Below, one piece after another: positions 1-64,000 of a DNA stretch of 64,000 nucleotides; position 1 is the stretch's first letter; each line of letters starts with the position of its first letter. The position numbers and the translations under genes were made by a program. This DNA is from Pectobacterium wasabiae CFBP 3304. GTDB taxonomy: Bacteria > Pseudomonadota > Gammaproteobacteria > Enterobacterales > Enterobacteriaceae. Under the pieces are notes generated by a model. The model was not told the DNA's origin and did not search any database. It was given only the letters and a program-made list of their open reading frames with translations. The stretch is from positions 2,356,001 through 2,420,000 of the forward strand of contig NZ_CP015750.1 of the NCBI RefSeq assembly GCF_001742185.1, read 5' to 3'.

Positions 1-247
1 CCTGAAAGCCGGTAGAAAAACGAGGCAGGGCTTCGAGGCTGATTTCCGAGAGCTTTTGCACTCGACTGACGCCAGCACTCTCACCCGCATAGCCGGTGAG
101 GCGGTCGGAGCGTGATACGGATGCCGACGCAAGGCGAACTTCAGTAATGGTATTCCAGGCGTGGCAGGCGCTGCACTGCCCCTGCCAGCGCGGGTAATCA
201 GCCCCGCATTCATTACATACAAACGCCCGTTTGACGGCTTTTGCCAC
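1..247 (-). CDS. radA: DNA repair/recombination protein RadA (Sms), N-terminal part
   Basis: Only the first 82 codons are in the window; the gene runs off the left edge. RadA is a RecA-like ATPase that helps process branched recombination intermediates. The visible N-terminus carries the four-cysteine zinc finger (CNEC near residue 11, CSAC near residue 26) followed by the family-typical RFSTGF stretch that precedes the Walker domain, which lies outside the window. The start is GTG at 247 with a strong GGAGGTGA ribosome binding site just upstream. It lies downstream of serB on the same strand, as in E. coli. The partial sequence closely matches E. coli RadA as recalled. Confidence 0.95.
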   Translation of the reverse strand, partial: MAKAVKRAFVCNECGADYPRWQGQCSACHAWNTITEVRLASASVSRSDRLTGYAGESAGVSRVQKLSEISLEALPRFSTGFQ

Positions 248-264
248 GGTTCACCTCCTACTAA

Positions 265-1242
265 TTAACGCTTTTCGTGTCTCATGCTGCCGCTGAGAAT
301 GCAGAGCACGCCAGTCAGATCGGCATGACGGATAGTCACCGCAGCCTGCTCATTGACCTTGGGTTTGGCGTGATAGGCAATGCCTAAACTGGCGGTCTTG
401 ATCATCGGTAGATCATTCGCGCCGTCGCCGATGGCAACGGTCTGATGCATGGGAATCTCCAGCTTTTCCGCCAACTGTTGCAGCGTAGTGGCTTTATATT
501 TTGCATCGACAATCGTACCGATGACTTCACCCGTCAGTTTACCGTCTTGCATGCCTAATTCGTTGGCAACGGCGGCGACCAGACCTAGCTCGTCACGCAA
601 GTAATCAGCAAAGTAGGTAAACCCGCCCGATGCAATCGCAATGTGCCAACCCGCTTCCTGAAGCTGACTAACCATATGAGTTAGGCCCGGCATCAGCGGC
701 AGGGTTTTACGTACCGTCTGTAAAATAGTGGCGTCGGCACCTTTTAATGTCCCTACGCGCTGACGCAGGCTGGCGGCGAAATCTAACTCGCCGCGCATCG
801 CGCGTTCGGTGACTTCCGCCACCAGCTCGCCTGTGCCTGCCAGTTTGGCGATTTCATCAATACATTCGATCTGAATCGCAGTGGAATCCATGTCCATCAC
901 CAGTAAACCCGGCGACCGCAGCGTCGGTGCGTTGCGCATGGCTGCGACATCGATACCCAACTCGTGGGCCAGCTTGGTTGCGCGTGGCGTCAGCGTACCC
1001 GCCAAACGGACGACCTGATAATCGCCGACGTTCCAGGCGCTCACAATCACCATGGCGCTCCCCAGCTTACGCTGGTAGCGGGAAATCAGGTTTTTATCGA
1101 GAACGTCACTATAAATCAGCCAGCCAGTGTCGCCAGCGCGGTAGTCAAGTGGCATCACTTCATCGCCGCTTAGTGATAATGGCAGTCCCGGCCAACAGTT
1201 GATCTCATCTGGAAGATCACAATAGGTCAGACTATTCGACAT
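265..1242 (-). CDS. serB: Phosphoserine phosphatase SerB
   Basis: Catalyses the last step of L-serine synthesis, hydrolysing O-phosphoserine in the cytoplasm. It is a HAD-family enzyme. Visible motifs are the nucleophile motif DMDST (motif I), the SGGF motif (II), and GDGANDLPM (motif III/IV). The chosen start, ATG at 1242, gives 325 residues, close to the 322 of E. coli SerB. A longer reading frame extends upstream to 1314, but the extension has no family match and the 1242 start has a GAGG site about 10 bases upstream. It is divergent from smp and precedes radA with a 17-base gap, suggesting cotranscription serB-radA. Confidence 0.95.
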   Translation of the reverse strand: MSNSLTYCDLPDEINCWPGLPLSLSGDEVMPLDYRAGDTGWLIYSDVLDKNLISRYQRKLGSAMVIVSAWNVGDYQVVRLAGTLTPRATKLAHELGIDVAAMRNAPTLRSPGLLVMDMDSTAIQIECIDEIAKLAGTGELVAEVTERAMRGELDFAASLRQRVGTLKGADATILQTVRKTLPLMPGLTHMVSQLQEAGWHIAIASGGFTYFADYLRDELGLVAAVANELGMQDGKLTGEVIGTIVDAKYKATTLQQLAEKLEIPMHQTVAIGDGANDLPMIKTASLGIAYHAKPKVNEQAAVTIRHADLTGVLCILSGSMRHEKR

Positions 1243-1398
1243 GGGGAAAATCCTCTGCTGGCAGTAGTGCGATAAAGTCGTGCGATAAAAAGGGATGCGG
1301 CGTCGACCAAACATATCCCTTCAAAAACTGGGCAACAAGCTATCCTATCGCTGGCGCTTCTGGCAACATGAAAGTATCCAAATCGTGTAAGGATTATC

Positions 1399-2091
1399 AT
1401 GGTTCGCGCCCGGGTGAAATTTCGTCTACACCGCACGGCAATTGTGCTGATTTGCCTCGCCCTGCTGGTGGTATTAATGCAAGGTGCGTCCTATTTCAGT
1501 TTAAGCCACCAGATGGCGCGCTCTGAACAGGTCGAAGATCTGTCGCGCACGCTGTCCAGACAGGTGGCTTACAGCCTTTCGCCGCTGATGAGCAGCGTGG
1601 ATGACAATGGTCAAAAGATTACGACCATCCTCAAACAGCTTACCGATCATAGCCGCATTCTGGATGCTGGCGTGTATCAGCAGGACGGTTCGCTGGTGGC
1701 GCATGTGGGCGAACAGGTACAACTGCGAGACCGGTTGGCGCTGGACGGTAATCGGGTCGGTAGTTACTTTAACCATCAACTGGTACAGCCCATTGAGGGA
1801 AAAGAAGGGCCTATCGGCTTCCTGCGCATTACGCTGGATACGCATGTGCTGGCGACCGAAGCGAGACAGGTGGATAACACTACCAATATTCTGCGTCTGA
1901 TGATCTTACTTTCACTGGCTATCGGCATCATCCTGACCCGAACGCTGTTGCAGAATCGTCGTACTCGTTGGCAACAGTCTCCTTATCTTCTTACTGCGAG
2001 CACGCCAGTGAAAGAAGAAGAGGAGGAGAGTGACACGCAACCGGATGGCGGCGCGGTAGTGAAAAAAGACGGAGAAGAGAAAAGCCTCTGA
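1399..2091 (+). CDS. smp: Inner-membrane protein Smp (YtjB)
   Basis: A 230-residue membrane protein matching E. coli Smp/YtjB along its length. It has an N-terminal membrane segment around residues 12-31, a periplasmic domain of about 120 residues, a second membrane segment around 165-180 and a short charged, Glu-rich cytoplasmic tail. The arrangement resembles the sensor part of a receptor without a signalling output domain. It is divergent from serB, a conserved enterobacterial arrangement. The molecular function is not established; historically it was noted as a SerB-linked membrane protein. The acidic tail is longer than in E. coli (214 residues). Confidence 0.9.
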   Translation: MVRARVKFRLHRTAIVLICLALLVVLMQGASYFSLSHQMARSEQVEDLSRTLSRQVAYSLSPLMSSVDDNGQKITTILKQLTDHSRILDAGVYQQDGSLVAHVGEQVQLRDRLALDGNRVGSYFNHQLVQPIEGKEGPIGFLRITLDTHVLATEARQVDNTTNILRLMILLSLAIGIILTRTLLQNRRTRWQQSPYLLTASTPVKEEEEESDTQPDGGAVVKKDGEEKSL

Positions 2092-2300
2092 TGCTTACCC
2101 CGAACCCATGCCCTGTTTGTTCGTGGGGTGAGACTCGTGTAAAGAAGGCCGCGCTGTTTATGCCATCACCGATTGTGTCTGCACGTTAAATCAGGGAAAA
2201 TGCTCGGCTACAGTTTATTTCCGCTTTGCCTGACGATCTCATCGGTGTGTTGTTGACTTGATGCTGACGCCGGGTGGCTAACAAAAGAAACCTGAAAATC

Positions 2301-3890
2301 ATGTCTCCAAGTGAATACGCCCGCGAAGTCTCTAAAAGAAGAACGTTCGCTATCATTTCTCACCCCGATGCCGGTAAAACGACGATTACCGAAAAGGTCC
2401 TGCTGTTCGGACAGGCGATTCAGACTGCCGGTACGGTAAAAGGGCGTGGTTCCAATCAGCATGCGAAATCCGACTGGATGGAGATGGAAAAGCAGCGTGG
2501 TATCTCGATCACCACGTCTGTGATGCAGTTTCCCTATCGTGAATGTTTGGTTAACCTGCTGGATACCCCAGGGCACGAAGATTTCTCCGAAGATACCTAC
2601 CGTACACTGACGGCGGTGGACTGCTGCCTGATGGTGATCGACGCCGCAAAAGGGGTCGAAGATCGTACTCGTAAACTGATGGAAGTCACTCGCCTGCGCG
2701 ACACGCCGATTTTGACGTTTATGAACAAACTTGACCGTGACATCCGCGATCCGATGGAAGTGCTGGATGAAGTCGAGAGCGAACTTAAAATTGCCTGTGC
2801 GCCGATCACCTGGCCTATTGGCTGTGGCAAATTGTTCAAAGGCGTGTACCACCTTTATAAAGACGAAACCTACCTGTATCAGACCGGTAAAGGCCATACG
2901 ATTCAGGAAGTGCGCATCGTTAAAGGGCTGGATAACCCGGATCTGGATACCGCTGTTGGTGAAGAGCTGGCTGCGCAACTGCGTGAAGAGCTGGAGCTGG
3001 TGCAAGGAGCCTCGCACGAGTTTGAGCTGGATGCGTTTCTGGCCGGTGAACTGACGCCAGTCTTCTTTGGTACGGCATTGGGTAACTTTGGCGTTGACCA
3101 CATGTTAGACGGGTTAATCGCCTGGGCACCTACGCCGATGCCGCGTAAAACGGATACCCGTGAAGTCACGGCGGCGGAAGAGAAATTCACCGGTTTTGTG
3201 TTCAAGATCCAGGCCAATATGGATCCAAAACACCGTGACCGCGTGGCGTTTATGCGCGTCGTGTCTGGGACATATGAAAAAAGTATGAAGCTGCGTCAGG
3301 TTCGCACGGGCAAAGACGTGGTGATTTCCGACGCGCTGACCTTCATGGCTGGTGACCGTTCCCACATTGAAGAAGCCTACCCAGGCGATATCATCGGGTT
3401 ACACAACCACGGCACGATCCAGATTGGCGATACGTTTACGCAGGGTGAAGACATGAAATTCACCGGTATCCCCAACTTTGCGCCGGAACTGTTCCGTCGT
3501 ATCCGCCTGCGCGATCCGCTCAAGCAGAAACAACTGCTGAAAGGGTTGGTACAGTTGTCCGAGGAAGGTGCCGTACAGGTATTCCGTCCGTTGACCAACA
3601 ACGACCTTATTGTTGGTGCTGTTGGGGTGTTGCAGTTTGATGTGGTGGTTGCCCGTCTGAAAACGGAATACAACGTTGAGGCGATTTACGAGTCCGTTAA
3701 CGTTTCAACCGCGCGTTGGGTTGAGTGCAGCGACGTGAAGAAATTCGAAGAATTTAAGCGTAAGAACGAGCTGCATCTGGCGCTGGATGGTGGGGATAAC
3801 CTGGCCTATATCGCCCCGACGATGGTGAACCTGAACCTGACGCGGGAACGTTATCCTGAAGTCATGTTCCACCAAACGCGCGAACATTAA
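2301..3890 (+). CDS. prfC: Peptide chain release factor 3 (RF3)
   Basis: RF3 is a translational GTPase that recycles RF1/RF2 from the ribosome after peptide release. G-domain motifs are clear: HPDAGKTT (P-loop), DTPGHEDF (G3) and NKLDR (G4) in the first 150 residues. Elongation-factor-like domains II and III follow. The frame is open back to a GTG at 2274, but starting at ATG 2301 gives 529 residues, the same length as E. coli RF3, so 2301 is preferred. Neither start has a strong ribosome binding site. It stands alone between smp and osmY and is followed by a rho-independent terminator. Confidence 0.95.
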
Positions 3891-3990
3891 TCGCTTATAA
3901 CAACATTGGTTTTGATTGATGATGCCACGGCTTCACGAAGAAACAGTAACTGTGGCGTTTAATTCGTGACCATGTTGTTAAAATAATCAT

Positions 3991-4036
3991 CACCCGGTTA
4001 TGTTTGGTTTTAGGCCAAAAATACCGGGTGTTTTTA
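3991..4036 (+). terminator. Rho-independent terminator after prfC
   Basis: CACCCGGT at 3991-3998 pairs with ACCGGGTG at 4023-4030, with an inner TTTGG/CCAAA stem, followed by a run of T. It lies about 100 bases after the prfC stop. The remaining bases to 4413 are AT-rich, contain no convincing gene, and presumably hold the osmY promoter. Confidence 0.8.
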
Positions 4037-4413
4037 TTTTAAAATTAATTAGAAATCAATTGGTTATATTTTAATTTTCCTTCTCGCTGTCTCTCATCTC
4101 GGTGCAGCAGACAAATCTGAATTGCCGTGCATGTCCCTTCGTTCCCCTGTGATTTCTCATTCTGTGGGCTATAGTTAACAGCGTGTTAACTTATTTGGCT
4201 AGTTAAACTGTTAACATAATTTAATTTGGTTCATTGTTTTTATTTTTTTCGCCTTTGCAATTCAATGCTCTGATTTTTTATGCGGAAATAGGGAGTTATT
4301 AGAGCATTGGTAACGTCATTATCGCCTTGATTTGCTGATGATGGTGCGGGCGTTAACGTGACCCTGATAGGTTATTTCGGGTTTATAGAAAAGCATTAAG
4401 AAGGAAGACATCG

Positions 4414-5022
4414 ATGAAAAAAACCACATTGACACAATCGCTGATCGTCGTTGCCCTTGGTTCGATTCTGGCTGGCGGTGCTATGGCTGAAGAAACGTTA
4501 GGGCAGAAGGTAGATCGTATCGCGGACACAACGGGTGCAAAAATCGATAGTTCCGCGAATAAAGCGTCTGGCTACATGAACGACAGCGCTATTACGGCAA
4601 AAGTGAAGAGTGCATTACTGGAAGACAAATCGATTACTAGCAGCGACATTTCAGTTGAAACGTCAAACGGTGTCGTCACGTTGAGCGGCTTTGTCGGCAG
4701 CCAGGCACTCAGCACTCGAGCAGTGGAAATTGCCACGCAGATTGATGGCGTCCAATCCGTTAGCGACAAACTACAGGTTAAGGATAATCCATCACAATCG
4801 GTTGGCGCTTACGCTGATGATGCCGTGGTGACGAGTACGATTAAGGCTAAACTGTTGGCGGATGACATTGTTCCGTCTCGTAAAGTGAAAGTCGAAACTC
4901 AGGAAGGCGTTGTGCTACTGAGCGGTGAAGTGGACAACAAAGCACAGTCCGATCGTGCTGAAAGTATTGCGAAAGCCGTTGAGGGTGTGAAAAGCGTCAA
5001 AAACGACCTGACAGTCAAATAA
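4414..5022 (+). CDS. osmY: Osmotically inducible periplasmic protein OsmY
   Basis: A 202-residue periplasmic protein with an N-terminal signal peptide (KKTT... hydrophobic core... AMA, cleavage before EET near residue 26) and two BON domains (about residues 55-125 and 135-202). BON domains are thought to bind phospholipid or other hydrophobic ligands. In E. coli OsmY is RpoS-dependent and induced by high osmolarity. The length and domain order match E. coli OsmY. The ribosome binding site AAGGAAG is well placed. It is followed by ytjA and later yjjV, as in E. coli, supporting orthology. Confidence 0.93.
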   Translation: MKKTTLTQSLIVVALGSILAGGAMAEETLGQKVDRIADTTGAKIDSSANKASGYMNDSAITAKVKSALLEDKSITSSDISVETSNGVVTLSGFVGSQALSTRAVEIATQIDGVQSVSDKLQVKDNPSQSVGAYADDAVVTSTIKAKLLADDIVPSRKVKVETQEGVVLLSGEVDNKAQSDRAESIAKAVEGVKSVKNDLTVK

Positions 5023-5040
5023 CTGTCGCCATTTCGCACT

Positions 5041-5066
5041 GGGCTATCCGTCATCGCGTATAGCCC
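5041..5066 (+). terminator. Hairpin after osmY
   Basis: GGGCTAT (5041-5047) and ATAGCCC (5060-5066) form an inverted repeat right after the osmY stop. The T tract is poor, so it may attenuate rather than fully terminate transcription before ytjA. Confidence 0.45.
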
Positions 5067-5173
5067 TACTTAATCGTCATAATAAAACACCACCCGTGGA
5101 TACGCAGTCAGGACGCACGACGCGCGTCAGGATGACCACCATGATTTTTCATTTTGTCTGGTAAGGAGAGCGT

Positions 5174-5335
5174 ATGTTTCGTTGGGGCATTATATTCTTA
5201 GTTATCGCACTGATCGCGGCAGCACTGGGTTTTGGCGGGTTAGCCGGTACGGCAGCCGGTGCGGCGAAAATTGTCTTTGTGGTCGGTATTATTCTGTTTC
5301 TGGTTAGCTTGTTTACCGGTCGAAAACGGCCGTAG
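5174..5335 (+). CDS. ytjA: Small membrane protein YtjA (DUF1328)
   Basis: A 53-residue protein almost identical to E. coli YtjA. It begins [10 protein letters not shown] and ends in a basic tail (GRKRP-like). Nearly the whole protein is hydrophobic with Gly/Ala-rich segments, consistent with two short membrane helices. The AAGGAGAG ribosome binding site is about 6 bases before the ATG. The function is unknown; the family is often adjacent to stress genes such as osmY and CsbD-type genes, as here. Confidence 0.92.
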
Positions 5336-5462
5336 CACAGCGCATTATTTTATCTAAATAATTGTCATACAGAGCACACAGCCGCGCCACGCGGCTGTCA
5401 CATTTTACCGGCACACTGTCCGTGTATTTGCTGCATTTCGACAGTTTATCAGGAGGTTTATG

Positions 5463-5651
5463 ATGAATAGCGATATCGTTGTTGGCAAATGGAAACAGTG
5501 GAGAGGGAACTTTCTGGCGCTGTGGGCCGATTGGTTTGACAGCGACTGCGCCTGGCTGGAAGGAAGTAACGATTACTTGTCCGGCGTCTTGCAAGAGGGT
5601 TACGGAAAAGCGCACGAAGAGGTATCCTCAGAGAAAACCACGTTACACTGA
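5463..5651 (+). CDS. CsbD-family stress protein
   Basis: About 62 residues with the CsbD/YjbJ pattern: an N-terminal GKWKQWRGN, then a W-x-D-S-D-x-x-W-L-E-G segment and an LSG-x-LQEGYGKA segment. CsbD proteins are small, abundant general stress proteins of unknown mechanism. Two ATG codons lie at 5460 and 5463; the perfect AGGAGG at 5451-5456 leaves 6 bases to 5463 and only 3 to 5460, so the second is preferred. It sits between ytjA and yjjV, in the place E. coli uses for yjjU. Confidence 0.8.
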   Translation: MNSDIVVGKWKQWRGNFLALWADWFDSDCAWLEGSNDYLSGVLQEGYGKAHEEVSSEKTTLH

Positions 5652-5765
5652 GGCTTCACCGCAACGACAAGTCCGATTCTGCCATGATGCTTTGGCAGGA
5701 TATTGCTTGTGCGTCGATTAGGTTGCCTCATCTTGACGGGCTTAATCTTAGCGGAGAGAAGCGAC

Positions 5766-6563
5766 GTGCCTTCTGAACGACACCGTTTTATCGATACCCA
5801 CTGCCATTTCGATTTCCCCCTATTCTACGATGATGCGCCAGAAAGTTTACGTCTGGCGCAAGACGCTGGGGTGGAACGCATCATTATTCCCGCTGTTGCT
5901 TCTCAGCACTTTGAGCGTGTGTTGACGCTCGCTCGCATCTACTCCCCGCTTTACGCCGCACTTGGTCTTCATCCGCTTTATATTGCTGAACATAAGGAAA
6001 GCGATCTGCTCCGTCTGGAAGATGAACTCAGCCAATTGCCCGCAAAGCTGGTGGCGATAGGTGAGATTGGGTTGGATCTTTATATGCCGGAACCGCAGTT
6101 CGAGCGGCAACTTACCTTCCTGGAGGCGCAGCTTCGGCTGGCGAAAAAATACGATCTCCCGGTGATCCTGCATTCGCGACGCAGTCATGACAGGCTGGCA
6201 CAATTACTCCGGCGTATTGAGGTGCCACGTACTGGCGTGGTTCACGGGTTTGCGGGCAGCCTGGCACAGGCGCAGGCCTTTATCCGGCTGGGTTATTACA
6301 TTGGCGTAGGGGGAACGATTACCTATGACCGAGCGAATAAAACCCGTCAGGCAATCGCGCAACTGCCGTTAGAACGGCTGCTGCTGGAAACGGATGCCCC
6401 CGATATGCCGATGAGTGGCTATCAGGGTCAGCCAAATCGACCTGAGCGTATTCCTTGTGCGTTTCAAACGCTGTGTGAGCTGCGTACTGAACCGCCAGAG
6501 GAGATTGCCGAGGCGCTCTGGCAGAATTCGCTCAGACTATTTGGACGGTGCACCCCGGCATAG
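5766..6563 (+). CDS. yjjV: TatD-family metal-dependent hydrolase YjjV
   Basis: A predicted metal-dependent deoxyribonuclease of the TatD family. The N-terminal metal-binding HxH is in DTHCHFD, and other family landmarks are ALGLHP, GEIGLD, VILHSRR, VVHGF and LLLETDAPD. The proposed start is GTG at 5766, preceded by GGAGAG, giving 265 residues against 259 for E. coli YjjV. A longer frame from a TTG at 5703 adds residues without family similarity. It is followed by a strong terminator. Confidence 0.9.
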   Translation: MPSERHRFIDTHCHFDFPLFYDDAPESLRLAQDAGVERIIIPAVASQHFERVLTLARIYSPLYAALGLHPLYIAEHKESDLLRLEDELSQLPAKLVAIGEIGLDLYMPEPQFERQLTFLEAQLRLAKKYDLPVILHSRRSHDRLAQLLRRIEVPRTGVVHGFAGSLAQAQAFIRLGYYIGVGGTITYDRANKTRQAIAQLPLERLLLETDAPDMPMSGYQGQPNRPERIPCAFQTLCELRTEPPEEIAEALWQNSLRLFGRCTPA

Positions 6564-6595
6564 CGCGGCTACCGTTGCGCTACGATCATTCCCCT

Positions 6596-6627
6596 AAGCG
6601 GAAGGCGGTGCGGCTTCCGCTTTTCTG
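6596..6627 (+). terminator. Rho-independent terminator after yjjV
   Basis: AAGCGGAAG (6596-6604) and CTTCCGCTT (6614-6622) form a 9-bp stem followed by a T-rich stretch. Confidence 0.8.
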
Positions 6628-6687
6628 TTATTTCTGTGCGACAACAGGCAGAACAGGCATTTCGATTTCATATACCAACCATTAAAT

Positions 6688-6755
6688 TGTGATGAAGATC
6701 ATCTTTTGGTGTTTTAGACTGTTTGGCCTTGTATATATTTGTGACATAAATTAGC
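6688..6755 (+). promoter_or_regulatory. Two CRP-like sites upstream of the nucleoside transporter
   Basis: TGTGA-N6-TCATC at 6688-6703 and TGTGA-N6-TTAGC at 6740-6755 each have one perfect CRP half site (TGTGA) and one degenerate half. They lie about 165 and 112 bases before the transporter ATG. CRP control is well established for nucleoside transporter genes in E. coli; CytR co-regulation is possible but not visible. Confidence 0.55.
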
Positions 6756-6866
6756 GGCCTTCACGGGCCTGTCTTTATACTCGGTTCGCCAGCGCGTGTT
6801 GACCGTTCTGGCGAAATGACTTTTTATTATGCACTCACTTTTTTCACGCGTTATAGGGAACTACAC

Positions 6867-8144
6867 ATGCAACTCGTTATGAGTCTCATCGGCATGATTG
6901 TTCTGATACTGTGCGCGGTTATGCTGTCCAATAACCGTAAAGCTATCAGATTACGCACCGTAGCCGGTGCTTTCATTCTTCAGATCGGTATTGGTGCATT
7001 GGTGCTGTATGTACCCATCGGGCGTAAGATTCTGGAGGGATTGACGGGTGGTGTAGCAAACGTTATCGCTTACGGAAATCAAGGCGTGTCGTTCATGTTT
7101 GGTGGTCTGGTTTCCGACAAAATGTTCGAGGTATTTGGCGGTGGTGGGTTTGTTTTTGCACTCCGCGTCTTGCCGATTATCGTCTTTTTCTCTTCCCTGA
7201 TCGCCGTGTTGTACTACATGGGTGTTATGCAATTGGTCATCAAGGTACTCGGTGGTGGATTGCAGAAACTGTTGGGAACCTCTCGTACTGAATCGCTCTC
7301 TGCGACTGCCAATATCTTTGTCGGACAAACGGAAGCCCCGCTGGTGGTGCGTCCGTATATTGCCAACATGACGCAATCAGAGCTGTTTGCCGTTATGTGT
7401 GGCGGATTGGCATCGATTGCTGGTGCTGTGATGGCAGGCTATGCCCAGATGGGTGTGCCGTTGGAATACCTGATTGCGGCATCCTTCATGGCGGCACCGG
7501 GCGGATTACTGTTTGCCAAATTGATGGTGCCGGAAACGGAAAAAACGCACGACCATGATAAAATGGTTGGCTTTGTTGATGAAGACGATCGTCCGGCTAA
7601 CGTTATTGATGCGGCGGCAAGTGGTGCAGCTTCCGGTATGCAGTTGGCGCTGAATGTGGGCGCGATGCTGCTGGCATTTATCGCCTTGATCGCCGTGCTG
7701 AACGGCATTCTTGGCGGGATTGGTGGCTGGTTTGACTACCCGCAACTGTCGATGGAACTGATTTTGGGCTGGTGTTTTGCGCCCGTTGCGTTCCTGCTCG
7801 GTATTCCCTGGAATGAAGCGACCGTTGCTGGTTCGTTCATTGGGCAAAAGCTGATCGTCAACGAGTTCGTCGCTTACATGAATTTCAGTGAATATCTGAA
7901 AGCCGATGACGTAGTACAGGCCGCTGGTTTGCAGGTTCTGTCGGCTCACACCAAAGCGGTGATTTCATTCGCGCTGTGTGGCTTTGCTAACCTTTCGTCT
8001 ATTGCTATTCTTATTGGAGGTTTGGGCAGTATGGCACCGACTCGGCGTCAGGATATTGCCCGCTTTGGTTTGAAAGCGGTTGCGGCAGGTACGCTTTCTA
8101 ACCTGATGAGCGCCTGCATCGCAGGGTTCTTTTTGGCTCTGTAA
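6867..8144 (+). CDS. Concentrative nucleoside transporter (NupC/NupX family)
   Basis: A 425-residue polytopic inner-membrane protein of the CNT family, which imports nucleosides with protons or sodium. Family landmarks include the FVFGSL-like segment (FMFGGLVSD), [16 protein letters not shown] and [15 protein letters not shown] near the C-terminus. The sequence resembles E. coli NupX/PsuT-type members more than NupC itself. The start ATG 6867 has an AGGGA site; the reading frame extends upstream to 6816 but that part has no family match. It is a single-gene unit with CRP-like sites upstream and a hairpin after it. The exact substrate is not deducible. Confidence 0.85.
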
Positions 8145-8208
8145 ATGTAACCAGACATTCTTGCAGTAGCGAGATGATGGGCGGCGAAAGTCGTCCATTG
8201 TTCGTTTT

Positions 8209-8231
8209 AAACCCTATGTTTTTCAGGGTTT
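8209..8231. terminator. Hairpin after the nucleoside transporter
   Basis: AAACCCT (8209-8215) and AGGGTTT (8225-8231) flank a T-rich loop. This is a modest terminator-like structure between the transporter and the PPTase gene. Confidence 0.45.
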
Positions 8232-8292
8232 AAGCGTGATCTACGCGATGTTTACTGAATGCGGGCGCGATTGCTTGCCTGAGTGGAGTGAC

Positions 8293-9009
8293 ATGCTTTC
8301 TGCTTTTATTGATGATGTTGAATGGATTACTTTTCCACGGGCAACGGACGGTGCCGCCTACCCAGGTATTACTGCTCGCTGCCATTTCCATTCTTCTGCC
8401 TATGATGATGCGCTTTTTGCTGAAGCGAACATTCCTTTTTCCGATGCGCTAGAGCGCGCCGTGCCTAAACGACGCGCTGAATTTCTTGCTGGGCGTTATC
8501 TTGCCAGACATGTATTGAACAAGCTGGATCACCCCGATTTTATTCTGCATAGCGGGGAGGATCGCTCGCCGCAGTGGCCGGAAAACATCGCCGGTTCGCT
8601 GAGCCATAATAAAGACAGCGTTCTTTGTGCTGCGCATGTGCGTAATGGCGAGCTGTCGTGCGTGGGGGTTGATATCGAAGGATTTATATCCGACGAACGT
8701 GCACAGTCGCTGTGGCCCGGTATCATTGGTGACGAAGAGTTCCAGTGGTTTCTGGGGAGAGAAGAGTCGTTCTGCTGCCTGCTGACGGTAAGCTTCTCGG
8801 CAAAAGAGAGCCTGTTCAAGGCGCTTTACCCGCAGGTTCGGCACTACTTTGATTTTCTGGATGCCAGACTGGTGGCGCTGGATATCACCAAGCGCGAGTT
8901 TGAGCTGGAGTTACTGACCGATCTGACGCCAACGTTTTACGCCGGACGCCGCTTTAAAGGCGCATACCTGCTGAGAGAGTACGACGTCACCACCTTCCTC
9001 TGCTGCTAA
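8293..9009 (+). CDS. entD: 4'-phosphopantetheinyl transferase, EntD type
   Basis: Transfers phosphopantetheine from CoA to carrier domains of NRPS proteins; EntD-type enzymes serve catechol siderophore synthesis. The PPTase signature is visible as GVDIEG (Mg-binding) and FSAKESLFKALYP. The proposed start ATG 8293 has GGAGTG close upstream and gives 238 residues, somewhat longer than E. coli EntD (about 206-209). Longer starts at GTG 8236 or ATG 8248 are possible. It is convergent with the TonB receptor gene and next to entC/E/A, which supports the siderophore role. No carrier-protein substrate is encoded in this window because entB is destroyed. Confidence 0.85.
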   Translation: MLSAFIDDVEWITFPRATDGAAYPGITARCHFHSSAYDDALFAEANIPFSDALERAVPKRRAEFLAGRYLARHVLNKLDHPDFILHSGEDRSPQWPENIAGSLSHNKDSVLCAAHVRNGELSCVGVDIEGFISDERAQSLWPGIIGDEEFQWFLGREESFCCLLTVSFSAKESLFKALYPQVRHYFDFLDARLVALDITKREFELELLTDLTPTFYAGRRFKGAYLLREYDVTTFLCC

Positions 9010-9013
9010 AAAA

Positions 9014-9032
9014 GCCCGCGCTAGCGGGCCTT
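9014..9032. terminator. Bidirectional terminator between entD and the receptor gene
   Basis: GCCCGC (9014-9019), loop GCTA, GCGGGC (9024-9029), flanked by A-run and T-containing sequence. It sits between two convergent genes. Confidence 0.75.
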
Positions 9033-9058
9033 GAGTCATTCATCAGCGCGTATAAGTA

Positions 9059-11035
9059 TCAGAACTTGTAGCTAACCCCACCGTACACCGTCCGTCCAGA
9101 CAGGAAGTAGTCGTTGTTGGTCGCGACGTAATCCCGTTTTTCGTTGGTCAGGTTAGTGAGTCCCAATTTCAGATCCACATTTTTAATCGGCGTATAGGTC
9201 GCACCAATATCCACCGTGTTAAAGCCACGTGTCCTATACTTATAGTCTTCTTTATCACGCAAATATTGGTTGCCTGTGTATTGGTAAGATATGTAGGTAG
9301 AAAGGTTATCCAGCGCCTGCCAATTCAACTGCGTGTTAAGCGTATTTTTCGGCGTTTGTTTCAGACGCTTTCTGGTGGTGCGGTCTTCGGCATCAACGAT
9401 AGTCCAGTTGGTGGTCCAGTTTAGATCCTTTGTCAGATCGATCCAGAATGAGGTTTCAATCCCCTGGATACGAGCTTTATCTACGTTGTAATAAGGACGA
9501 TTGACTATTATAGACGTGTTGCCATTCCAAGCCTCAGATTGGATCATGTCCTTGATATCATTATTAAACAGAGTGACACCTCCGCCGAAGCGTTCAGCCT
9601 CATAGGCGGTACCGATTTCATAGCTGATGGAGGTTTCGGCTTTGAGATCAGGGTTACCGACGAGATAGCAGAATCCGCGACATGCTGCTTTCATATAGCC
9701 GGGGGTAAATTGAGCGAGGGTTGGCGCTTTAAATGCCTTATTGACACCGCCTTTGATCACCCAATTGTCAGTCAAGCTATAAGTGGCGTAGGCGCGTGGA
9801 CTGAATTCTGTTCCATAGACTTCATGGTGGTCGACGCGACCACCAAAGGTGAGGGCTAAATCCGCAATCTTGAATTCATCTTGCAGGAAAAGAGCACTCT
9901 GATTGACGTCTATTTTGCCACCTTTCATGTTCATGCTGTGTTCTAAGGATGTTATGCGGTATTCGCCGCCGCCGGTCAGCAGATGATCGCCCAGATAACC
10001 AGAGATCTGCCCGTCAATCGTATGATTATTCTGGGTAATGTCGGCTATGCCTTTATTCAACTGAGAGTTGTCCATTAAATCGATGTTTTCGTAGTAATAA
10101 CGTAGCCGCGTATCAACATTGTCCCAGCTACCGTTATGCGTTAGTCCCAGACCGAGGCGATCAATTTTTTGTGTATTATGAGCCGTGGTTCCTGAGTTAT
10201 TCCAGTCAACGAAGCGGTCATCTTTGGTATACGTTGCATCAAAATCCAAACTCTGCTGTGAATCGATCAACCACGTCAGGTTACCCAGCACGCTATAGTT
10301 ATCACGTTTTTCCAGCGCATCTGAGTTGCGATTCTTAGATTGTTCGGTACGCCAGGCGTCACGTTTACCGCCGTCGACAATCAAACTGCCCTGCAACGTA
10401 TTTTCTATTAATGGTCCACTGACGTAGCCATTCAAACGATTATGGTCGCCACCGGAACCTTCGGTTGGTGCCTGAAAGTTATAGCCGAGTTCACCGGCAA
10501 CTTTCTCACCCGGCTGGCGCAGTATTACGTTTACCACACCGCCCAGCGCATCGGCACCGTACAGCGAAGACATCGGGCCACGAATCACTTCGATACGTTC
10601 AATCGCCGACATAGGAATGGAACTCAGATCGAAATCATTCCCCATATCGGTTGCGAGTGATTCTTGGGAGTTGATTCGACGACCGTTCACCAGCAGCAGC
10701 GTGTAATCAGCCCGCATACCGCGGATCTTAATTTCGTTACGACCATAGGTAGATGACGGATTGATGTTAATGCCCGGCAGCTTTTTTACCGCGTCGGAAA
10801 CGTTATTCACCGACATCTTTTCTAGCTCGGTGCGGGTGATAACAGAGACGCTGGCGGGGGCGCTCAGCGTGGTGTGCTTCGTCTGTGTTGCGGTCACAAC
10901 GATTTTTTCATCTGCCGCGCTTTCTGCCTGTGCGAGTGCAGGCAGTGCCAGTAACCCGGTCACTAGCAGGGCGTGGTACACCTTGCTGTGTGGGAAATGA
11001 TGATGTGAAAAACGACTTTCTGGTTTTAGCTGCAT
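9059..11035 (-). CDS. TonB-dependent catecholate siderophore receptor (CirA/FepA-like)
   Basis: A 658-residue outer-membrane receptor that imports ferric siderophore with TonB energy. An N-terminal signal peptide ends ALAQAES; a TonB box (EKIVVTA) follows, then a plug domain with the IRGM, NGRRINSQ and RIEVIRGPMSSLYGADALGG motifs. The rest is a 22-strand-type barrel ending in GGVSYKF with the usual terminal Phe. The plug resembles E. coli CirA. ATG 11035 (AGGGA upstream) is preferred to the TTG at 11053. It lies between the PPTase gene and the ent genes. The ligand is inferred to be a catecholate from context. Confidence 0.88.
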   Translation of the reverse strand: MQLKPESRFSHHHFPHSKVYHALLVTGLLALPALAQAESAADEKIVVTATQTKHTTLSAPASVSVITRTELEKMSVNNVSDAVKKLPGININPSSTYGRNEIKIRGMRADYTLLLVNGRRINSQESLATDMGNDFDLSSIPMSAIERIEVIRGPMSSLYGADALGGVVNVILRQPGEKVAGELGYNFQAPTEGSGGDHNRLNGYVSGPLIENTLQGSLIVDGGKRDAWRTEQSKNRNSDALEKRDNYSVLGNLTWLIDSQQSLDFDATYTKDDRFVDWNNSGTTAHNTQKIDRLGLGLTHNGSWDNVDTRLRYYYENIDLMDNSQLNKGIADITQNNHTIDGQISGYLGDHLLTGGGEYRITSLEHSMNMKGGKIDVNQSALFLQDEFKIADLALTFGGRVDHHEVYGTEFSPRAYATYSLTDNWVIKGGVNKAFKAPTLAQFTPGYMKAACRGFCYLVGNPDLKAETSISYEIGTAYEAERFGGGVTLFNNDIKDMIQSEAWNGNTSIIVNRPYYNVDKARIQGIETSFWIDLTKDLNWTTNWTIVDAEDRTTRKRLKQTPKNTLNTQLNWQALDNLSTYISYQYTGNQYLRDKEDYKYRTRGFNTVDIGATYTPIKNVDLKLGLTNLTNEKRDYVATNNDYFLSGRTVYGGVSYKF

Positions 11036-11148
11036 GTCAAAGATCCCTGTCAAAGAGTAGAAAAAAACATCCCCGTAAGTAACGCACGGTGTTGCGTGTA
11101 TTGCCGACCCACTCGTTGCGTGAGCCGATCGGTTTATTGCCTTGTATG

Positions 11149-11200
11149 CCCGTCATACTTCAAGTTGCATGTGCGTTGGTTGCACTACTCGGCGCCACTG
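11149..11200. repeat. Dispersed enterobacterial short repeat
   Basis: The segment reading CCCGTCATACTTCAAGTTGC and onward resembles a repeat I recall occurring in many intergenic copies in Pectobacterium and Yersinia. Here it overlaps the 3' end of the truncated MFS gene and supplies its last codons (HMQLEV), so the repeat marks the truncation point. Only one copy is visible in this window. Confidence 0.5.
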
Positions 11201-11599
11201 GCGCGCTGCTATTTTTCGGCCGCGTTTAGCCAACTGTGGAATCAAGCGCATGGGCAACAGCATCGCCGCCAGAATAAGCAGCCGCAAAAGGTGGGTTTGG
11301 CTAGTGGTAAACATGCAGGCAACTGTCAGGCCAAAGCACGACATCAGTAAGGCGAGCAGGGCATGTTTACGGTTAAATTTGTCCAGATAAGGTGCTGCGA
11401 GGAAACTGACGATGGCTGAGGCAAACGTTGATCCGCCGATATTCTTGGCATCCACGGACAGTACACTGATGAAACCGAGGTCTAACAACATCACCAGGCT
11501 ACCGAGGGAAAGCATGTTGATGAGTAACGCCAGATGCACAATGGAACGAGTGTGCTGGCGATACATGCTTTCATCCATGACAGGCTCACATTTAGACAC
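11153..11599 (-). pseudogene. MFS transporter remnant
   Basis: 148 codons, against roughly 400 for a complete major facilitator protein. It resembles the N-terminal four helices of an MFS exporter: DAKNIG followed by TFASAIVSFLAAPYLDKFNRKHAL, broken here only for description. Compared with intact relatives as recalled, residues are missing between KNIG and TFASA and again after the QTHLL segment. The reading frame then runs into a short dispersed repeat. Catechol clusters often include an MFS siderophore exporter, so this is probably the former exporter. It is likely non-functional. Confidence 0.75.
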
Positions 11600-11650
11600 A
11601 GTTAGTAAAATATTGGCGCAGTTTAACGCAGCTTAATTTCATTGACAATG

Positions 11651-11675
11651 AATGATAATTGTTTCCATTATCATT
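11651..11675. promoter_or_regulatory. Fur-box-like palindrome
   Basis: AATGATAAT (11651-11659) and ATTATCATT (11667-11675) form a perfect 9-bp inverted repeat matching the GATAATGATAATCATTATC Fur consensus. It lies between the divergent MFS remnant and entC, as expected for iron repression of the siderophore genes. Confidence 0.75.
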
Positions 11676-11851
11676 TGTGATGTAGGTTTTATAATCAATA
11701 CATTCCTATTGTTAATCATTAACAGTTATGAAAGATGAACAATAAAATTGATTAACATCAATATAACCCCTACTTAGATAGAGGCGATAACCTGTCTATG
11801 GAAGGATTGACCAAACGTGTGACTTCATTGTAACTTAACTGCGCTTAATAT

Positions 11852-11880
11852 AAATGGTAATGATTTTAATAATCATTGGT
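11852..11880. promoter_or_regulatory. Second Fur-box-like palindrome at the entC promoter
   Basis: AATGATT (11859-11865) and AATCATT (11871-11877), embedded in GGTAATGATT...AATCATTGG, lie about 30 bases before the entC ATG. The position suits direct iron-dependent repression of the entCE(B)A operon. Confidence 0.7.
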
Positions 11881-11909
11881 ATTTAACTTGCGAGCTCAGG
11901 AGTTGCCTT

Positions 11910-13106
11910 ATGGATACACTGATTACAGAAACTGAAACATTTAGCGGGCTAACCTATTCGGAACAGACTGCTTTTTTATATGCATCGGAACACCGAAGCC
12001 TTTCTACTTCCGGCTTATTTGAACGTATTTCGTCCCCTGTTTGTGTTCCTGACTCGCATGATGACAGGCTTAGCCCTGCAATCGCGCAGGCGTTTCAGCG
12101 GGCGCGTCAGGCAGGGCAGTCGCTGCCTATTGTGGTGGGGGCGATCCCCTTTGATACCACGCAGCCGTCTTGTCTCTATATCCCTGATAATTATACCGTT
12201 ACGACGAAGTCTGAACTCGTCAGCCGTGCCCGGAAGCACAGGACAGCATCACCCACTGCATTAACGCTAAACAGCGTTCCAGACGAACGGCAGTTCAAGT
12301 CCATTGTTGCACAGGCCGTTGAGCGCTTCCGTCGTGGAGAACTGAGCAAAGCGGTGCTGTCACGTATTCTGGACATTGAGCTGGCGGGGCCCGTTAAGGC
12401 GCAGACGATCCTCAGTAACCTGATGGTACAGAATTCGGGTGGATATCACTTCTCGCTGCCGCTGCCAGATGGGTCCGTATTACTGGGTGCCAGCCCAGAG
12501 TTGCTGTTGCGTAAGCAGGGAAATGTGATTGTCTCTAATCCACTGGCGGGTTCGGCTCGACGGATGAACGATGAACATCTGGACTATCTGAACAGCCAAC
12601 ATTTGTTGAAATCGGGTAAAGACAAGCACGAGCATAAGCTGGTGGTGGACGACATCCGTCAGCGCTTGATGCCGCTGTGCACGTCGTTAACCATTCCATC
12701 GGCCCCCTCGCTGATGAGTACCGCTTCCATGTGGCACTTGTCCACGGCGATCCGCGGTGAACTGGCGAACCCGGATATGACAGCACTTCAGGTCGCTTGT
12801 CAGCTACATCCGACCCCTGCATTGTGTGGTTTCCCCACGCAGGAAGCGCGTCAGTTGATCGCCGAACTGGAACCGCACGATCGTGGCGTATTCAGCGGCA
12901 TTGTCGGCTGGTGTGATGCCAACGGCGATGGCGAATGGGCGGTAGCCATTCGTTGCGGCACCATCAAACACAATAAAGTCCGCCTGTTTGCGGGGGCGGG
13001 TATTGTTGAGGCATCCGTCCCTGAGGATGAATGGGCCGAAACTGCCGCCAAATTAAACACGATGCTGAATGCGTTTGGGCTTAACTCAGGTGTGGATGGA
13101 TTATGA
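11910..13106 (+). CDS. entC: Isochorismate synthase
   Basis: Converts chorismate to isochorismate, the first committed step to 2,3-dihydroxybenzoate (DHB). It is a 398-residue chorismate-binding enzyme. The C-terminal catalytic region shows the family motifs [32 protein letters not shown] and GVFSGIVGW. The start ATG 11910 has CAGGAG upstream. It overlaps entE by four bases (ATGA), showing a tight operon behind the Fur-like palindromes. In Dickeya the equivalent gene is cbsC of the chrysobactin cluster. It appears intact. Confidence 0.92.
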
Positions 13107-14731
13107 GCATTGAATTTACGCCTTGGCCAGAGGAACTGGCACAGCGTTATCGTGACAAGGGGTACTGGGTCGGCTTGCCGCTAACGGATGCCTGGGAGCG
13201 CCATCTGACGACACAGCCGGATGCGGTTGCCGTCGTTTGTGGCGAACGTCAGTGGAGCTATCGAGAGCTGGATCGACAGTCTTCCGCGCTGGCATCGCGC
13301 CTGACGGAAAGCGGGCTACGCTGCGGTGACACTGCGCTGGTACAACTGCCAAACGTCGGCGAATTTTATCTGACCTTTTTTGCGTTGCTGAAAATGGGCG
13401 TCGCGCCGGTTAATGCGCTGTTCAGCCATAACAAGCTGGAACTGCTGTCGTATGCCACGCAGATCGAACCGCGTTTGCTGATCGCATCAGCCGAGCATCC
13501 ACTGTTTGGCAACGGTGAATTTCTGGATCGGCTACAAACGCAGGTTCCTGGCCTGCAAACGGTGGTGATGCTTGGTGACAGCCCGCTGGGACACAGTCTG
13601 TCTGACTGGTTGCAACTACCAGCTTCAACCAGCCAATATCAGCCTTCTGAATCGGGACAGGTCGCCTTCTTCCAGCTTTCCGGCGGCAGTACCGGTACGC
13701 CGAAGCTGATTCCCCGTACCCATGATGATTACTACTACAGCGTGCGCCGCAGCGTGGAAATCTGTGAGCTAACGCCACAAACCCGCTACCTGTGCGCGTT
13801 GCCGGCACCGCATAACTTCCCGCTAAGCTCACCTGGTTCGCTCGGCGTGTTTTATGCCGGTGGACGCGTGGTGCTGGCTCCAGATCCGGGGGCGATGACC
13901 TGCTTCCCGCTGATCGAACGCCATCAGATCGATATTACCTCGCTGGTGCCGCCCGCCGCCGCGCTGTGGATCCAGGCGGCCGAACAGTTTGGTGCGGCGC
14001 TGTGTAGCCTGAAGGTCTTGCAGGTGGGGGGGGCAAAGTTAAGTGAAACCGTCGCCCGACGCATCCCGGCGGTCTTGGGCTGCCAGCTACAGCAGGTGCT
14101 TGGGATGGCGGAAGGGCTGGTGAACTATACCCGACTGGATGACAGCGATGAACATACCTTCACCACGCAAGGCTACCCGATGAGCCCGGACGATGAAGTG
14201 AAGGTGCTAGACATAGAAGGTAATCCGGTGCCGAGAGGCGAAGCGGGGCTGCTGGCGACACGTGGCCCGTATACCTTCCGTGGTTATTACCGCAGCCCGG
14301 AACACAATGCCCGTGCCTTCGACAGTGAAGGTTTCTATCACTCGGGCGATGTGGTGCAGATGACCGAAGAGGGCTATTTGCGCGTGGTCGGGCGGGAGAA
14401 AGATCAGATTAACCGGGGTGGGGAAAAGATCGCTGCCGAAGAGATCGAAAACCTGCTGCTCAAGCATGACGGCATTCTCCATGCTGCGCTGGTATCCATG
14501 CCAGATCCGGTCATGGGTGAAAAGAGCTGCGCTTTTCTGGTGGTCAGCGATCCCTCTCTGAAAGCCATCGCGTTAAGAAAATATCTTCGTAATCAGGGGA
14601 TTGCTGAGTTCAAACTGCCGGATCGCTTCGAGATGATCGACAGCTTACCCGTTACGCCAGTCGGCAAGATTGATAAGAAATTACTCCGTCAGCGCATTCA
14701 GGCGCAACTGAGCATTCAAGACCCAACGTAG
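13103..14731 (+). CDS. entE: 2,3-dihydroxybenzoate-AMP ligase
   Basis: Adenylates DHB and loads it on the aryl carrier domain of EntB-type proteins. It is 542 residues (E. coli EntE 536). Adenylation motifs are clear: [15 protein letters not shown] (P-loop core motif), a YHSGD motif (FYHSGDVV), [20 protein letters not shown] and the PVGKIDKK C-terminal lysine motif. ATG overlaps the entC stop. It appears intact, but its carrier-protein partner EntB is missing, so its product would have no acceptor from this locus. Confidence 0.93.
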
Positions 14732-14757
14732 TATTCAAAACCGATAAGGATGTTGTG

Positions 14758-14856
14758 ATGGCAATTCCTTCTATCCGTCAGTATCAAGGTGTTCGATCGC
14801 CGGTCTGCCGTGACAGCCTGTCACCGGATGAAAGCAGCGTGGAAATGGTGTGGTAG
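14758..14856 (+). pseudogene. entB: Isochorismatase remnant (entB N-terminus)
   Basis: A 32-codon frame exactly where entB lies in ent/cbs operons, between entE and entA. Its start MAIPSIRQYQ resembles the EntB/CbsB N-terminus (MAIPKLQAY in E. coli EntB). After about a dozen codons the similarity ends, and the frame closes at TAG 14854-14856, six bases before the entA ATG. About 260 codons are missing, covering both the isochorismatase and the aryl carrier domains. An in-frame or near-frame deletion is inferred. Confidence 0.75.
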
Positions 14857-14861
14857 GGAAA

Positions 14862-15647
14862 ATGATGAATAAGGTACAACCTCTTCAGTTTGATTTCAGC
14901 GGGAAAACCGTCTGGGTAACCGGTGCGGCGAGCGGCATTGGCGAAAGTATTGCCCGCCAGTTTGTCGCGCTGGGCGCGAGCGTGATCGGTTTCGACCGCG
15001 AATTCCGACATCAGGCCTCCCCGGATAAAGATCGCCCATTTTCCTGCGTGACGTTGGATATCAGCGAGCCGGACAGCGTGGCAGCCGTGTGTCGCCAGCA
15101 ACTGGCTGAAACGGGGCTCGACGTTCTGGTCAACGCCGCTGGCATTTTGCGTCTGGGTGACATCGATACGCTGAGCGTGGATGACTGGCACCAGTGTCTT
15201 AACGTCAATGCTTCTGGCACATTTTACCTGCTGAACGCACTGGTGCCGCATTTTAAGCGGCAGCGCCGTGGCGCGATTGTCTGCGTCGGCTCCAATGCCG
15301 CACATGTTCCTCGTATGCAAATGGCGGCGTACTGTGCCTCGAAAGCGGCGCTCACCAGCCTGTCTCACTGTGCCGGGTTGGAACTGGCACCTTACGGCGT
15401 GCGCTGTAATGTGGTGTCACCAGGATCGACGGATACGCCGATGCAACGCGGCATGTGGCACAGCGCCGATGCGGAACAGCGTACTATCGCGGGCTTTCCT
15501 GACCAGTACAAGCTGGGGATCCCGCTGAGTAAGATTGCGCAGCCGGAAGAGATCGGCAATACCGTAGTTTTTCTGGCTTCCGATCTAGCCAGCCACATCA
15601 CTATGCAGGACGTGGTGGTGGATGGTGGGGCAACGCTGACGGCCTGA
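14862..15647 (+). CDS. entA: 2,3-dihydro-2,3-dihydroxybenzoate dehydrogenase
   Basis: An NAD-dependent short-chain dehydrogenase that oxidises 2,3-dihydro-DHB to DHB. Visible motifs are the cofactor-binding TGAASGIG near the N-terminus, NAAG, and catalytic Ser and YCASK. 261 residues from ATG 14862 (or 14865), with TAGGGAAA as the ribosome binding site. It is the last gene of the operon and is followed by a very strong terminator. The gene is intact, but its substrate would need the isochorismatase activity that is lost here. Confidence 0.92.
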   Translation: MMNKVQPLQFDFSGKTVWVTGAASGIGESIARQFVALGASVIGFDREFRHQASPDKDRPFSCVTLDISEPDSVAAVCRQQLAETGLDVLVNAAGILRLGDIDTLSVDDWHQCLNVNASGTFYLLNALVPHFKRQRRGAIVCVGSNAAHVPRMQMAAYCASKAALTSLSHCAGLELAPYGVRCNVVSPGSTDTPMQRGMWHSADAEQRTIAGFPDQYKLGIPLSKIAQPEEIGNTVVFLASDLASHITMQDVVVDGGATLTA

Positions 15648-15654
15648 TTTACGA

Positions 15655-15688
15655 AGAGAGAGGGCAGCGTGGCTGCCCTCTCTCTACT
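15655..15688. terminator. Strong terminator after entA
   Basis: A 14-bp stem (15655-15668 with 15672-15685, AGAGAGAGGGCAGC and its complement) with a GTG loop. It separates the ent operon from the convergent TolC-type gene and probably works in both directions. Confidence 0.8.
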
Positions 15689-15727
15689 GCGTAAAAATGG
15701 CGTTCTCTGACGCGGCAACGATGCCTA

Positions 15728-17236
15728 TCAGAACGATTGTAATGTACTGATTTTACCCTGCTGCCAGTTGATGTCAGATTGACGCAGTGACTGGCTGATA
15801 TCCACAAGGCTATTGGATGGCAATGATTTCGGTAGCAAATCTAGTCCGATCGTCGAGAATATCTGGCCGTAGGTATTGCGTAGCTCTGCATAGGCCAGAT
15901 CCTGACGTAGGCTGGCGTTGAGGGCGTTTAGCTCACCTTGAATCAACTGCAATTCGCCGATGCTGTTGGCCTTATAGCGGTTTCGTAGCTGTTCGACGAT
16001 TTGGGTATCGAGATCGCGCAATTCTGCACTGGTTTTATACTGTCGCTGTGCCTCATTGAAGTTGGCTCGGGCGATGTATAGCTGCGCCATAATCGCCAGC
16101 GACATTGCCTGACGCTGTACTTCCGACACGGATTCGTTAGCCTGCGCCACTTTACGCGCGGCCGGGCCGGATAGCAGGTTAAACAGGTTCCAGGTCGCTT
16201 TCACGCCGACGTCAGCCCAACTGTTGTTAACCAGGAAGGAGTTGCTGTCATAGTGGCCGCCTGCGCTAATTTCCACGCCGGGTAGCATGCGCAGCAGCGC
16301 CTTACGGGTTTCAGCGGCATGAATTCTTACCTGATAATCCTGTTCGCGCAATTCCGGGCGGCTGACCAGCGCGGTCTCTTCCAGCACCCTTACATCGACA
16401 TTCAATTGCGGTACGACTTCATCGCCGCTCTGTGGCAACGCGAGCTTGTAGGCCGTATCCAGCGGCAGATTCATCAAGGTTGCCAACTCCGTCTTGGCTA
16501 GCGACAGCGCACGGCGCTGCTCTTCCAACTGGCGCGTGGCGTCGATCAGCGCGCGCCGGTAGCTTAGTGCTTCAATCGGATCGCCAATCTGCTGCGATGA
16601 CATGCGTTCGCTCGCGTCACGTGCAGCGTTAACACGGGCGATCAGGCTGTCAATCTGCCCCAACAAGCGTTCGGCGGCTACAGCGCGCCAGTAGGCGGAG
16701 CGCACGTCTTGCAGGATGGTATGCACCACCTTGCGTTTACGCTCTTCGGCTATCCAGCGTTGATCCGATTTCTGCTGGGCAGTAACGTAGCTGACGCCAA
16801 AGTCGAGCACGTTCCACACCATGGTCAGATCGGCCACCTCGCGGTCGCGATCTTGTGAGGTGGATGGCTCCAGAGAGGTGCGTCCCGTTTCTACGCTGCG
16901 ACTACTGGAGGCGCTCATATTGTTACGCCCCACGTAGCCCGCCGATGCCGCCAGCTTCGGCAGCATATCGTAACGTGCCAGCTCCACCTGTTGCTGGCTC
17001 AGCGCATATTCCATCACCTTTAAGCGTGATTCGAGGTTGTATTTCAGCGCGCGCGCCATAGCATCATACAGCGTGATTGGTGCCGTGACCGGCTCCTGCT
17101 GGCTGAACATGGCGATTCGGTCCTGCTGGCTGCGCTGCCCGCTTTCGACCTTGCTGATCGGCTGGGTGGTCACGGCACAGCCGCTGGCGGCTAGCACGAT
17201 GGCGCTAAGGCTAAATAGTTTCCGACCCTTTAACAC
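15728..17236 (-). CDS. TolC-family outer-membrane efflux/secretion lipoprotein
   Basis: About 502 residues. The N-terminus is a lipoprotein signal (LSAIVLAASGC, lipobox Cys near residue 20). The body has the two long coiled-coil regions of TolC-type channel proteins, with paired repeats such as ALKYNLESRLKVMEYALSQQ-type helices and RPELREQDYQV. The GTG at 17236 is preferred because GAGGAG lies 7 bases upstream; the frame is open back to ATG 17263. It follows the giant LEPR/DUF4347 gene on the same strand with a 100-base gap, so it probably forms the outer-membrane exit duct for that protein together with the HlyD-type proteins further upstream. Confidence 0.85.
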   Translation of the reverse strand: MLKGRKLFSLSAIVLAASGCAVTTQPISKVESGQRSQQDRIAMFSQQEPVTAPITLYDAMARALKYNLESRLKVMEYALSQQQVELARYDMLPKLAASAGYVGRNNMSASSSRSVETGRTSLEPSTSQDRDREVADLTMVWNVLDFGVSYVTAQQKSDQRWIAEERKRKVVHTILQDVRSAYWRAVAAERLLGQIDSLIARVNAARDASERMSSQQIGDPIEALSYRRALIDATRQLEEQRRALSLAKTELATLMNLPLDTAYKLALPQSGDEVVPQLNVDVRVLEETALVSRPELREQDYQVRIHAAETRKALLRMLPGVEISAGGHYDSNSFLVNNSWADVGVKATWNLFNLLSGPAARKVAQANESVSEVQRQAMSLAIMAQLYIARANFNEAQRQYKTSAELRDLDTQIVEQLRNRYKANSIGELQLIQGELNALNASLRQDLAYAELRNTYGQIFSTIGLDLLPKSLPSNSLVDISQSLRQSDINWQQGKISTLQSF

Positions 17237-17337
17237 GATTCCGCTCCTCGTCATTATCATCATTACTAATGTTATTCTTGTGATGGTTCTGGTTGCTCTT
17301 GCGATCGTCTTGCGTATCGCTGCACTGTCGCGCAGGG

Positions 17338-20300
17338 TTACCCTTGCTGCTGACCACTTTCCTGCAATGCTTGCTCAATGGCTGCCAGGCGTTGCAGTTC
17401 CGAATCACCTATCTGTTGTAATTGCTGATGCAGCGAGGGCGTAAATGCCATGGAACGCCCAGTGCCGTCATCGGCGCTATTCATTGCGCTACTCGCCCCA
17501 TCGAATGGAACGTCCTTCCAACTGCCGCCGGAAAAAACCTCCATTGGCGTCAGCGAAGGCAGATAGATCCCCGAGAATGCGCTAGCCAGCGATGAGGTGC
17601 CGCCTAGCGCGGGATCTTTGCTGAAGCTGGGGAAGGAGCCTAGGGTGCTGTCAAAATTAACGCCAATACCGCTGGCTACGCCAGGTCCGAAAGTGCCCGC
17701 CACCTGGCTGACTGGGAGGGAGCCTCCCTCGGTGTTCTGGCGTCCGGTAGCGAAAATGGCAGACATCACTGACCTTGGTGCGCCGTCGTTACCCACGGTG
17801 AAACTGCCGAGCGACGGATTGGCAATCAGGTTATCCACCGTCGATGGTGCTGTCGTGACATCCTGCGTAGACAGTTGGCGCGTATCGCTGGATGACGCTG
17901 TTCTGCCGATACCGTCATTGGCTTTGAACTGCGGATCTCCGCCTACAAGGCTGCGTGTTACCGTCAGGCCAAAGCTGGTGCTGATGGACGTACTGCTGCC
18001 ATCGGTGGCCGTTACCCGGATCACCAACGTACCGATATCACCATTGCCCGGCGTGCCGGAGAAGGTGCCGATAGTGGGATCGAAGCGCAGCCAGCTCGGC
18101 AGCGGTGACCCGTTGGCGAGGGTAGCGCTTAGCGTCAGGGCGTCGCCATCCGGATCGCTAAAGGTGCCGTTCGGAATGGTGAAGTTGAGGCTACCATCCT
18201 GCGCTACGCTTTGCGGCGGGATCGGGGTGGACACCACTGGCGTATCGTTAACATTGGTCACCGTCAGGCCAAAGCTGGTGCTAATTGAGGTGTTGCTGTC
18301 GTCGGTGGCCGTTACCCGGATCACCAACGTACCCACATCGCCATTGCCCGGCGTGCCGGAGAAGGTGCCGATGGTGGGATCGAAGCGCAGCCAGCTCGGC
18401 AGCGGTGACCCGTCTGCCCGTGTGGCACTAAGTGTCAGGGTATCGCCATCCGGGTCAGTAAACGTGCCTGCGGGTACGGTAAAGTTAAAGCCACCATCCT
18501 GTGCCACGCTTTGCGGTGGAATAGGGGTGGATACTACCGGGGCATCGTTGACGTTAGTGACCGTCAAGCCAAAGCTGGTGCTAATTGAGGTGTTGCTGCC
18601 GTCGGTGGCCGTTACCCGGATCACCAACGTACCCACATCGCCATTGCCCGGCGTGCCGGAGAAGGTACCGATAGTGGGATCGAAGTGCAGCCAGCTCGGC
18701 AGCGGTGAACCGTCTGCCCGTGTAGCACTGAGCGTCAGAGTATCGCCATCCGGGTCAGTAAATGTGCCTGCGGGTACGGTAAAGTTAAAGCCACCATCCT
18801 GTGCCACGCTTTGCGGTGGGATTGGGGTGGACACCACTGGCGCATCGTTAACATTGGTTACCGTCAGGCCAAAGCTGGTACTGACGGATGTGCTGCTGCC
18901 GTCCGTGGCCGTTACCCTGATCACCAGCATCCCGACATCGCCATTGCCCGGCGTGCCGGAGAAGGTGCCGATGGTGGGATCGAAGTGCAGCCAGCTCGGC
19001 AGCGGTGACCCGTCTGCCCGTGTGGCACTGAGCGTCAGGGTATCCCCATCCGGATCGCTAAAGGTGCCTGTCGGTACGGTAAAGTTAAAGCCACCACCCT
19101 GCGCCACGTTTTGCGCGGGAATGGTGGCTGAGACCACCGGTGCATCGTTGATGTTGGTGACCGTCAGGCTAAAGGTGGTGCTGACTGAGGCATCACCGTC
19201 GTTGGCGGTGATCTTTATCGTCAGATTGCCGACATCGGCGTTGCCCGGTGTACCAGAGAAGGTGCCGGTGGTCGTGTTAAAGGTCAACCAACTTGGCAGC
19301 GGCGAACCGTCTGCCCGTGTAGCGCTCAGGGTTAGCGTATCGCCATCGGGATCGCTAAAGGTGCCTGCTGGGACGGTGAAGTTCAGGCTGCCACCTTGTG
19401 CCACGCTCTGCGGCGGAATGGTGCCGGAGACCACGGGGGCATCGTTAACGTTAGTGACGGTCAGGCTGAAAGTGGTGCTGACCGAGGCATCACCGTCGTT
19501 GGCGGTGATCTTGATCGTCAGATCGCCGACATCGGTGTTGCCCGGCGTGCCTGAGAAGGTGCGGGTGGCGGGATTAAAGCTCAGCCAGCTAGGCAGCGGT
19601 GAGCCATTCGCCAGCGTGGCGCTCAATGTCAGGGTATCGCCATCGGGGTCAGTAAAGGTGCCAGCAGGCACAGTGAAACTCAGGCTACCATCCTGCGCCA
19701 CGCTTTGCGCCGGTATCGGTGTCGCGACCACTGGCGCATGATTGACATCAGTCACGGTCAGATTGAAGGTGGTGCTCACTGAGGCATCGCCATCGTTAGC
19801 AGTGACCTTGATGCTTAAGATGCCGATATCGCTGCCGCTTGGCGTCCCCGTAAAGGTGCCGGTGGCGGGATTAAAGCTCAGCCAGCTCGGCAGTGGTGAG
19901 CCGTCGGCGAGGGTGGCACTGAGCGTCAGGGTGTCGCCATCCGGATCGCTAAAGGTGCCCGCAGGCATGGTAAAGTTGAACCCACCATCCTGTGCCACGG
20001 TTTGTGGCGGGATCGGGGTGCCTACCTCCGGCGCATCATTAACGTTGGTAACGGTTAGGCTAAAGGTAGTACTGACTGACGCATTACCATCGTTAGCGGT
20101 CACCTTGATGCTCAGGCTGCCGACATCACCATTGGCCGGGATACCGGAGAAGGTGCGGGTAGCGGCATTAAAGGTCAGCCAACTGGGCAATGCGGTGCCA
20201 TTCGCCAGGGTAGCGGTAAATGTCAGGGTATCACCATCGGGATCGGTAAAGGTTCCAGCGGGAACGGTGTAACTCAGCGCGCTATCCTGTGCCACGCTTT

Positions 20301-23300
20301 GCGCCGGAATGGTAGCGGACACCACCGGTGCGTCGTTAACATTGGTAACGGTCAGGCTAAAACTGGTACTGACCGAGGCATCACCGTCATTAGCTGTCAC
20401 TTTGATGCTCAGGCTACCCACATCGCCATTGCCCGGCGTACCGGAGAAGGTGCGGGTAGCGGGATTAAACGTCAGCCAGCTCGGCAGCGGTGAGCCATTC
20501 GCCAGCGTGGCCGTCAATGTCAGGGTATCGCCATCGGGATCGCTAAAGGTGCCCGCCGGAACGGTGAAATTCAGGCTGCCATCCTGCGCCACGCTTTGTG
20601 CCGGAATGGTGGCAGAGACCACCGGTGCATCGTTGACGTTGGTGACTGTCAGGCTAAAGCTGGTGCTGATCGCGGCATTGCTGCCGTCGGTAGCGGTGAC
20701 TTTGATGCTCAGGCTGCCGACATGACTATTGGCCGGGGTACCGGAAAAGGTGCCGGTCGCCGGATCGAAACTCAGCCAGCCTGGCAGCGGCGACCCATCG
20801 CTCAGGGTGGCGCTCAGGGTGAGCGTATCGCCGACATCTGCATCGGTAAAGGTGCCCGCAGGCACGGTGAAACTCAGGCTGTCATCCTGTGCGACACTTT
20901 GTGCGGGGATCGGTGTGGCGACGACAGGCGCATCGTTGACGTTGGTGACCGTCAGGCTAAAGCTGGTGCTGATCGCGGCATTGCTGCCGTCGGTAGCGGT
21001 GACTTTGATGCTCAGGCTGCCGACATCACCATTGGCCGGGGTGCCGGAGAAGGTGCCGGTCGCCGGATCGAAACTCAGCCAGCCTGGCAGCGGCGACCCA
21101 TCGCTCAGGGTGGCGCTCAGGGTGAGCGTATCGCCGACATCTGCATCGGTAAAGGTGCCCGCAGGCACGGTGAAACTCAGGCTGTCATCCTGTACGACAC
21201 TTTGTGCGGGGATGGGCGTCGCCACCACCGGCGGATTGTTGACCACCACCGTCAGCGTTGAAGTCGCACTGCGGCTGGCATCGTCGTTCGCGGTGACGGT
21301 AATGGTGCGCACACCACCGGTCGGCGCGACCGCAGCATTAACATACACTATCGCGCGCAGCGCGGTCTGGAAGGCTTCCGTTGTGGCACCGCCAGTCAGC
21401 GTCACTGTCTGGCTACCGTTGCCGGACACGTTAATTCCCGCAGCATGTGCGGCTAACAGTGCTTCACGCGATAACGTGAGGTTCTCGCCACTGCCATCGA
21501 TGGCGCCCGCCAGAGAAAGGTTCAATGTCCAGATACGCGTATCGCCATCTGTTTGGATCAGGCTTGCTAACGCGTCACTAATGGCGACGCCGTTATTCAG
21601 CGGCGTCGATACGGTCGCCGCATAATCCGTGCCGCTCCCCGCGCCATTCAAATCCAACTGCGGGCTAACGCCAGATGCAAACTGTGACTCATAGGCTCCG
21701 ATATCAACGCTGTTCTGCCGCACACGATCCATGCCGCGAACATCTGTGTCGCCAGTCACATAAAAACGATCGCCCTGATTAATGGCATTGCTGGCGTTGA
21801 CCGCCAGACGCGGATCGGTTGCCGAAACCAGATTGACGCTGCCGCCAATAATATTATTGGCGCCGTTCAGGGTGTAGGTCCCGGTGGAGCCGTTGTTGTA
21901 CGTGACGAGATCCAGGGTATTGCCCGCAATGACGCTGTTATGTACGGAGGCTGTCCACCGGGTGGTGTTGTTGATAAATTCAAACACGATGCCCGCATCC
22001 TGCCCGGTGAAGGTGACATTCATCAGGCTGATGTTGGTCGCGGTCGGGTTGGACGAATTGGCAATCACATGGAGGGCGGCGGCACCGTATTGGTTCACGG
22101 TACCTCCAGGTTCTTTGTTGTTATAGATGGCCGAATTGGTGAGCGACAGTGAGACGGTCTGTTGGGTGCCGGACACGTAAAGCTTAATAACTCCATCGAC
22201 AGACCCGGAGCCAGACAGGATGTTGTCGTGAATATTGACCCGATCCAGATCGACGATGTAGGTGCCCACATTGAGATTGTAGAGGTCGATCAGTCCGTTG
22301 CCCCAGCCGTTGTCGGTGTTTCCTGACATCGTGACATTGTAGAGACGGAAGTTAACATCCGTCGCGAAGCCGCTAATGCCCAGCACGCCGCCAGAATCCA
22401 TGTTATCAGACGTTGTAAAATCGGTTAACGTCAGGTTCTGGATAGCAAAGGTCATCGTTGATGCCATAATCTGAAAACCTGAATAGCCGCCGCCATTCAA
22501 GGTAAAACTCTGCCCGTCGATCAGCAGGGTTTGCGTTGGTGACAGAATACTACTGTTTAGCGTAACGTCGGTTTGGAACACAATGCGATCGATGCCCGCC
22601 GTGACGTTGGCCCAGTGCAGCGCTTCACGCAGGCTCAAACCGCCGCCGTCACTCATATCCTCTGCCAGTGAACTGCCGAATACCGCATCAACGCCGGTAT
22701 CGGCTCCGGACGTGACGTACAAGGCACCATTGCTATTCTGTACGTTGACCGACGCCTTGATGTTGAGTGCTGCTGTGTTATTGCTGCTGCCGCTGTCTCT
22801 GATACTGCTGAGTGTCACGTCACGCGTGGCGGTGGTGACGGTGCTGCTGCTGTTGCCGTAGCGCATGCCATCCACTAACCCCGCGACCTGACTGGCGTTG
22901 GCACTCATGGCACTCAGTTGCACGGTGACGAGGTTACCGGCGCGCGTCACGCTATAGTTACCGATACCGTCGAGCGAGCCGCTGTTGTTGGTCGCCAGAC
23001 TGATGTTCTTGCCCGCAATATTGATAAACTCGCCGCCGTCGCTCACGTTGCTGACGGTGAGTGTCAGGCCGGAGAACGTCTGACCGCTGTCGTTGGTATT
23101 AGCGCTGACGTTGCTGAACAGGTCGATAGCGCCCGCCATTCCGCTGATAAACACCGGGTTACTGGCGCTGGCGCTCAGGGTCGGTGCCTGACTCGGTGCG
23201 GTGGTGGTGGCATCGAGTTTGACCACGCTGGCGGTCAGATTGCCTGCGCTGTCTTTGGCGACCATATACACATCGTACGCCGTTGCCGCCGCCAGGCCAG

Positions 23301-25482
23301 TCAGGGTAAAGGTGCGGCTGTAGGGCGCACTGTTGACGATGGTACTGCCTGAGGCGAATGCCAGACTGCCCGCAGCGTTCTGCCCGTTGACGATTTGGGT
23401 GGCGCTCGGCGCGGTGGCACCGTCTGGCAGCACCACATAATAGATGCTGCCTGCTTCGTTAAGGCTGCTGCTGAGGTCGAATCCGCTGCTGGTGGCATTC
23501 GACACCGCGGGGGCGATATCAAAGGTTGGCGCGACGTTATCTACCACCGTCAGCGTAAAGGTTTTTTCATAGGTATCGCTACCGTCGGAAACCTGTAGAC
23601 GAATGGAGTAGGTGCCTGCCGCCATGGCAGCGGCATCCACCGCACGTAGTGAGTTGCCGACCAGCGTGAAGCGGGCGTTATCGGTGCTGCCGACGCCGCT
23701 GACCAACGAGTAAGTAAAGGTGGTGGAATCGACATCCGTGGCTGTCAGCGTACCGACCGTGCCGTTGCTGCCGATCGATTGGCCGAAGCTGCTTGATGAG
23801 AGCGTGATATCTGTCGGTGCATCGTTGACCGCAACCACGGCCACGGTGCTGGTGATATTGCCGGGGCTGTAGCTGTTGTTGCTGGCACCAGAATCGGTGA
23901 CCTGAGTCAGGGTCACGACCCGCGCGGTGGTATGGGGATTCTCGCTGCTGTTGCCGTAGGTCATGCCAGATAGCAAGGTGCCCATATCGGCATTGCTCAG
24001 CGTTGCTCCGCTTAGGCTGATGGTGGCCGTGCCAGCGCTGAGGGAGACACTGGCTGAACCGTAACCGCTGCCGAGCGAGACGCTATTGCCATTGATCAGT
24101 GATACCTTGACGCCATTGATATTCAGGTATTCGGTACTGTCTGCTACGTTGGTTACGGTAAAGGTGGCGCCGGTAAAGGTTTGTCCACTGTCGTTGGTAT
24201 CGGCGGTAATACCAGTGAATAAGCCGACGGCGGCACCGTTTTCGGTGTAGGTCGGATTGGTGCCGCTACCGCTGACGCTTGGTAGGGTATCACTGCTACC
24301 GCCAAGATTGGTCGACGTGAAGTGCCACACTAAAACCCCATCGCCTTTTGTACCGTCTTTGTCGATATGAAAGGTAATGGTTTTGTCGGTGCCGATAACG
24401 CTGGCTGAAAGCTCCGCCACACTGGTGGTTGCGCTGTTATCTTTGGTGATCGACGTGATAGCGAGCAATGTACCGTTAGTGAGGTTATTGAACACCAGGT
24501 CAAACGACTCAAGCCCCACAAACGGCCCCTGACCGTTGAGTATGGTCATGGTGATGGTCGAGGTGGCCGGGTCGATATCAATGTACCATTCGGAACTGGC
24601 TGCATCCCTTAAATCCAGGAATACTTCGCTGCCCGGCCCCACTGGGTTGGTGCTATAATCTAAACCATCGATCCACAGTGTCACCTCAGTATCGTTGACG
24701 TGCAGGGTATGCTGGTAGCTGTCCATCTGTAGCGTGGCGGCTTCAATCGCGCCGGTCTGTACTTCGAGTTCCCAGTTGCCACCCAAGCCGGTGTTGTCGG
24801 TTGAGGCAGCGATATCCGCGCCAGTGATCTGCCCCAGCAGAGAGACAAAGCTTTGCCCAGAATCCTGGGCAACTTCGCAGCCGTAAAGCAGTAAATCTCC
24901 TGATTCCGTCAGCGCTGCGCCCAGCGTGGCTAAATCGGCGGCGCGTGCGTCGGCCGTCTTGCTGTCCAGCGTTAACGAACCCAGTTGCAGTTCGCCCTCA
25001 CCACCGTGGCTAAGTACATGAATTGCGTCATAGCCGCTGTGAGTTTTTGCCCATTCAGTCAGTTGGCTCAGACCATCTTTGCTGCCATCCAGCAATATCA
25101 CTTCTACGCCTGACGGTACATTGTCCACCAGAGTTTGGTAATCGGTTAATGAGGTATCAATAAACACCACTTCTTTGCGCGAACCTTCACCAGCCACGGC
25201 GACATCGCTAGTGCCGTTATCTTGGGTCACCGCATGATCGCCTTGCCCATTATCGGTCTGATTGTTGTTGTGGGTCTGGGAGTCATCCTTGGCTGCGTTT
25301 GCGGGCTGTGCGGCCTCGCTAGCGTTTTGTGTAGCATCGGCCTGTGTGACGGTGGCCGCGACGGCGCCATCAAACATCATACGTGCTTCCAGTGCGTATC
25401 CGAGTGGTTGCGGCAAGGCTGCACTCGTCGTAGCGGCACGGTTGCGGGTTTTGCCTGTTTGTGTGAGAAGGCGCCAAAGCAT
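17338..25482 (-). CDS. Giant LEPR/DUF4347 surface protein with cadherin-like repeats
   Basis: 2,714 residues from ATG 25482, chosen because GGGAG lies 7 bases upstream; ATG 25545 is possible but lacks a binding site. Domains in order: an N-terminal LEPR-type motif (LEARMMFDGA, about residues 30-45) instead of a Sec signal; a Gln/Asn/Asp-rich linker; a DUF4347 domain (about 100-247) with LSHG (His159) and YGC (Cys202); several Ig/cadherin-like modules; a right-handed beta-helix region with an LREAL motif ending in DIGAYESQ (about 1264), as in choice-of-anchor Q domains; then eleven ~99-residue dystroglycan/cadherin-like repeats (about 1414-2510). The C-terminus is a Gln-rich tail without RTX nonapeptides. 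It is probably a secreted or surface adhesin-like protein exported by the flanking TolC/HlyD/M50 genes. Confidence 0.85.
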   Translation of the reverse strand: MLWRLLTQTGKTRNRAATTSAALPQPLGYALEARMMFDGAVAATVTQADATQNASEAAQPANAAKDDSQTHNNNQTDNGQGDHAVTQDNGTSDVAVAGEGSRKEVVFIDTSLTDYQTLVDNVPSGVEVILLDGSKDGLSQLTEWAKTHSGYDAIHVLSHGGEGELQLGSLTLDSKTADARAADLATLGAALTESGDLLLYGCEVAQDSGQSFVSLLGQITGADIAASTDNTGLGGNWELEVQTGAIEAATLQMDSYQHTLHVNDTEVTLWIDGLDYSTNPVGPGSEVFLDLRDAASSEWYIDIDPATSTITMTILNGQGPFVGLESFDLVFNNLTNGTLLAITSITKDNSATTSVAELSASVIGTDKTITFHIDKDGTKGDGVLVWHFTSTNLGGSSDTLPSVSGSGTNPTYTENGAAVGLFTGITADTNDSGQTFTGATFTVTNVADSTEYLNINGVKVSLINGNSVSLGSGYGSASVSLSAGTATISLSGATLSNADMGTLLSGMTYGNSSENPHTTARVVTLTQVTDSGASNNSYSPGNITSTVAVVAVNDAPTDITLSSSSFGQSIGSNGTVGTLTATDVDSTTFTYSLVSGVGSTDNARFTLVGNSLRAVDAAAMAAGTYSIRLQVSDGSDTYEKTFTLTVVDNVAPTFDIAPAVSNATSSGFDLSSSLNEAGSIYYVVLPDGATAPSATQIVNGQNAAGSLAFASGSTIVNSAPYSRTFTLTGLAAATAYDVYMVAKDSAGNLTASVVKLDATTTAPSQAPTLSASASNPVFISGMAGAIDLFSNVSANTNDSGQTFSGLTLTVSNVSDGGEFINIAGKNISLATNNSGSLDGIGNYSVTRAGNLVTVQLSAMSANASQVAGLVDGMRYGNSSSTVTTATRDVTLSSIRDSGSSNNTAALNIKASVNVQNSNGALYVTSGADTGVDAVFGSSLAEDMSDGGGLSLREALHWANVTAGIDRIVFQTDVTLNSSILSPTQTLLIDGQSFTLNGGGYSGFQIMASTMTFAIQNLTLTDFTTSDNMDSGGVLGISGFATDVNFRLYNVTMSGNTDNGWGNGLIDLYNLNVGTYIVDLDRVNIHDNILSGSGSVDGVIKLYVSGTQQTVSLSLTNSAIYNNKEPGGTVNQYGAAALHVIANSSNPTATNISLMNVTFTGQDAGIVFEFINNTTRWTASVHNSVIAGNTLDLVTYNNGSTGTYTLNGANNIIGGSVNLVSATDPRLAVNASNAINQGDRFYVTGDTDVRGMDRVRQNSVDIGAYESQFASGVSPQLDLNGAGSGTDYAATVSTPLNNGVAISDALASLIQTDGDTRIWTLNLSLAGAIDGSGENLTLSREALLAAHAAGINVSGNGSQTVTLTGGATTEAFQTALRAIVYVNAAVAPTGGVRTITVTANDDASRSATSTLTVVVNNPPVVATPIPAQSVVQDDSLSFTVPAGTFTDADVGDTLTLSATLSDGSPLPGWLSFDPATGTFSGTPANGDVGSLSIKVTATDGSNAAISTSFSLTVTNVNDAPVVATPIPAQSVAQDDSLSFTVPAGTFTDADVGDTLTLSATLSDGSPLPGWLSFDPATGTFSGTPANSHVGSLSIKVTATDGSNAAISTSFSLTVTNVNDAPVVSATIPAQSVAQDGSLNFTVPAGTFSDPDGDTLTLTATLANGSPLPSWLTFNPATRTFSGTPGNGDVGSLSIKVTANDGDASVSTSFSLTVTNVNDAPVVSATIPAQSVAQDSALSYTVPAGTFTDPDGDTLTFTATLANGTALPSWLTFNAATRTFSGIPANGDVGSLSIKVTANDGNASVSTTFSLTVTNVNDAPEVGTPIPPQTVAQDGGFNFTMPAGTFSDPDGDTLTLSATLADGSPLPSWLSFNPATGTFTGTPSGSDIGILSIKVTANDGDASVSTTFNLTVTDVNHAPVVATPIPAQSVAQDGSLSFTVPAGTFTDPDGDTLTLSATLANGSPLPSWLSFNPATRTFSGTPGNTDVGDLTIKITANDGDASVSTTFSLTVTNVNDAPVVSGTIPPQSVAQGGSLNFTVPAGTFSDPDGDTLTLSATRADGSPLPSWLTFNTTTGTFSGTPGNADVGNLTIKITANDGDASVSTTFSLTVTNINDAPVVSATIPAQNVAQGGGFNFTVPTGTFSDPDGDTLTLSATRADGSPLPSWLHFDPTIGTFSGTPGNGDVGMLVIRVTATDGSSTSVSTSFGLTVTNVNDAPVVSTPIPPQSVAQDGGFNFTVPAGTFTDPDGDTLTLSATRADGSPLPSWLHFDPTIGTFSGTPGNGDVGTLVIRVTATDGSNTSISTSFGLTVTNVNDAPVVSTPIPPQSVAQDGGFNFTVPAGTFTDPDGDTLTLSATRADGSPLPSWLRFDPTIGTFSGTPGNGDVGTLVIRVTATDDSNTSISTSFGLTVTNVNDTPVVSTPIPPQSVAQDGSLNFTIPNGTFSDPDGDALTLSATLANGSPLPSWLRFDPTIGTFSGTPGNGDIGTLVIRVTATDGSSTSISTSFGLTVTRSLVGGDPQFKANDGIGRTASSSDTRQLSTQDVTTAPSTVDNLIANPSLGSFTVGNDGAPRSVMSAIFATGRQNTEGGSLPVSQVAGTFGPGVASGIGVNFDSTLGSFPSFSKDPALGGTSSLASAFSGIYLPSLTPMEVFSGGSWKDVPFDGASSAMNSADDGTGRSMAFTPSLHQQLQQIGDSELQRLAAIEQALQESGQQQG
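17950..21240 (-). repeat. Eleven tandem ~298-bp coding repeats
   Basis: Each unit encodes an NDAPVV-type start, an IPAQSVAQDG stretch, FTVPAGTFSDPDGDTLTL, SWLTF/SWLHF and FSGTPGNGDVG, and ends near SLTVTNV. Eleven units can be counted by the recurring PVV...QSVAQ segment. Neighbouring units are very similar at DNA level, especially the three or four nearest 17950-19100. This suggests recent duplication or gene conversion and makes unit number liable to change by recombination or misassembly. Confidence 0.9.
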
Positions 25483-25545
25483 AGGTTTACTCCCGGTCAT
25501 CATTTTGGTGCAACGCTGTTTATCGGATAACAGCCGGATTTGCAT

Positions 25546-25792
25546 TGCTGGGAGACGGAAAACCCCATGTAGTACTAAATGTAAAACAAATAATTGCTAC
25601 ATGATTGTTCTGTTGTCTTAATGTAAATTTAAGTGAAATATTAAAACTTGTGAATATAAATTTCCTAAAAGTAAGACAAATCTCTATTGATTTTTTTTGT
25701 TTTCAGAATTCATATTTTTAATGGTGAAATTTTCTTACGATAATTAATCCGTAACTCGATGATATTAATATTTAAGTCCTTGAATAAGGAAA
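25546..25792. other. AT-rich intergenic region upstream of the giant gene
   Basis: No convincing coding sequence. Strongly AT-rich, probably holding the promoter of the giant gene. The adjacent GTGCCGGG/CCCGGCAC hairpin is listed separately. Confidence 0.5.
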
Positions 25793-25814
25793 GTGCCGGG
25801 AGAATTCCCGGCAC
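25793..25814. terminator. Hairpin downstream of the collar-protein gene
   Basis: GTGCCGGG and CCCGGCAC form an 8-bp GC-rich stem around AGAATT. It follows the restored stop of the collar gene (25852) on the minus strand. The T tract is modest on that strand. Confidence 0.6.
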
Positions 25815-25851
25815 GCTTAATTTTTCAAAAAATCAGCATGTCAAAACCCGG

Positions 25852-26663
25852 CTAGTTTGGATTGATTGGGTAGATACCTTGCACGGCAATACAGGCGGTC
25901 AACCCCATCGCGGGATCGCGCACCGAGAATGGCATTCCCCCCCGGTATTATTACCCACCACGGTTTCCGGCACTTTGACGGTGAACGACGGTAAGCTGGC
26001 TACCCCCGTCACGGTCACATCGGCGGGCAACGTCGATCCGCTGCCCGGTTTGGCTGCCTGATACGGCCCTTTAAAGCTGGCATTCTGAGTTGCTGCACCG
26101 ACCGGTACGGTGGCACTGATCGCCGTCAGGAAGTTTGCACCTGCCGTCGGCGTGGCACCGCCCGTAGCGGGCGTAGCAGCGGCGAGCGGTAGCGCGGCCG
26201 TAACATTGAGATTGCCCGTGGTGGCAGGCACTAGCACATTAAAGGTGTTGGTGAGTGATTGCGTGGTGGGGTGGGTGTGAGGTGCGATATTGCTTGCCGC
26301 TAGAGTGGCGGTTTCGGCACCCAGCGATTGGCCGCGTGTTATCAGGCTGAGCCCCGCACCTTGCCCTGAGCCAACGAGGCTTCTACCGCGCAGGTCGGGC
26401 AACGTAAAATTGCCGGTTTGCTGCGAGCCGCCCCATAAATTGCCGATCAACGAATAGAGTGCCTGATAGCCGTTGATCGAGAGTGATTGCCCTGCTGCGG
26501 GCAGATAACCGCTCGGACAGTAACTGGTGACCATATAACATACCGAGCCGATATAGGGTTCATCGCCTGCACAGGCGGAGGCGTCTTCTGCATGAAACAT
26601 CATAACGGCCAACGATGCCGCAAGGGCAGACTTGGCATAGAATCGTTTAGTTAACTTCATCAT
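25852..26663 (-). pseudogene. Secreted phage tail-collar-domain protein, frameshifted in a G homopolymer
   Basis: The protein has a signal-peptide-like N-terminus (basic KLTKRFYAKS, hydrophobic core, cleavage near ASA) and then a tail-collar domain typical of MdpB/microcystin-dependent-like proteins: GYLPAAGQSLSINGYQALYSLIG, split here only for description, then LPDLRGRSLVG. The frame as read ends at 25899 with an aberrant tail (ECHSRCAIPRWG). Adding one G to the seven-base run at 25937-25943 restores the family ending, GGGMPFSVRDPAMGLTACIA then VQGIYPINPN, with TAG at 25852. The 812-base span is consistent with one lost base. It lies inside the secretion locus. It is a true frameshift, a phase-variable tract or a sequencing error. 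Confidence 0.75.
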
Positions 26664-26956
26664 GAATCCCCTTGATAGAATGACTGTTTTTTTGTTGGTT
26701 TTACTCGGGTAAAGAGCGTGTTGATTAGCTGTCTTATTATTTTGTTGTTATCATATTGACTTATTTTTTAGTCACTTATGAACCATAGCTTAAGCGCGAC
26801 TTTTTGTTGGTTACCGGCAGAAAAAAATAGCAATATTTTGAAAAATACCGCTTCACAGTAAATAGGCTGATGAGGGGAAATAGGTTGGCTGCGGGCTTAA
26901 AGGTGAAGTATTGCCCGCAAGGGTTGATTAGGGTCAAACAGAGGGATTAGGGTCGA

Positions 26957-29062
26957 TCAAAAACCGCTTTCGCGGATGCCTAAGGCGGCGACGCGACGCC
27001 AGACCGCACCCAGTAGTGATTCTTTCTCTCCCGCCACGACTACGCTACCGCGCAGAGGCTGTTGTGGTAACTGCGCCTGAGAGGACAGGGTGAACTGCAC
27101 GCGGTATTGTGCTTGTACTGGCTGCGGATTACGTTCGTTATCGCGCCGCACGGCAATCGGGCCGTGGCGATCGGAAGCGAGCATCTCTTGTTGTAGATAA
27201 GCGCTGCCTGTGGGAGCGATCTCATGAAGCGTGACGTCCAGACGGGGAAACGCGGGATCATCGGCAAGGAAGACGCCGTGCATGCCTTCTTGAGTGCGCC
27301 TGAGTGATTCCTCGGGGATATAGCCAACCACTCGGCCTTGTGCGGGTTCCACCACCCGAAGTAATGGCGTATCCGCCGTTAGCCAGCGCCCTGCCGTCAT
27401 GTCACGTGCCAGATCGCGTACCATGCCCGTTTGCGGCGCCCGAATCGTCAGGCGTTGACGCTGTGCTGCTAACCCACGATAACGTGCTAACGCCTCCGCT
27501 AACTGCCGATCCATAACCTGGATTTCGCTGGCGGTTTCTTGTCGTGCAGCTCCACGTTGTCGCTGCTGTTGTAATTGGGCGATGCGTTGACGCTCAATAT
27601 TGAGGCGGTAATCCAGATCGACCGAGGTCAGCTCCAGCAGAATGTCCCCGGTATTAACCCGCTGACCATCGGTGACGTGTAGCTGATTAACCTGTGCTGG
27701 TACCGGACTGTAAAGGGTACTGACCTTGTCCGCCTCTAACACGGCGGGAATGCGGATACTGCCACCCCACGGATAGAGCAGAATCAACAATAGCGTCAGG
27801 CAGATCAGTGCACTGCGCAAAAAAGCGGTAGGGTGTATTGATTTACGCATTGACCACCAGGCATAAGCTTCTTTCACTATCGGAAGCGCGATAAACCAAA
27901 CGATCTCAACCAGCATTAACCCAATGCCGATTACCTTGATAAAAAAGTGGTAAACCACCAGCGCGATGCCAAAGAACAGGAAAAAGCGCCATATCCAGGA
28001 GGCATAACCCCACACCAGCAGTTTGCGCTGCAGCGATGGGGATAAGTTTTCCGGCGCTGGGTGACCATGACCAAACAGACTTTCCCGCAACCGCCAGCGG
28101 CAGAGCGCATAGGCACGTTCTTGCAAGTTTTCTACTCGCCAGAAATCGCTCAGTAAAAAGTAGCCATCGAAGCGCATCAAGGGGTTAAGGTTGACGACCA
28201 GCGTGGTCAGCCACGTCGCGCTGGAAAGCATAAACGCCGCCGTGCGTGCCGGGCCATCGGGCAGTAATGCCCAGACCAAGAGCGCAATCACCGCCAACAT
28301 CAGTTCGGCCAGAATGCCGCCTGCGCCGATCAGCAAACGCGCCTGACGATCCTTCAGTTTCCAGGCATCGGTGGTGTCAGTATAAAACAAGGGAAATAAT
28401 ACGATAAAGGCAACGCCCATGCTTTGCACGCGGCAGCCTGCTCGTTTCGCCATAAAGGCGTGGCCTAGTTCATGGATAAATTTGGCGAATACCAGAGATA
28501 TACCGAACACAGCCATGCCAGACAGGCTGAACAGATGCGGAAACGAATGGGTGTAACGTACCCAGTCTCGACTGACCAAAAATAAACCCAGCAGCAGGAT
28601 TAATGGAAATATCCAGATCAGAAAGGGCGCACCATAGCGCTGTAGCCACGGCCAGCAGCGGTTGAGTACCGGATCGGGTCGCCACAAAGGAATACGGAAA
28701 AACAGATACTGGTGCAGCACGCTTTTCCACAAGCTGGTGCGCATCGCCTGGGCTTTGCCCAGATAGCGCTGACGTTGTTCAGGATCGCTTGCTGCGACCA
28801 GATCGTGCTGGCGCAGGAACTGCATCAGTTGCTCCAACTCTTTCACTCGCAGTGGCAGGCCAGGCTCACTGTTGGCGGCAGCCAGGATTTGCTGTGGCTG
28901 GCGCAACGACCAATGACGCAGCAGGCGGATAGCCGAGGGGGTCAGGGTAAAATAACGTCCGGTTATCGGATCGGACAGCACCCACTGCGGGGCTCCGTTG
29001 ATGCCAGGGGCTGATTCTGCCAATTGAAGATCGGCGCGTAGGGGAGGCAGTTGCGGATTCAT
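26957..29062 (-). CDS. PqqD-like/M50 metalloprotease/HlyD-adaptor fusion protein
   Basis: 701 residues. About residues 25-95 resemble a PqqD-like winged-helix (GRYFTLTPSAIRLL and so on). A polytopic membrane region follows, with the zinc motif HELGH at 197-201 and the second M50 landmark NLNPLMRFDGYF. The last third is a HlyD-type periplasmic adaptor (LEADKVSTLYSPVPAQVNQL then DGQRVNTGDILLEL, and a late ITANDGD-free beta domain). This matches proteins annotated as putative peptide zinc metalloproteases linked to peptide export. It starts with ATGA overlap on the GAF/HlyD gene and is cotranscribed with it. It is probably the inner-membrane core of the export machine, and may cut or gate substrates. 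Confidence 0.82.
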   Translation of the reverse strand: MNPQLPPLRADLQLAESAPGINGAPQWVLSDPITGRYFTLTPSAIRLLRHWSLRQPQQILAAANSEPGLPLRVKELEQLMQFLRQHDLVAASDPEQRQRYLGKAQAMRTSLWKSVLHQYLFFRIPLWRPDPVLNRCWPWLQRYGAPFLIWIFPLILLLGLFLVSRDWVRYTHSFPHLFSLSGMAVFGISLVFAKFIHELGHAFMAKRAGCRVQSMGVAFIVLFPLFYTDTTDAWKLKDRQARLLIGAGGILAELMLAVIALLVWALLPDGPARTAAFMLSSATWLTTLVVNLNPLMRFDGYFLLSDFWRVENLQERAYALCRWRLRESLFGHGHPAPENLSPSLQRKLLVWGYASWIWRFFLFFGIALVVYHFFIKVIGIGLMLVEIVWFIALPIVKEAYAWWSMRKSIHPTAFLRSALICLTLLLILLYPWGGSIRIPAVLEADKVSTLYSPVPAQVNQLHVTDGQRVNTGDILLELTSVDLDYRLNIERQRIAQLQQQRQRGAARQETASEIQVMDRQLAEALARYRGLAAQRQRLTIRAPQTGMVRDLARDMTAGRWLTADTPLLRVVEPAQGRVVGYIPEESLRRTQEGMHGVFLADDPAFPRLDVTLHEIAPTGSAYLQQEMLASDRHGPIAVRRDNERNPQPVQAQYRVQFTLSSQAQLPQQPLRGSVVVAGEKESLLGAVWRRVAALGIRESGF

Positions 29063-30387
29063 AGCCCAATTGCCTGACGGATCACTGCCAGCGGTCGACG
29101 GAACAGATAAACGGCAAGGGGAACATAGTCGCCGGAAATTTTTGCCGTGCCGCGCAGGCCGATACGTGGTGGTGTGTCAGTAAAGCGTGCATCCAGACGA
29201 TAGGCCAGATTGCCGGCTGGCGTCAGTTCAGACTCATAGGCGATACGTTCTAACAATGCGGCGTGCGGCGTCAGTGGATCACTGTCCAAAAACAGGGTAA
29301 TGGGTGCCTCTTGCTGCAACCGGATGGCGTCGCCCACGTCCAACTCGATGCGTAACGCGGTGAGTGCGGGGTCTGCTAACTCCATCAAACGTTCGCCGGT
29401 GCGTACCGGCTTACCCATCCAGCGTGTGGCGTCGGCGAACACCGCAATGCCATCCCGTTCGGCACGGACCTCTGAACGACTCAGCAAGGCATTGGCGTAA
29501 TCGCGTTCCGCTCGTTTTTGTGCCACCTGAGCAGCGAGAAAGTCGAGCCGCGCTTTGGAGTCTGCATCCTGAAACGCGCGTTGGGAACTCGCACGGTGTT
29601 CCGCTTCGGCGACATTCAGCGCACGTTCGGCCACATCCGCCTGGGCTTTCAGGCTTGTACTGTCAAAGCGAACCAACACCTCCCCTTGACGCACACTCTG
29701 GTTCGGTAACACGGTGAAAGATTGGATCACGCCGTCCAGCGGGGCGGCGACGACACGGCCTTGATGAGGAATAACTTCGGCGGGTGCCAACACGGACTGG
29801 CGCACCGGAATAAACAGACAAGCGAGCAGTAGCAGCACAGGCACGGCGATCTTCCATCGAGCCTGTCGGCGACGCCAGAGGGTCGTTTGCGGTTCGAGTG
29901 CCAGCCAGGCGTGGCTAAAAGCGCCGCTGAGTTGTTCCGCCAGCACCTGATCGGTACTCTGCCACGGCTGTTCTCGTGCATACCAAATGGCACCGAAGGG
30001 TTTCCCCTGACGATCGTCGAGGGGCGACCATAGTGCCTCTGGGGCAGACAGCGCCTGCCAATCTTTACGGCTTTGTTCATCAAGCTGTGAGGCTTCAATC
30101 ACTGTACATTGGGCCAACGTTTGCTCATCGGCAGATGACAACTGGGTGCAGGCACGTTCAACAAAAGCGACAAAGGGCGCATGGGGCGCGGGTTGGGTGA
30201 CGCCGGTTACGGCGCGCACTCGACCATTGATGATCAAGGCGGCATGGCGAAAACCGAACAGCGGCTGGCTGTCGTTGACGATGCAGTAAGCCAGCTCTTC
30301 GGTGCTGTTGGCTGCCCGCGCTTGCCGTTCAACGTCAAGGAAACGGGCAAACGTGGCGGTGCTGGCAGACGTTGGCATAGTGCTCAC
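29059..30387 (-). CDS. GAF-like/HlyD membrane-fusion protein
   Basis: 442 residues. The N-terminal ~165 residues look like a cytoplasmic GAF-type domain (ELAYCIVNDSQPLFGFRHAA, then PFGAIWYARE). A single membrane helix follows (IAVPVLLLLACLFI, about 180-195). The periplasmic part is HlyD-like with a barrel-sandwich lipoyl motif (VVAAPLDGVIQSF and VLVRFDS) and a coiled coil. The GTG at 30387 overlaps the upstream stop (GTGA); ATG 30378 is an alternative start. It is coupled to the genes on either side by overlaps. It presumably links the inner-membrane component to the TolC-type channel. The GAF part suggests a sensory or docking role, which is inference. Confidence 0.8.
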   Translation of the reverse strand: MSTMPTSASTATFARFLDVERQARAANSTEELAYCIVNDSQPLFGFRHAALIINGRVRAVTGVTQPAPHAPFVAFVERACTQLSSADEQTLAQCTVIEASQLDEQSRKDWQALSAPEALWSPLDDRQGKPFGAIWYAREQPWQSTDQVLAEQLSGAFSHAWLALEPQTTLWRRRQARWKIAVPVLLLLACLFIPVRQSVLAPAEVIPHQGRVVAAPLDGVIQSFTVLPNQSVRQGEVLVRFDSTSLKAQADVAERALNVAEAEHRASSQRAFQDADSKARLDFLAAQVAQKRAERDYANALLSRSEVRAERDGIAVFADATRWMGKPVRTGERLMELADPALTALRIELDVGDAIRLQQEAPITLFLDSDPLTPHAALLERIAYESELTPAGNLAYRLDARFTDTPPRIGLRGTAKISGDYVPLAVYLFRRPLAVIRQAIGL

Positions 30388-31187
30388 CGGGCCTCCGAAA
30401 ACTGGGCCGTTCCGCTCATCCCTGCCATCAAGGTATCGTCCGCGTGAGCCAGCGTACCCGTCAGGCCGAGGGTTTGACTGCTTTCATCAATGCGTGCGCC
30501 AAGTCGTGTGACTTTGGCTTGTAATGGCTTACCGGTTTCATCGGGGGTGAAGGTAAAGGTTAATCCGGGTTTTAGTACCGACAACAGACGTGATGGCACC
30601 AGCAAGTTGATCTCCAGATGGTGATTATTGACGATATCCAGAACCGGCGCGCCAATACCAACGCTTTCGTATGTTTGGGAGCGGCGTTTTACCACTTGTC
30701 CATCGAACGGGGCCAGAAGGCGGCAGCGGTTGACCTGGATTTGATAGACCTGGCTTTCCGCCTGAGCCTGTGCAAAGTGCGCTGCGGATAACGATACCGC
30801 GTGTCTCCCTACCGATTTCATCTGTGCCAGTTGCTGATTTTGGCTCAGTTCCGCTTCTGCGGCTCGCGTGGCAGCAGAGGCTGCGGCCAATTGGGCCTGA
30901 TAAATCGAACAGTCAAACCGCACTAAAAGATCGCCTTTCTTGAAGGATTCTCCTTCTCGAAACGGTATTTCTACAATACGCCCAGCCAAATCGCTGGACA
31001 GCGTGGCTTGATCGACGGCGATCAGGATCCCTCGCGCCTGATTGTCTGCGGGTGCAGCGGTTTGATTATCATGAGAAGGCATCGCCAAGAGTGGGTCGCT
31101 CGTTTGGGCATGAGCGCTAAACGCCAATAGGCAAAATGCCAGCGGCGTAAAAGCGCGACGAAGTGCTGAGTTATTGAAACTATTCAC
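30384..31187 (-). CDS. Periplasmic adaptor (HlyD/RND membrane-fusion type)
   Basis: 267 residues with a cleavable signal peptide (hydrophobic LAFCLLAFSAHAQ, cleavage after AHA). Lipoyl-type half motifs (GRIVEIPFREGESFKKGDLL and CRLLAPFDGQVV) surround a short coiled coil, followed by a beta-barrel domain. It is shorter than usual RND adaptors (about 350-400 residues) and lacks a membrane anchor or lipobox. It is the first gene of the overlapping three-gene unit with the GAF/HlyD and M50 genes. It probably joins them in a periplasmic tunnel to the TolC-type protein. Confidence 0.8.
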   Translation of the reverse strand: MNSFNNSALRRAFTPLAFCLLAFSAHAQTSDPLLAMPSHDNQTAAPADNQARGILIAVDQATLSSDLAGRIVEIPFREGESFKKGDLLVRFDCSIYQAQLAAASAATRAAEAELSQNQQLAQMKSVGRHAVSLSAAHFAQAQAESQVYQIQVNRCRLLAPFDGQVVKRRSQTYESVGIGAPVLDIVNNHHLEINLLVPSRLLSVLKPGLTFTFTPDETGKPLQAKVTRLGARIDESSQTLGLTGTLAHADDTLMAGMSGTAQFSEAR

Positions 31188-32120
31188 ACTGACCTGCCTT
31201 AATTTGTTGAGGTGTGTGCCACGTCAGAAAAGGTAAAGAAACTTTCTGAATTTCACTTCATTAGCGGTGCTTATTTTGGAAGATATCATGGTACAGAATG
31301 GGTCAAACTGACAACACCAATAAAGCGTCGTTGAACAATTCCTGTTCATGTCTCTGTGCATCACTGCGATTGTGATGAAAGGCTTGATGATGAGGGCAGA
31401 GGGCTGCCCTACGACATGATAGCGACACTATTCCACCACGATGGGAAGAAAAAGAGTCACAGGGTGCAACTTACTGGTGTTCCCGATCGGTGTTATCACC
31501 AAACGTGATTGCACGACTACGTGCGTCAATACGCGCTTTATCGCGGTTGAAACCCATCTTCGCTCGGACGCCACCCAGCATATCGCTCCGTTGATAGATT
31601 TCGTTCGCACGGTCGTGGTTGTACTGGCTACTGGAGGGGGAACGGCACGCGTTGTCCTTTTGACATTTGCTATCGCAAAAATACATCGAATTATTCAGGG
31701 TAAAGGTGAGCTTATCTTTTCATGGTAATTATTTTCCTATGAATGATATATGTAGCAGTGGATATGCATAAAAGTAGTATTTCCTTTCTTGATCTTCCAT
31801 TTCAGATGGAAATTGAAGCAAAAAACCAAAAATATCCGTTTTTTTGATTTTTTAACATGAATAATTGTGTGTGTCTGACGTTATATTCTATTTTTTTGGG
31901 TTTTTTTGTTGTTTAAATTGATGCTATTTCAATAAGGTAGGTGAAATAAAAAAATAAACGAAAAATTTTCACCCCTATTGCAGTGTTTTTTCCAATGAAT
32001 AGAATTGCTCCGTTGGTATATTTAATTGAAATAAATATAAAGTCGCGTGGTCTTTTGATTGTTGCACTTGGTTTACTAGGGAAAGTTTACCCCCAACTCT
32101 ATGGTACATAGGAGATAACC
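31188..32120. other. Intergenic region before the phosphonate operon
   Basis: 933 bases without a well-supported gene apart from the small doubtful frame at 31471-31686. The right half (31740-32110) is very AT-rich and must carry the promoter of the phosphonate operon. I looked for a Pho box of the CTGTCAT type and did not see a convincing one. A GC-rich hairpin (AGGGCAG/CTGCCCT) lies at 31393-31410. Confidence 0.5.
31471..31686 (-). CDS. Small hypothetical protein, doubtful
   Basis: 71 codons with a composition unlike a random antisense frame: an MGFNRDKARIDARSRA stretch and several Cys near the start. The frame is open for about nine further codons upstream without an ATG. An ATGAAAAG lies upstream in another frame, so the gene could be longer with a frameshift, or broken. 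There is no good ribosome binding site. I do not recognise a family. It is listed because it is the most protein-like frame in the gap. Confidence 0.3.
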   Translation of the reverse strand: MYFCDSKCQKDNACRSPSSSQYNHDRANEIYQRSDMLGGVRAKMGFNRDKARIDARSRAITFGDNTDREHQ

Positions 32121-33053
32121 ATGTCTATCATTTTACCTCATCATGCCCCAACGGATTCCTATAAGGGGTGTACGCCAGGCTCACGCCGCAGTGCGCTCCG
32201 TGAATTATTGCAGCAGCAAAAAGGCATTCGTGTGATGGAGGCTCACAGTCCGCTTTCTGCCTTATTAATCGAGCAAGCTGCTTATGAAGATGGCGATATT
32301 CATTATCAATTTGATGCGTTTTGGTCTAGCTCGCTCACCGATTCCACTTTGCGCGGAAAACCCGATACGGAGTTAGTGGACATCAGCCATCGTTTTCATG
32401 CGATTACGGAAATATTTGATGTTACTACCCGTCCATTAATTTTTGACGGTGATACTGGCGGGCAAACGGAACATTTATCCCACCGTATTCGTGCTGCCGA
32501 AAATCTGGGTATTTCCGCCATGATTATCGAAGATAAAACCGGCCTGAAAAAGAACTCTTTATTTGGTAATGATGTAAAACAAACGCAGGCTTCTGTAGCG
32601 GATTTTTGCGAAAAAATTACGACTGCCAAAAAAGCACAACTGACGCCCGAGTTTATGCTAATCGCGCGTATTGAGAGCCTGATCCTCGACGTCGGTATGG
32701 AAGATGCGATAAACCGTGCCTTGCATTATGCTGATGCCGGTGCCGATGGCATTATGATCCACAGTCGACATAAGAACCCCTCTGAGATTTTAGCTTTCGC
32801 TAAACAATTCCGCGATCATTATCCACATTTACCTTTGGTTTGTGTCCCTACCAGTTTTAACGATATTACTTTCGATCAGTTGATTGATGGTGGATTCAAT
32901 ATTGTTATTTACGCAAACCATATGTTACGTGCGGCTTATCCTGCGATGAAATCAATTTTACCAGAAATCCTCAAGCATGGTCGAACGCTGGAAGTTGAGG
33001 ATCAATGCATGTCGATAAAAGATATTCTGGATCTTATACCCGGCACGCGATAG
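32121..33053 (+). CDS. aepX: Phosphoenolpyruvate mutase
   Basis: Rearranges phosphoenolpyruvate to phosphonopyruvate, the C-P bond-forming entry step to most natural phosphonates. 310 residues of the isocitrate lyase/PEP mutase superfamily. Diagnostic sequences are FDGDTGG (metal-binding Asp) and the gating loop EDKTGLKKNSLFGND, which carries the EDK...NS signature that separates mutases from PEP/carboxy lyases. The ribosome binding site AGGAGAT is close to the ATG. It is the first gene of a plus-strand operon with phosphonopyruvate decarboxylase, a dehydrogenase and the phn C-P lyase genes. Confidence 0.92.
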   Translation: MSIILPHHAPTDSYKGCTPGSRRSALRELLQQQKGIRVMEAHSPLSALLIEQAAYEDGDIHYQFDAFWSSSLTDSTLRGKPDTELVDISHRFHAITEIFDVTTRPLIFDGDTGGQTEHLSHRIRAAENLGISAMIIEDKTGLKKNSLFGNDVKQTQASVADFCEKITTAKKAQLTPEFMLIARIESLILDVGMEDAINRALHYADAGADGIMIHSRHKNPSEILAFAKQFRDHYPHLPLVCVPTSFNDITFDQLIDGGFNIVIYANHMLRAAYPAMKSILPEILKHGRTLEVEDQCMSIKDILDLIPGTR

Positions 33054-33242
33054 CGAAATATTTTGGGGCGTCAGTATAATTATTATCATCACGCTATTAA
33101 TTGGCGTGGTAGGCGTGTTGTTATTATTTAACGCCATGGCGTTGCCCAAATTATCCACACCACATAATGATAAAATCAAGGCGTCATCATTGTTGTTAAT
33201 GACAACATGGAGCGACAGGATGATGCAAAGGGAAGGTTTATT

Positions 33243-34396
33243 ATGATTGACCCTAATAAGCTTATCGAATTTCTGGTTCAACGCGGCGTGCATTTTTTCA
33301 GTGGCGTCCCTGATTCATTATTAAAAGCGTTTTGTCTGGCGATCGGAAGTAATAACGGTGGGCTTGCGCACCGTATCGCGAGTAATGAAGGTTGTGCGAT
33401 GGGGATGGCGATTGGGCATTACCTGTCTACGCGAACGCTACCCGTGGTCTATATGCAAAATTCAGGGTTAGGCAATGCGATCAACCCCCTTTGCTCCCTG
33501 GCTACGCCGGATGTGTATGGTATTCCGCTATTACTGATTATCGGCTGGCGTGGCGAAGTCGATGCTAGCGGTAAGCAACTGCACGATGAGCCGCAGCATG
33601 TTATGCAGGGGCGAGTCACATTGCCTCAACTCAATGTGTTGGATATTCCGCATATCGTGCTGGATAGCCATAATCCCCCCTGTGGGATGATATTCAGGCT
33701 TTGCTCCAGTGTGCGCATGATGAACACCGTCCTGTGGCGCTGGTGGTGAGAAAAAATACCTTTTCCTCGGCAGCCACGCCTGACCATCCAGTCGCTGAGC
33801 AGGCGCTGATGCGGCGAGAAGCCATTGTCGCTGCATGCCTGAACGTGCTGCCGTCCCATCTCCCTATCGTCAGCACCACGGGCATGTTGTCGCGTGAGCT
33901 TTATGAATTACGCGAACAGCGTGGTGAAGGGCATCAGCGAGATTTTTTGACCGTCGGTGGCATGGGGCTTGCCAGCCAGATCGCACTGGGTCTGTGCGAT
34001 GCACAGCCACAGAGAAAAGTCGTTTGTCTGGATGGCGATGGAGCGCTGTTGATGCACATGGGCGGGCTGACGAACACCGCCCAGGCCAACAACCTGATAC
34101 ATATCGTCATCAATAACGGCGCGCATGACTCCGTCGGAGGGCAGCCCACGGCGGCCTCACGCTTGCCGCTAGCGCCTATCGCGGCTGCCAGCGGCTATGG
34201 CACAACGTACTACGTTGAAACGGAAGAAGCCTTACAAACTGCGCTGCAACAGGCACTACAGGCACAAAGTAGTCAATTCATTGAGGTGAGATGCCGAGTG
34301 GGTCATCGCAGCGATCTGGGGCGGCCAGCGACGTCCCCCGCGCAGAACCGCGATGCATTTATGCAGTTTCTTAATCCCCCTTCTCAGGCTTCTTGA
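33243..34396 (+). pseudogene. aepY: Phosphonopyruvate decarboxylase, frameshifted
   Basis: A thiamine-diphosphate enzyme that decarboxylates phosphonopyruvate to phosphonoacetaldehyde, pulling the unfavourable mutase reaction forward. The first frame (33243-33749) holds the N-terminal ThDP domain (FFSGVPDSLLK, SNEGCAMGMAIGHY, MQNSGLGNAINPL). The second frame (to 34396) holds the C-terminal domain with the ThDP motif GDGALLMHMGGL...NN. The frames join at the six-C run 33675-33680; one more C gives NPPLWDDIQALLQCAHDE and restores 384 codons, the usual family length. ATG 33243 has AAGGGAAGG upstream. As read the enzyme is broken. It is a real mutation or a homopolymer error. Confidence 0.85.
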
Positions 34397-34428
34397 AGGC
34401 CCGTCCCCTAGCGACAAGGATTGCCGAT

Positions 34429-35322
34429 ATGACTCATTCTGTTTCTTTAGTTGGCGTTGGTGTATTAGGAAAAGCTATCTCGCTCAGACTATTACAGCGC
34501 CATTTTTCGCTCAGCGTGTTCAACCGGACTCACCGTAAAGCGAGCGAGGTTGCCGACGAAGGTGCGCAAGCCGTCCCTGAATTGCATCAACTGTTCACAC
34601 AGGAAAAACAAGTTGTGCTTATCTGCCTGAAGGATGCGGAGGCGATACGTGAGGTTTTTCAGGCGGAGGAGGTTACACAGAAACTGACCCGCTATCGCCC
34701 TCTTTTACTCAATATCAGCACGATAGGGCCGGAAGAGAGCCGCTGGATGGAAACCTTTTTTCACCAGCACGGTGCGCATTATGTGGAGTGCCCCGTCTCG
34801 GGCGGACCAGAAGGTGCGCGGCAGGGCAAACTTGCCGCCTGGGTAGGACCTTGTGCGGATGGCTTTGCCGACGCGATTAACGATGTCATCACCAGCCTGT
34901 CAGATCGCTATGTACTGATGGCGAGTAACCACAGTGCGCAGACCATGAAGGTGATTAATAACTATTGTGAGGCGGTGCATCTGCTGGTGGCGGCGGAAGC
35001 GCTATTGCTGGCGGAGGCTCATGATATCGCCCCAGACGTGCTGGCAAATGCGCTAACGCTGGGGCGCGGACGCTCGACCTACATGGAGGTCATGCTGGAT
35101 CGCTACCTGAACCCGCGTGAAACCGTGTCGGTTCCTTTATCGATCCGCCTGAAAGATCTCGACTTGGCCAATACGCTTTTTCAGCGCTCTGCGATCCACA
35201 GCGAATTCTTTGATACGGCGCGTCAGCGTTATCAAAACACGGCCGATCTCTCGAACGATCCTCAGGATCAAACCGCCTGCTTTTCTTATCTTTCACGTAC
35301 CTTGCTGACGGGGAGGGAGTAG
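34429..35322 (+). CDS. Beta-hydroxyacid dehydrogenase (3-hydroxyisobutyrate dehydrogenase family)
   Basis: 297 residues. The N-terminal Rossmann motif is VGVGVLGKAISLRLL; substrate-binding PVSGGPEGARQGKLAAWVG and the catalytic-lysine helix (NHSAQTMKVINNYCEAV) follow, as in 6-phosphogluconate/3-hydroxyisobutyrate dehydrogenases. ATG 34429 with AAGGA upstream is preferred to the TTG at 34393. Its place between aepY and phnG suggests it reduces phosphonopyruvate or phosphonoacetaldehyde to a hydroxyphosphonate, or oxidises such a compound. The substrate is inferred from context only. Confidence 0.8.
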   Translation: MTHSVSLVGVGVLGKAISLRLLQRHFSLSVFNRTHRKASEVADEGAQAVPELHQLFTQEKQVVLICLKDAEAIREVFQAEEVTQKLTRYRPLLLNISTIGPEESRWMETFFHQHGAHYVECPVSGGPEGARQGKLAAWVGPCADGFADAINDVITSLSDRYVLMASNHSAQTMKVINNYCEAVHLLVAAEALLLAEAHDIAPDVLANALTLGRGRSTYMEVMLDRYLNPRETVSVPLSIRLKDLDLANTLFQRSAIHSEFFDTARQRYQNTADLSNDPQDQTACFSYLSRTLLTGRE

Positions 35323-35766
35323 ATGCCTGAGCTAACACAGCGACAACGTTGGATGTCTATTCTCGCTCATAGCGACCCTACTGAGCTGGTAGAACACTGG
35401 GACACGCTGCACTTTTCCGCACATTACCAGCTTTTACGCCCGACGCAGATTGGTTTGATCCAGTTGCAGGGGAGAATGGAAGTTGATGGTCCGCGTTTTA
35501 TTGTGGGTGACATGACGGTGACCCGCGCGGCGGTACAACTGGAGGATGGGACATGTGGCTACAGCTATATCGCAGGCAGAAACAAGCCGCATGCCGAGCT
35601 CTGTGCCTGGATCGATGCGCTCCTGCAAACCCGATCCTATTTCCATGAAATATGGGAGCGAATCATCACACCGTTAGCAGACCAACAGCGTGTTCACCGG
35701 GAACAGCAACAGCAGGAAGTGGCTGCCAGCCGGGTGAATTTCTTTACTTTGGTCAGGGGAGAATGA
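35323..35766 (+). CDS. phnG: C-P lyase subunit PhnG
   Basis: 147 residues matching PhnG, a core subunit of the PhnGHIJ complex that attaches the phosphonate to ribose triphosphate. Landmarks include RQRWMSILAHSDP and GRNKPHAELCAWIDALLQ. The ATG directly follows the stop of the upstream dehydrogenase gene (TAGATG), which indicates translational coupling. All nine phnG-N/P genes follow in order. Confidence 0.92.
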   Translation: MPELTQRQRWMSILAHSDPTELVEHWDTLHFSAHYQLLRPTQIGLIQLQGRMEVDGPRFIVGDMTVTRAAVQLEDGTCGYSYIAGRNKPHAELCAWIDALLQTRSYFHEIWERIITPLADQQRVHREQQQQEVAASRVNFFTLVRGE

Positions 35767-35772
35767 TTTGTC

Positions 35773-36354
35773 ATGACAACGATGACGGGCTTCGCCCACC
35801 CCGTATTTGGCACACAGCTCTGCTTTCGCAAAATCGTGAAGGCAATGAGTGAGCCGGGTTCTCTGGTTACGGTTCCCAATGTTTCTGGTCTGGAAGCGAT
35901 GTCGTCTGCAACCGCCGCCACGCTGCTTACGCTGACCAGCCACACCACACCGCTGTTTATCGATCCCAAGATCGGTAATCCACTGCTGCTGCGCACGCTG
36001 TGCCTGCATACGAATGTGCCGATCGCCACGACGTTCGAAGAGGCTTATTTTGTGCTGTTGAGTGGAAACCGCTTTTCTTATGACCTGATGGCGCTCTCCT
36101 GCGGCAGCGAAGTCGAACCAGAAAAATCCACCACCGTTATTTTAGAAGTCGAAGGTATGCACGATGGGCCGTGTTTGAAGCTGACCGGGCCGGGCATCAA
36201 GACGCATCGCATTATTTCTCCCCGTCTGCCCGGTAGTATCCGGCACTACCTGTGCAACCGTCCCCATGCCTTCCCTACCGGATTGGATTTTCTCTTTACC
36301 TCTGGGAAAAAGCTCTTTGCAATCCCCAGAAGTACCCACGTGGAGGAATGCTAA
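35773..36354 (+). CDS. phnH: C-P lyase subunit PhnH
   Basis: 193 residues matching PhnH of the C-P lyase core complex (FAHPVFGTQLCFRKIVKAMS at the start, GPGIKTHRIISP near the middle). The start is ATG 35773, six bases after phnG. The TAA stop overlaps the phnI start (TAATG). PhnH is a PLP-fold-like structural subunit without PLP, required for alkylphosphonate use in E. coli. Confidence 0.92.
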   Translation: MTTMTGFAHPVFGTQLCFRKIVKAMSEPGSLVTVPNVSGLEAMSSATAATLLTLTSHTTPLFIDPKIGNPLLLRTLCLHTNVPIATTFEEAYFVLLSGNRFSYDLMALSCGSEVEPEKSTTVILEVEGMHDGPCLKLTGPGIKTHRIISPRLPGSIRHYLCNRPHAFPTGLDFLFTSGKKLFAIPRSTHVEEC

Positions 36355-37457
36355 TGTATGTTGCCGTCAAAGGTGGGGAGAAGGCCATAGAGGCCGCCCA
36401 CCAGCTACAAGCCTGCCGCCGCCGCGGGTGTACGGATATACCAGAACTAGACTGTTCACAGATAGAACAGCAGCTTAATTTAGCCGTCGATCGGGTCATG
36501 ACTGAAGGCAATATTTATGACCGCCAACTTGCCGCGCTGGCCATCAAGCAGGCCAGTGGCGATCTGGTGGAAAGTATCTTTCTTTTACGAGCCTACCGTT
36601 CCACGCTGCCACGCTGGGGAATCAGTCAGCCGCTTAATACGCCCAACATGCGCCTTGAACGCCGTGTTTCGGCTATTTTCAAAGATTTACCGGGCGGGCA
36701 GTTACTGGGTCCGACCTATGACTATACCCATCGCCTGCTGGATTTCTCTTTGCTGGCCGACGGTGAGGATCCTGTCGCTCCGCCACCTGGCGCTGTTGAT
36801 GAGGATGAAGGAACTCGTGAACACATTCCCCATGCGTTTCAGTTCCTTTCTCAACAACACCTCGTCCCTGAACGGAATATCAGCGACGATAGCGATCCGC
36901 CTGATATCACGATGGAACCCCCAAGTTACCCCGGCACGCGGGCATCGCGTCTCCAGCAACTGTTTCGCGGTGACGAAGGGTTTCTTCTCTCGCTCGGGTA
37001 TTCCACCCAGCGCGGCTATGGGCGTAATCATCCGTTTGTTGGAGAGATCCGCACGGGATACATCACCGTCAGTATCGTCGCCGAAGAGGTGGGATTTGCC
37101 ATCGATATAGGGGAAATCCTGCTCACCGAGTGTGAAACCGTGAACGGCTTTGTGAAACCCGTCAGCGACGCACCGCATTTTACCCGTGGCTATGGGCTAG
37201 CATTCGGCCGCTCGGAACGTAAGGCCATCACGGTGGCATTAGCCGATCGCGCACTTCAGGCCGCTGACTATCAAGAAGAGGTACGCGGCCCGGCTCAGGA
37301 TGAGGAGTTTGTCCTCTCTCATGCTGACAATGTCGAGGCTGCGGGTTTTGTCTCACATCTGAAGCTCCCACATTACGTCGATTTCCAGTCAGAGCTTGAG
37401 CTATTAAAACGACTGCGTGAGGAACACCTCGCTGCCGCGCCAAGGAGAAAAGAGTGA
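36354..37457 (+). CDS. phnI: C-P lyase subunit PhnI
   Basis: 367 residues from ATG 36354 (MYVAVKGGEKAIEAAH), the exact start of E. coli PhnI. PhnI has nucleosidase activity alone and, with PhnG, H and L, transfers phosphonate to ribose triphosphate. Conserved segments include GGQLLGPTYDYTHRLLDF and AQDEEFVLSHADNVEAAGFV. The frame extends upstream inside phnH, but that part is not PhnI. The coding sequence overlaps phnJ. Confidence 0.94.
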   Translation: MYVAVKGGEKAIEAAHQLQACRRRGCTDIPELDCSQIEQQLNLAVDRVMTEGNIYDRQLAALAIKQASGDLVESIFLLRAYRSTLPRWGISQPLNTPNMRLERRVSAIFKDLPGGQLLGPTYDYTHRLLDFSLLADGEDPVAPPPGAVDEDEGTREHIPHAFQFLSQQHLVPERNISDDSDPPDITMEPPSYPGTRASRLQQLFRGDEGFLLSLGYSTQRGYGRNHPFVGEIRTGYITVSIVAEEVGFAIDIGEILLTECETVNGFVKPVSDAPHFTRGYGLAFGRSERKAITVALADRALQAADYQEEVRGPAQDEEFVLSHADNVEAAGFVSHLKLPHYVDFQSELELLKRLREEHLAAAPRRKE

Positions 37458-38362
37458 TAAATCAGACGGCGACCTCCCGCCAGAAAGACAGCCCGCCAGA
37501 AACGGAATGCAACGATTCAGAAACGGAATACAACTACGCCTATCTGGATGAAAGCACGAAGGGCATGATACGGCGCGCGATCCTGAAAGCGATTGCTATC
37601 CCCGGCCATCAGGTGCCGTTTGGCAGCCGGGAAATGCCCATGCCCTACGGCTGGGGCACTGGCGGTATTCAAATCACCGCCAGTATTATCGGGCCGGACG
37701 ATACGCTTAAAGTGATCGATCAAGGTTCTGACGATACGACCAATGCGGTGTCGATCCGCGCTTTTTTCCGCAAGGTGACAAACGTGCCGACGACGGAAAA
37801 AACCAGCGACGCGACGCTGATTCAAACACGACACCGTATTCCTGAAACCTCGCTTAAGGAGGATCAGATCCTGGTTTTTCAGGTTCCGATTCCTGAGCCT
37901 TTGCGCTTTATTGAACCGCGCGAAACCGAGACGTGCAAAATGCATGCGCTGGAAGAATACGGCGTCATGCAGGTGAAACTCTACGAAGATATCGCCCGGT
38001 TTGGGCACATCGCCACGACCTATGCCTACCCGGTGAAAGTCAATCATCGCTATGTCATGGATCCTTCGCCGATCCCGAAATTCGATAACCCGAAGATGAA
38101 TATGATGCCCGCGCTGCAACTGTTTGGTGCCGGGCGCGAAAAGCGGGTCTATGCCGTTCCACCGTATACCGTGGTGGAAAGCCTCGATTTTGACGATCAC
38201 CCTTTCACAATACAGCAGTGGGACAAACCCTGTGAGCTGTGTGGTGCGCGCGACAGTTTCCTTGATGAAGTGGTAATGGATGATGACGGTACACGCATGT
38301 TCGTCTGCTCTGACACCGACTATTGCCAGCAGCGTCAAAGCCAGGGAGGAGAACCATCATGA
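37454..38362 (+). CDS. phnJ: C-P lyase radical SAM subunit PhnJ
   Basis: 302 residues. PhnJ is the radical SAM enzyme that breaks the C-P bond of ribose-phosphonate 5-phosphate, giving the alkane and a cyclic phosphate. The C-terminal cluster-binding cysteines are in CELCGARD and, about 21 residues later, CSDTDYC, matching the CX2CX21CX5C arrangement. The start is GTG 37454 with AAGGAG upstream, overlapping the phnI stop. The N-terminal ~20 residues (TSRQKDSPPETECNDSE) are less conserved. Confidence 0.94.
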   Translation: MINQTATSRQKDSPPETECNDSETEYNYAYLDESTKGMIRRAILKAIAIPGHQVPFGSREMPMPYGWGTGGIQITASIIGPDDTLKVIDQGSDDTTNAVSIRAFFRKVTNVPTTEKTSDATLIQTRHRIPETSLKEDQILVFQVPIPEPLRFIEPRETETCKMHALEEYGVMQVKLYEDIARFGHIATTYAYPVKVNHRYVMDPSPIPKFDNPKMNMMPALQLFGAGREKRVYAVPPYTVVESLDFDDHPFTIQQWDKPCELCGARDSFLDEVVMDDDGTRMFVCSDTDYCQQRQSQGGEPS

Positions 38363-39147
38363 CGACGGACTATCACGCATCCGATGCCCCTCTGCTCGAT
38401 GTGCAACACCTCACACATCTGTACGCGCCGGAAAAAGGCTTTCGCGATGTGTCGTTTCAACTGTGGCCGGGAGAGGTGTTAGGGATTGTTGGCGAATCGG
38501 GTTCAGGGAAGACGACGCTGCTGAATGCGATCTCTGCCCGTCTGGCACCGCAGGAAGGTGAGGTGATCTATCGCAACGCCGAGCAGCAGAGGCTCTCGAT
38601 CTATGACATCAGCGAACGGCAACGGCGAGCGCTGGTGCGAACTGAATGGGGAATTGTCTGGCAGCACCCGCTGGCAGGGTTACGCCCCACTGTATCGGCG
38701 GGCGGCAATATCGGCGAACGGCTTATGGCCATCGGTCATCGGCACTATGGCGATATCCGCAGTAAAGCGGTGCAGTGGATGGAGAACGTGGAACTACCCG
38801 AAAACCGTCTGGACGATCTTCCAACCACCTTTTCCGGTGGGATGCAGCAACGCCTTCAGATTGCACGCAATCTGGTTACCGCACCGCGGCTGATATTTAT
38901 GGATGAACCGACCGGTGGGTTAGACGTGTCGGTACAGGCGCGACTGCTCGATCTACTCAGGACGCTGGTTGTAGAGATGCAGCTTTCTGTCGTCATCGTG
39001 ACGCACGATCTCGGGGTTGCCCGTCTGCTGTCACATCGCTTGCTGGTGATGCAACGCGGGCGGGTAGTCGAACAGGGGTTAACGGACAGGGTGCTCGACG
39101 ATCCGAGTCATCCTTACACCCAGTTGCTCGTTTCTTCCATTCTGTAA
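38359..39147 (+). CDS. phnK: C-P lyase ABC-type subunit PhnK
   Basis: 262 residues, ABC ATPase fold: Walker A GESGSGKTT, signature FSGGMQQRLQIARNL, Walker B LIFMDEPTGGLDVS and the switch His in THDLGVA. PhnK binds the PhnGHIJ core complex rather than a membrane permease. ATG 38359 overlaps the phnJ stop (ATGA), preceded by AGGGAGGAG. Confidence 0.93.
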   Translation: MTTDYHASDAPLLDVQHLTHLYAPEKGFRDVSFQLWPGEVLGIVGESGSGKTTLLNAISARLAPQEGEVIYRNAEQQRLSIYDISERQRRALVRTEWGIVWQHPLAGLRPTVSAGGNIGERLMAIGHRHYGDIRSKAVQWMENVELPENRLDDLPTTFSGGMQQRLQIARNLVTAPRLIFMDEPTGGLDVSVQARLLDLLRTLVVEMQLSVVIVTHDLGVARLLSHRLLVMQRGRVVEQGLTDRVLDDPSHPYTQLLVSSIL

Positions 39148-39168
39148 ATCCAGCCAAAAGGACGCTTG

Positions 39169-39885
39169 ATGGATACTCAATTGCGCATCGAGAACGTTGA
39201 TAAAACGTTCGTGTTATATAACCAGCAGGGCACGCGACTGCCGGTTTTCCACGATATCAGTCTGTCCGTGAAAGAGGGGGAATGCGTGGCGCTGCACGGG
39301 CATTCCGGGAGTGGGAAATCCACGCTGCTACGTTCGCTGTACGGTAACTATAAGCCCGACGGTGGCCATATCTGGGTACGCCATCGCGAACGTTGGGTGG
39401 ATATCGTCAATGCGGACGCTCGCCATGTGTTGGAAATCCGTCGTGAAACGGTGGGCTGGGTAAGCCAGTTTCTGCGCGTTATTCCGCGTATTAGCACACT
39501 GAACGTGGTCATCCAGCCGTTACTGGAACGCGGCATGTCGCGTCAGGAAAGCGAGATACGCGCTGGCGAATTACTGACGCATCTGAACGTCCCTGAGCGG
39601 CTTTGGTCGCTCGCACCCGCCACCTTTTCTGGCGGTGAACAGCAGCGTATCAATATTGCTCGCGGATTTATTGGCGATTACCCGATTCTGTTGTTGGACG
39701 AACCAACGGCCTCGCTGGATGCTAAAAATCGACTGGCCGTCACACAGCTCATCGATGATGCAAAAAGCAAGGGGTGTGCTGTCGTCGGCATTTTTCACGA
39801 TGATGAAGTGCGCCAACATGTCGCCGATCGCCTTTATACGATGACAATGACTTCCCGCACTCAGGAGAACGTAAATGATCATTAA
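39169..39885 (+). CDS. phnL: C-P lyase ABC-type subunit PhnL
   Basis: 238 residues. Walker [10 protein letters not shown], signature [15 protein letters not shown], Walker [14 protein letters not shown]. PhnL is the second ABC subunit needed for phosphonate coupling to ribose triphosphate. ATG 39169 has AAAGGA upstream; a TTG at 39166 is also in frame. Its 3' end overlaps phnM by 11 bases. Confidence 0.93.
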
Positions 39886-41011
39886 TAACGTCAATATGGT
39901 GCTCTCACAGGAAATCATTCATGGCTCATTGGAAGTGCGCAACGGCATCATTCACCACATCAGCGATAGGCCCAGCCGTCATCCCGGTGCGCTGGATGGT
40001 GAACAGGCCTGGCTTCTGCCGGGGCTTGTCGAGCTACATACGGATAATCTTGATAAATGTTTTACCCCGCGCCCCGGCGTTAACTGGCCCTCTGAGGCGG
40101 CGATGCGCAATCACGACGCGTTGATTATCTCCAGCGGGATCACTACCGTTCTGGATGCCGTTGCGGTTGGAGATGTACGCGATGGTGGGCATCGGCTTGA
40201 GAATCTGCTGCGTATGACGGATGCGGTGCTGTACAGCCAGCAACATGGCATCAATCGGGCCGATCATCATTTGCATCTGCGCTGCGAGCTACCGCATCAG
40301 GATACATTTCCCCTCTTTGAACAACTTGCGGGTATTCCACTGGTCGCGCTGGCATCATTAATGGATCACTCTCCGGGGCAGCGGCAATTTTCTTCCCAGG
40401 AGAAATATCATCAGTATTACAAAGGCAAGTATCACCTGAATGATGAACAAATGGCGGCGTTTGAAGAGGAGCAACTCGCTGGATCGCGCCGCTGGTCGCA
40501 GCCCAATCGGGAAGCGGTTGTCCATCTTTGTCACGAGAAAGGCATCACGCTAGCCAGCCATGACGATGCGACACCGGAACATATCGCCGAGTCCCACCAG
40601 CATCGTGTCGCTATTGCCGAATTCCCCACCACGGAGATCGCCGCACAGCAGGCGCATCGCGTCGGAATGAACGTACTGATGGGAGCGCCGAATGTCATCT
40701 GCGGCGGTTCTCATTCTGGCAATGTATCGGCACATCATCTGGCTACGCTTGGTGTGCTTCACATCCTGTCTTCGGACTATTATCCGGCCAGCCTGCTGGA
40801 GGCGGCGTTTATGATCGCAGAGGATGAGCGTAATGATTACGATCTGCCGCACGCGATTGCTCTTGTCAGTGGCAATCCGGCTCAGGTGCTGAAATTCAAC
40901 GATCGTGGCTGTATTGAAGAAGGACGGCGAGCCGACCTGCTACTCGTCAAACGGAACGCGCCGCAAATGAAGCTGATGCGGGTGTGGCGTCAGGGTGTTC
41001 GGGTATTCTGA
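39875..41011 (+). CDS. phnM: Ribose-phosphonate triphosphate diphosphatase PhnM
   Basis: 378-residue amidohydrolase that removes pyrophosphate from the 5-triphospho-ribosyl phosphonate. Motifs are [14 protein letters not shown] (metal site), [20 protein letters not shown] and [10 protein letters not shown]. The start ATG 39875 lies inside phnL, with CAGGAGAA upstream. It is very close to E. coli PhnM. Confidence 0.94.
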
Positions 41012-41013
41012 TT

Positions 41014-41580
41014 ATGACGAAACTCATCTACCTGATTGGCCCTTCCGGTGCAGGCAAAGACAGCCTGCTGCGGGCGATCCGCCAGTTGTCGCTGCCGCGC
41101 CTGCTGGTGGCGCACCGCTACATTACCCGCCCCGCAGAGATACAAGGAGAGAACCACATTGCACTCACCCCGGAGGAGTTTGCGAACCGCCAGCAGCTTG
41201 GCCTCTTCGCTCTCAGTTGGCAGGCGCATCAGTGCTATTACGGCATCGGGATAGAGATTGATGACTGGCTACAGCGGGGGAATGACGTCATCGTTAACGG
41301 TTCACGCGCTTACTTGGCTCAGGCGCGTGAACGCTACGGCAGTACGCTGTTTCCGATATGCCTGACCGTCTCCGAATCTGCACTGCGGCAGCGGCTACGC
41401 GCCAGAGGGCGAGAAAGTGAACAGCAAATTGCCACGCGCTTGCAGCGTGCCCAAGAAGAGCAGAGCCGCTTACAAAGCGATTGTGTTCTATTGAACAACG
41501 ACGGCGATCTGCAACACACCTTATCTGTCTTTCAGTCGCTGCTGCCGCTCGGCCGAGCTTGCGCAGCACATCGCGAATAA
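41014..41580 (+). CDS. phnN: Ribose 1,5-bisphosphokinase PhnN
   Basis: 188 residues, guanylate-kinase-like fold with Walker A GPSGAGKDS near the N-terminus and YITRPAE. Phosphorylates ribose 1,5-bisphosphate to PRPP, ending the C-P lyase salvage route. ATG 41014 is three bases after the phnM stop; the upstream extension of the frame lies inside phnM and is ignored. Confidence 0.92.
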   Translation: MTKLIYLIGPSGAGKDSLLRAIRQLSLPRLLVAHRYITRPAEIQGENHIALTPEEFANRQQLGLFALSWQAHQCYYGIGIEIDDWLQRGNDVIVNGSRAYLAQARERYGSTLFPICLTVSESALRQRLRARGRESEQQIATRLQRAQEEQSRLQSDCVLLNNDGDLQHTLSVFQSLLPLGRACAAHRE

Positions 41581-41606
41581 TAGTGCCGAATAGCAGGAGA
41601 AAGCCG

Positions 41607-42380
41607 ATGGTAGTGAATAATGACGGGATTGTTTTTCACTTTCTGGGAACCGGCGGCGCGCAGCAGGTTCCCGCATTTGGCTGTGAATGTGAGATTTGCC
41701 AGCAGGCGCAACGCGATGAAAGCAAACGGCGTCGAGCCTGCTGCGCGGCAATCACAACCAAAGACAGCGTCATCCTGATTGATGCCGGGTTGCCTGAGCT
41801 ATCGCCTTATCTGCTCCCCTATCCGCAACGACATATCCTGCTGACCCACTATCACATGGATCACGTTCAGGGATTATTTCCCCTGCGCTGGGGCTGCGGT
41901 AAGCCCATTCCGGTCTTTGGTCCACCTGATGAGGCGGGCTGCGACGACCTCTTTAAGCATCCGGGGATCCTACATTTTCAAAAGCCTCTGATGGTTTTCC
42001 AGCCCTTTGAACTGGACGGTATCAGGATCACGCCGGTTCCCTTAATCCATTCTAAATTGACTTACGGCTACCTCATCCAGACACCGACGCATACGCTGGC
42101 CTACCTGACCGACACCATCGGTCTACCGCCTGAAACTACTCAGTTTCTCTCAGCGCACTCGCTGGATTATGCGGTTGTCGATTGCAGCCATTCTCCCCAG
42201 ACGACGCCTCCACGTAACCACAATGATGTCACTCGCACATTGGAGATCTTTACCCAACTTAATCCTAAACAACTGTATCTGACCCACATCGGCCACGAAC
42301 TGGATCGCTGGCTCCAAACGCAAACGCTGCTGCCTGAGAATGTTCATGCTGCTTGTGATGGGGCTGAGTTGGGGTTGTAA
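41607..42380 (+). CDS. phnP: Cyclic ribose phosphate phosphodiesterase PhnP
   Basis: 257-residue metallo-beta-lactamase-fold phosphodiesterase that opens the cyclic phosphate released by PhnJ. The metal motif is LTHYHMDHVQGL (HxHxDH). The N-terminal CECEICQQA cysteines may bind a structural zinc. ATG 41607 has AGGAGAAAG upstream. It is the last gene of the operon; phnO and phnCDE are not present in the window. Confidence 0.92.
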   Translation: MVVNNDGIVFHFLGTGGAQQVPAFGCECEICQQAQRDESKRRRACCAAITTKDSVILIDAGLPELSPYLLPYPQRHILLTHYHMDHVQGLFPLRWGCGKPIPVFGPPDEAGCDDLFKHPGILHFQKPLMVFQPFELDGIRITPVPLIHSKLTYGYLIQTPTHTLAYLTDTIGLPPETTQFLSAHSLDYAVVDCSHSPQTTPPRNHNDVTRTLEIFTQLNPKQLYLTHIGHELDRWLQTQTLLPENVHAACDGAELGL

Positions 42381-42799
42381 GGATGGGGTCACCTATAACG
42401 CTCATTGCTCCACATATCGCGGCGCTAAAATCTGACATGCCGATTGCCTTGCACTGCTGAGACCCGCGCGACGGGTGCATGTGGGTGTCGGATCGTCATG
42501 GCCTGCGCTTTATCCTGAACGGCGAAATTTCACTCTTTATTCACTACATTGAAATAATTATCTAATGAAAATATTTAAAATCAAATAATAATAAAATAAA
42601 TATTTTGAGAAAATTACTGACGTGAAAATTTATATTTTATAAGTTAATGAACATGGCTAGTGGACACTAGCAGTTTGTGCGCTTTGCTAAAAAAAACTTG
42701 AGATTGATCTGATTGTTATTTTAAATTTTGTTTAAGTGATATATCATCCGGCACGGAAAAGCGGCAATAATAAAAAACTTAATGGATTATGATTAAAAA
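42381..42799. other. Intergenic region before the exopolysaccharide operon
   Basis: 419 bases. The first ~150 bases have normal composition but no recognisable gene. The rest is AT-rich and probably holds the operon promoter. I looked for a JUMPstart/ops element (GGCGGTAGCGTG) and did not see one. Confidence 0.5.
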
Positions 42800-44206
42800 G
42801 TGTCTACTAATCAGATAAACATTTCCTATGGGAATGACTTTTTTGTTATTAAATTGATGGACTTTTTATCAATTAATTTAGCATTAATAGTCAGCGCTAG
42901 GCTATTTTTGATGGGCGATTTCGATGATGTAATTATAATTAGCCTGCTATTCTCAACCTCTTTTTTACTTATTGGAGAATATACCGGGCTATATCACCAT
43001 AGTCTTAAAAATATGCAGCCTGGTGGGCGGCGAAGACTGTGGGGATCCGCATTATTGTCGGTCATCTTTGTGGAGGCGGTCAGGAATTATACCGGTGCGC
43101 TGTATTCGCTGGGTCTATTGCATCAACTCGATAATATATATTTTTCCGCAATGCTGTACTGGTATATTCTTTCGCTATGTAGTCTCTATATTACGCGTTT
43201 AATTACGTTTAAATTTACGACTAAAAAGCGGATGCGAATTGCTATTGTGGGATTAACGCCCGGTGGGTTAGCGGCGGAAAAAGCATTGCTTAAAGAGTAT
43301 GCCAACATGCAGTTAGAATTGGCTTTTTACGACGATCGTAGCCCATCCCGTTGTGGCTATCTGTATAAGAGCCAATTTAAAGGCAAAGTGAGCGAGCTGG
43401 TTGAAGACGCTAAAGCGGGCAGAGTGGATGAGATTTATATTGCGCTGCCAATGGTTGCGCTACAACGCATTCGTTATTTTCTGTCGATGATGTCCGATAC
43501 GACGGTAGATACCTACATCATTCCCGATCTTTATTCCTACAGCTCATACGTATCGCAGTTTCGCTCTATCAATAATATTCAGACTATCAGTATTTTCAGA
43601 TCGCCGTTTGATGGTATTGGCTCGGTGATTAAGCGCGTTGAGGATTTAGTGATTGGCGGCGTTATTACGCTGATGATTTCGCCATTGCTGCTGGTGATTG
43701 CTATTGGTATCAAACTGACGTCACGGGGGCCGGTGTTATTCAAGCAGGATCGTTACGGCCTGAGTGGCAACAAAATCAAAGTGTGGAAATTCCGCTCGAT
43801 GCATGTGATGGAAAACGCCGGCGTTGTGACGCAGGCGACTAAAAACGATCCGCGCGTTACGCGTTTTGGCGCATTTTTACGCCGCACGTCGCTGGATGAA
43901 CTGCCGCAATTTTTCAATGTATTACAAGGGACGATGTCGATTATTGGCCCGCGTCCTCATGCCGTCGTACATAACGAGCAGTATCGCCAGCTCGTCGAAA
44001 ATTACATGATTCGCCATAAAGTGAAGCCTGGAATTTCAGGCTTGGCGCAGGTTAATGGTTATCGCGGCGAAGTGGATACCCTCGATAAAATGGAAAAACG
44101 GGTTCACTACGATATTGCCTATATTCAGAGCTGGTCCTTTTGGTTGGATATCAAAATTATCTTTAGAACCATTTTCAAAGGCTTTATCGGTGAAAATGCG
44201 TACTAA
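42800..44206 (+). CDS. Polyprenyl-phosphate sugar-1-phosphate transferase (WcaJ/WbaP type)
   Basis: Starts exopolysaccharide repeat-unit synthesis by moving a hexose-1-phosphate to undecaprenyl phosphate. 468 residues: N-terminal membrane helices (residues 20-130), a CoA-binding-like middle domain, and the C-terminal catalytic domain with KFRSMHVMENA, RRTSLDELPQFFNVLQGTMS and GPRPHAVVHNEQY. The start is GTG 42800; no strong ribosome binding site is visible. It is the first gene of a twelve-gene plus-strand operon. The sugar (glucose or galactose) cannot be told from sequence alone. Confidence 0.88.
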   Translation: MSTNQINISYGNDFFVIKLMDFLSINLALIVSARLFLMGDFDDVIIISLLFSTSFLLIGEYTGLYHHSLKNMQPGGRRRLWGSALLSVIFVEAVRNYTGALYSLGLLHQLDNIYFSAMLYWYILSLCSLYITRLITFKFTTKKRMRIAIVGLTPGGLAAEKALLKEYANMQLELAFYDDRSPSRCGYLYKSQFKGKVSELVEDAKAGRVDEIYIALPMVALQRIRYFLSMMSDTTVDTYIIPDLYSYSSYVSQFRSINNIQTISIFRSPFDGIGSVIKRVEDLVIGGVITLMISPLLLVIAIGIKLTSRGPVLFKQDRYGLSGNKIKVWKFRSMHVMENAGVVTQATKNDPRVTRFGAFLRRTSLDELPQFFNVLQGTMSIIGPRPHAVVHNEQYRQLVENYMIRHKVKPGISGLAQVNGYRGEVDTLDKMEKRVHYDIAYIQSWSFWLDIKIIFRTIFKGFIGENAY

Positions 44207-45482
44207 ATTGATCATTGCCGCCGGAATGATCATCCCCCATCCCTCTTGGGCTGACCTGATACCAAAATCGCATATCGGCGTCGCCGGTATTGATTTTCAA
44301 AGCCAGGTGGGTCTGGACTATGGGCATGAGAATAACGTGACCTATCAGGCTGACGATCAGGATACGGTGAGTTCTAATTTTCAGAGCATCAGGCCAATAA
44401 TTAAGGCCATTGGCGCGCGTTATCAGGATCAATATCTGTTGATGTATTCCGGTGATTATCGTCGTTACTACAGCGATCCGGCGGATAATTACACCGACCA
44501 TGTCTTTCGCTTTAATGGCGCATGGCGCTACGGGTTGAGGCATGGATTAACGCTCAGTCTTGAGGAGGCGCTTGGGCATGAAGTGCGCGGGCGCGGTATT
44601 ACCGAAGGTTTTCGACCACAACAGTTCAGCGATTTCGGTATCCATTCGCCGCTGAGTACCGCACTTTTCAACAGTGAATTACGTTATAGCTATGGCGCGC
44701 TGAAAGGGCGCGGTAAAGCTGACGTCGCGCTGCTGTTTAGAAAACTGCGGTTAGGCCGAACGGAGAATATTAAAAATACCAATATTGATTTTTATAACTA
44801 TGTTCTTGGGCAGGAATGGCACGAGAACGGTTTGATCGCCGAATTATCTGATCAATACACGTCGGCAACGCGTTTTCGCTACCGTTTTATTGGTAATCAG
44901 CGGCGTTATGAAATCGATCCGCAAAAAGATAATGATGAATATTATCTGGAATACGGCATTAAATCGCAGCTTACGGGAAAAACCGGTATTGATGCCAATG
45001 TGTCCTGGCTATACAAGACATTCGATAATAACCCGAACGCCAGGAATTTTAGCGGGGTAAACTGGGATATTCAGACGGAGTGGAAACCACTTAAACAATC
45101 CGTTTTTACCGTACATACGTCGCAGCATATCAAAGACCCGTCAGAAATCGGCGGCTATATCCTGGCTTCTCAATACGGCATCTCTTATCAGCATTTTTGG
45201 CTCGTCGATCGTTTCTCCACCACGTTTGACTATTCATACCTGACGGACGTTTACAAGAATTACCCGCGAGATCGTAAAGACAGAAACAGGGGGGTCACAT
45301 TCGCCATGAGTTATAACTTCAGGCCCTCTATTAACGTTGAATTAAAGTATCAACTGAACACGCTACGTTCCAATCAAGATAGCGATTCTTTTTTTATTGG
45401 CCCTAACGGCGATCGCCAGGTCGTTAGAATGCTGGGCCGTGATAACTCTCTGATTATGTTTACGGCTAAGGTACAGATCTAA
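44190..45482 (+). CDS. Outer-membrane beta-barrel polysaccharide protein (EpsL/VpsM-like)
   Basis: 430 residues from GTG 44190 (AAAGG about 8 bases upstream); ATG 44196 is nearly equivalent. A signal peptide (LIIAAGMIIPHPSWA) is followed by alternating beta-strand sequence rich in aromatic residues, with many Y-x-Y and F-R-Y patterns and a C-terminal strand ending MFTAKVQI. The type matches outer-membrane barrels of Wzx/Wzy-type exopolysaccharide loci such as EpsL/VpsM. It overlaps the upstream gene by 17 bases and is followed by the Wza-like lipoprotein. It is a plausible export pore or scaffold. Confidence 0.75.
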   Translation: MKMRTKLIIAAGMIIPHPSWADLIPKSHIGVAGIDFQSQVGLDYGHENNVTYQADDQDTVSSNFQSIRPIIKAIGARYQDQYLLMYSGDYRRYYSDPADNYTDHVFRFNGAWRYGLRHGLTLSLEEALGHEVRGRGITEGFRPQQFSDFGIHSPLSTALFNSELRYSYGALKGRGKADVALLFRKLRLGRTENIKNTNIDFYNYVLGQEWHENGLIAELSDQYTSATRFRYRFIGNQRRYEIDPQKDNDEYYLEYGIKSQLTGKTGIDANVSWLYKTFDNNPNARNFSGVNWDIQTEWKPLKQSVFTVHTSQHIKDPSEIGGYILASQYGISYQHFWLVDRFSTTFDYSYLTDVYKNYPRDRKDRNRGVTFAMSYNFRPSINVELKYQLNTLRSNQDSDSFFIGPNGDRQVVRMLGRDNSLIMFTAKVQI

Positions 45483-45483
45483 C

Positions 45484-46041
45484 GTGAAAATAATAAAACT
45501 GTGCATTTTTCTGTGCCTCAGCGTCTGGCTGGTGGGATGCTCCCTGTCGAGCCAACGGCAAATGGACAACCCTGAAAGCGAAACCACCGGTTATCAGTTA
45601 GATGAAGGCGATGCTGTAAATATTCTGGTGTACGGCGAGCCGGAGATGACGATGAAGTTCATGCTGGATAAAAGCGGCGCGATTACCTTCCCCTACATTG
45701 GTCAACTGGTGCTGAAAGGGAAAACACCAGAGCAGGTGGGTGAGGAGTTGGCTAATCGCCTGCGCGGCGACTATCTGCAAAATCCGATGGTGACGGTCAG
45801 CGTCGCCGAGTTCCGGAAATTCTATATCACCGGTGAAGTCGAGAAACCGAACGGGTATGCCTACGAGCCGGGCTTAACCGTTGAAAAAGCGCTGGCGTTA
45901 GCCGGCGGGTTTACCGATCGCGCAGACCGCAAGGATGTAGGTATTCGTCTGTCGAATAGCAATCAACTGATTGAAAATGTTGATGTAAGGCGCGTCGTTC
46001 ATCCGGGCGACACCGTGATTGTCGGTATGAGCTTTTTCTGA
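45484..46041 (+). CDS. Polysaccharide export lipoprotein (short Wza/GumB-like)
   Basis: 185 residues with a lipobox (LSVWLVGCSL, Cys near 19), a Poly_export domain (YQLDEGDAVNILVYGEPE, DKSGAITFPYIGQL) and one SLBB-like domain (FYITGEVEKPNGYAYEPGLT). At about half the length of Wza, it lacks the extra SLBB repeat and the C-terminal helix that forms the Wza outer-membrane pore. It resembles GumB/VpsN-type proteins that work with a separate barrel, here the preceding gene. The start is GTG 45484. Confidence 0.87.
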   Translation: MKIIKLCIFLCLSVWLVGCSLSSQRQMDNPESETTGYQLDEGDAVNILVYGEPEMTMKFMLDKSGAITFPYIGQLVLKGKTPEQVGEELANRLRGDYLQNPMVTVSVAEFRKFYITGEVEKPNGYAYEPGLTVEKALALAGGFTDRADRKDVGIRLSNSNQLIENVDVRRVVHPGDTVIVGMSFF

Positions 46042-46043
46042 CC

Positions 46044-48176
46044 ATGAGTTTATCTATCGTGGAAAATGGCAGAAAACTGGAAAGCACCATCGATTTCTCC
46101 AGGTTTGCCCAAGAGATCAAACAGAACGGCTGGAAGATCATGCTGGCTTGCCTGATTGTGGCGGTAGTGGCTTACCCGCTGATTAGCATGATCACGCCCA
46201 AATATGTGTCGACCGCAACGGTACTGCTTAAAGCGCAACAGGATAACGTTTCGCCTTTGCCGCAGGTCGATGGTTATGATTCCACCCGTAGCGGCTATTA
46301 CGAAACCCAGTATGCGTTGATGCAGTCGCGTATTGTGCTGGAACAAGCCGTGCGGGACATCAAGCTGGATCAAAACCCGGCGTTTAACGGCGATACAGAC
46401 AAAAACGCGGATCACCGTGGCGATGAGCAACAGCGGGTCGATCACGCGCTGGATACGATAGTGAAAAATCTCACTATCACCGGTGTTCGCACCACGCACC
46501 TCGCCACTATCTCATATGAATCGGCGTCGCCTGAGCTGGCGGCCAACATCGCTAACGGCGCGGCGCAGGCATTTATTGACTATACGGCCAGGCAAAAGCA
46601 CCTCAAGACACTGAAAGCCAAAGCGTTGAATCAAAAACAGATGGAAGAGGTGTGGCAGCAAGTCGTCGAGCAACAGGCCGCTATCGACCAGTTTCTTAAG
46701 AAAGAAGGGCTGCTGACTTTCCGCGGTGTAGATGGCTTCGAAACTGAACAACTGGGGATCGTCACCACCAAGTTAGCGGATGCCACCCAGCGTCGTATCA
46801 GGGCGGAAACGAACTACAACAGCGTGCGTTTGAACGTGGGTACGTCGCTGGAAAACATCATTTCTTTGCCTGATATTTCTAATCATGCCCAAATTCAGGA
46901 TTTGCGCATTGCGCTGATTCAGACTCGGCGTTCTTTATACGAGTTACGGAAACGCTACGGGCTGAAGCATACCAAAATTTTAGAAGCCGAAGCCCAGGTT
47001 CAGGCGATTGAAGAGCAGACCCACACCGTGTTACTTGAACTGAAAACGGGGCTGAATAAGCAGTATCAGGCGGCGTTGAGGGATGAAACATATTATCAGC
47101 AACTGCTGGAGCAACAGAAAGCGGATTTCCAAACGCTGGCGTCTAAACGTGATGAATACAACAACCTGACCACCGCGCTGGATAAAACAAAAGAGCTGTA
47201 TAAGGCGCTCTATCAGCGCACCAAAGAGCAGACGCTGGCGGGTAACTATTTAGAGCCGGACGCGATACTTTACGACCCTGCCGTGCTGGCTGACCACCCG
47301 TCGAAACCCAATAAAGCGATGCTGCTGGTGATGGTTGTCATGCTAACCCTGATTTTTTCGGTGGTTTACTTCATCGTGAGAGCCGCGCTGGATAATTCAA
47401 TCAACAGTATCAGCCAGATGAAAAAGCGCTTGAATGTGGTGCCGGTGGGGGAAATTCGCACCCTCGCCAGTGGCGTGGAGCGCTCAAAGGTTGTGCGTTT
47501 GATCACTACAGCGCCGCTGGACGCCGATATTGTCCATAGCATGCGAACCCACATTTTGTTATCGCATCCATCCTGCCAGGCTATTGCCATCAATTCGGCA
47601 GAGCATGGCGAAGGGCGATCGTTGCTGGCGCATTTGCTGGCGACATCTTTCAGCACTGACCAAAAAACGCTGCTTATCGACCTGGATTTCTTTAACGACG
47701 ACGGGCTGACGCAAGACCTGGCATCCCCTTCCGCTATTGGTGTGGCGGACCTGCTGCAAGGGCAATCACCGTTGGATGCTGCACTGGTGACAATCAGTGA
47801 AAATTTAAGCTTCCTGCCGCGTGGCAATGCCGTGATGTCTTCTTTGCTGATGCTGTCGTCCGAGCATGTCGTGACGTTGATGGCCGAGCTGAGAACACGC
47901 TATCAGCGAATTATCGTTGACGTAGCCGCAGTGAATCAAACGCAGGATAGTCAACTCATTAGCCGGGTAATCGACGGGGTGGTTTTTGTGCTGAAAGCCG
48001 GCGAGTGGCGTGCGGGCGATGTGCTTAATGCCATTGAGAAAGTTAAACAGCACCGCGCGGTGCTGATTGGCGCGGTAATGAATCGGGTTGCGGATAAAAA
48101 CCTCGAAACCAAAGAGGGGATACGTTCCCTGAACCATCGCATGAATGCGCTAATCAACAGTACCGGTCACCTGTGA
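46044..48176 (+). CDS. Wzc/GumC-like polysaccharide copolymerase with degenerate ATPase domain
   Basis: 710 residues. A Wzz-type N-terminal domain has a membrane helix near 32-50, a long periplasmic coiled coil (residues 150-400), a PNKP-type second helix (about 420-445, after HPSKPNKA) and a cytoplasmic BY-kinase-like domain (about 500-690). In that domain the Walker A reads AEHGEGRSLL rather than GEGKST/S, and Walker A' reads LLIDLDFF rather than LLIDADLR. The C-terminus (SLNHRMNALINSTGHL) has no tyrosine cluster. It probably controls chain length and export but is doubtful as a tyrosine kinase. Confidence 0.87.
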   Translation: MSLSIVENGRKLESTIDFSRFAQEIKQNGWKIMLACLIVAVVAYPLISMITPKYVSTATVLLKAQQDNVSPLPQVDGYDSTRSGYYETQYALMQSRIVLEQAVRDIKLDQNPAFNGDTDKNADHRGDEQQRVDHALDTIVKNLTITGVRTTHLATISYESASPELAANIANGAAQAFIDYTARQKHLKTLKAKALNQKQMEEVWQQVVEQQAAIDQFLKKEGLLTFRGVDGFETEQLGIVTTKLADATQRRIRAETNYNSVRLNVGTSLENIISLPDISNHAQIQDLRIALIQTRRSLYELRKRYGLKHTKILEAEAQVQAIEEQTHTVLLELKTGLNKQYQAALRDETYYQQLLEQQKADFQTLASKRDEYNNLTTALDKTKELYKALYQRTKEQTLAGNYLEPDAILYDPAVLADHPSKPNKAMLLVMVVMLTLIFSVVYFIVRAALDNSINSISQMKKRLNVVPVGEIRTLASGVERSKVVRLITTAPLDADIVHSMRTHILLSHPSCQAIAINSAEHGEGRSLLAHLLATSFSTDQKTLLIDLDFFNDDGLTQDLASPSAIGVADLLQGQSPLDAALVTISENLSFLPRGNAVMSSLLMLSSEHVVTLMAELRTRYQRIIVDVAAVNQTQDSQLISRVIDGVVFVLKAGEWRAGDVLNAIEKVKQHRAVLIGAVMNRVADKNLETKEGIRSLNHRMNALINSTGHL

Positions 48177-48189
48177 GTGTATTTGAAAG

Positions 48190-49401
48190 ATGAGTTTACT
48201 AAAAAGCGTTTCTACCATTGCGGGTTCATCGGTGGTTTCACAACTGATTGGCGCGCTGTCTATCTGGCTGATTTCGCATAAATACAACATGGCCGAGGTG
48301 GGGATCTACGCGCTGAGTTACAGCATCGTGTTGGTGGGGGCGCAGGTCTGTACCTTTGCCTCGCAACTGCTGATTCCGAAACAGCAAGACAGTGAACTGG
48401 CGCAGAGTGTGGTGTTCAGCACACTGCAAAGTCTGCTTACCGCAGTGCCCTATGCGATGTTGACCGCATGGCTGTTTCAGAGAAATGTATTCTTTCTCTA
48501 CCTACTCACGCTATCCTATGCGCTGGTGCTGATCTCGGAGAATTTGTCGCTGCGCGAGGGTAACTACCGTTTTCTCGCCTTTCAGCGACTCGCCGTCTCG
48601 GTGGTGGTCGTGCTTTCGCTGGTGTTCACTTCACATACCACCGCATTTTATTGGTCCTGGGCCTGCGCCATGATAGTGCTGGTTAGCGGCTGTATTCTGT
48701 TCTCGTTCAATATTCACACCATTACGCTTGGACATTTTAGTCCGCAACGTAATAGGGCTTTCTTTCATCAGCATGCTCATCACCTCACCCGTGTTGGCAG
48801 CGCCGAAGTGCTGGCGATGGTTAATAGTAATCTGCCGGTTATGTTGATTAATTTTTGGTTTTCCGCGTTGACGGCGGGGTATTTTTCGGTGGTGAGCCGT
48901 TTTTGTTTGTCTCCGGTGGTGATTATCGGCAATGCGGTGCGTCATTCTGTTTTTTCAACCTGGTCTGCCGATTTTAGAAATAAACGTTTCAACTATGATG
49001 AGTTCAAAAAAATTCGTCTGGTATTATTGATGGCGGGGGTGGTTTGCACATTAGGGGTGTTTATTTTCTATCCGTTGGTGATGCATCTGTTTTTTAGCGA
49101 GGAGTGGATTAATTCCATTCCAACCTCTCGCTATATGTTGCCTTATTTATTTCCAGCGCTGGCGGTGTGTCCGCTGACGGTGATTGAGTTAATATTTGGC
49201 TCTCATCGCTATTTTTTGCGTATTCAATTAGAGCAATTGAGTGTGGTATTAATCGCATTTGTGATTGTGCCTTATTTTTATAATCACTATGCCGCATCAA
49301 TGATTCTTTTTTCTGTGCTGACGTTTGTACGCTACGCGTTTATTTATCTCAAAGTAAACAAACGTGCTAATGGGCTGAAAAATATGATGTCAGAACCATG
49401 A
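48190..49401 (+). CDS. Polysaccharide repeat-unit flippase (Wzx-like)
   Basis: 403 residues, about 12 hydrophobic segments, with the polysaccharide transporter family pattern at the N-terminus (TIAGSSVVSQLIGALSIWLI). It is expected to move undecaprenyl-linked repeat units across the inner membrane. Its 3' end overlaps the next gene by four bases (ATGA). Specificity cannot be deduced. Confidence 0.83.
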   Translation: MSLLKSVSTIAGSSVVSQLIGALSIWLISHKYNMAEVGIYALSYSIVLVGAQVCTFASQLLIPKQQDSELAQSVVFSTLQSLLTAVPYAMLTAWLFQRNVFFLYLLTLSYALVLISENLSLREGNYRFLAFQRLAVSVVVVLSLVFTSHTTAFYWSWACAMIVLVSGCILFSFNIHTITLGHFSPQRNRAFFHQHAHHLTRVGSAEVLAMVNSNLPVMLINFWFSALTAGYFSVVSRFCLSPVVIIGNAVRHSVFSTWSADFRNKRFNYDEFKKIRLVLLMAGVVCTLGVFIFYPLVMHLFFSEEWINSIPTSRYMLPYLFPALAVCPLTVIELIFGSHRYFLRIQLEQLSVVLIAFVIVPYFYNHYAASMILFSVLTFVRYAFIYLKVNKRANGLKNMMSEP

Positions 49402-50780
49402 GCTTGAATACCGGGCTTTACCTACAGGTTTATGTTGTTATCACGTTGGTATTCTGCGGACTGACGCAGTATTTCACCGGTTTGCTGGCGGTGCTGTGGT
49501 TGCCATTTATTTTGGCGCTGAACATGGTGGGGTTGCTGATTATGCAGACTCGCTACGATAGATTGCATTTGGATACGCAGGAATTGATGGTTCTCACGCT
49601 TTACCTCTCTTTTCTGGCGATGGCGGGATTATCTACCCTGCTACAGGGCGGAATAACTGTCGCTATCGTTGGGTTTAAAAATGAGATTGCATTGTCGCTG
49701 ATGATGTTTTGCCTGCTGCTAGGTTTTTGCCGCGAATCACAGATTTATCGCGTGACCCGCAGTTTGTATTGGGTGTTCTACGCGCAGTTCCCGGTGGTGA
49801 TTTATCAGGTGTTGTTTGTTTTGCCGCGGCGGGTGGCATTGCGGGGAGAAGACGAAAAATGGGACTCGGTAGTCGGCACTTTCGGCGGCGACCCGATGGG
49901 CGGGGGAAATACTGCGGCGATGGGGTTGTTCTGTCTGTTGATTATGCTGCTGAAAGTCTCGGAATTTAAACATGGATTGACGTCGTTTAAATCCACGGTG
50001 CTACATATCGTTTTAGGGTTTAGCTTGTGTATCCTAGGAGAAGTGAAATTTGTGATCCTGGTTTCACCGTTATTATTGGCCTGGGTTTGGTTAATGCCGA
50101 GCTACATCAAAGGTATGAATAACGTAAACCTGAAAGCGATTTTGCTGATTTTCACCGGCATGGCGTTATTGATTACCGTGGCGATTACCATTTTAGCCTC
50201 GGGCTACTCCTCGGCGTTTGGCGGCGATCCGACGAAAAGCGCGATGAGCGTATTTCTGGATTCATTGAATTATATTTTTGATACCAACTACATTATGGAG
50301 TCCGGTGAGCTTGGGCGTCTTACTACGCTATTTTTCTGGCTGAAAAATCACGATATGTGGGGGATCTCCGGCACATTGTTTGGCTATGGATTAAATGCGA
50401 CAAATAGCGGCAGCGCTGTCTCTCCCGGTTTTTTGAATATCATCTATAACCTGATCATCGATTCAACCTCATTAAGTGTGCTGCTATGGGAAGTCGGTGT
50501 GGTTGGAACGCTATTTTTTATCGGGTTAATTATTTATATCTTAATCATTGCGCAGCCAAAGCCGGTACTAGATCGTAATAAAATAGACCAACAGGACCTG
50601 CAACTGCTGAGTTTTTCTCCGGCCTTTAACGTTTTTGCAGTTGGGTGCCTGTTGAGTCTGCCTTATAGCCAGATCCTGATGATTATTCCCATGCTGCAAT
50701 TCCTGTTTTATTTATCTCTGGGCTCAAGTCTGGTGATTCGCCATTCTGTCTGTCGTTATATCGGAAAACCGTATGAGTGA
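49398..50780 (+). CDS. O-antigen-polymerase-like protein (Wzy-like)
   Basis: 460 residues with about 11 membrane segments and a large periplasmic loop (about residues 270-340, including GGDPTKSAMSVFLDS and ESGELGRLTTLFFWL), as expected for Wzy polymerases. Weak sequence conservation is normal for this family; the call rests on topology and on its place between a flippase and glycosyltransferases. It overlaps both neighbours. Confidence 0.75.
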   Translation: MSLNTGLYLQVYVVITLVFCGLTQYFTGLLAVLWLPFILALNMVGLLIMQTRYDRLHLDTQELMVLTLYLSFLAMAGLSTLLQGGITVAIVGFKNEIALSLMMFCLLLGFCRESQIYRVTRSLYWVFYAQFPVVIYQVLFVLPRRVALRGEDEKWDSVVGTFGGDPMGGGNTAAMGLFCLLIMLLKVSEFKHGLTSFKSTVLHIVLGFSLCILGEVKFVILVSPLLLAWVWLMPSYIKGMNNVNLKAILLIFTGMALLITVAITILASGYSSAFGGDPTKSAMSVFLDSLNYIFDTNYIMESGELGRLTTLFFWLKNHDMWGISGTLFGYGLNATNSGSAVSPGFLNIIYNLIIDSTSLSVLLWEVGVVGTLFFIGLIIYILIIAQPKPVLDRNKIDQQDLQLLSFSPAFNVFAVGCLLSLPYSQILMIIPMLQFLFYLSLGSSLVIRHSVCRYIGKPYE

Positions 50781-51762
50781 TAAACCTTTTATTTCAGTGA
50801 GTATTAAGACATTCAATGAGGCGGAATGCATCGAAAAAACCATCGACAGTATTCGTCGCCATATTGTGGATTACCCCCATAAAATCATTGTTGCCGATAG
50901 CTTATCAACCGACAACACGCAGCAGCTTGCCAGCGCCAAAGGCGTTACCGTGGTGGCGCTGACTGAACCATCCGAACGCTGCTGCGGTGTGGGGCATCAG
51001 CTTGGCTATCTGTACAGCCAGGGGGATTATTTGCTGCTGATGGACGGCGATATGGAACTGGAAGATGGCTTTATTGAGCAGGGCATCGCATTTTTAACCG
51101 CACACCCTGATTACGCCGGCGTAGCGGGAACGGTAGAGATGGATGGCGCGGCGAACTATGAGTTTACATCACGTAAACAGCGCCTTCATAAAATATATCC
51201 GTTGGGCGACTGCGGTCATTTAGGCGGTGGGGGCTTATATCGCCGCTCGGCAATTGAAAAAATAGGTTATCTCACCAACCGCAGCTTGCATGGGTATGAA
51301 GAGGCTGAATTAGGCATTCGTCTGCGCTATGCCCAATATAAATTACATCGACTTAATGTGCCTTATTTCCGTCACACGTCGTACACCATGCCAACATATA
51401 AAATGCTGCAATATCGTTGGCGGAACGGTTTTCTCTGGGCACCGGGCGAACTTTTACGCAGCGCATGGGGGATGCCTTATTTCCGTGAGGCATTGCATAT
51501 CGTTAAAAACGAGGCGGTATTTGCGGTTTATCTGCTGGCGCTGTTGATGAGTTTATTGACGTTTAACGCCGCGCTTATTGGTGCCGCGTTGCTGCCGTTA
51601 CTTGCTTTTGTGGCATTAAAAACGATTAAGAACCGTTCACTGTTGAGCGGGGTACAGAGTGTGATGAATCTGGCTGTATTTTCTGCGGGATTAATAAAAG
51701 GGTTAACCAGACCCGTGCGCGACCCTATGACACCACCAAATAGCAAGGTTATTCATGAATAG
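50773..51762 (+). CDS. Family 2 glycosyltransferase with C-terminal membrane segments
   Basis: 329 residues, GT-A fold: SVSIKTFNEAECIEKTIDSI start, DSLSTDNT, and the metal-binding DxD in LLMDGDMELEDGF. Later motifs are LGGGGLYRRSAIEKIG and HGYEEAELGIRL. Two hydrophobic segments near the C-terminus suggest membrane attachment. It overlaps the polymerase gene by 8 bases. It adds a sugar to the lipid-linked repeat unit; donor and linkage are unknown. Confidence 0.85.
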   Translation: MSDKPFISVSIKTFNEAECIEKTIDSIRRHIVDYPHKIIVADSLSTDNTQQLASAKGVTVVALTEPSERCCGVGHQLGYLYSQGDYLLLMDGDMELEDGFIEQGIAFLTAHPDYAGVAGTVEMDGAANYEFTSRKQRLHKIYPLGDCGHLGGGGLYRRSAIEKIGYLTNRSLHGYEEAELGIRLRYAQYKLHRLNVPYFRHTSYTMPTYKMLQYRWRNGFLWAPGELLRSAWGMPYFREALHIVKNEAVFAVYLLALLMSLLTFNAALIGAALLPLLAFVALKTIKNRSLLSGVQSVMNLAVFSAGLIKGLTRPVRDPMTPPNSKVIHE

Positions 51763-51768
51763 GCAGGT

Positions 51769-52983
51769 ATGATGAAAGTCTTATTGGTCAATAAATTTTT
51801 CTATATTAAGGGCGGCGCTGAAACGGTTTATTTTCAAGAGATTGATATGTTGAAAAAGGCTGGCGTTGACGTTATCGCTTTCTCTATGCAGCATGAAAAT
51901 AACTTCCCGTCAGACTACGCACCCTATTTTGTCGGCAATGTGGATTATCATCAAAACAGCAGCGCGATTGGGGCAATTAAAACCGCGGTTAACTTTATCC
52001 ATAATGCTGAGGCATGTAAGAAATTGCTGGTGTTACTGCGTAAAGAAAAGCCGGATATTGTTCATTTTCACAATATCTACCACCAGCTCACGCCGTCGTT
52101 GATTAAAATTGCCCGTCAGTTTGGGTGTAAAACTGTGCTAACGGCTCATGACTACAAGATTATCTGCCCTTCGTACACCATGCTGCGCGATGGCAAAGTC
52201 TGTGATGCCTGTTTAACCGGTTCGGTATTTAACGCTTTTAAATATCGCTGCCAGCAAGGTTCTGCATCGAAAAGTTTGCTGCTTTCGTTAGAAGGTGCCT
52301 GGCAGAATGTTGCCAAAAACTATCAGGCGCTGGATGTGATCGTTTCGCCTAGCGAATTTCTGCGTAACCAATTAATGCGCAAGCTGCCGAATGTTCGTAT
52401 TGATGTGATTGTGAACGGCATTAATGACAGCCTGCCGACGGAGGAGGTTAAAGACGACGGTTATTTGCTGTTTATTGGTCGCCTGAGTCGGGAGAAAGGC
52501 GTTGCTACGCTTGCCAGAGCGCATCAGCAAATGCGGAATAAAATTCCGTTAAAAATTGCGGGTAACGGGCCATTGTATAACGATTTGGTCGCGCAATTTC
52601 CGCATGCGGAATTCCTGGGCTATAAACAGCAGGGCGAAGAACTTAACCGGCTGATTAAATACGCACGCGCGGTGGTGGTTCCTTCCGAATACTATGAAAA
52701 CTGTTCAATGTCGGTACTGGAGTCGATGGCATTCGCTAAACCGGTGGTAGGCGGGCGTATTGGCGGTATACCTGAACAAATTCGCGATAAGGTAGACGGC
52801 ATTTTATTCGAACCCGGTAATGTGCAGGCATTAGCCGATGTGCTGGATGACCTGGCGTTGAATCCGCAAAAAGCCAGAGAAATGGGATTAAATGCGCGTC
52901 AACGTCTTTGCGAAAAATATTCATTGCGTAAACACACCGAATCTCTCTTGGCGCTTTATCAGGAAATATTAATCAAAAAATAA
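51769..52983 (+). CDS. Family 4 glycosyltransferase
   Basis: 404 residues, GT-B fold: N-terminal GGAETVYFQEIDMLKKAG, middle HFHNIYHQLTPSL and LTAHDYKIICPSY, and the C-terminal donor site GRLSREKGV with the EX7E motif in PSEYYENCSMSVLESMAFAK. A Cys-rich segment (VCDACL) occurs as in many GT4 capsule enzymes. The start is ATG 51769 or 51772. It follows the GT2 gene by 6 bases. Confidence 0.87.
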   Translation: MMKVLLVNKFFYIKGGAETVYFQEIDMLKKAGVDVIAFSMQHENNFPSDYAPYFVGNVDYHQNSSAIGAIKTAVNFIHNAEACKKLLVLLRKEKPDIVHFHNIYHQLTPSLIKIARQFGCKTVLTAHDYKIICPSYTMLRDGKVCDACLTGSVFNAFKYRCQQGSASKSLLLSLEGAWQNVAKNYQALDVIVSPSEFLRNQLMRKLPNVRIDVIVNGINDSLPTEEVKDDGYLLFIGRLSREKGVATLARAHQQMRNKIPLKIAGNGPLYNDLVAQFPHAEFLGYKQQGEELNRLIKYARAVVVPSEYYENCSMSVLESMAFAKPVVGGRIGGIPEQIRDKVDGILFEPGNVQALADVLDDLALNPQKAREMGLNARQRLCEKYSLRKHTESLLALYQEILIKK

Positions 52984-52984
52984 T

Positions 52985-54097
52985 ATGACTACGAAAATTA
53001 CCGTTCTGGGAACACGTGGTATTCCAAACGTGTTGGGGGGCGTGGAAACACATTGCCAAAATTTATATCCGACGATTAAACAGCAATTCGACGTAGATAT
53101 TTGTGTTCTCGCACGTTCACCTTATGTTAATTATAAAAAATCACAATATCGAGGCGTGATGACTCGCGCTTTATTTGCGCCGAAAAAGCGTTCATTAGAG
53201 GCTATCGTTCATTCGGTGCTGGCGGCATTTATCACCTGTTTTGATCAGTCCACGGTGGTGCATGTTCACGCCATTGGCCCAGGACTGGTGGTGCCGCTTT
53301 TGCGTTTGCTGGGTAAAAAAGTAGTTTTTACTCATCATGGCCCGGATTATGACCGCCAGAAATGGGGGGGGCTGGCAAAGAAAATTTTATTGCTGGGTGA
53401 AAAGGTTGCAGTGAAATATGCCAATGAAGTGATTGTGATCTCCGAAGTAATTAATAATATGATCAAGCAGAAATATAGCCGCGATGATGCCCATCTTATC
53501 TATAACGGTGTGAATCTACCCCAGCGACTCACTGCGGACGTTATCAATCAAACATTGGTGCGTTTTTCTCTTCAGCCACAACACTATTTGGTTGCGGTTG
53601 GCCGCTTCGTGGAAGAAAAAGGCCTGCATGATCTTATTGCGGCCTATCAGCAATCGGGCGTCACGATGCCGCTGGTTCTAGTTGGCGATGCCGATCACCC
53701 CACTGCGTATAGCATGCGATTAAAGCAGTTAGCCCATGAAACCCCAAATGTGATCCTGACCGGATTTTTAACCGGCCAGGAACTACAAACTGTTTTTTCA
53801 CAGGCTAAACTCTTTGTGATGTCTTCATATCATGAAGGGTTACCCATTGCGTTGCTGGAGGCCATGTCATTCTCATTGCCTGTCGTAGTCAGCAATATTC
53901 CAGCCAATCTGGAGGTGAAATTAGCGCCAGAAACGTATTTCAATGTAGGAGATGTGGCGGATTTATCCGAAAAAATTACATTGCGCTCTAAATCGTTATC
54001 TGTTGATTACTCTGAATATTTACAAAGGTATAATTGGCAACACATCGCGCAACAAACGATGGCCGTTTACACCGCAGTAAATAAATCAATAGGTTAA
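52985..54097 (+). CDS. Family 4 glycosyltransferase
   Basis: 370 residues, GT-B fold: LGTRGIPNVLGGVETHCQNL start (typical of Gly-rich GT4 capsule/EPS enzymes), FTHHGPDYDRQKWGGLAK, YNGVNLPQR, VGRFVEEKGLHDLI and the EX7E motif in SYHEGLPIALLEAMSF. The start is at 52985, two bases after the previous stop. It belongs to the EPS operon; substrate unknown. Confidence 0.87.
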   Translation: MTTKITVLGTRGIPNVLGGVETHCQNLYPTIKQQFDVDICVLARSPYVNYKKSQYRGVMTRALFAPKKRSLEAIVHSVLAAFITCFDQSTVVHVHAIGPGLVVPLLRLLGKKVVFTHHGPDYDRQKWGGLAKKILLLGEKVAVKYANEVIVISEVINNMIKQKYSRDDAHLIYNGVNLPQRLTADVINQTLVRFSLQPQHYLVAVGRFVEEKGLHDLIAAYQQSGVTMPLVLVGDADHPTAYSMRLKQLAHETPNVILTGFLTGQELQTVFSQAKLFVMSSYHEGLPIALLEAMSFSLPVVVSNIPANLEVKLAPETYFNVGDVADLSEKITLRSKSLSVDYSEYLQRYNWQHIAQQTMAVYTAVNKSIG

Positions 54098-54099
54098 TA

Positions 54100-54507
54100 G
54101 TGAACGAATCGAATAAACGCCCGTTAGTCATTGAGCGCTTCTATGAAGCTCTTGATGGAAAAACCGATACAGAACTTACCTCGGAACAGCGGCTGGCCGT
54201 TGAGCAAGCGGTGCTGTCGATTACGGCATCTTCAATGCATTGGGTCGACGTGCGTAAGAGTTTCCCTTTTTTGAACAGGCGCTATTACTTCGTTTTTTTG
54301 TTCGGTCTGGATCACCGCAAGCGTCCACGCAAAGAGTCAACGCTATTTCGTATACTGCTGACCGCGTTGATCCTGCTTATCGGCTTGTTCTGCACGTTTG
54401 CGACGCTATTGACGCTATACATGATTAAGTCTGCCTTGGGTATTGATATTTTCCCACAGTTCCACTTAGGAATTTGGGATTGGTGGCTCAGCCTGAAGGA
54501 TCACTGA
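54100..54507 (+). CDS. Small inner-membrane protein of the EPS operon, unknown
   Basis: 135 residues from GTG 54100, two bases after the glycosyltransferase gene. An N-terminal soluble region of ~85 residues (ERFYEALDGKTDTELTSEQR, then FPFLNRRYYFVFLFGLDHRK) is followed by one long membrane helix (ILLTALILLIGLFCTFATLL) and a short tail with several Trp. I do not recognise a family. Tight coupling suggests a part in EPS assembly or its regulation. Confidence 0.7.
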   Translation: MNESNKRPLVIERFYEALDGKTDTELTSEQRLAVEQAVLSITASSMHWVDVRKSFPFLNRRYYFVFLFGLDHRKRPRKESTLFRILLTALILLIGLFCTFATLLTLYMIKSALGIDIFPQFHLGIWDWWLSLKDH

Positions 54508-54545
54508 CCTCCGGTTTCTACTGATGTGGAAATAAGGAGTCATAA

Positions 54546-55940
54546 GTGGATTTTAAAATTATCGCTGTAGGAGGTTTGCTATTTTCTGTATTGGGTGTGG
54601 CCAATGGCGCGATGACGACCGTCACCCCCAGAGGATTAACTGGCCCGCTAACGAACCCGGGCAATGGCGTTGCCAGCTTTAACAAAGGTAATGGCACGAC
54701 GTTGCCACGGGCGAATTATCCGGATACCGGCATTGAATATGACCGCTTTTACTGGAGCGAACTGGAACCGGTAGAAGGCCAATATAATTTTCAAGCCGTG
54801 GACGCTATTTTCGAACTGGCTAGCCAGCACCAATCGCCGATGAACGTGGGGTTGCGCTTTATGACGCTTGATGAGCCAGCCAGTGGTTCGAAGATCCCTG
54901 ACTGGCTGATCCAAAAAGGCATCAAGGGTGAGTGGACGCCGGACAAAAAAACCTTTGTGCCGGATCTGGACGACCCGGTATTTATCGAATACAGCCAGCG
55001 TTTGCTTAATGCTTTTGGGCAGCGCTATGACGGTAATTCGAATTTGGCTTATATCGATATTGGGCTGGTGGGGTCGTGGGGCGAGTGGCACAACACCAAT
55101 TTCCCAACCATTAAGCCGCTACTTGAACGCTACACATCAGCCCAGTTGGATAAGTACGTGAAAATGTATTTTGCCGAGTTTCCCAACAGCCCAAAAATTA
55201 TGCTCATTAGCGGTGGTGATGCTTTGGTCAGCGCAGTGAAGCAAGGTGCAGGATGGCGCGCAGATTGTTGGGGGGACTGGCATAATTTTTCGACCACGTG
55301 GAGTCACATGCAAGATGATTATCCTCAGCGGCTGCAAAATGCGGAGGCGCTTTATCCAAATTTTAGCTCCGCATGGCAACGCGCGCCGGTGAGTCTGGAA
55401 ATCTGTGGTTATATGTCGGAGTGGCAGAGCGTGCAGCACTATACTCGTGCGCAAGTGCAGGCGGCCTTTGACTGGGCGCTGGCACAGCATGCCAGCACGA
55501 TTAATCTGAAATCGCGCAGCGTGCCGATGGAATATCGGGACATTGTAGATAACGCGCTGACCAAACTCGGCTATCGTTTCCGCTTGGCCTCGTTAACTCA
55601 TGAGTCTGAACTGGCACAAGGGCAGAGCCTGACGTTAAACCAGCAGTGGTTTAACGACGGTGTTGCGCCTATTTATCTGAAATATGATGTGGCCTATCGG
55701 GTGGTGGATGATGCCAAGACCGTAATGAGTATGGGAAAAGCGGCTTATGACATCCGCACTTGGTTGCCGGGGCAGCATACCTCCGTCTACCAATTGGCGA
55801 TGCCGAAAGCGCTGCCAGCCGGGCAGTATAATATTGAAATGGCGATGCTGGACGCAAAGGGAGTATCGCGAATTAATCTCGCCAACGAGGGCAAGCAGGC
55901 CGACGGTTGGTATCGAATTTCCACGGTAACGGTGCGCTGA
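54546..55940 (+). CDS. Secreted glycoside-hydrolase-like protein (DUF4832 type)
   Basis: 464 residues from GTG 54546 (AAGGAG upstream). A signal peptide (IAVGGLLFSVLGVANGAM) is followed by a TIM-barrel-like region with RFYWSELEPVEGQYNF, VGLRFMTLDE, YIDIGLVGSWGEWHNT and SLEICGYMSEWQ, matching the GH42-like/DUF4832 arrangement with acid-bearing strand ends. A C-terminal beta domain (QQWFNDGVAPIYLKYDVAYR) follows. In the EPS operon such a protein could trim or modify the polymer in the periplasm or outside. Activity is not demonstrated for the family as far as I know. Confidence 0.78.
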   Translation: MDFKIIAVGGLLFSVLGVANGAMTTVTPRGLTGPLTNPGNGVASFNKGNGTTLPRANYPDTGIEYDRFYWSELEPVEGQYNFQAVDAIFELASQHQSPMNVGLRFMTLDEPASGSKIPDWLIQKGIKGEWTPDKKTFVPDLDDPVFIEYSQRLLNAFGQRYDGNSNLAYIDIGLVGSWGEWHNTNFPTIKPLLERYTSAQLDKYVKMYFAEFPNSPKIMLISGGDALVSAVKQGAGWRADCWGDWHNFSTTWSHMQDDYPQRLQNAEALYPNFSSAWQRAPVSLEICGYMSEWQSVQHYTRAQVQAAFDWALAQHASTINLKSRSVPMEYRDIVDNALTKLGYRFRLASLTHESELAQGQSLTLNQQWFNDGVAPIYLKYDVAYRVVDDAKTVMSMGKAAYDIRTWLPGQHTSVYQLAMPKALPAGQYNIEMAMLDAKGVSRINLANEGKQADGWYRISTVTVR

Positions 55941-55966
55941 GCACGGAATTAAGAATAGATATTCAT

Positions 55967-56467
55967 ATGCTGAAAAATATCGGTCATGTATGGTGTGAAA
56001 TAAAAGCGGCGGGCAGCATTAAAGCTAAACTGGTAATACTGTTATTTCGCCTTTCAACCATTTACCAGTCATCAAATACGTTGCTGAAGATTATCAGCGT
56101 TCCTTTTGTTGTCCTAAATAAAGTGATTAATGAATGGCTGTTTTGTGTGGAAATTCCGCATAGAACTCAAATCGGTTTTGGGCTGAAAATATATCATCCG
56201 CACTGTATTGTGGTGAATTACGATGTCATCATCGGGGCGAACTGTACATTACGGCAGGGGGTCACCATTGGTAGCGTGATAAACCGTGAAGGTCATATCA
56301 CCAAAAGCCCTGTGTTGGGCAATCAGGTGGAGCTTGGCGCCAATGCTATTCTGCTAGGCGATATTACATTAGGTGATAATGTAAAAGTTGGTGCCGGAAC
56401 CGTGGTAACAAAAAGCCTTGCTGCCGGAAAGGTGGTCGTGGGGTATGGTGTCAGGGAATTGAATTGA
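55967..56467 (+). CDS. Hexapeptide-repeat O-acetyltransferase (serine acetyltransferase-like)
   Basis: 166 residues. The C-terminal left-handed beta-helix has clear hexapeptide repeats: VVNYDVIIGANCTLRQGVTIG, split only for description, then LGNQVELGANAILLGDITLG and VKVGAGTVVTKSLAAGKVVVG. The upstream helical part resembles CysE/WcaB-type proteins. The start ATG 55967 has only a weak AAGAATAG site. As the last EPS gene it probably acetylates the polymer or its precursor rather than serine. Confidence 0.83.
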   Translation: MLKNIGHVWCEIKAAGSIKAKLVILLFRLSTIYQSSNTLLKIISVPFVVLNKVINEWLFCVEIPHRTQIGFGLKIYHPHCIVVNYDVIIGANCTLRQGVTIGSVINREGHITKSPVLGNQVELGANAILLGDITLGDNVKVGAGTVVTKSLAAGKVVVGYGVRELN

Positions 56468-56673
56468 GTGTGTATGCTCATTTCTGTGCGAATGTCATGT
56501 GGTAGCGTGTTGCCATTCGTGCTGTCTACTAAAATGATGGGATACATGCGATAAATAAATACTCGGTTCGTTCCCTCGGTTCGATTTTCTGCGATGTCGA
56601 TAAATCGTAATGACTATTAGCGTTACGTTATCTGTATGATTAATATTCAAAGCGTATGCCAGAGGATAACATC

Positions 56674-56967
56674 ATGCCAGCCACGAACAGTGTTTCTGTG
56701 AAACGCGAAACATTGAATTTACGTATCAAGCCTGCCGAACGCGACCTTATCGATCGAGCTGCGAAGGTCAGAGGAAAAAATCGCACTGATTTTGTGCTGG
56801 AAGCCGCACGCGCCGCCGCAGAGGAAGTGTTGATCGATCAGCGCATCATCATGGCTGATTCTGACGCTTATCAGGAGTTCCTCGCCCGCTTAGATCAGGC
56901 TCCTTCACCGAATGCCGCGCTGCGCAAAACCATGCAAACGCCTGCTCCATGGGAATTGAAAAAATGA
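56674..56967 (+). CDS. DUF1778 antitoxin (TacA/AtaR-like)
   Basis: 97 residues from ATG 56674 (AGAGGATAAC upstream). An RHH DNA-binding N-terminus (ETLNLRIKPAERDLIDRAAK, then VRGKNRTDFVLEAAR) and a C-terminal toxin-binding tail are typical of DUF1778 antitoxins paired with GNAT toxins that acetylate aminoacyl-tRNA. The stop overlaps an ATG (ATGA) of a residual toxin frame, but the toxin is destroyed. The protein looks intact and may persist as an orphan autoregulator. Confidence 0.87.
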   Translation: MPATNSVSVKRETLNLRIKPAERDLIDRAAKVRGKNRTDFVLEAARAAAEEVLIDQRIIMADSDAYQEFLARLDQAPSPNAALRKTMQTPAPWELKK

Positions 56968-57080
56968 TCTCCGCCCCGAGCTACTTCATGCCGAGCATGA
57001 ACTTTCCGCGTTCTGCTGTGGTGTGGAGTCTAGCTACTATGCTGTCAATGTGCTGGCGTATTACAGATCAACAATGAATT
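56964..57080 (+). pseudogene. GNAT toxin remnant (TacT-like)
   Basis: Begins ATGATCTCCGCCCC (MISAP, the usual start of TacT-type toxins). After one frame change the sequence reads ELLHAEHELSAFCCGVESS, the conserved N-terminus of the family, then jumps to an internal-looking YYAVNVLAYY stretch. Most of the ~165-residue acetyltransferase, including the acetyl-CoA site, is gone. It is a frameshifted and deleted relic next to its antitoxin. Confidence 0.75.
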
Positions 57081-57086
57081 ACACGA

Positions 57087-57311
57087 TCACCAGTGTCTGT
57101 TTTCATCAGAAAAAGAACCATTCTTTGCGATAAATCGGGCGACGTCTTCCATCCCTTCGCGGTTTTCCTTCTTCCATTCCTCAGCTTTGATGCGCTGGGC
57201 TTCTTTGTCTATGACATCATTCACCAGATCAGAAATAGGTATCTCGGCAGCATTGGGAATCTGACTATCATCTTTGTCCACAGCCTTGCTAATAAGGTGT
57301 TTCATTGCCAT
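57087..57311 (-). CDS. CcdA-like antitoxin, orphan
   Basis: 74 residues. The C-terminal half (EEWKKENREGMEDVARFIAK, then NGSFSDENRHW) closely matches the CcdB-binding tail of F-plasmid CcdA (recalled as RWKAENQEGMAEVARFIEMN). The N-terminus is shorter and less similar to the RHH domain. In ccd loci ccdB directly follows ccdA; no ccdB-like sequence follows here. It faces the TacT-like remnant across a six-base gap. It lies downstream of the XRE gene on the same strand (gap about 8 bases). Confidence 0.8.
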   Translation of the reverse strand: MAMKHLISKAVDKDDSQIPNAAEIPISDLVNDVIDKEAQRIKAEEWKKENREGMEDVARFIAKNGSFSDENRHW

Positions 57312-57319
57312 ATTCCTCT

Positions 57320-57568
57320 TTAACCAAGCGCTTTATATTTTGTAGGGATCTTAGCAATAATGCTGGCGGGGTCTAGAGAAAGTAAACGGGCGATATGGAT
57401 AAATTCTACGATGTCTAACCTTCTTTCTCCATTCTCAACTTTGGCGATAAACGATTGGGGGCGATCCAGCGCTAGAGTCAGGTTTGCCTGTGTGATCCCT
57501 TTGGCAATGCGTGCTTCACGTAATGCCTTGATAACGATTGGATATTCATCAGAGTAAACAGAAGCCAT
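57320..57568 (-). CDS. XRE-family helix-turn-helix regulator
   Basis: 82 residues: a Cro/C1-type HTH (ALREARIAKGITQANLTLAL, then DRPQSFIAKVENGERRLD) spanning most of the protein and a short C-terminal tail. It may regulate itself and the downstream CcdA-like gene. It is divergent from the Ner-like gene, with a ~100-base shared promoter region that includes palindromic ATCCCA/TGGGAT-type sequences (CCCATTTTGGGAT-like, about 57580-57640). Confidence 0.83.
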   Translation of the reverse strand: MASVYSDEYPIVIKALREARIAKGITQANLTLALDRPQSFIAKVENGERRLDIVEFIHIARLLSLDPASIIAKIPTKYKALG

Positions 57569-57668
57569 CGATTCAACCCCATAAAATTTGGGATCAAATA
57601 TCAGTCGCTCACTACTTTATCCCAAAATGGGATAAGTGAATCAATTCATCATAGGGAGAGGTCGATAA

Positions 57669-57911
57669 ATGGATAAGTACGGTTGGCATCCGGCAGACAT
57701 TATTGCTGGCTTAAGGAAGATAGGAACAACGTTGGCGGCGGTATCAAGGGCATCAGGATTAGCGTCTTCAACACTCGCGAACGCACTAACAAGACATTGG
57801 CCCAAAGGTGAAAGGTTAATTGCTTGCGCATTAGGAAAGCAGCCGGAGGAGATCTGGCCGCCACGCTATCAGGGCATGAACTCGAATCATGGGGAAGGGG
57901 AGGCGAAATAA
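57669..57911 (+). CDS. Ner/Nlp-like phage-type DNA-binding protein
   Basis: 80 residues matching the Mu Ner/SfsB family: MDKYGWHPADIIAGLRKIG, TLAAVSRASGLASSTLANAL, and RHWPKGERLIACALGKQPEEIWPPRY, given in parts. The family includes phage repressors and host regulators. It is divergent from the XRE gene. Probably a prophage or island relic or local regulator. Confidence 0.83.
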   Translation: MDKYGWHPADIIAGLRKIGTTLAAVSRASGLASSTLANALTRHWPKGERLIACALGKQPEEIWPPRYQGMNSNHGEGEAK

Positions 57912-57963
57912 TATGTTCATAGAGAAGCAAACGCAGTTCAGAACCCATCCTCCAAAAGCAAAA

Positions 57964-57987
57964 AACCAGCCGCTAGGCTGGTTTCTT
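57964..57987. terminator. Rho-independent terminator after the Ner-like gene
   Basis: AACCAGCC (57964-57971), loop GCTA, GGCTGGTT (57976-57983), then TCTTT. Confidence 0.8.
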
Positions 57988-57995
57988 TAAATTAG

Positions 57996-58014
57996 TGGTG
58001 CCGGACTCGGAATC
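57996..58014 (-). other. tRNA-Phe 3'-end-like sequence (possible attachment-site relic)
   Basis: On the minus strand these 19 bases read GATTCCGAGTCCGGCACCA, the 3' end of enterobacterial tRNA-Phe as recalled (GATTCCGAGTCCGGGCACCA) minus one G. The rest of a tRNA is absent. Integrative elements often leave such copies of a tRNA 3' end, so this may be an att scar at the edge of the accessory region. No integrase gene is visible. Confidence 0.45.
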
Positions 58015-58722
58015 ATACTCACGATTAACTTGCTGTTAATTATCTATTTTGTTGATATTTATTGTAAACAGCGCCCCCATGAAAGCCCCCATAAAAAATC
58101 GCTTTGTTTTTGTGATGGTTATCACGAAAAATCGTTTTTTTAGCGAATGAGGCTTCGTTATGTGTGGGATTAGGTCCACATATAACGGCGTGAGAAACAT
58201 ACCACCTCACTCGTAGTGATGTTGATCCGTCACCCCTACATTGAGCTTTTAGTTGATATGTTGGATTAGGTTTTTTTAGATAATATTTTACGGTATTAAT
58301 TATTATTTATTGAATTACATAAATATTTTAATCTATTTTTGAGATATGGCTCTGAGTAAGTCGAGATAACCGAACATCATGGCTCAATTCAATCTCTCAG
58401 AACCAGAGCTAAAAATACTGCACCAGAGTCCCCTCTCATTTGCTTACCGCCGCCGCATACTTGGTCGGATTCTGATCATTCAGTACTGCTAGGTGACACA
58501 GCTTCCTGCGGGTAGTTGGGAGGCCATGAACCTCTGAGGAGCGATACAACGACTAGTCTGAGCATCTTTGTTTGTATATGAGTAAGAAACGGCAATTTAT
58601 TCAATTTATCTTCACTGAGTTCATGATTATTTCATTTTTAGAGCATATTTTTCATATATTGATGATTATCTTCACTTGGTCTATCATGTGTTCATGCTTC
58701 GACAATCAGATGAATCAAATAC
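58015..58722. other. Gene-poor AT-rich region
   Basis: No well-supported gene. It contains a 37-codon frame at 58379-58492 starting MAQFNLSEPELKIL, which might be a transposase N-terminal relic, and a poorly supported hydrophobic frame at 58572-58757. The promoter of the ATPase gene must lie near its right end. Confidence 0.4.
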
Positions 58723-59847
58723 ATGCAACATACATTAGAAATACTAAAAGTTATTGAAGGGGCATTGAGTAATAATTTGACGCAAGTCACTGCTTATTCA
58801 GAGCTTCTTGCATCTAAACTGGAGAAGGCAGGGGATGCTAGAACAGCTCAAAGCATTAGAAAAAAGCTAGATAGTTCGGGGACTAACTACTCTACTGCTG
58901 GGATTAGTGGTCGGCCAGAACCAATTGTCCCGGTAGACAAAGATAGTCGTCTAACGTTAGGTGATGTGTTGTACCCAACTGTAGATGAAACTCGTATCCA
59001 GTTACCCGCAGCGGTACAAGAGAATGTCGATGAGTTTCTGTCTTTCATCAGTAAGGCACACCTCTTGTCGGAGGCGGGAGTTGGTATCTCCCCATCTATG
59101 ATGTTATACGGTCCTCCGGGGTGTGGAAAGACGCAATTAGCCCATCATATTGCTGCGAGGCTCGAGTTACCCTTAATAACCGCTCGTTGTGATACGCTGA
59201 TTTCTTCATTTTTAGGATCTACGGCTAAAAATCTTCGTAGCTTATTTGATCATGCAGCAAGTAGGCCCTGCGTTTTGTTTCTGGATGAGTTTGATGCTTT
59301 TGCTAAAGCAAGGGATGACCAGCATGAATTGGGAGAGCTTAAACGAGTTGTTGTAAGCTTATTGCAAAATATTGATGTATTGCCTGAGAATACAATTCTT
59401 CTTGCTGCCACTAATCATCATGGGTTACTTGATCCTGCTGTATGGCGAAGGTTTGCATATCGGTTAAAAATAACGCTTCCAAATAAAGAACTGAGATGCG
59501 ACTTGATAGAACAATTTTTAGGGGATTTCAGTCCTAAAAGTGTAAAGAGGATCGCTGAAGCTACGGAAGGAATGAGTGGTGCGATGATACAGCAAGCCTG
59601 CAAAACGGCGATCCGAAATGCGATACTCTCAGGACAAGAGCACATTGATATCGATAAGTTAATCATTGGGTTAGCTATGGATCAGTATCAAGATATTCTG
59701 AGCCACTCAGAACTCAGTGATGAAGATAAGATCATTAAACTCCGAATGCTCAATGGTAAGGTTTTTACTATTGAGCGATTGGCTGCAATTTTTGGTCTCT
59801 CGACGGGTAAGATTTCGACTCTGACCTCAAAGAAGGATTCTAATTAA
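58723..59847 (+). CDS. ietA: AAA+ ATPase of an IetAS-type system
   Basis: 374 residues. The AAA+ core (about 120-330) has Walker A MLYGPPGCGKTQLAHH, Walker B CVLFLDEFDAFAKA, sensor 1 AATNHHGLLDPA and an arginine finger in AVWRRFAYRLK. The N-terminal 90 residues form a helical region (ILKVIEGALSNNLTQVTAYS); a helical C-terminal extension follows. The next gene encodes a subtilisin-like protease. AAA ATPase plus subtilase pairs are IetA/IetS, known from Agrobacterium plasmid stability/incompatibility and later as an antiphage system (Gao_Iet). GC content is lower than the backbone, which suggests transfer. The gene looks intact. Confidence 0.8.
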   Translation: MQHTLEILKVIEGALSNNLTQVTAYSELLASKLEKAGDARTAQSIRKKLDSSGTNYSTAGISGRPEPIVPVDKDSRLTLGDVLYPTVDETRIQLPAAVQENVDEFLSFISKAHLLSEAGVGISPSMMLYGPPGCGKTQLAHHIAARLELPLITARCDTLISSFLGSTAKNLRSLFDHAASRPCVLFLDEFDAFAKARDDQHELGELKRVVVSLLQNIDVLPENTILLAATNHHGLLDPAVWRRFAYRLKITLPNKELRCDLIEQFLGDFSPKSVKRIAEATEGMSGAMIQQACKTAIRNAILSGQEHIDIDKLIIGLAMDQYQDILSHSELSDEDKIIKLRMLNGKVFTIERLAAIFGLSTGKISTLTSKKDSN

Positions 59848-59849
59848 TC

Positions 59850-60209
59850 ATGGAAAAACAAAACAACCCAGTCCAGATTGTTCGGATCAGTGATAGTGAT
59901 CACAAAAAAATTAACTACGAGGGCTTTGGGCCACAGACAGTGTTTGGAGACGGTGCAACTCAAGAGGTGAGAACACGCCTTGCCCAGCAAACAGGGAAGT
60001 CTATAGATTATTTTGCTGAACAGTTTAAGAATTGGCCAGGTTTGGCTGGAATTGTGAAGGTTACTCTTAAAGAAGAGGCGCTAGCTAAAAGTCATCGTCC
60101 TTTAAACTTGTTTTCTCCACAGACATGTCCAATAGTCGGTTCTCTGGATTTTGGAGAATTATTGGTCAGTGCAACGGCAACAGGCCTTAATAAACTGAAA
60201 TCTAAATAA
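59850..60209 (+). pseudogene. ietS: IetS N-terminal fragment, cut by an IS element
   Basis: 119 codons starting two bases after ietA. The sequence (ISDSDHKKINYEGFGPQTVF ... FGELLVSATATGLNKLKSK) is the non-catalytic N-terminal part expected of IetS. The frame stops at TAA 60207-60209 at the edge of the IS630-type insertion. The C-terminal protease part continues after the element at 61332. Joining the two gives a protein of about 770 residues. Exact target-site duplication is not resolved, though a TA duplication would rejoin the frames as KSK-YYLAKLFRLL. Confidence 0.75.
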
Positions 60210-61331
60210 CTTTGCATATTATCGCTCCACTTTAGCCAGACCATGATGATTGCCGGGGAACGGTGAGGCCGCATTCATAAATTGATTTACCCGACCCAGC
60301 AATTGCCACATATATCGGCACTGATGGTTACGCGTTATGGTTTCGTGCAACGACAGCCACAGCAATTCTATTGGATTCAGCCACGGCGAATACGTTGGCA
60401 GGAACAACAACCGGAACTTCTTATTTTTCTCCAGCCAGCGCTCCACCTTGTGGCTTTTATGGATAATGTAGTTATCTACCACTATCGTGAGCGTTTTTGC
60501 TCGCCGGTATGTGCGCCGTAATGCCTCTAACAGGTTGATAAATAAATCAGTGCACTTGCTGTTACCGCCGACATAATGGACTCGCCCCGTGTCCGAATGC
60601 AGTGCACCTGCCAGATAATGTTTTTGGTTATGTCCCGGCGTAGTAATACGCTTCTGTTGTCCTTTGAGCATCCAGTCCGCGCCGATTTTCGGGTTCAGGT
60701 CGATATCGACTTCATCCTGATAGAATACCGGATGGTCTGTCTGCTTCCGGGCGACAGCGTGTTCGATAGCGAGTCGCTTTTCCTCATAGTGCGGGTCTTT
60801 GATTTTCAGTGTCGGTGCGGCTCTGCGCCAGACAATACCCGCTCGTCTCAGGTAGCGGTGCAACGTGGCGGGATGAAGCGCTACATTAAAAAGCCGATTA
60901 ACGATAAGTGCCAATAACTCAGTGCTCCAGCGGGAACGCAGCCAGCCAAAGTCCTGAGGGGAACGCTGAACCAGAAGCGGCAAAATATGCAGGATATCCG
61001 CGACTGGCCAACGTGGTTCTCGTCCAGACCTGAGGCTCTTTAATCCTTCAACGCCATGTAAAGTAAACCAATTTATCCATCTTCCGACGGATGAGCGAGC
61101 GGCACAGAGCAGTCTTGCGACGTCGGTGACGGTCATTCCCCGATGCAGCATCAGTATGGCGATGAGTCGTCTGGAATGGTTTTTATCGCGAGTCTGCTGG
61201 GCTTCTTTACGCATTAGTCGTCGTTCTTCATCAGGGATTGCTGCTATGATCGGCATCGCTCAGTCCGGTTGGTGATTTGTTTTGATTTGGCGATTGATCA
61301 GATCGCATAACTCGGACTGAGTTCCCTTCAA
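60205..61331 (-). mobile_element. IS630-family insertion sequence inside ietS
   Basis: About 1.1 kb carrying one intact transposase gene. Flanks on both sides are ietS coding sequence. Ends are approximate: short, imperfect inverted repeats of the type AACT...TTAT.CGC may lie near 60208 and 61322, but I could not fix them. IS630 elements insert at TA dinucleotides; TA occurs at both borders (60206-60208 and 61338-61339). Confidence 0.8.
60219..61256 (-). CDS. IS630-family transposase
   Basis: 345 residues. N-terminal HTH region (TVTDVARLLCAARSSVGRWI) followed by a DDE catalytic domain: YQDEVDIDLNPKIGADW (first Asp), TIVVDNYIIHKS (second Asp) and YSPWLNPIELLW (Glu). It is similar along its length to the Shigella IS630 transposase (343 residues). 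The open frame and intact motifs suggest a recent insertion. Confidence 0.92.
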   Translation of the reverse strand: MPIIAAIPDEERRLMRKEAQQTRDKNHSRRLIAILMLHRGMTVTDVARLLCAARSSVGRWINWFTLHGVEGLKSLRSGREPRWPVADILHILPLLVQRSPQDFGWLRSRWSTELLALIVNRLFNVALHPATLHRYLRRAGIVWRRAAPTLKIKDPHYEEKRLAIEHAVARKQTDHPVFYQDEVDIDLNPKIGADWMLKGQQKRITTPGHNQKHYLAGALHSDTGRVHYVGGNSKCTDLFINLLEALRRTYRRAKTLTIVVDNYIIHKSHKVERWLEKNKKFRLLFLPTYSPWLNPIELLWLSLHETITRNHQCRYMWQLLGRVNQFMNAASPFPGNHHGLAKVER

Positions 61332-63284
61332 GTGATCTACTATTTGGCGAAGCTATTTAGATTGCTTGATGGAAAAAGTAAGAAAATAATTGCTAATATA
61401 TCGGCTATTGAAAAGATAGAACCTTTTTCTTCTGATGATCGGTTAAGTGGTCGTGATTTAGACTATATATTATCTACCTCGGAAAAAGGTGGAAGGTTAA
61501 AAATCAGGTTGTTTGATCACCAAAATGAAGAAAAAAATAATAGTCTTAAATTGGCACTTGATAAATTTGCTAATGACAATAATATCCAGCTAAAAAACCT
61601 AAACTATGGTAGTAGCCGCGATCTTATTTCTGCGACAACTGAAAACAAATATACTGTAAAAAAACTAGTCAATTTTATTGGATTACGTTCGATTTCTACC
61701 ATCCCTGTTTTTAAAGTAAGTGATCTATATTTACAAACTACGCCAGTGGGAGTCGCTGATGAACAGCTATTTCCTGCACCACAAATAGATGTTGATTATC
61801 CAATAGTAGGTGTTATTGACTCTGGTATTTGCCCGAATAGTTCGCTAATTTCCCCGTGGGTTATTGCACGAGAAAGCTACGTTCCTGATGGTTTCGAAGA
61901 TTATAGTCACGGCACAATGGTTGCTGCGTTAATCGTGAATAGTCAAAGCTTAAATCATCAGGATGCGCGTTTTCCCAGTACACATGCCAGAATTGTCGAT
62001 GTAAATGTGTTTCCTAAGGGAGGAATGACAACCGAAGACGAGTTGGTTGCCATTATTGAGGATGTTGTTCCTAAATATCCGCAAGTTAAAGTCTGGAATC
62101 TCTCGTTGGGGGGCAATGATCCTGTTCATAATACTGATTTTTCTGATTTTGCTCATTTCTTGGATGAAATGCATGATAAGTATGGATGCCTGTTTGTTGT
62201 AGCCGCCGGAAATCAGAATAATTACGAACAGTGGCCAACAGCGCGTGGTCATGCTGGTATTAATCGAATTTCTTCTCCGGGTGATTCAATCAGAGCGTTG
62301 ACAATAGGCAGTTTGGCTCATAAAGAAACCCCATTATCATTGAGCCGGATAGATGAGGCATCGCCATTCTCCCGCATTGGCCCCGGTCCTAGTTGTATAC
62401 CAAAACCAGAGATTACTCATTATGGTGGGAATGTTACAGCTAAAGGTGCATTTGCTCAAATAGGCATATTATCTCTAGGGCCGAATAATATGCTTTGTGA
62501 AACGATTGGGACCAGTTTTGCTACGCCAATTGCATCAAGTATTGCTGCACATTTACATCATTTCTTATCTCAGGGTGGGAGGGTAGAAGTTCCAACGGAA
62601 CGCATTAAAGCACTAATGGTACATTCCAGCTTATTAGGTGGTAAGGTTACAACAGATACTATTAATCATAAGGGCTTTGGTCGGCCCGGAGACATTATTG
62701 ATCATTTATATTGCGATCCAAATTGTATGACGATGGTTTTCGAAACAGATGTTCGTCACGGTGGTTTTGAGTTTGAACGGTTCCCTTTTCCTATTCCTGA
62801 CTGCCTGAATACAGATGATGGAAAATATAAGGGAGAGGTCTTGATGACATTAGTCTATTCCCCTGAGATAGATAAAAATTACTCATCAGAGTATTGCAGA
62901 ACTAATGTTGATGTAGGTATGGGAAGTTATAACCGTGATGAAGAGGGCATTCGTAGATTTAACTCGATGATCCCCGCTGCACCAAAAGATATTAAAGATT
63001 TATATGAAAGATCTCGAGTCGAAAATGGTTTCAAATGGTCTCCTGTAAAGGCATACCATAAGATATCCACTCGTGGAATCAATGTAGGCGATTGGCGACT
63101 TAAGCTTAGTGTTTTACGAAGAGCCGAAATGGCTATGCCGGAGAGACCACAACGGGCGACTCTCGTATTAAGTTTAAGAGGATTAGAACCTAATCAACCG
63201 GTCTACAACGAAACTATTCAAAAAATTAATCAGTTAGGATGGATAACCGTTGATATTGATCAGCATGTCAGAATTCGGACATGA
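61332..63284 (+). CDS. ietS: Subtilisin-like (S8) protease, C-terminal part of IetS
   Basis: 650 codons from GTG 61332, but this start is only the frame resumed after the IS element; the native N-terminus is at 59850. The S8 catalytic triad is complete: Asp163 in GVIDSGICPNS, His193 in YSHGTMVAAL, Ser395 in GTSFATPIASS; the oxyanion-hole Asn is likely in VVAAGNQNNYE. The N-terminal ~150 residues resemble the non-catalytic region of IetS (ISAIEKIEPFSSDDRLSGRD). No leader peptide is seen, so it acts in the cytoplasm. Expression now depends on chance or IS-derived transcription. It is followed by a strong hairpin. Confidence 0.82.
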   Translation: MIYYLAKLFRLLDGKSKKIIANISAIEKIEPFSSDDRLSGRDLDYILSTSEKGGRLKIRLFDHQNEEKNNSLKLALDKFANDNNIQLKNLNYGSSRDLISATTENKYTVKKLVNFIGLRSISTIPVFKVSDLYLQTTPVGVADEQLFPAPQIDVDYPIVGVIDSGICPNSSLISPWVIARESYVPDGFEDYSHGTMVAALIVNSQSLNHQDARFPSTHARIVDVNVFPKGGMTTEDELVAIIEDVVPKYPQVKVWNLSLGGNDPVHNTDFSDFAHFLDEMHDKYGCLFVVAAGNQNNYEQWPTARGHAGINRISSPGDSIRALTIGSLAHKETPLSLSRIDEASPFSRIGPGPSCIPKPEITHYGGNVTAKGAFAQIGILSLGPNNMLCETIGTSFATPIASSIAAHLHHFLSQGGRVEVPTERIKALMVHSSLLGGKVTTDTINHKGFGRPGDIIDHLYCDPNCMTMVFETDVRHGGFEFERFPFPIPDCLNTDDGKYKGEVLMTLVYSPEIDKNYSSEYCRTNVDVGMGSYNRDEEGIRRFNSMIPAAPKDIKDLYERSRVENGFKWSPVKAYHKISTRGINVGDWRLKLSVLRRAEMAMPERPQRATLVLSLRGLEPNQPVYNETIQKINQLGWITVDIDQHVRIRT

Positions 63285-63409
63285 GTGGATAATCATCGAA
63301 CGACAAAACATTGCTCTGAATGGTTTCTTTCCAATTAGTATTATTTTTTGTGAGTTAGTATATTAACTAATATACGGTGGCAGTGAAAATTATTTCTATT
63401 CCTATATAT

Positions 63410-63445
63410 CTTAGCACCTGAAAAATTCAGGTGCTAAGATTAATC
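63410..63445. terminator. Terminator-like hairpin after ietS
   Basis: A 13-bp perfect stem (CTTAGCACCTGAA 63410-63422 with TTCAGGTGCTAAG 63426-63438) with an AAA loop. The following sequence is moderately T-rich. The rest of 63285-63663 has no firm gene; a 40-codon frame from ATG 63474 is unsupported. Confidence 0.65.
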
Positions 63446-63663
63446 TCTTGAAGATATATCCTACTGGTGATACATGATGCGCTTTGCGTTCTTTGTGTCG
63501 TTTATTTGGTTGCGTTTCAATGGTTGGCGGGACAATCCGCTAGTGCCCAGTAAGGTAGATAAGACCAAATTCGCCCGGTTTCAGCACTCGTAAGATTGCC
63601 CTTTTCGGTGGTATCATTTGCTATATGATTAATTTAATTTTCAAAATTATTATATGGATCGAT

Positions 63664-63930
63664 TTATTTTTTCCATTGAACCATTTCACCATTATGTAAT
63701 TTTAAAATTATTTCAGCAAAATCATCATCAACCGTATAAAAATAACACTCTGGCACATTAAGCACCTTAGCAAACGCGCACATCATCTCAAATGTTGGGC
63801 GATGTATACCGCTTTCATATTGGGATATGCGTGATCGTGCAGTGGCTTCCTCAATGCCAGCCAGTACGCCTAGCTTTTCTTGAGTGAGATTGGTTTGTAA
63901 ACGAGCCGTTTTAAGGCGAATGGGCAACAT
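63664..63930 (-). CDS. XRE-family helix-turn-helix regulator
   Basis: 88 residues: a Cro/C1-type HTH (RLKTARLQTNLTQEKLGVLA, then EEATARSRISQYESGIHRPT) and a short C-terminal tail ending in a region with several acidic residues (YTVDDDFAEIILKL). Similar small regulators occur on genomic islands and prophages. It is convergent toward ietS; partner unknown. Confidence 0.85.
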   Translation of the reverse strand: MLPIRLKTARLQTNLTQEKLGVLAGIEEATARSRISQYESGIHRPTFEMMCAFAKVLNVPECYFYTVDDDFAEIILKLHNGEMVQWKK

Positions 63931-64000
63931 GATGGCACCATCAATAAGGATATTGATAGCATGTTTAGCACTACTTTACATGTAGGTTGCTTAGACTTCC

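Follow-up and report, generated by a model that had tools for sequence, protein, structure and literature searches.

A TolC-linked M50/HlyD module without a linked ATPase as a candidate exporter of tagged giant proteins in Pectobacterium wasabiae and other Pseudomonadota

Results and Discussion

It is proposed that a gene module of the soft-rot bacterium Pectobacterium wasabiae CFBP 3304, built around a PqqD-like/M50/HlyD fusion, is a dedicated exporter of the adjoining giant protein with its N-terminal tag, a role that we consider probable. The module lies in a 64,000-nucleotide stretch (contig NZ_CP015750.1, positions 2,356,001 to 2,420,000), the whole of which is called the window. It is not unprecedented, being a sister class, without SecA, of the secondary SecA_DEAD/HlyD/M50/GAF module of Kamneva, Poudel and Ward (2015, PMC4452313), who suggested the M50 protein as the pore; the words "LEPR" and "adhesin" are absent from the main text of that paper. 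Among open-licence papers, preprints excluded, it is the one found on the parent module, and none was found on the SecA-free class (class a below) or on the tag. The initial annotation's view of a poorly described system holds for class a, whereas the SecA-bearing form and the idea of M50 as pore were already in print.

Organization of the locus

The initial annotation had drawn a six-gene export cluster on the minus strand; all six ORFs were found at the same places and on that strand. The features, all on the minus strand, are as follows, with the Pfam matches that they have.

15728..17263, minus: TolC-type outer-membrane lipoprotein P0001 (511 aa); PF02321 (OEP) 2.8e-39, lipobox LAASGC by eye
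17338..25545, minus: giant protein P0002 (2,735 aa), proposed substrate; DUF4347 with He_PIG, Big_9 and cadherin-like (Ig-like) repeats
24706..25170, minus: DUF4347 domain, residues 126-280 of P0002, predicted cysteine protease (H180/C223); PF14252 3.3e-50
25363..25392, minus: tag LEARMMFDGA, residues 52-61 of P0002; motif shared with related leaders
25793..25814, minus: terminator-like hairpin between the collar gene and the giant gene; 9-bp stem, 7 GC pairs, T-rich tail
25899..26663, minus: Collar-domain protein P0003 (254 aa); PF07484 4.7e-18, N-terminal signal by eye
26957..29062, minus: PqqD-like/M50/HlyD fusion P0004 (701 aa); Pfam Peptidase_M50 2.1e-10 and HlyD_3 9.5e-14
28460..28474, minus: HELGH, zinc-site motif, residues 197-201 of P0004
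28748..29062, minus: PqqD/RRE-like N-terminal domain, residues 1-105 of P0004, assigned from AlphaFold2 fold order and relatives
29059..30387, minus: GAF-HlyD protein P0005 (442 aa); Pfam HlyD_3 1.1e-10
30384..31187, minus: periplasmic adaptor P0006 (HlyD/RND_mfp-like, 267 aa); Pfam PF13437 (HlyD_3) 3.6e-13, NCBIfam RND_mfp 130.5 bits (cut-off 94.9)

The three machinery genes are joined by 4-base overlaps (30387/30384 and 29062/29059). Neither terminator-like hairpins (15 in the region, 15.9 in shuffled sequence) nor sigma-70-like promoter matches (8 versus 10.1) are in excess. The claim that no ABC gene lies between the TolC-type gene and the phosphonate operon is borne out, in that the ABC profile marked no ORF at 5-31 kb of the window and the ABC genes that it did mark sit in the phn operon (for example 39166-39885). 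The collar protein is not a core part of the module; 54 of the 135 class-a loci have a collar-like gene no more than 9 kb away.

The giant protein and its DUF4347 domain

P0002 has 2,735 residues as a full ORF, and the 2,714 first assigned to it follow if translation starts at the ATG of codon 22. It contains two Cys residues and no RTX repeats; among 40 complete giants, RTX nonapeptides number none in 29, one in 10 and six in a single protein, and a C-terminal stretch is common to 19 of them, P0002 included. DUF4347 is predicted to resemble a cysteine protease, and its His/Cys pair is conserved: the alignment has 102 distinct rows, of which 100 keep the His and 101 the Cys. Its closest parallel here is PA0256/Tce1 (PDB 9qpe), a free-standing type VI effector called a putative cysteine protease by its authors (PMC13323088); the two are alike by sequence (29.3 bits, E 6.4e-6 to 9qpe_G) with His and Cys conserved, but in P0002 DUF4347 is a domain of a giant. 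Matches of the DUF4347 profile to de novo TIM barrels were rejected as chance, single repeats scoring about 10 bits.

The M50 fusion and the GAF-HlyD protein

P0004 carries the features of a site-2 protease (M50), namely HExxH, present as the HELGH noted at the outset, and a conserved NPxxxxDG-like stretch. In an alignment of 62 M50 sequences H197, E198, G200, H201, P294, D299 and G300 are invariant and N293 nearly so. The proposed PqqD-like part was not detected by sequence search (Pfam) in P0004 itself, but its AlphaFold2 order of strands and helices (E13-17, E26-30, E37-40, H42-49, H56-64, H73-85) fits the beta-beta-beta-alpha-alpha-alpha winged helix of PqqD/RRE domains. With a limit of E<=1, PF05402 (PqqD) matches half of the class-b M50 proteins (7 of 14) and few or none of those in class a (3 of 62 close and 0 of 40 distant proteins); the proteins of both classes align across this part. 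The PqqD-like N-terminus is a tentative assignment that rests on fold topology and relatives. Foldseek and VIA-align lists for the full-length M50 model were filled by its HlyD part and so say little about the rest of the protein.

The layout of P0005 is a GAF-like region (8-168), a helix (171-190) taken as membrane-spanning, and HlyD. The GAF assignment gained no Pfam match in P0005 itself, but 6 of 34 close relatives have one (best 4.9e-5) and the AlphaFold2 model of P0005 matches GAF domains and has the GAF fold.

Two classes of the module

We compared 161 loci, made up of the best 80 of 538 homologue matches (mostly Pseudomonas), 80 further genome stretches and the window. Loci whose M50 ORF scored above 400 bits form class a (135 loci) and those at 100-400 bits class b (16 loci), with no M50 ORF called in the other 10 by the simple ORF caller used. 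A second homologue search returned at least 120 matches, and the named ones among the matches listed were Pectobacterium near-copies. The M50 proteins of class a and the SecA-linked ones are homologous over their full length (hhalign 100%, E 2.7e-95), and a tree of the first 440 residues splits class a (59 sequences) from class b (14) at 100/100. A GAF-HlyD candidate (HlyD-like ORF of at least 340 aa, same strand, within 3.5 kb) accompanies the M50 gene at 110 of 135 class-a loci, and a shorter HlyD-like ORF, the adaptor, at 94 within the same limits.

Class a is present in 74 of 299 sampled Pseudomonadota genomes. Any M50 match was found in 87, from which 74 with long matches, including cut or broken ones in G004, G077 and G291, were kept, and 13 weaker ones were left out of the SecA and ABC counts. 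The co-occurrence that the initial annotation wished to see surveyed is supported: DUF4347 occurs in 67 of the 74 class-a genomes versus 17 of 225 others (Fisher 4e-42, the genomes not being independent), and only 1 of 135 loci has a same-strand ABC gene less than 3.5 kb away.

Two N-terminal tag dialects follow two clades of the proposed exporter

The N-terminal motif first read as LEPR is present in P0002 but reads LEARMMFDGA, which differs from the classical LEPR-XLL, and the NCBIfam scan (E<=0.01) listed no LEPR model for the protein. LEPR-XLL is the name of a family of proteins with that motif at the N-terminus. The motif of P0002 recurs at related loci, often of Pseudomonas, where 93 distinct leaders carry it. 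Two dialects of the tag follow the two clades, LExRxxFDGA in class a and LExRxxLSAD in class b, the latter closer to the LEPR-XLL name.

A strict tag lies within residues 1-110 of an ORF of at least 400 aa at 100 of 135 class-a loci, a count that leaves out 4 tagged ORFs from loci without a called M50 ORF, and inspection added 5 more (105 of 135). Among the 30 loci without a tagged giant in the fetched stretch, seven have a large ORF running off it, five (L043, L197, L203, L220 and L226) have an untagged complete ORF of at least 900 aa, and the remainder have no ORF of that size within it. In class b, for which 20 stretches were fetched and some extended, LExRxxLSAD or a near variant was found at nine loci; elsewhere the start of the giant mostly lies beyond the stretch, and one upstream ORF, at L172 (1,216 aa, with some masking close to the start), shows no tag. 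Tag patterns one base out of register match 8 and 5 of 299 genomes, which gives a rough chance level only.

The leaders of the giants are less hydrophobic than secretion signals. A 13-residue mean hydrophobicity of at least 1.6 is reached by 17% of 104 leaders and 3% of internal stretches, compared with 93% of 107 adaptors and 79% of 43 OEPs; the measure is imperfect, passing only 33% of 61 collar ORFs that look signal-bearing by eye. With no hydrophobic helix in the leader, standard intramembrane cleavage or entry into SecYEG is hard to picture.

Search for a motor

The initial annotation had the M50 fusion replace the ABC component. An ABC-less, TolC-linked module with an M50/HlyD core and a tagged giant at 105 of 135 loci agrees with this as far as an export module goes, whereas a role of the fusion as motor is conjectural: a pattern search found no Walker A motif in P0004, and the sister class carries SecA. 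The Walker A pattern likewise matched 0 of 62 close M50, 0 of 34 GAF-HlyD and 1 of 40 distant M50 proteins, no ATPase motif was found in any conserved protein of the module, and across the 135 class-a loci no linked ATPase appeared beyond sporadic ABC genes (within 9 kb at 22 loci). These results, together with the pore suggested for M50 in PMC4452313, speak for export without NTP, in which the multi-helix M50 protein and GAF-HlyD would form an inner-membrane conduit and the chain would be driven by the proton-motive force, by cleavage of the leader and by folding outside. Against it, the need for a motor is suggested by the sister class, where homologous proteins are paired with SecA. To our knowledge, moreover, no unfolded chain thousands of residues long is known to cross a membrane unaided by a motor, and we hold NTP-free export to be rather doubtful.

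A secondary SecA is present at 15 of 16 class-b loci, including L169 and L170, whose SecA genes the simple ORF caller used for locus counts missed and the genome-wide SecA search revealed. No secondary SecA_DEAD was found within 9 kb at any of the 135 class-a loci; because of the two missed genes, the listed class-a places were compared again by eye, and none had one within 10 kb, the nearest on one contig being about 59 kb away (G014). Exactly one SecA_DEAD match is present in 45 of 74 class-a genomes, that of the incomplete G165 being of the secondary kind, and none in two incomplete assemblies (G149 and G203). In the window genome a second match (1780758) proved to be RecG, leaving one SecA. 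As the sister class has a secondary SecA, class a may also depend on a SecA-like motor instead of having none. For the same reason our first choice for the inner-membrane step, held with somewhat less than even confidence, is housekeeping SecA/SecYEG recruited by the platform.

Power could also come from an unlinked type-I ABC transporter, with M50 only trimming or regulating. Three such genes exceed the cut-off in the window genome, two of the LssB type and one of the PrtD type, which places it among the 52 of 74 class-a genomes with at least one of three curated kinds over cut-off; in these, use in trans is possible. With the best 13 to 16 candidates per genome scored, however, 22 of 74 have none over the curated cut-off and 9 none matching at 1e-120, four of these being 100% complete (G023, G213, G298 and G004). 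In several class-a genomes the searches found no type-I ABC elsewhere and no secondary SecA either. The giants, moreover, are poor in RTX repeats and their shared tag is N-terminal, and we judge a type-I transporter in trans unlikely. Export by general ABC exporters (MsbA-like) is possible.

Comparison with known systems

Class a shares with the module of PMC4452313 the M50-HlyD, GAF-HlyD and HlyD core, sometimes an OEP, and the lack of an ABC gene. The window has the HExxH M50-HlyD homologue, the GAF-HlyD protein and a further HlyD nearby; it differs in the secondary SecA_DEAD by which those clusters are defined. Structure models of P0004 and P0005 resemble MacA in their HlyD parts, as in MacAB-TolC and other tripartite pumps, but the locus has no MacB, RND or MFS partner and an M50 protein stands in the place of the pump.

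Type I secretion works through HlyB-HlyD-TolC, or LapBCE for giant adhesins, with an uncleaved C-terminal signal or RTX repeats on the substrate. The locus resembles it in its HlyD-type adaptors, TolC-type outer-membrane factor and giant repeat-rich substrate, and differs in having no linked ABC ATPase of the HlyB, LapB or PrtD kind, an N-terminal tag and few RTX repeats.

Daptide and YydH M50 peptidases use RRE-type leader recognition, and P0004, with its M50 core, PqqD-like N-terminal part and leader logic, resembles them; daptide_HExxH is its top NCBIfam match (142.9 bits, under the cut-off of 300). The module might serve leader-peptide processing or envelope signalling merely beside an adhesin gene, for which GAF would suggest sensing. 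P0004 is, however, HlyD-fused and its proposed substrate is a giant rather than a small peptide. A single locus combines an OEP and an adaptor with two HlyD parts, and in both clades the tagged giants beside the module bear the dialect of their own clade; we find a role apart from the giant's export very improbable.

Proposed mechanism and significance

Under the preferred reading of a dedicated exporter, the giant would be made without a clear Sec signal and with the tag LExRxxFDGA, which the M50 protein may bind by its cytosolic PqqD-like domain, as the fold of that domain and the two dialects suggest. The leader may be clipped at the membrane by the M50 site, a plausible step given that the zinc-binding residues are conserved. 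The periplasmic HlyD parts of P0004 and P0005, together with the separate adaptor, would dock on the TolC-type lipoprotein as the exit path, in keeping with fold and gene order, and the GAF domain could be a cytosolic sensor that gates export. Outside the cell DUF4347 may cut the giant itself, whose repeats would make it an adhesin or matrix fibre. In its boldest form, which we offer as tentative and doubt more than we believe, this would be a TolC-linked exporter without a dedicated NTPase, the PqqD-like/M50/membrane-fusion protein being the inner-membrane gate and a short N-terminal code having diverged in step with the exporter (FDGA in the SecA-free class, LSAD in the SecA class).

Class a occurs in about a quarter of the sampled Pseudomonadota genomes, yet is almost unstudied. 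If the proposal is true, likely substrates are named for an orphan system, a further way to energise trans-envelope export would be added, and the LEPR-like motifs of the giants could be read as an export code from which the exporter used by each giant is predictable.

Organization of the locus

The six genes recognized in the initial annotation were all found as described, in order along the minus strand:

30384-31187, minus: adaptor
29059-30387, minus: GAF-HlyD protein
26957-29062, minus: (PqqD-like)-M50-HlyD fusion (M50 fusion)
25899-26663, minus: collar protein
25793-25814: terminator-like hairpin in the gap separating the collar and giant genes
17338-25545, minus: giant DUF4347 protein, the proposed substrate
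15728-17263, minus: TolC-type lipoprotein (OEP)

Four-base overlaps join the adaptor gene to the GAF-HlyD gene and the latter to the M50 fusion gene. Because of the hairpin, the giant and OEP genes may be transcribed separately from the machinery genes; terminator-like matches across the region were not above expectation in the hairpin scan. Among the matches listed, the named proteins most similar to the M50 protein are 93-96% identical to it and all from Pectobacterium.

Near the locus lies an exopolysaccharide-like cluster (window 42800-49401: sugar transferase, BBP2-type barrel, Wzz/GNVR, polysaccharide synthesis), and both may serve a surface matrix. In window 32121-41011, PEP mutase, TPP-enzyme and dehydrogenase-like genes come before a set of C-P lyase genes (PhnI, PhnJ, an ABC ATPase), an odd combination of phosphonate-making beside phosphonate-breaking genes. 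Window 8236-15647 holds a siderophore-like set (phosphopantetheinyl transferase, TonB receptor, chorismate-binding, AMP-binding and short-chain dehydrogenase genes).

A SecA-free sister class

M50-HlyD, GAF-HlyD and HlyD proteins occurring together, sometimes with an OEP and with no ABC transporter, are described in the main text of PMC4452313, where SecA is proposed to supply the ATPase and M50 the pore; the central idea of the initial annotation, an ABC-less export locus with the M50 fusion replacing the ABC component, is therefore partly in print. A word search of that main text returned no instance of LEPR, adhesin or Pseudomonas.

The window M50 family has any match in 87 of 299 Pseudomonadota genomes and long matches in 74. 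By our own division on match length and strength, the latter form class a, whereas class-b matches are shorter and weaker (about 190-240 bits) and adjoin secondary SecA genes, as in PMC4452313. SecA lies near 0/135 class-a M50 genes versus 13/16 in class b by ORF calling, or 15/16 with two genes that the caller missed and a SecA profile search of the genomes supplied (Fisher 9e-20, the loci not being independent). The two classes, alignable over full length, are separated with support 100/100 in a tree of 73 M50 proteins (59 a, 14 b; first 440 residues). Judged from these comparisons, class a is a SecA-free sister class of the published module.

The window genome, a single contig of 5.04 Mb, has one SecA only; its second SecA_DEAD match is RecG. 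It holds a second class-a locus (G000:C1:2628494-2644203; L148 and L228), in which the M50 gene (2642104-2644200; product about 39% identical) adjoins OEP, adaptor and GAF-HlyD genes. The giant there bears the N-terminal tag LEPRMMFDAA and is split into two ORFs (1,606 and 1,587 aa), its counterpart in a congener (G222) being one ORF of 3,244 aa. A rhamnogalacturonate-lyase-like gene follows this locus. At seven Pseudomonas loci (L025, L026, L029, L030, L032, L033, L035) the M50 gene and the giant are separated by an opposite-strand collar-domain gene.

The giant and its N-terminal tag

The strict tag motif (LE.R..[FLY][DS].A within the N-terminal 110 residues; ORFs of at least 400 aa) is present in 100/135 class-a loci, and inspection added five (L033, L067, L224, G037, G103). 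Among the remaining 30, seven have a large ORF running beyond the fetched stretch and five a complete ORF of at least 900 aa with the tag absent. Across 161 loci, 93 of 1,680 ORFs of at least 200 aa carry the motif, 87 of them at least 900 aa long. In 93 distinct leaders (many from Pseudomonas, hence not independent), where the search pattern imposes L, E, R and A, unforced conservation includes P at +2 (72), G at +8 (84) and T at +13 (78); D at +7 is found in all 93 although S was permitted, and F at +6 in 90 with L and Y permitted. Leaders are less hydrophobic than adaptor and OEP N-termini (17% pass the test, versus 93% and 79%; internal stretches 3%), but the same measure fails most collar ORFs too (33% pass).

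Nine class-b loci show a tag, the fetched DNA mostly stopping short of the giant's start at the others: seven have xExRxxLSAD (initial L in five, I in one, M in one), and the variants are LEPRVLLNSD and LEPRVLLDGT. DUF4347 is present in 67/74 class-a genomes versus 17/225 others; at least three of these 17 (G048, G144, G287) hold a class-b locus.

The last 130 residues are common to 19/40 complete giants, including the window giant (17338-17730); this stretch likely ends in an amphipathic helix and is perhaps an anchor. One class-b giant beside a SecA-type module (G014:C25; L174, L242, L249) is apparently a single frame of >12,000 codons, assuming continuity of frames open across adjoining stretches. 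The DUF4347 protein BTH_II1339 of Burkholderia thailandensis is reported among those most raised in stationary phase (PMC12322963).

Energy source and proposed mechanism

Curated cut-offs were passed in the 74 class-a genomes by LssB-type (38), PrtD-type (19) and HlyB-type (17) ABC proteins, with none of these in 22; nine genomes lack a type-I ABC match at 1e-120, four of them rated 100% complete (G023, G213, G298, G004), and seven of the nine genomes likewise show just one SecA_DEAD match. These genomes speak against a type-I ABC acting in trans as the general class-a motor, and another type-I motor seems not to be required. The argument concerns the general case: the window genome, with its three type-I ABC genes, may still use such a motor in trans, and other ABC exporters may also take part.

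It is proposed that the tag would be bound by the PqqD-like part of the M50 fusion and the leader clipped by M50, with GAF providing gating, the giant leaving via TolC and DUF4347 possibly mediating self-cleavage. As to what drives the chain across the inner membrane, SecA is suggested by the sister class, and recruitment of the housekeeping SecA is accordingly our tentative first choice, a possibility somewhat short of even; an NTP-free route through the inner membrane, our second choice, is considered rather unlikely.

The comparison shows that the machine is conserved, that a tagged giant is linked to it, that the tag dialects match and that no ATPase is linked. The observation is confirmed, the interpretation is partly supported, and the locus is a variant of a known but nearly unstudied module.
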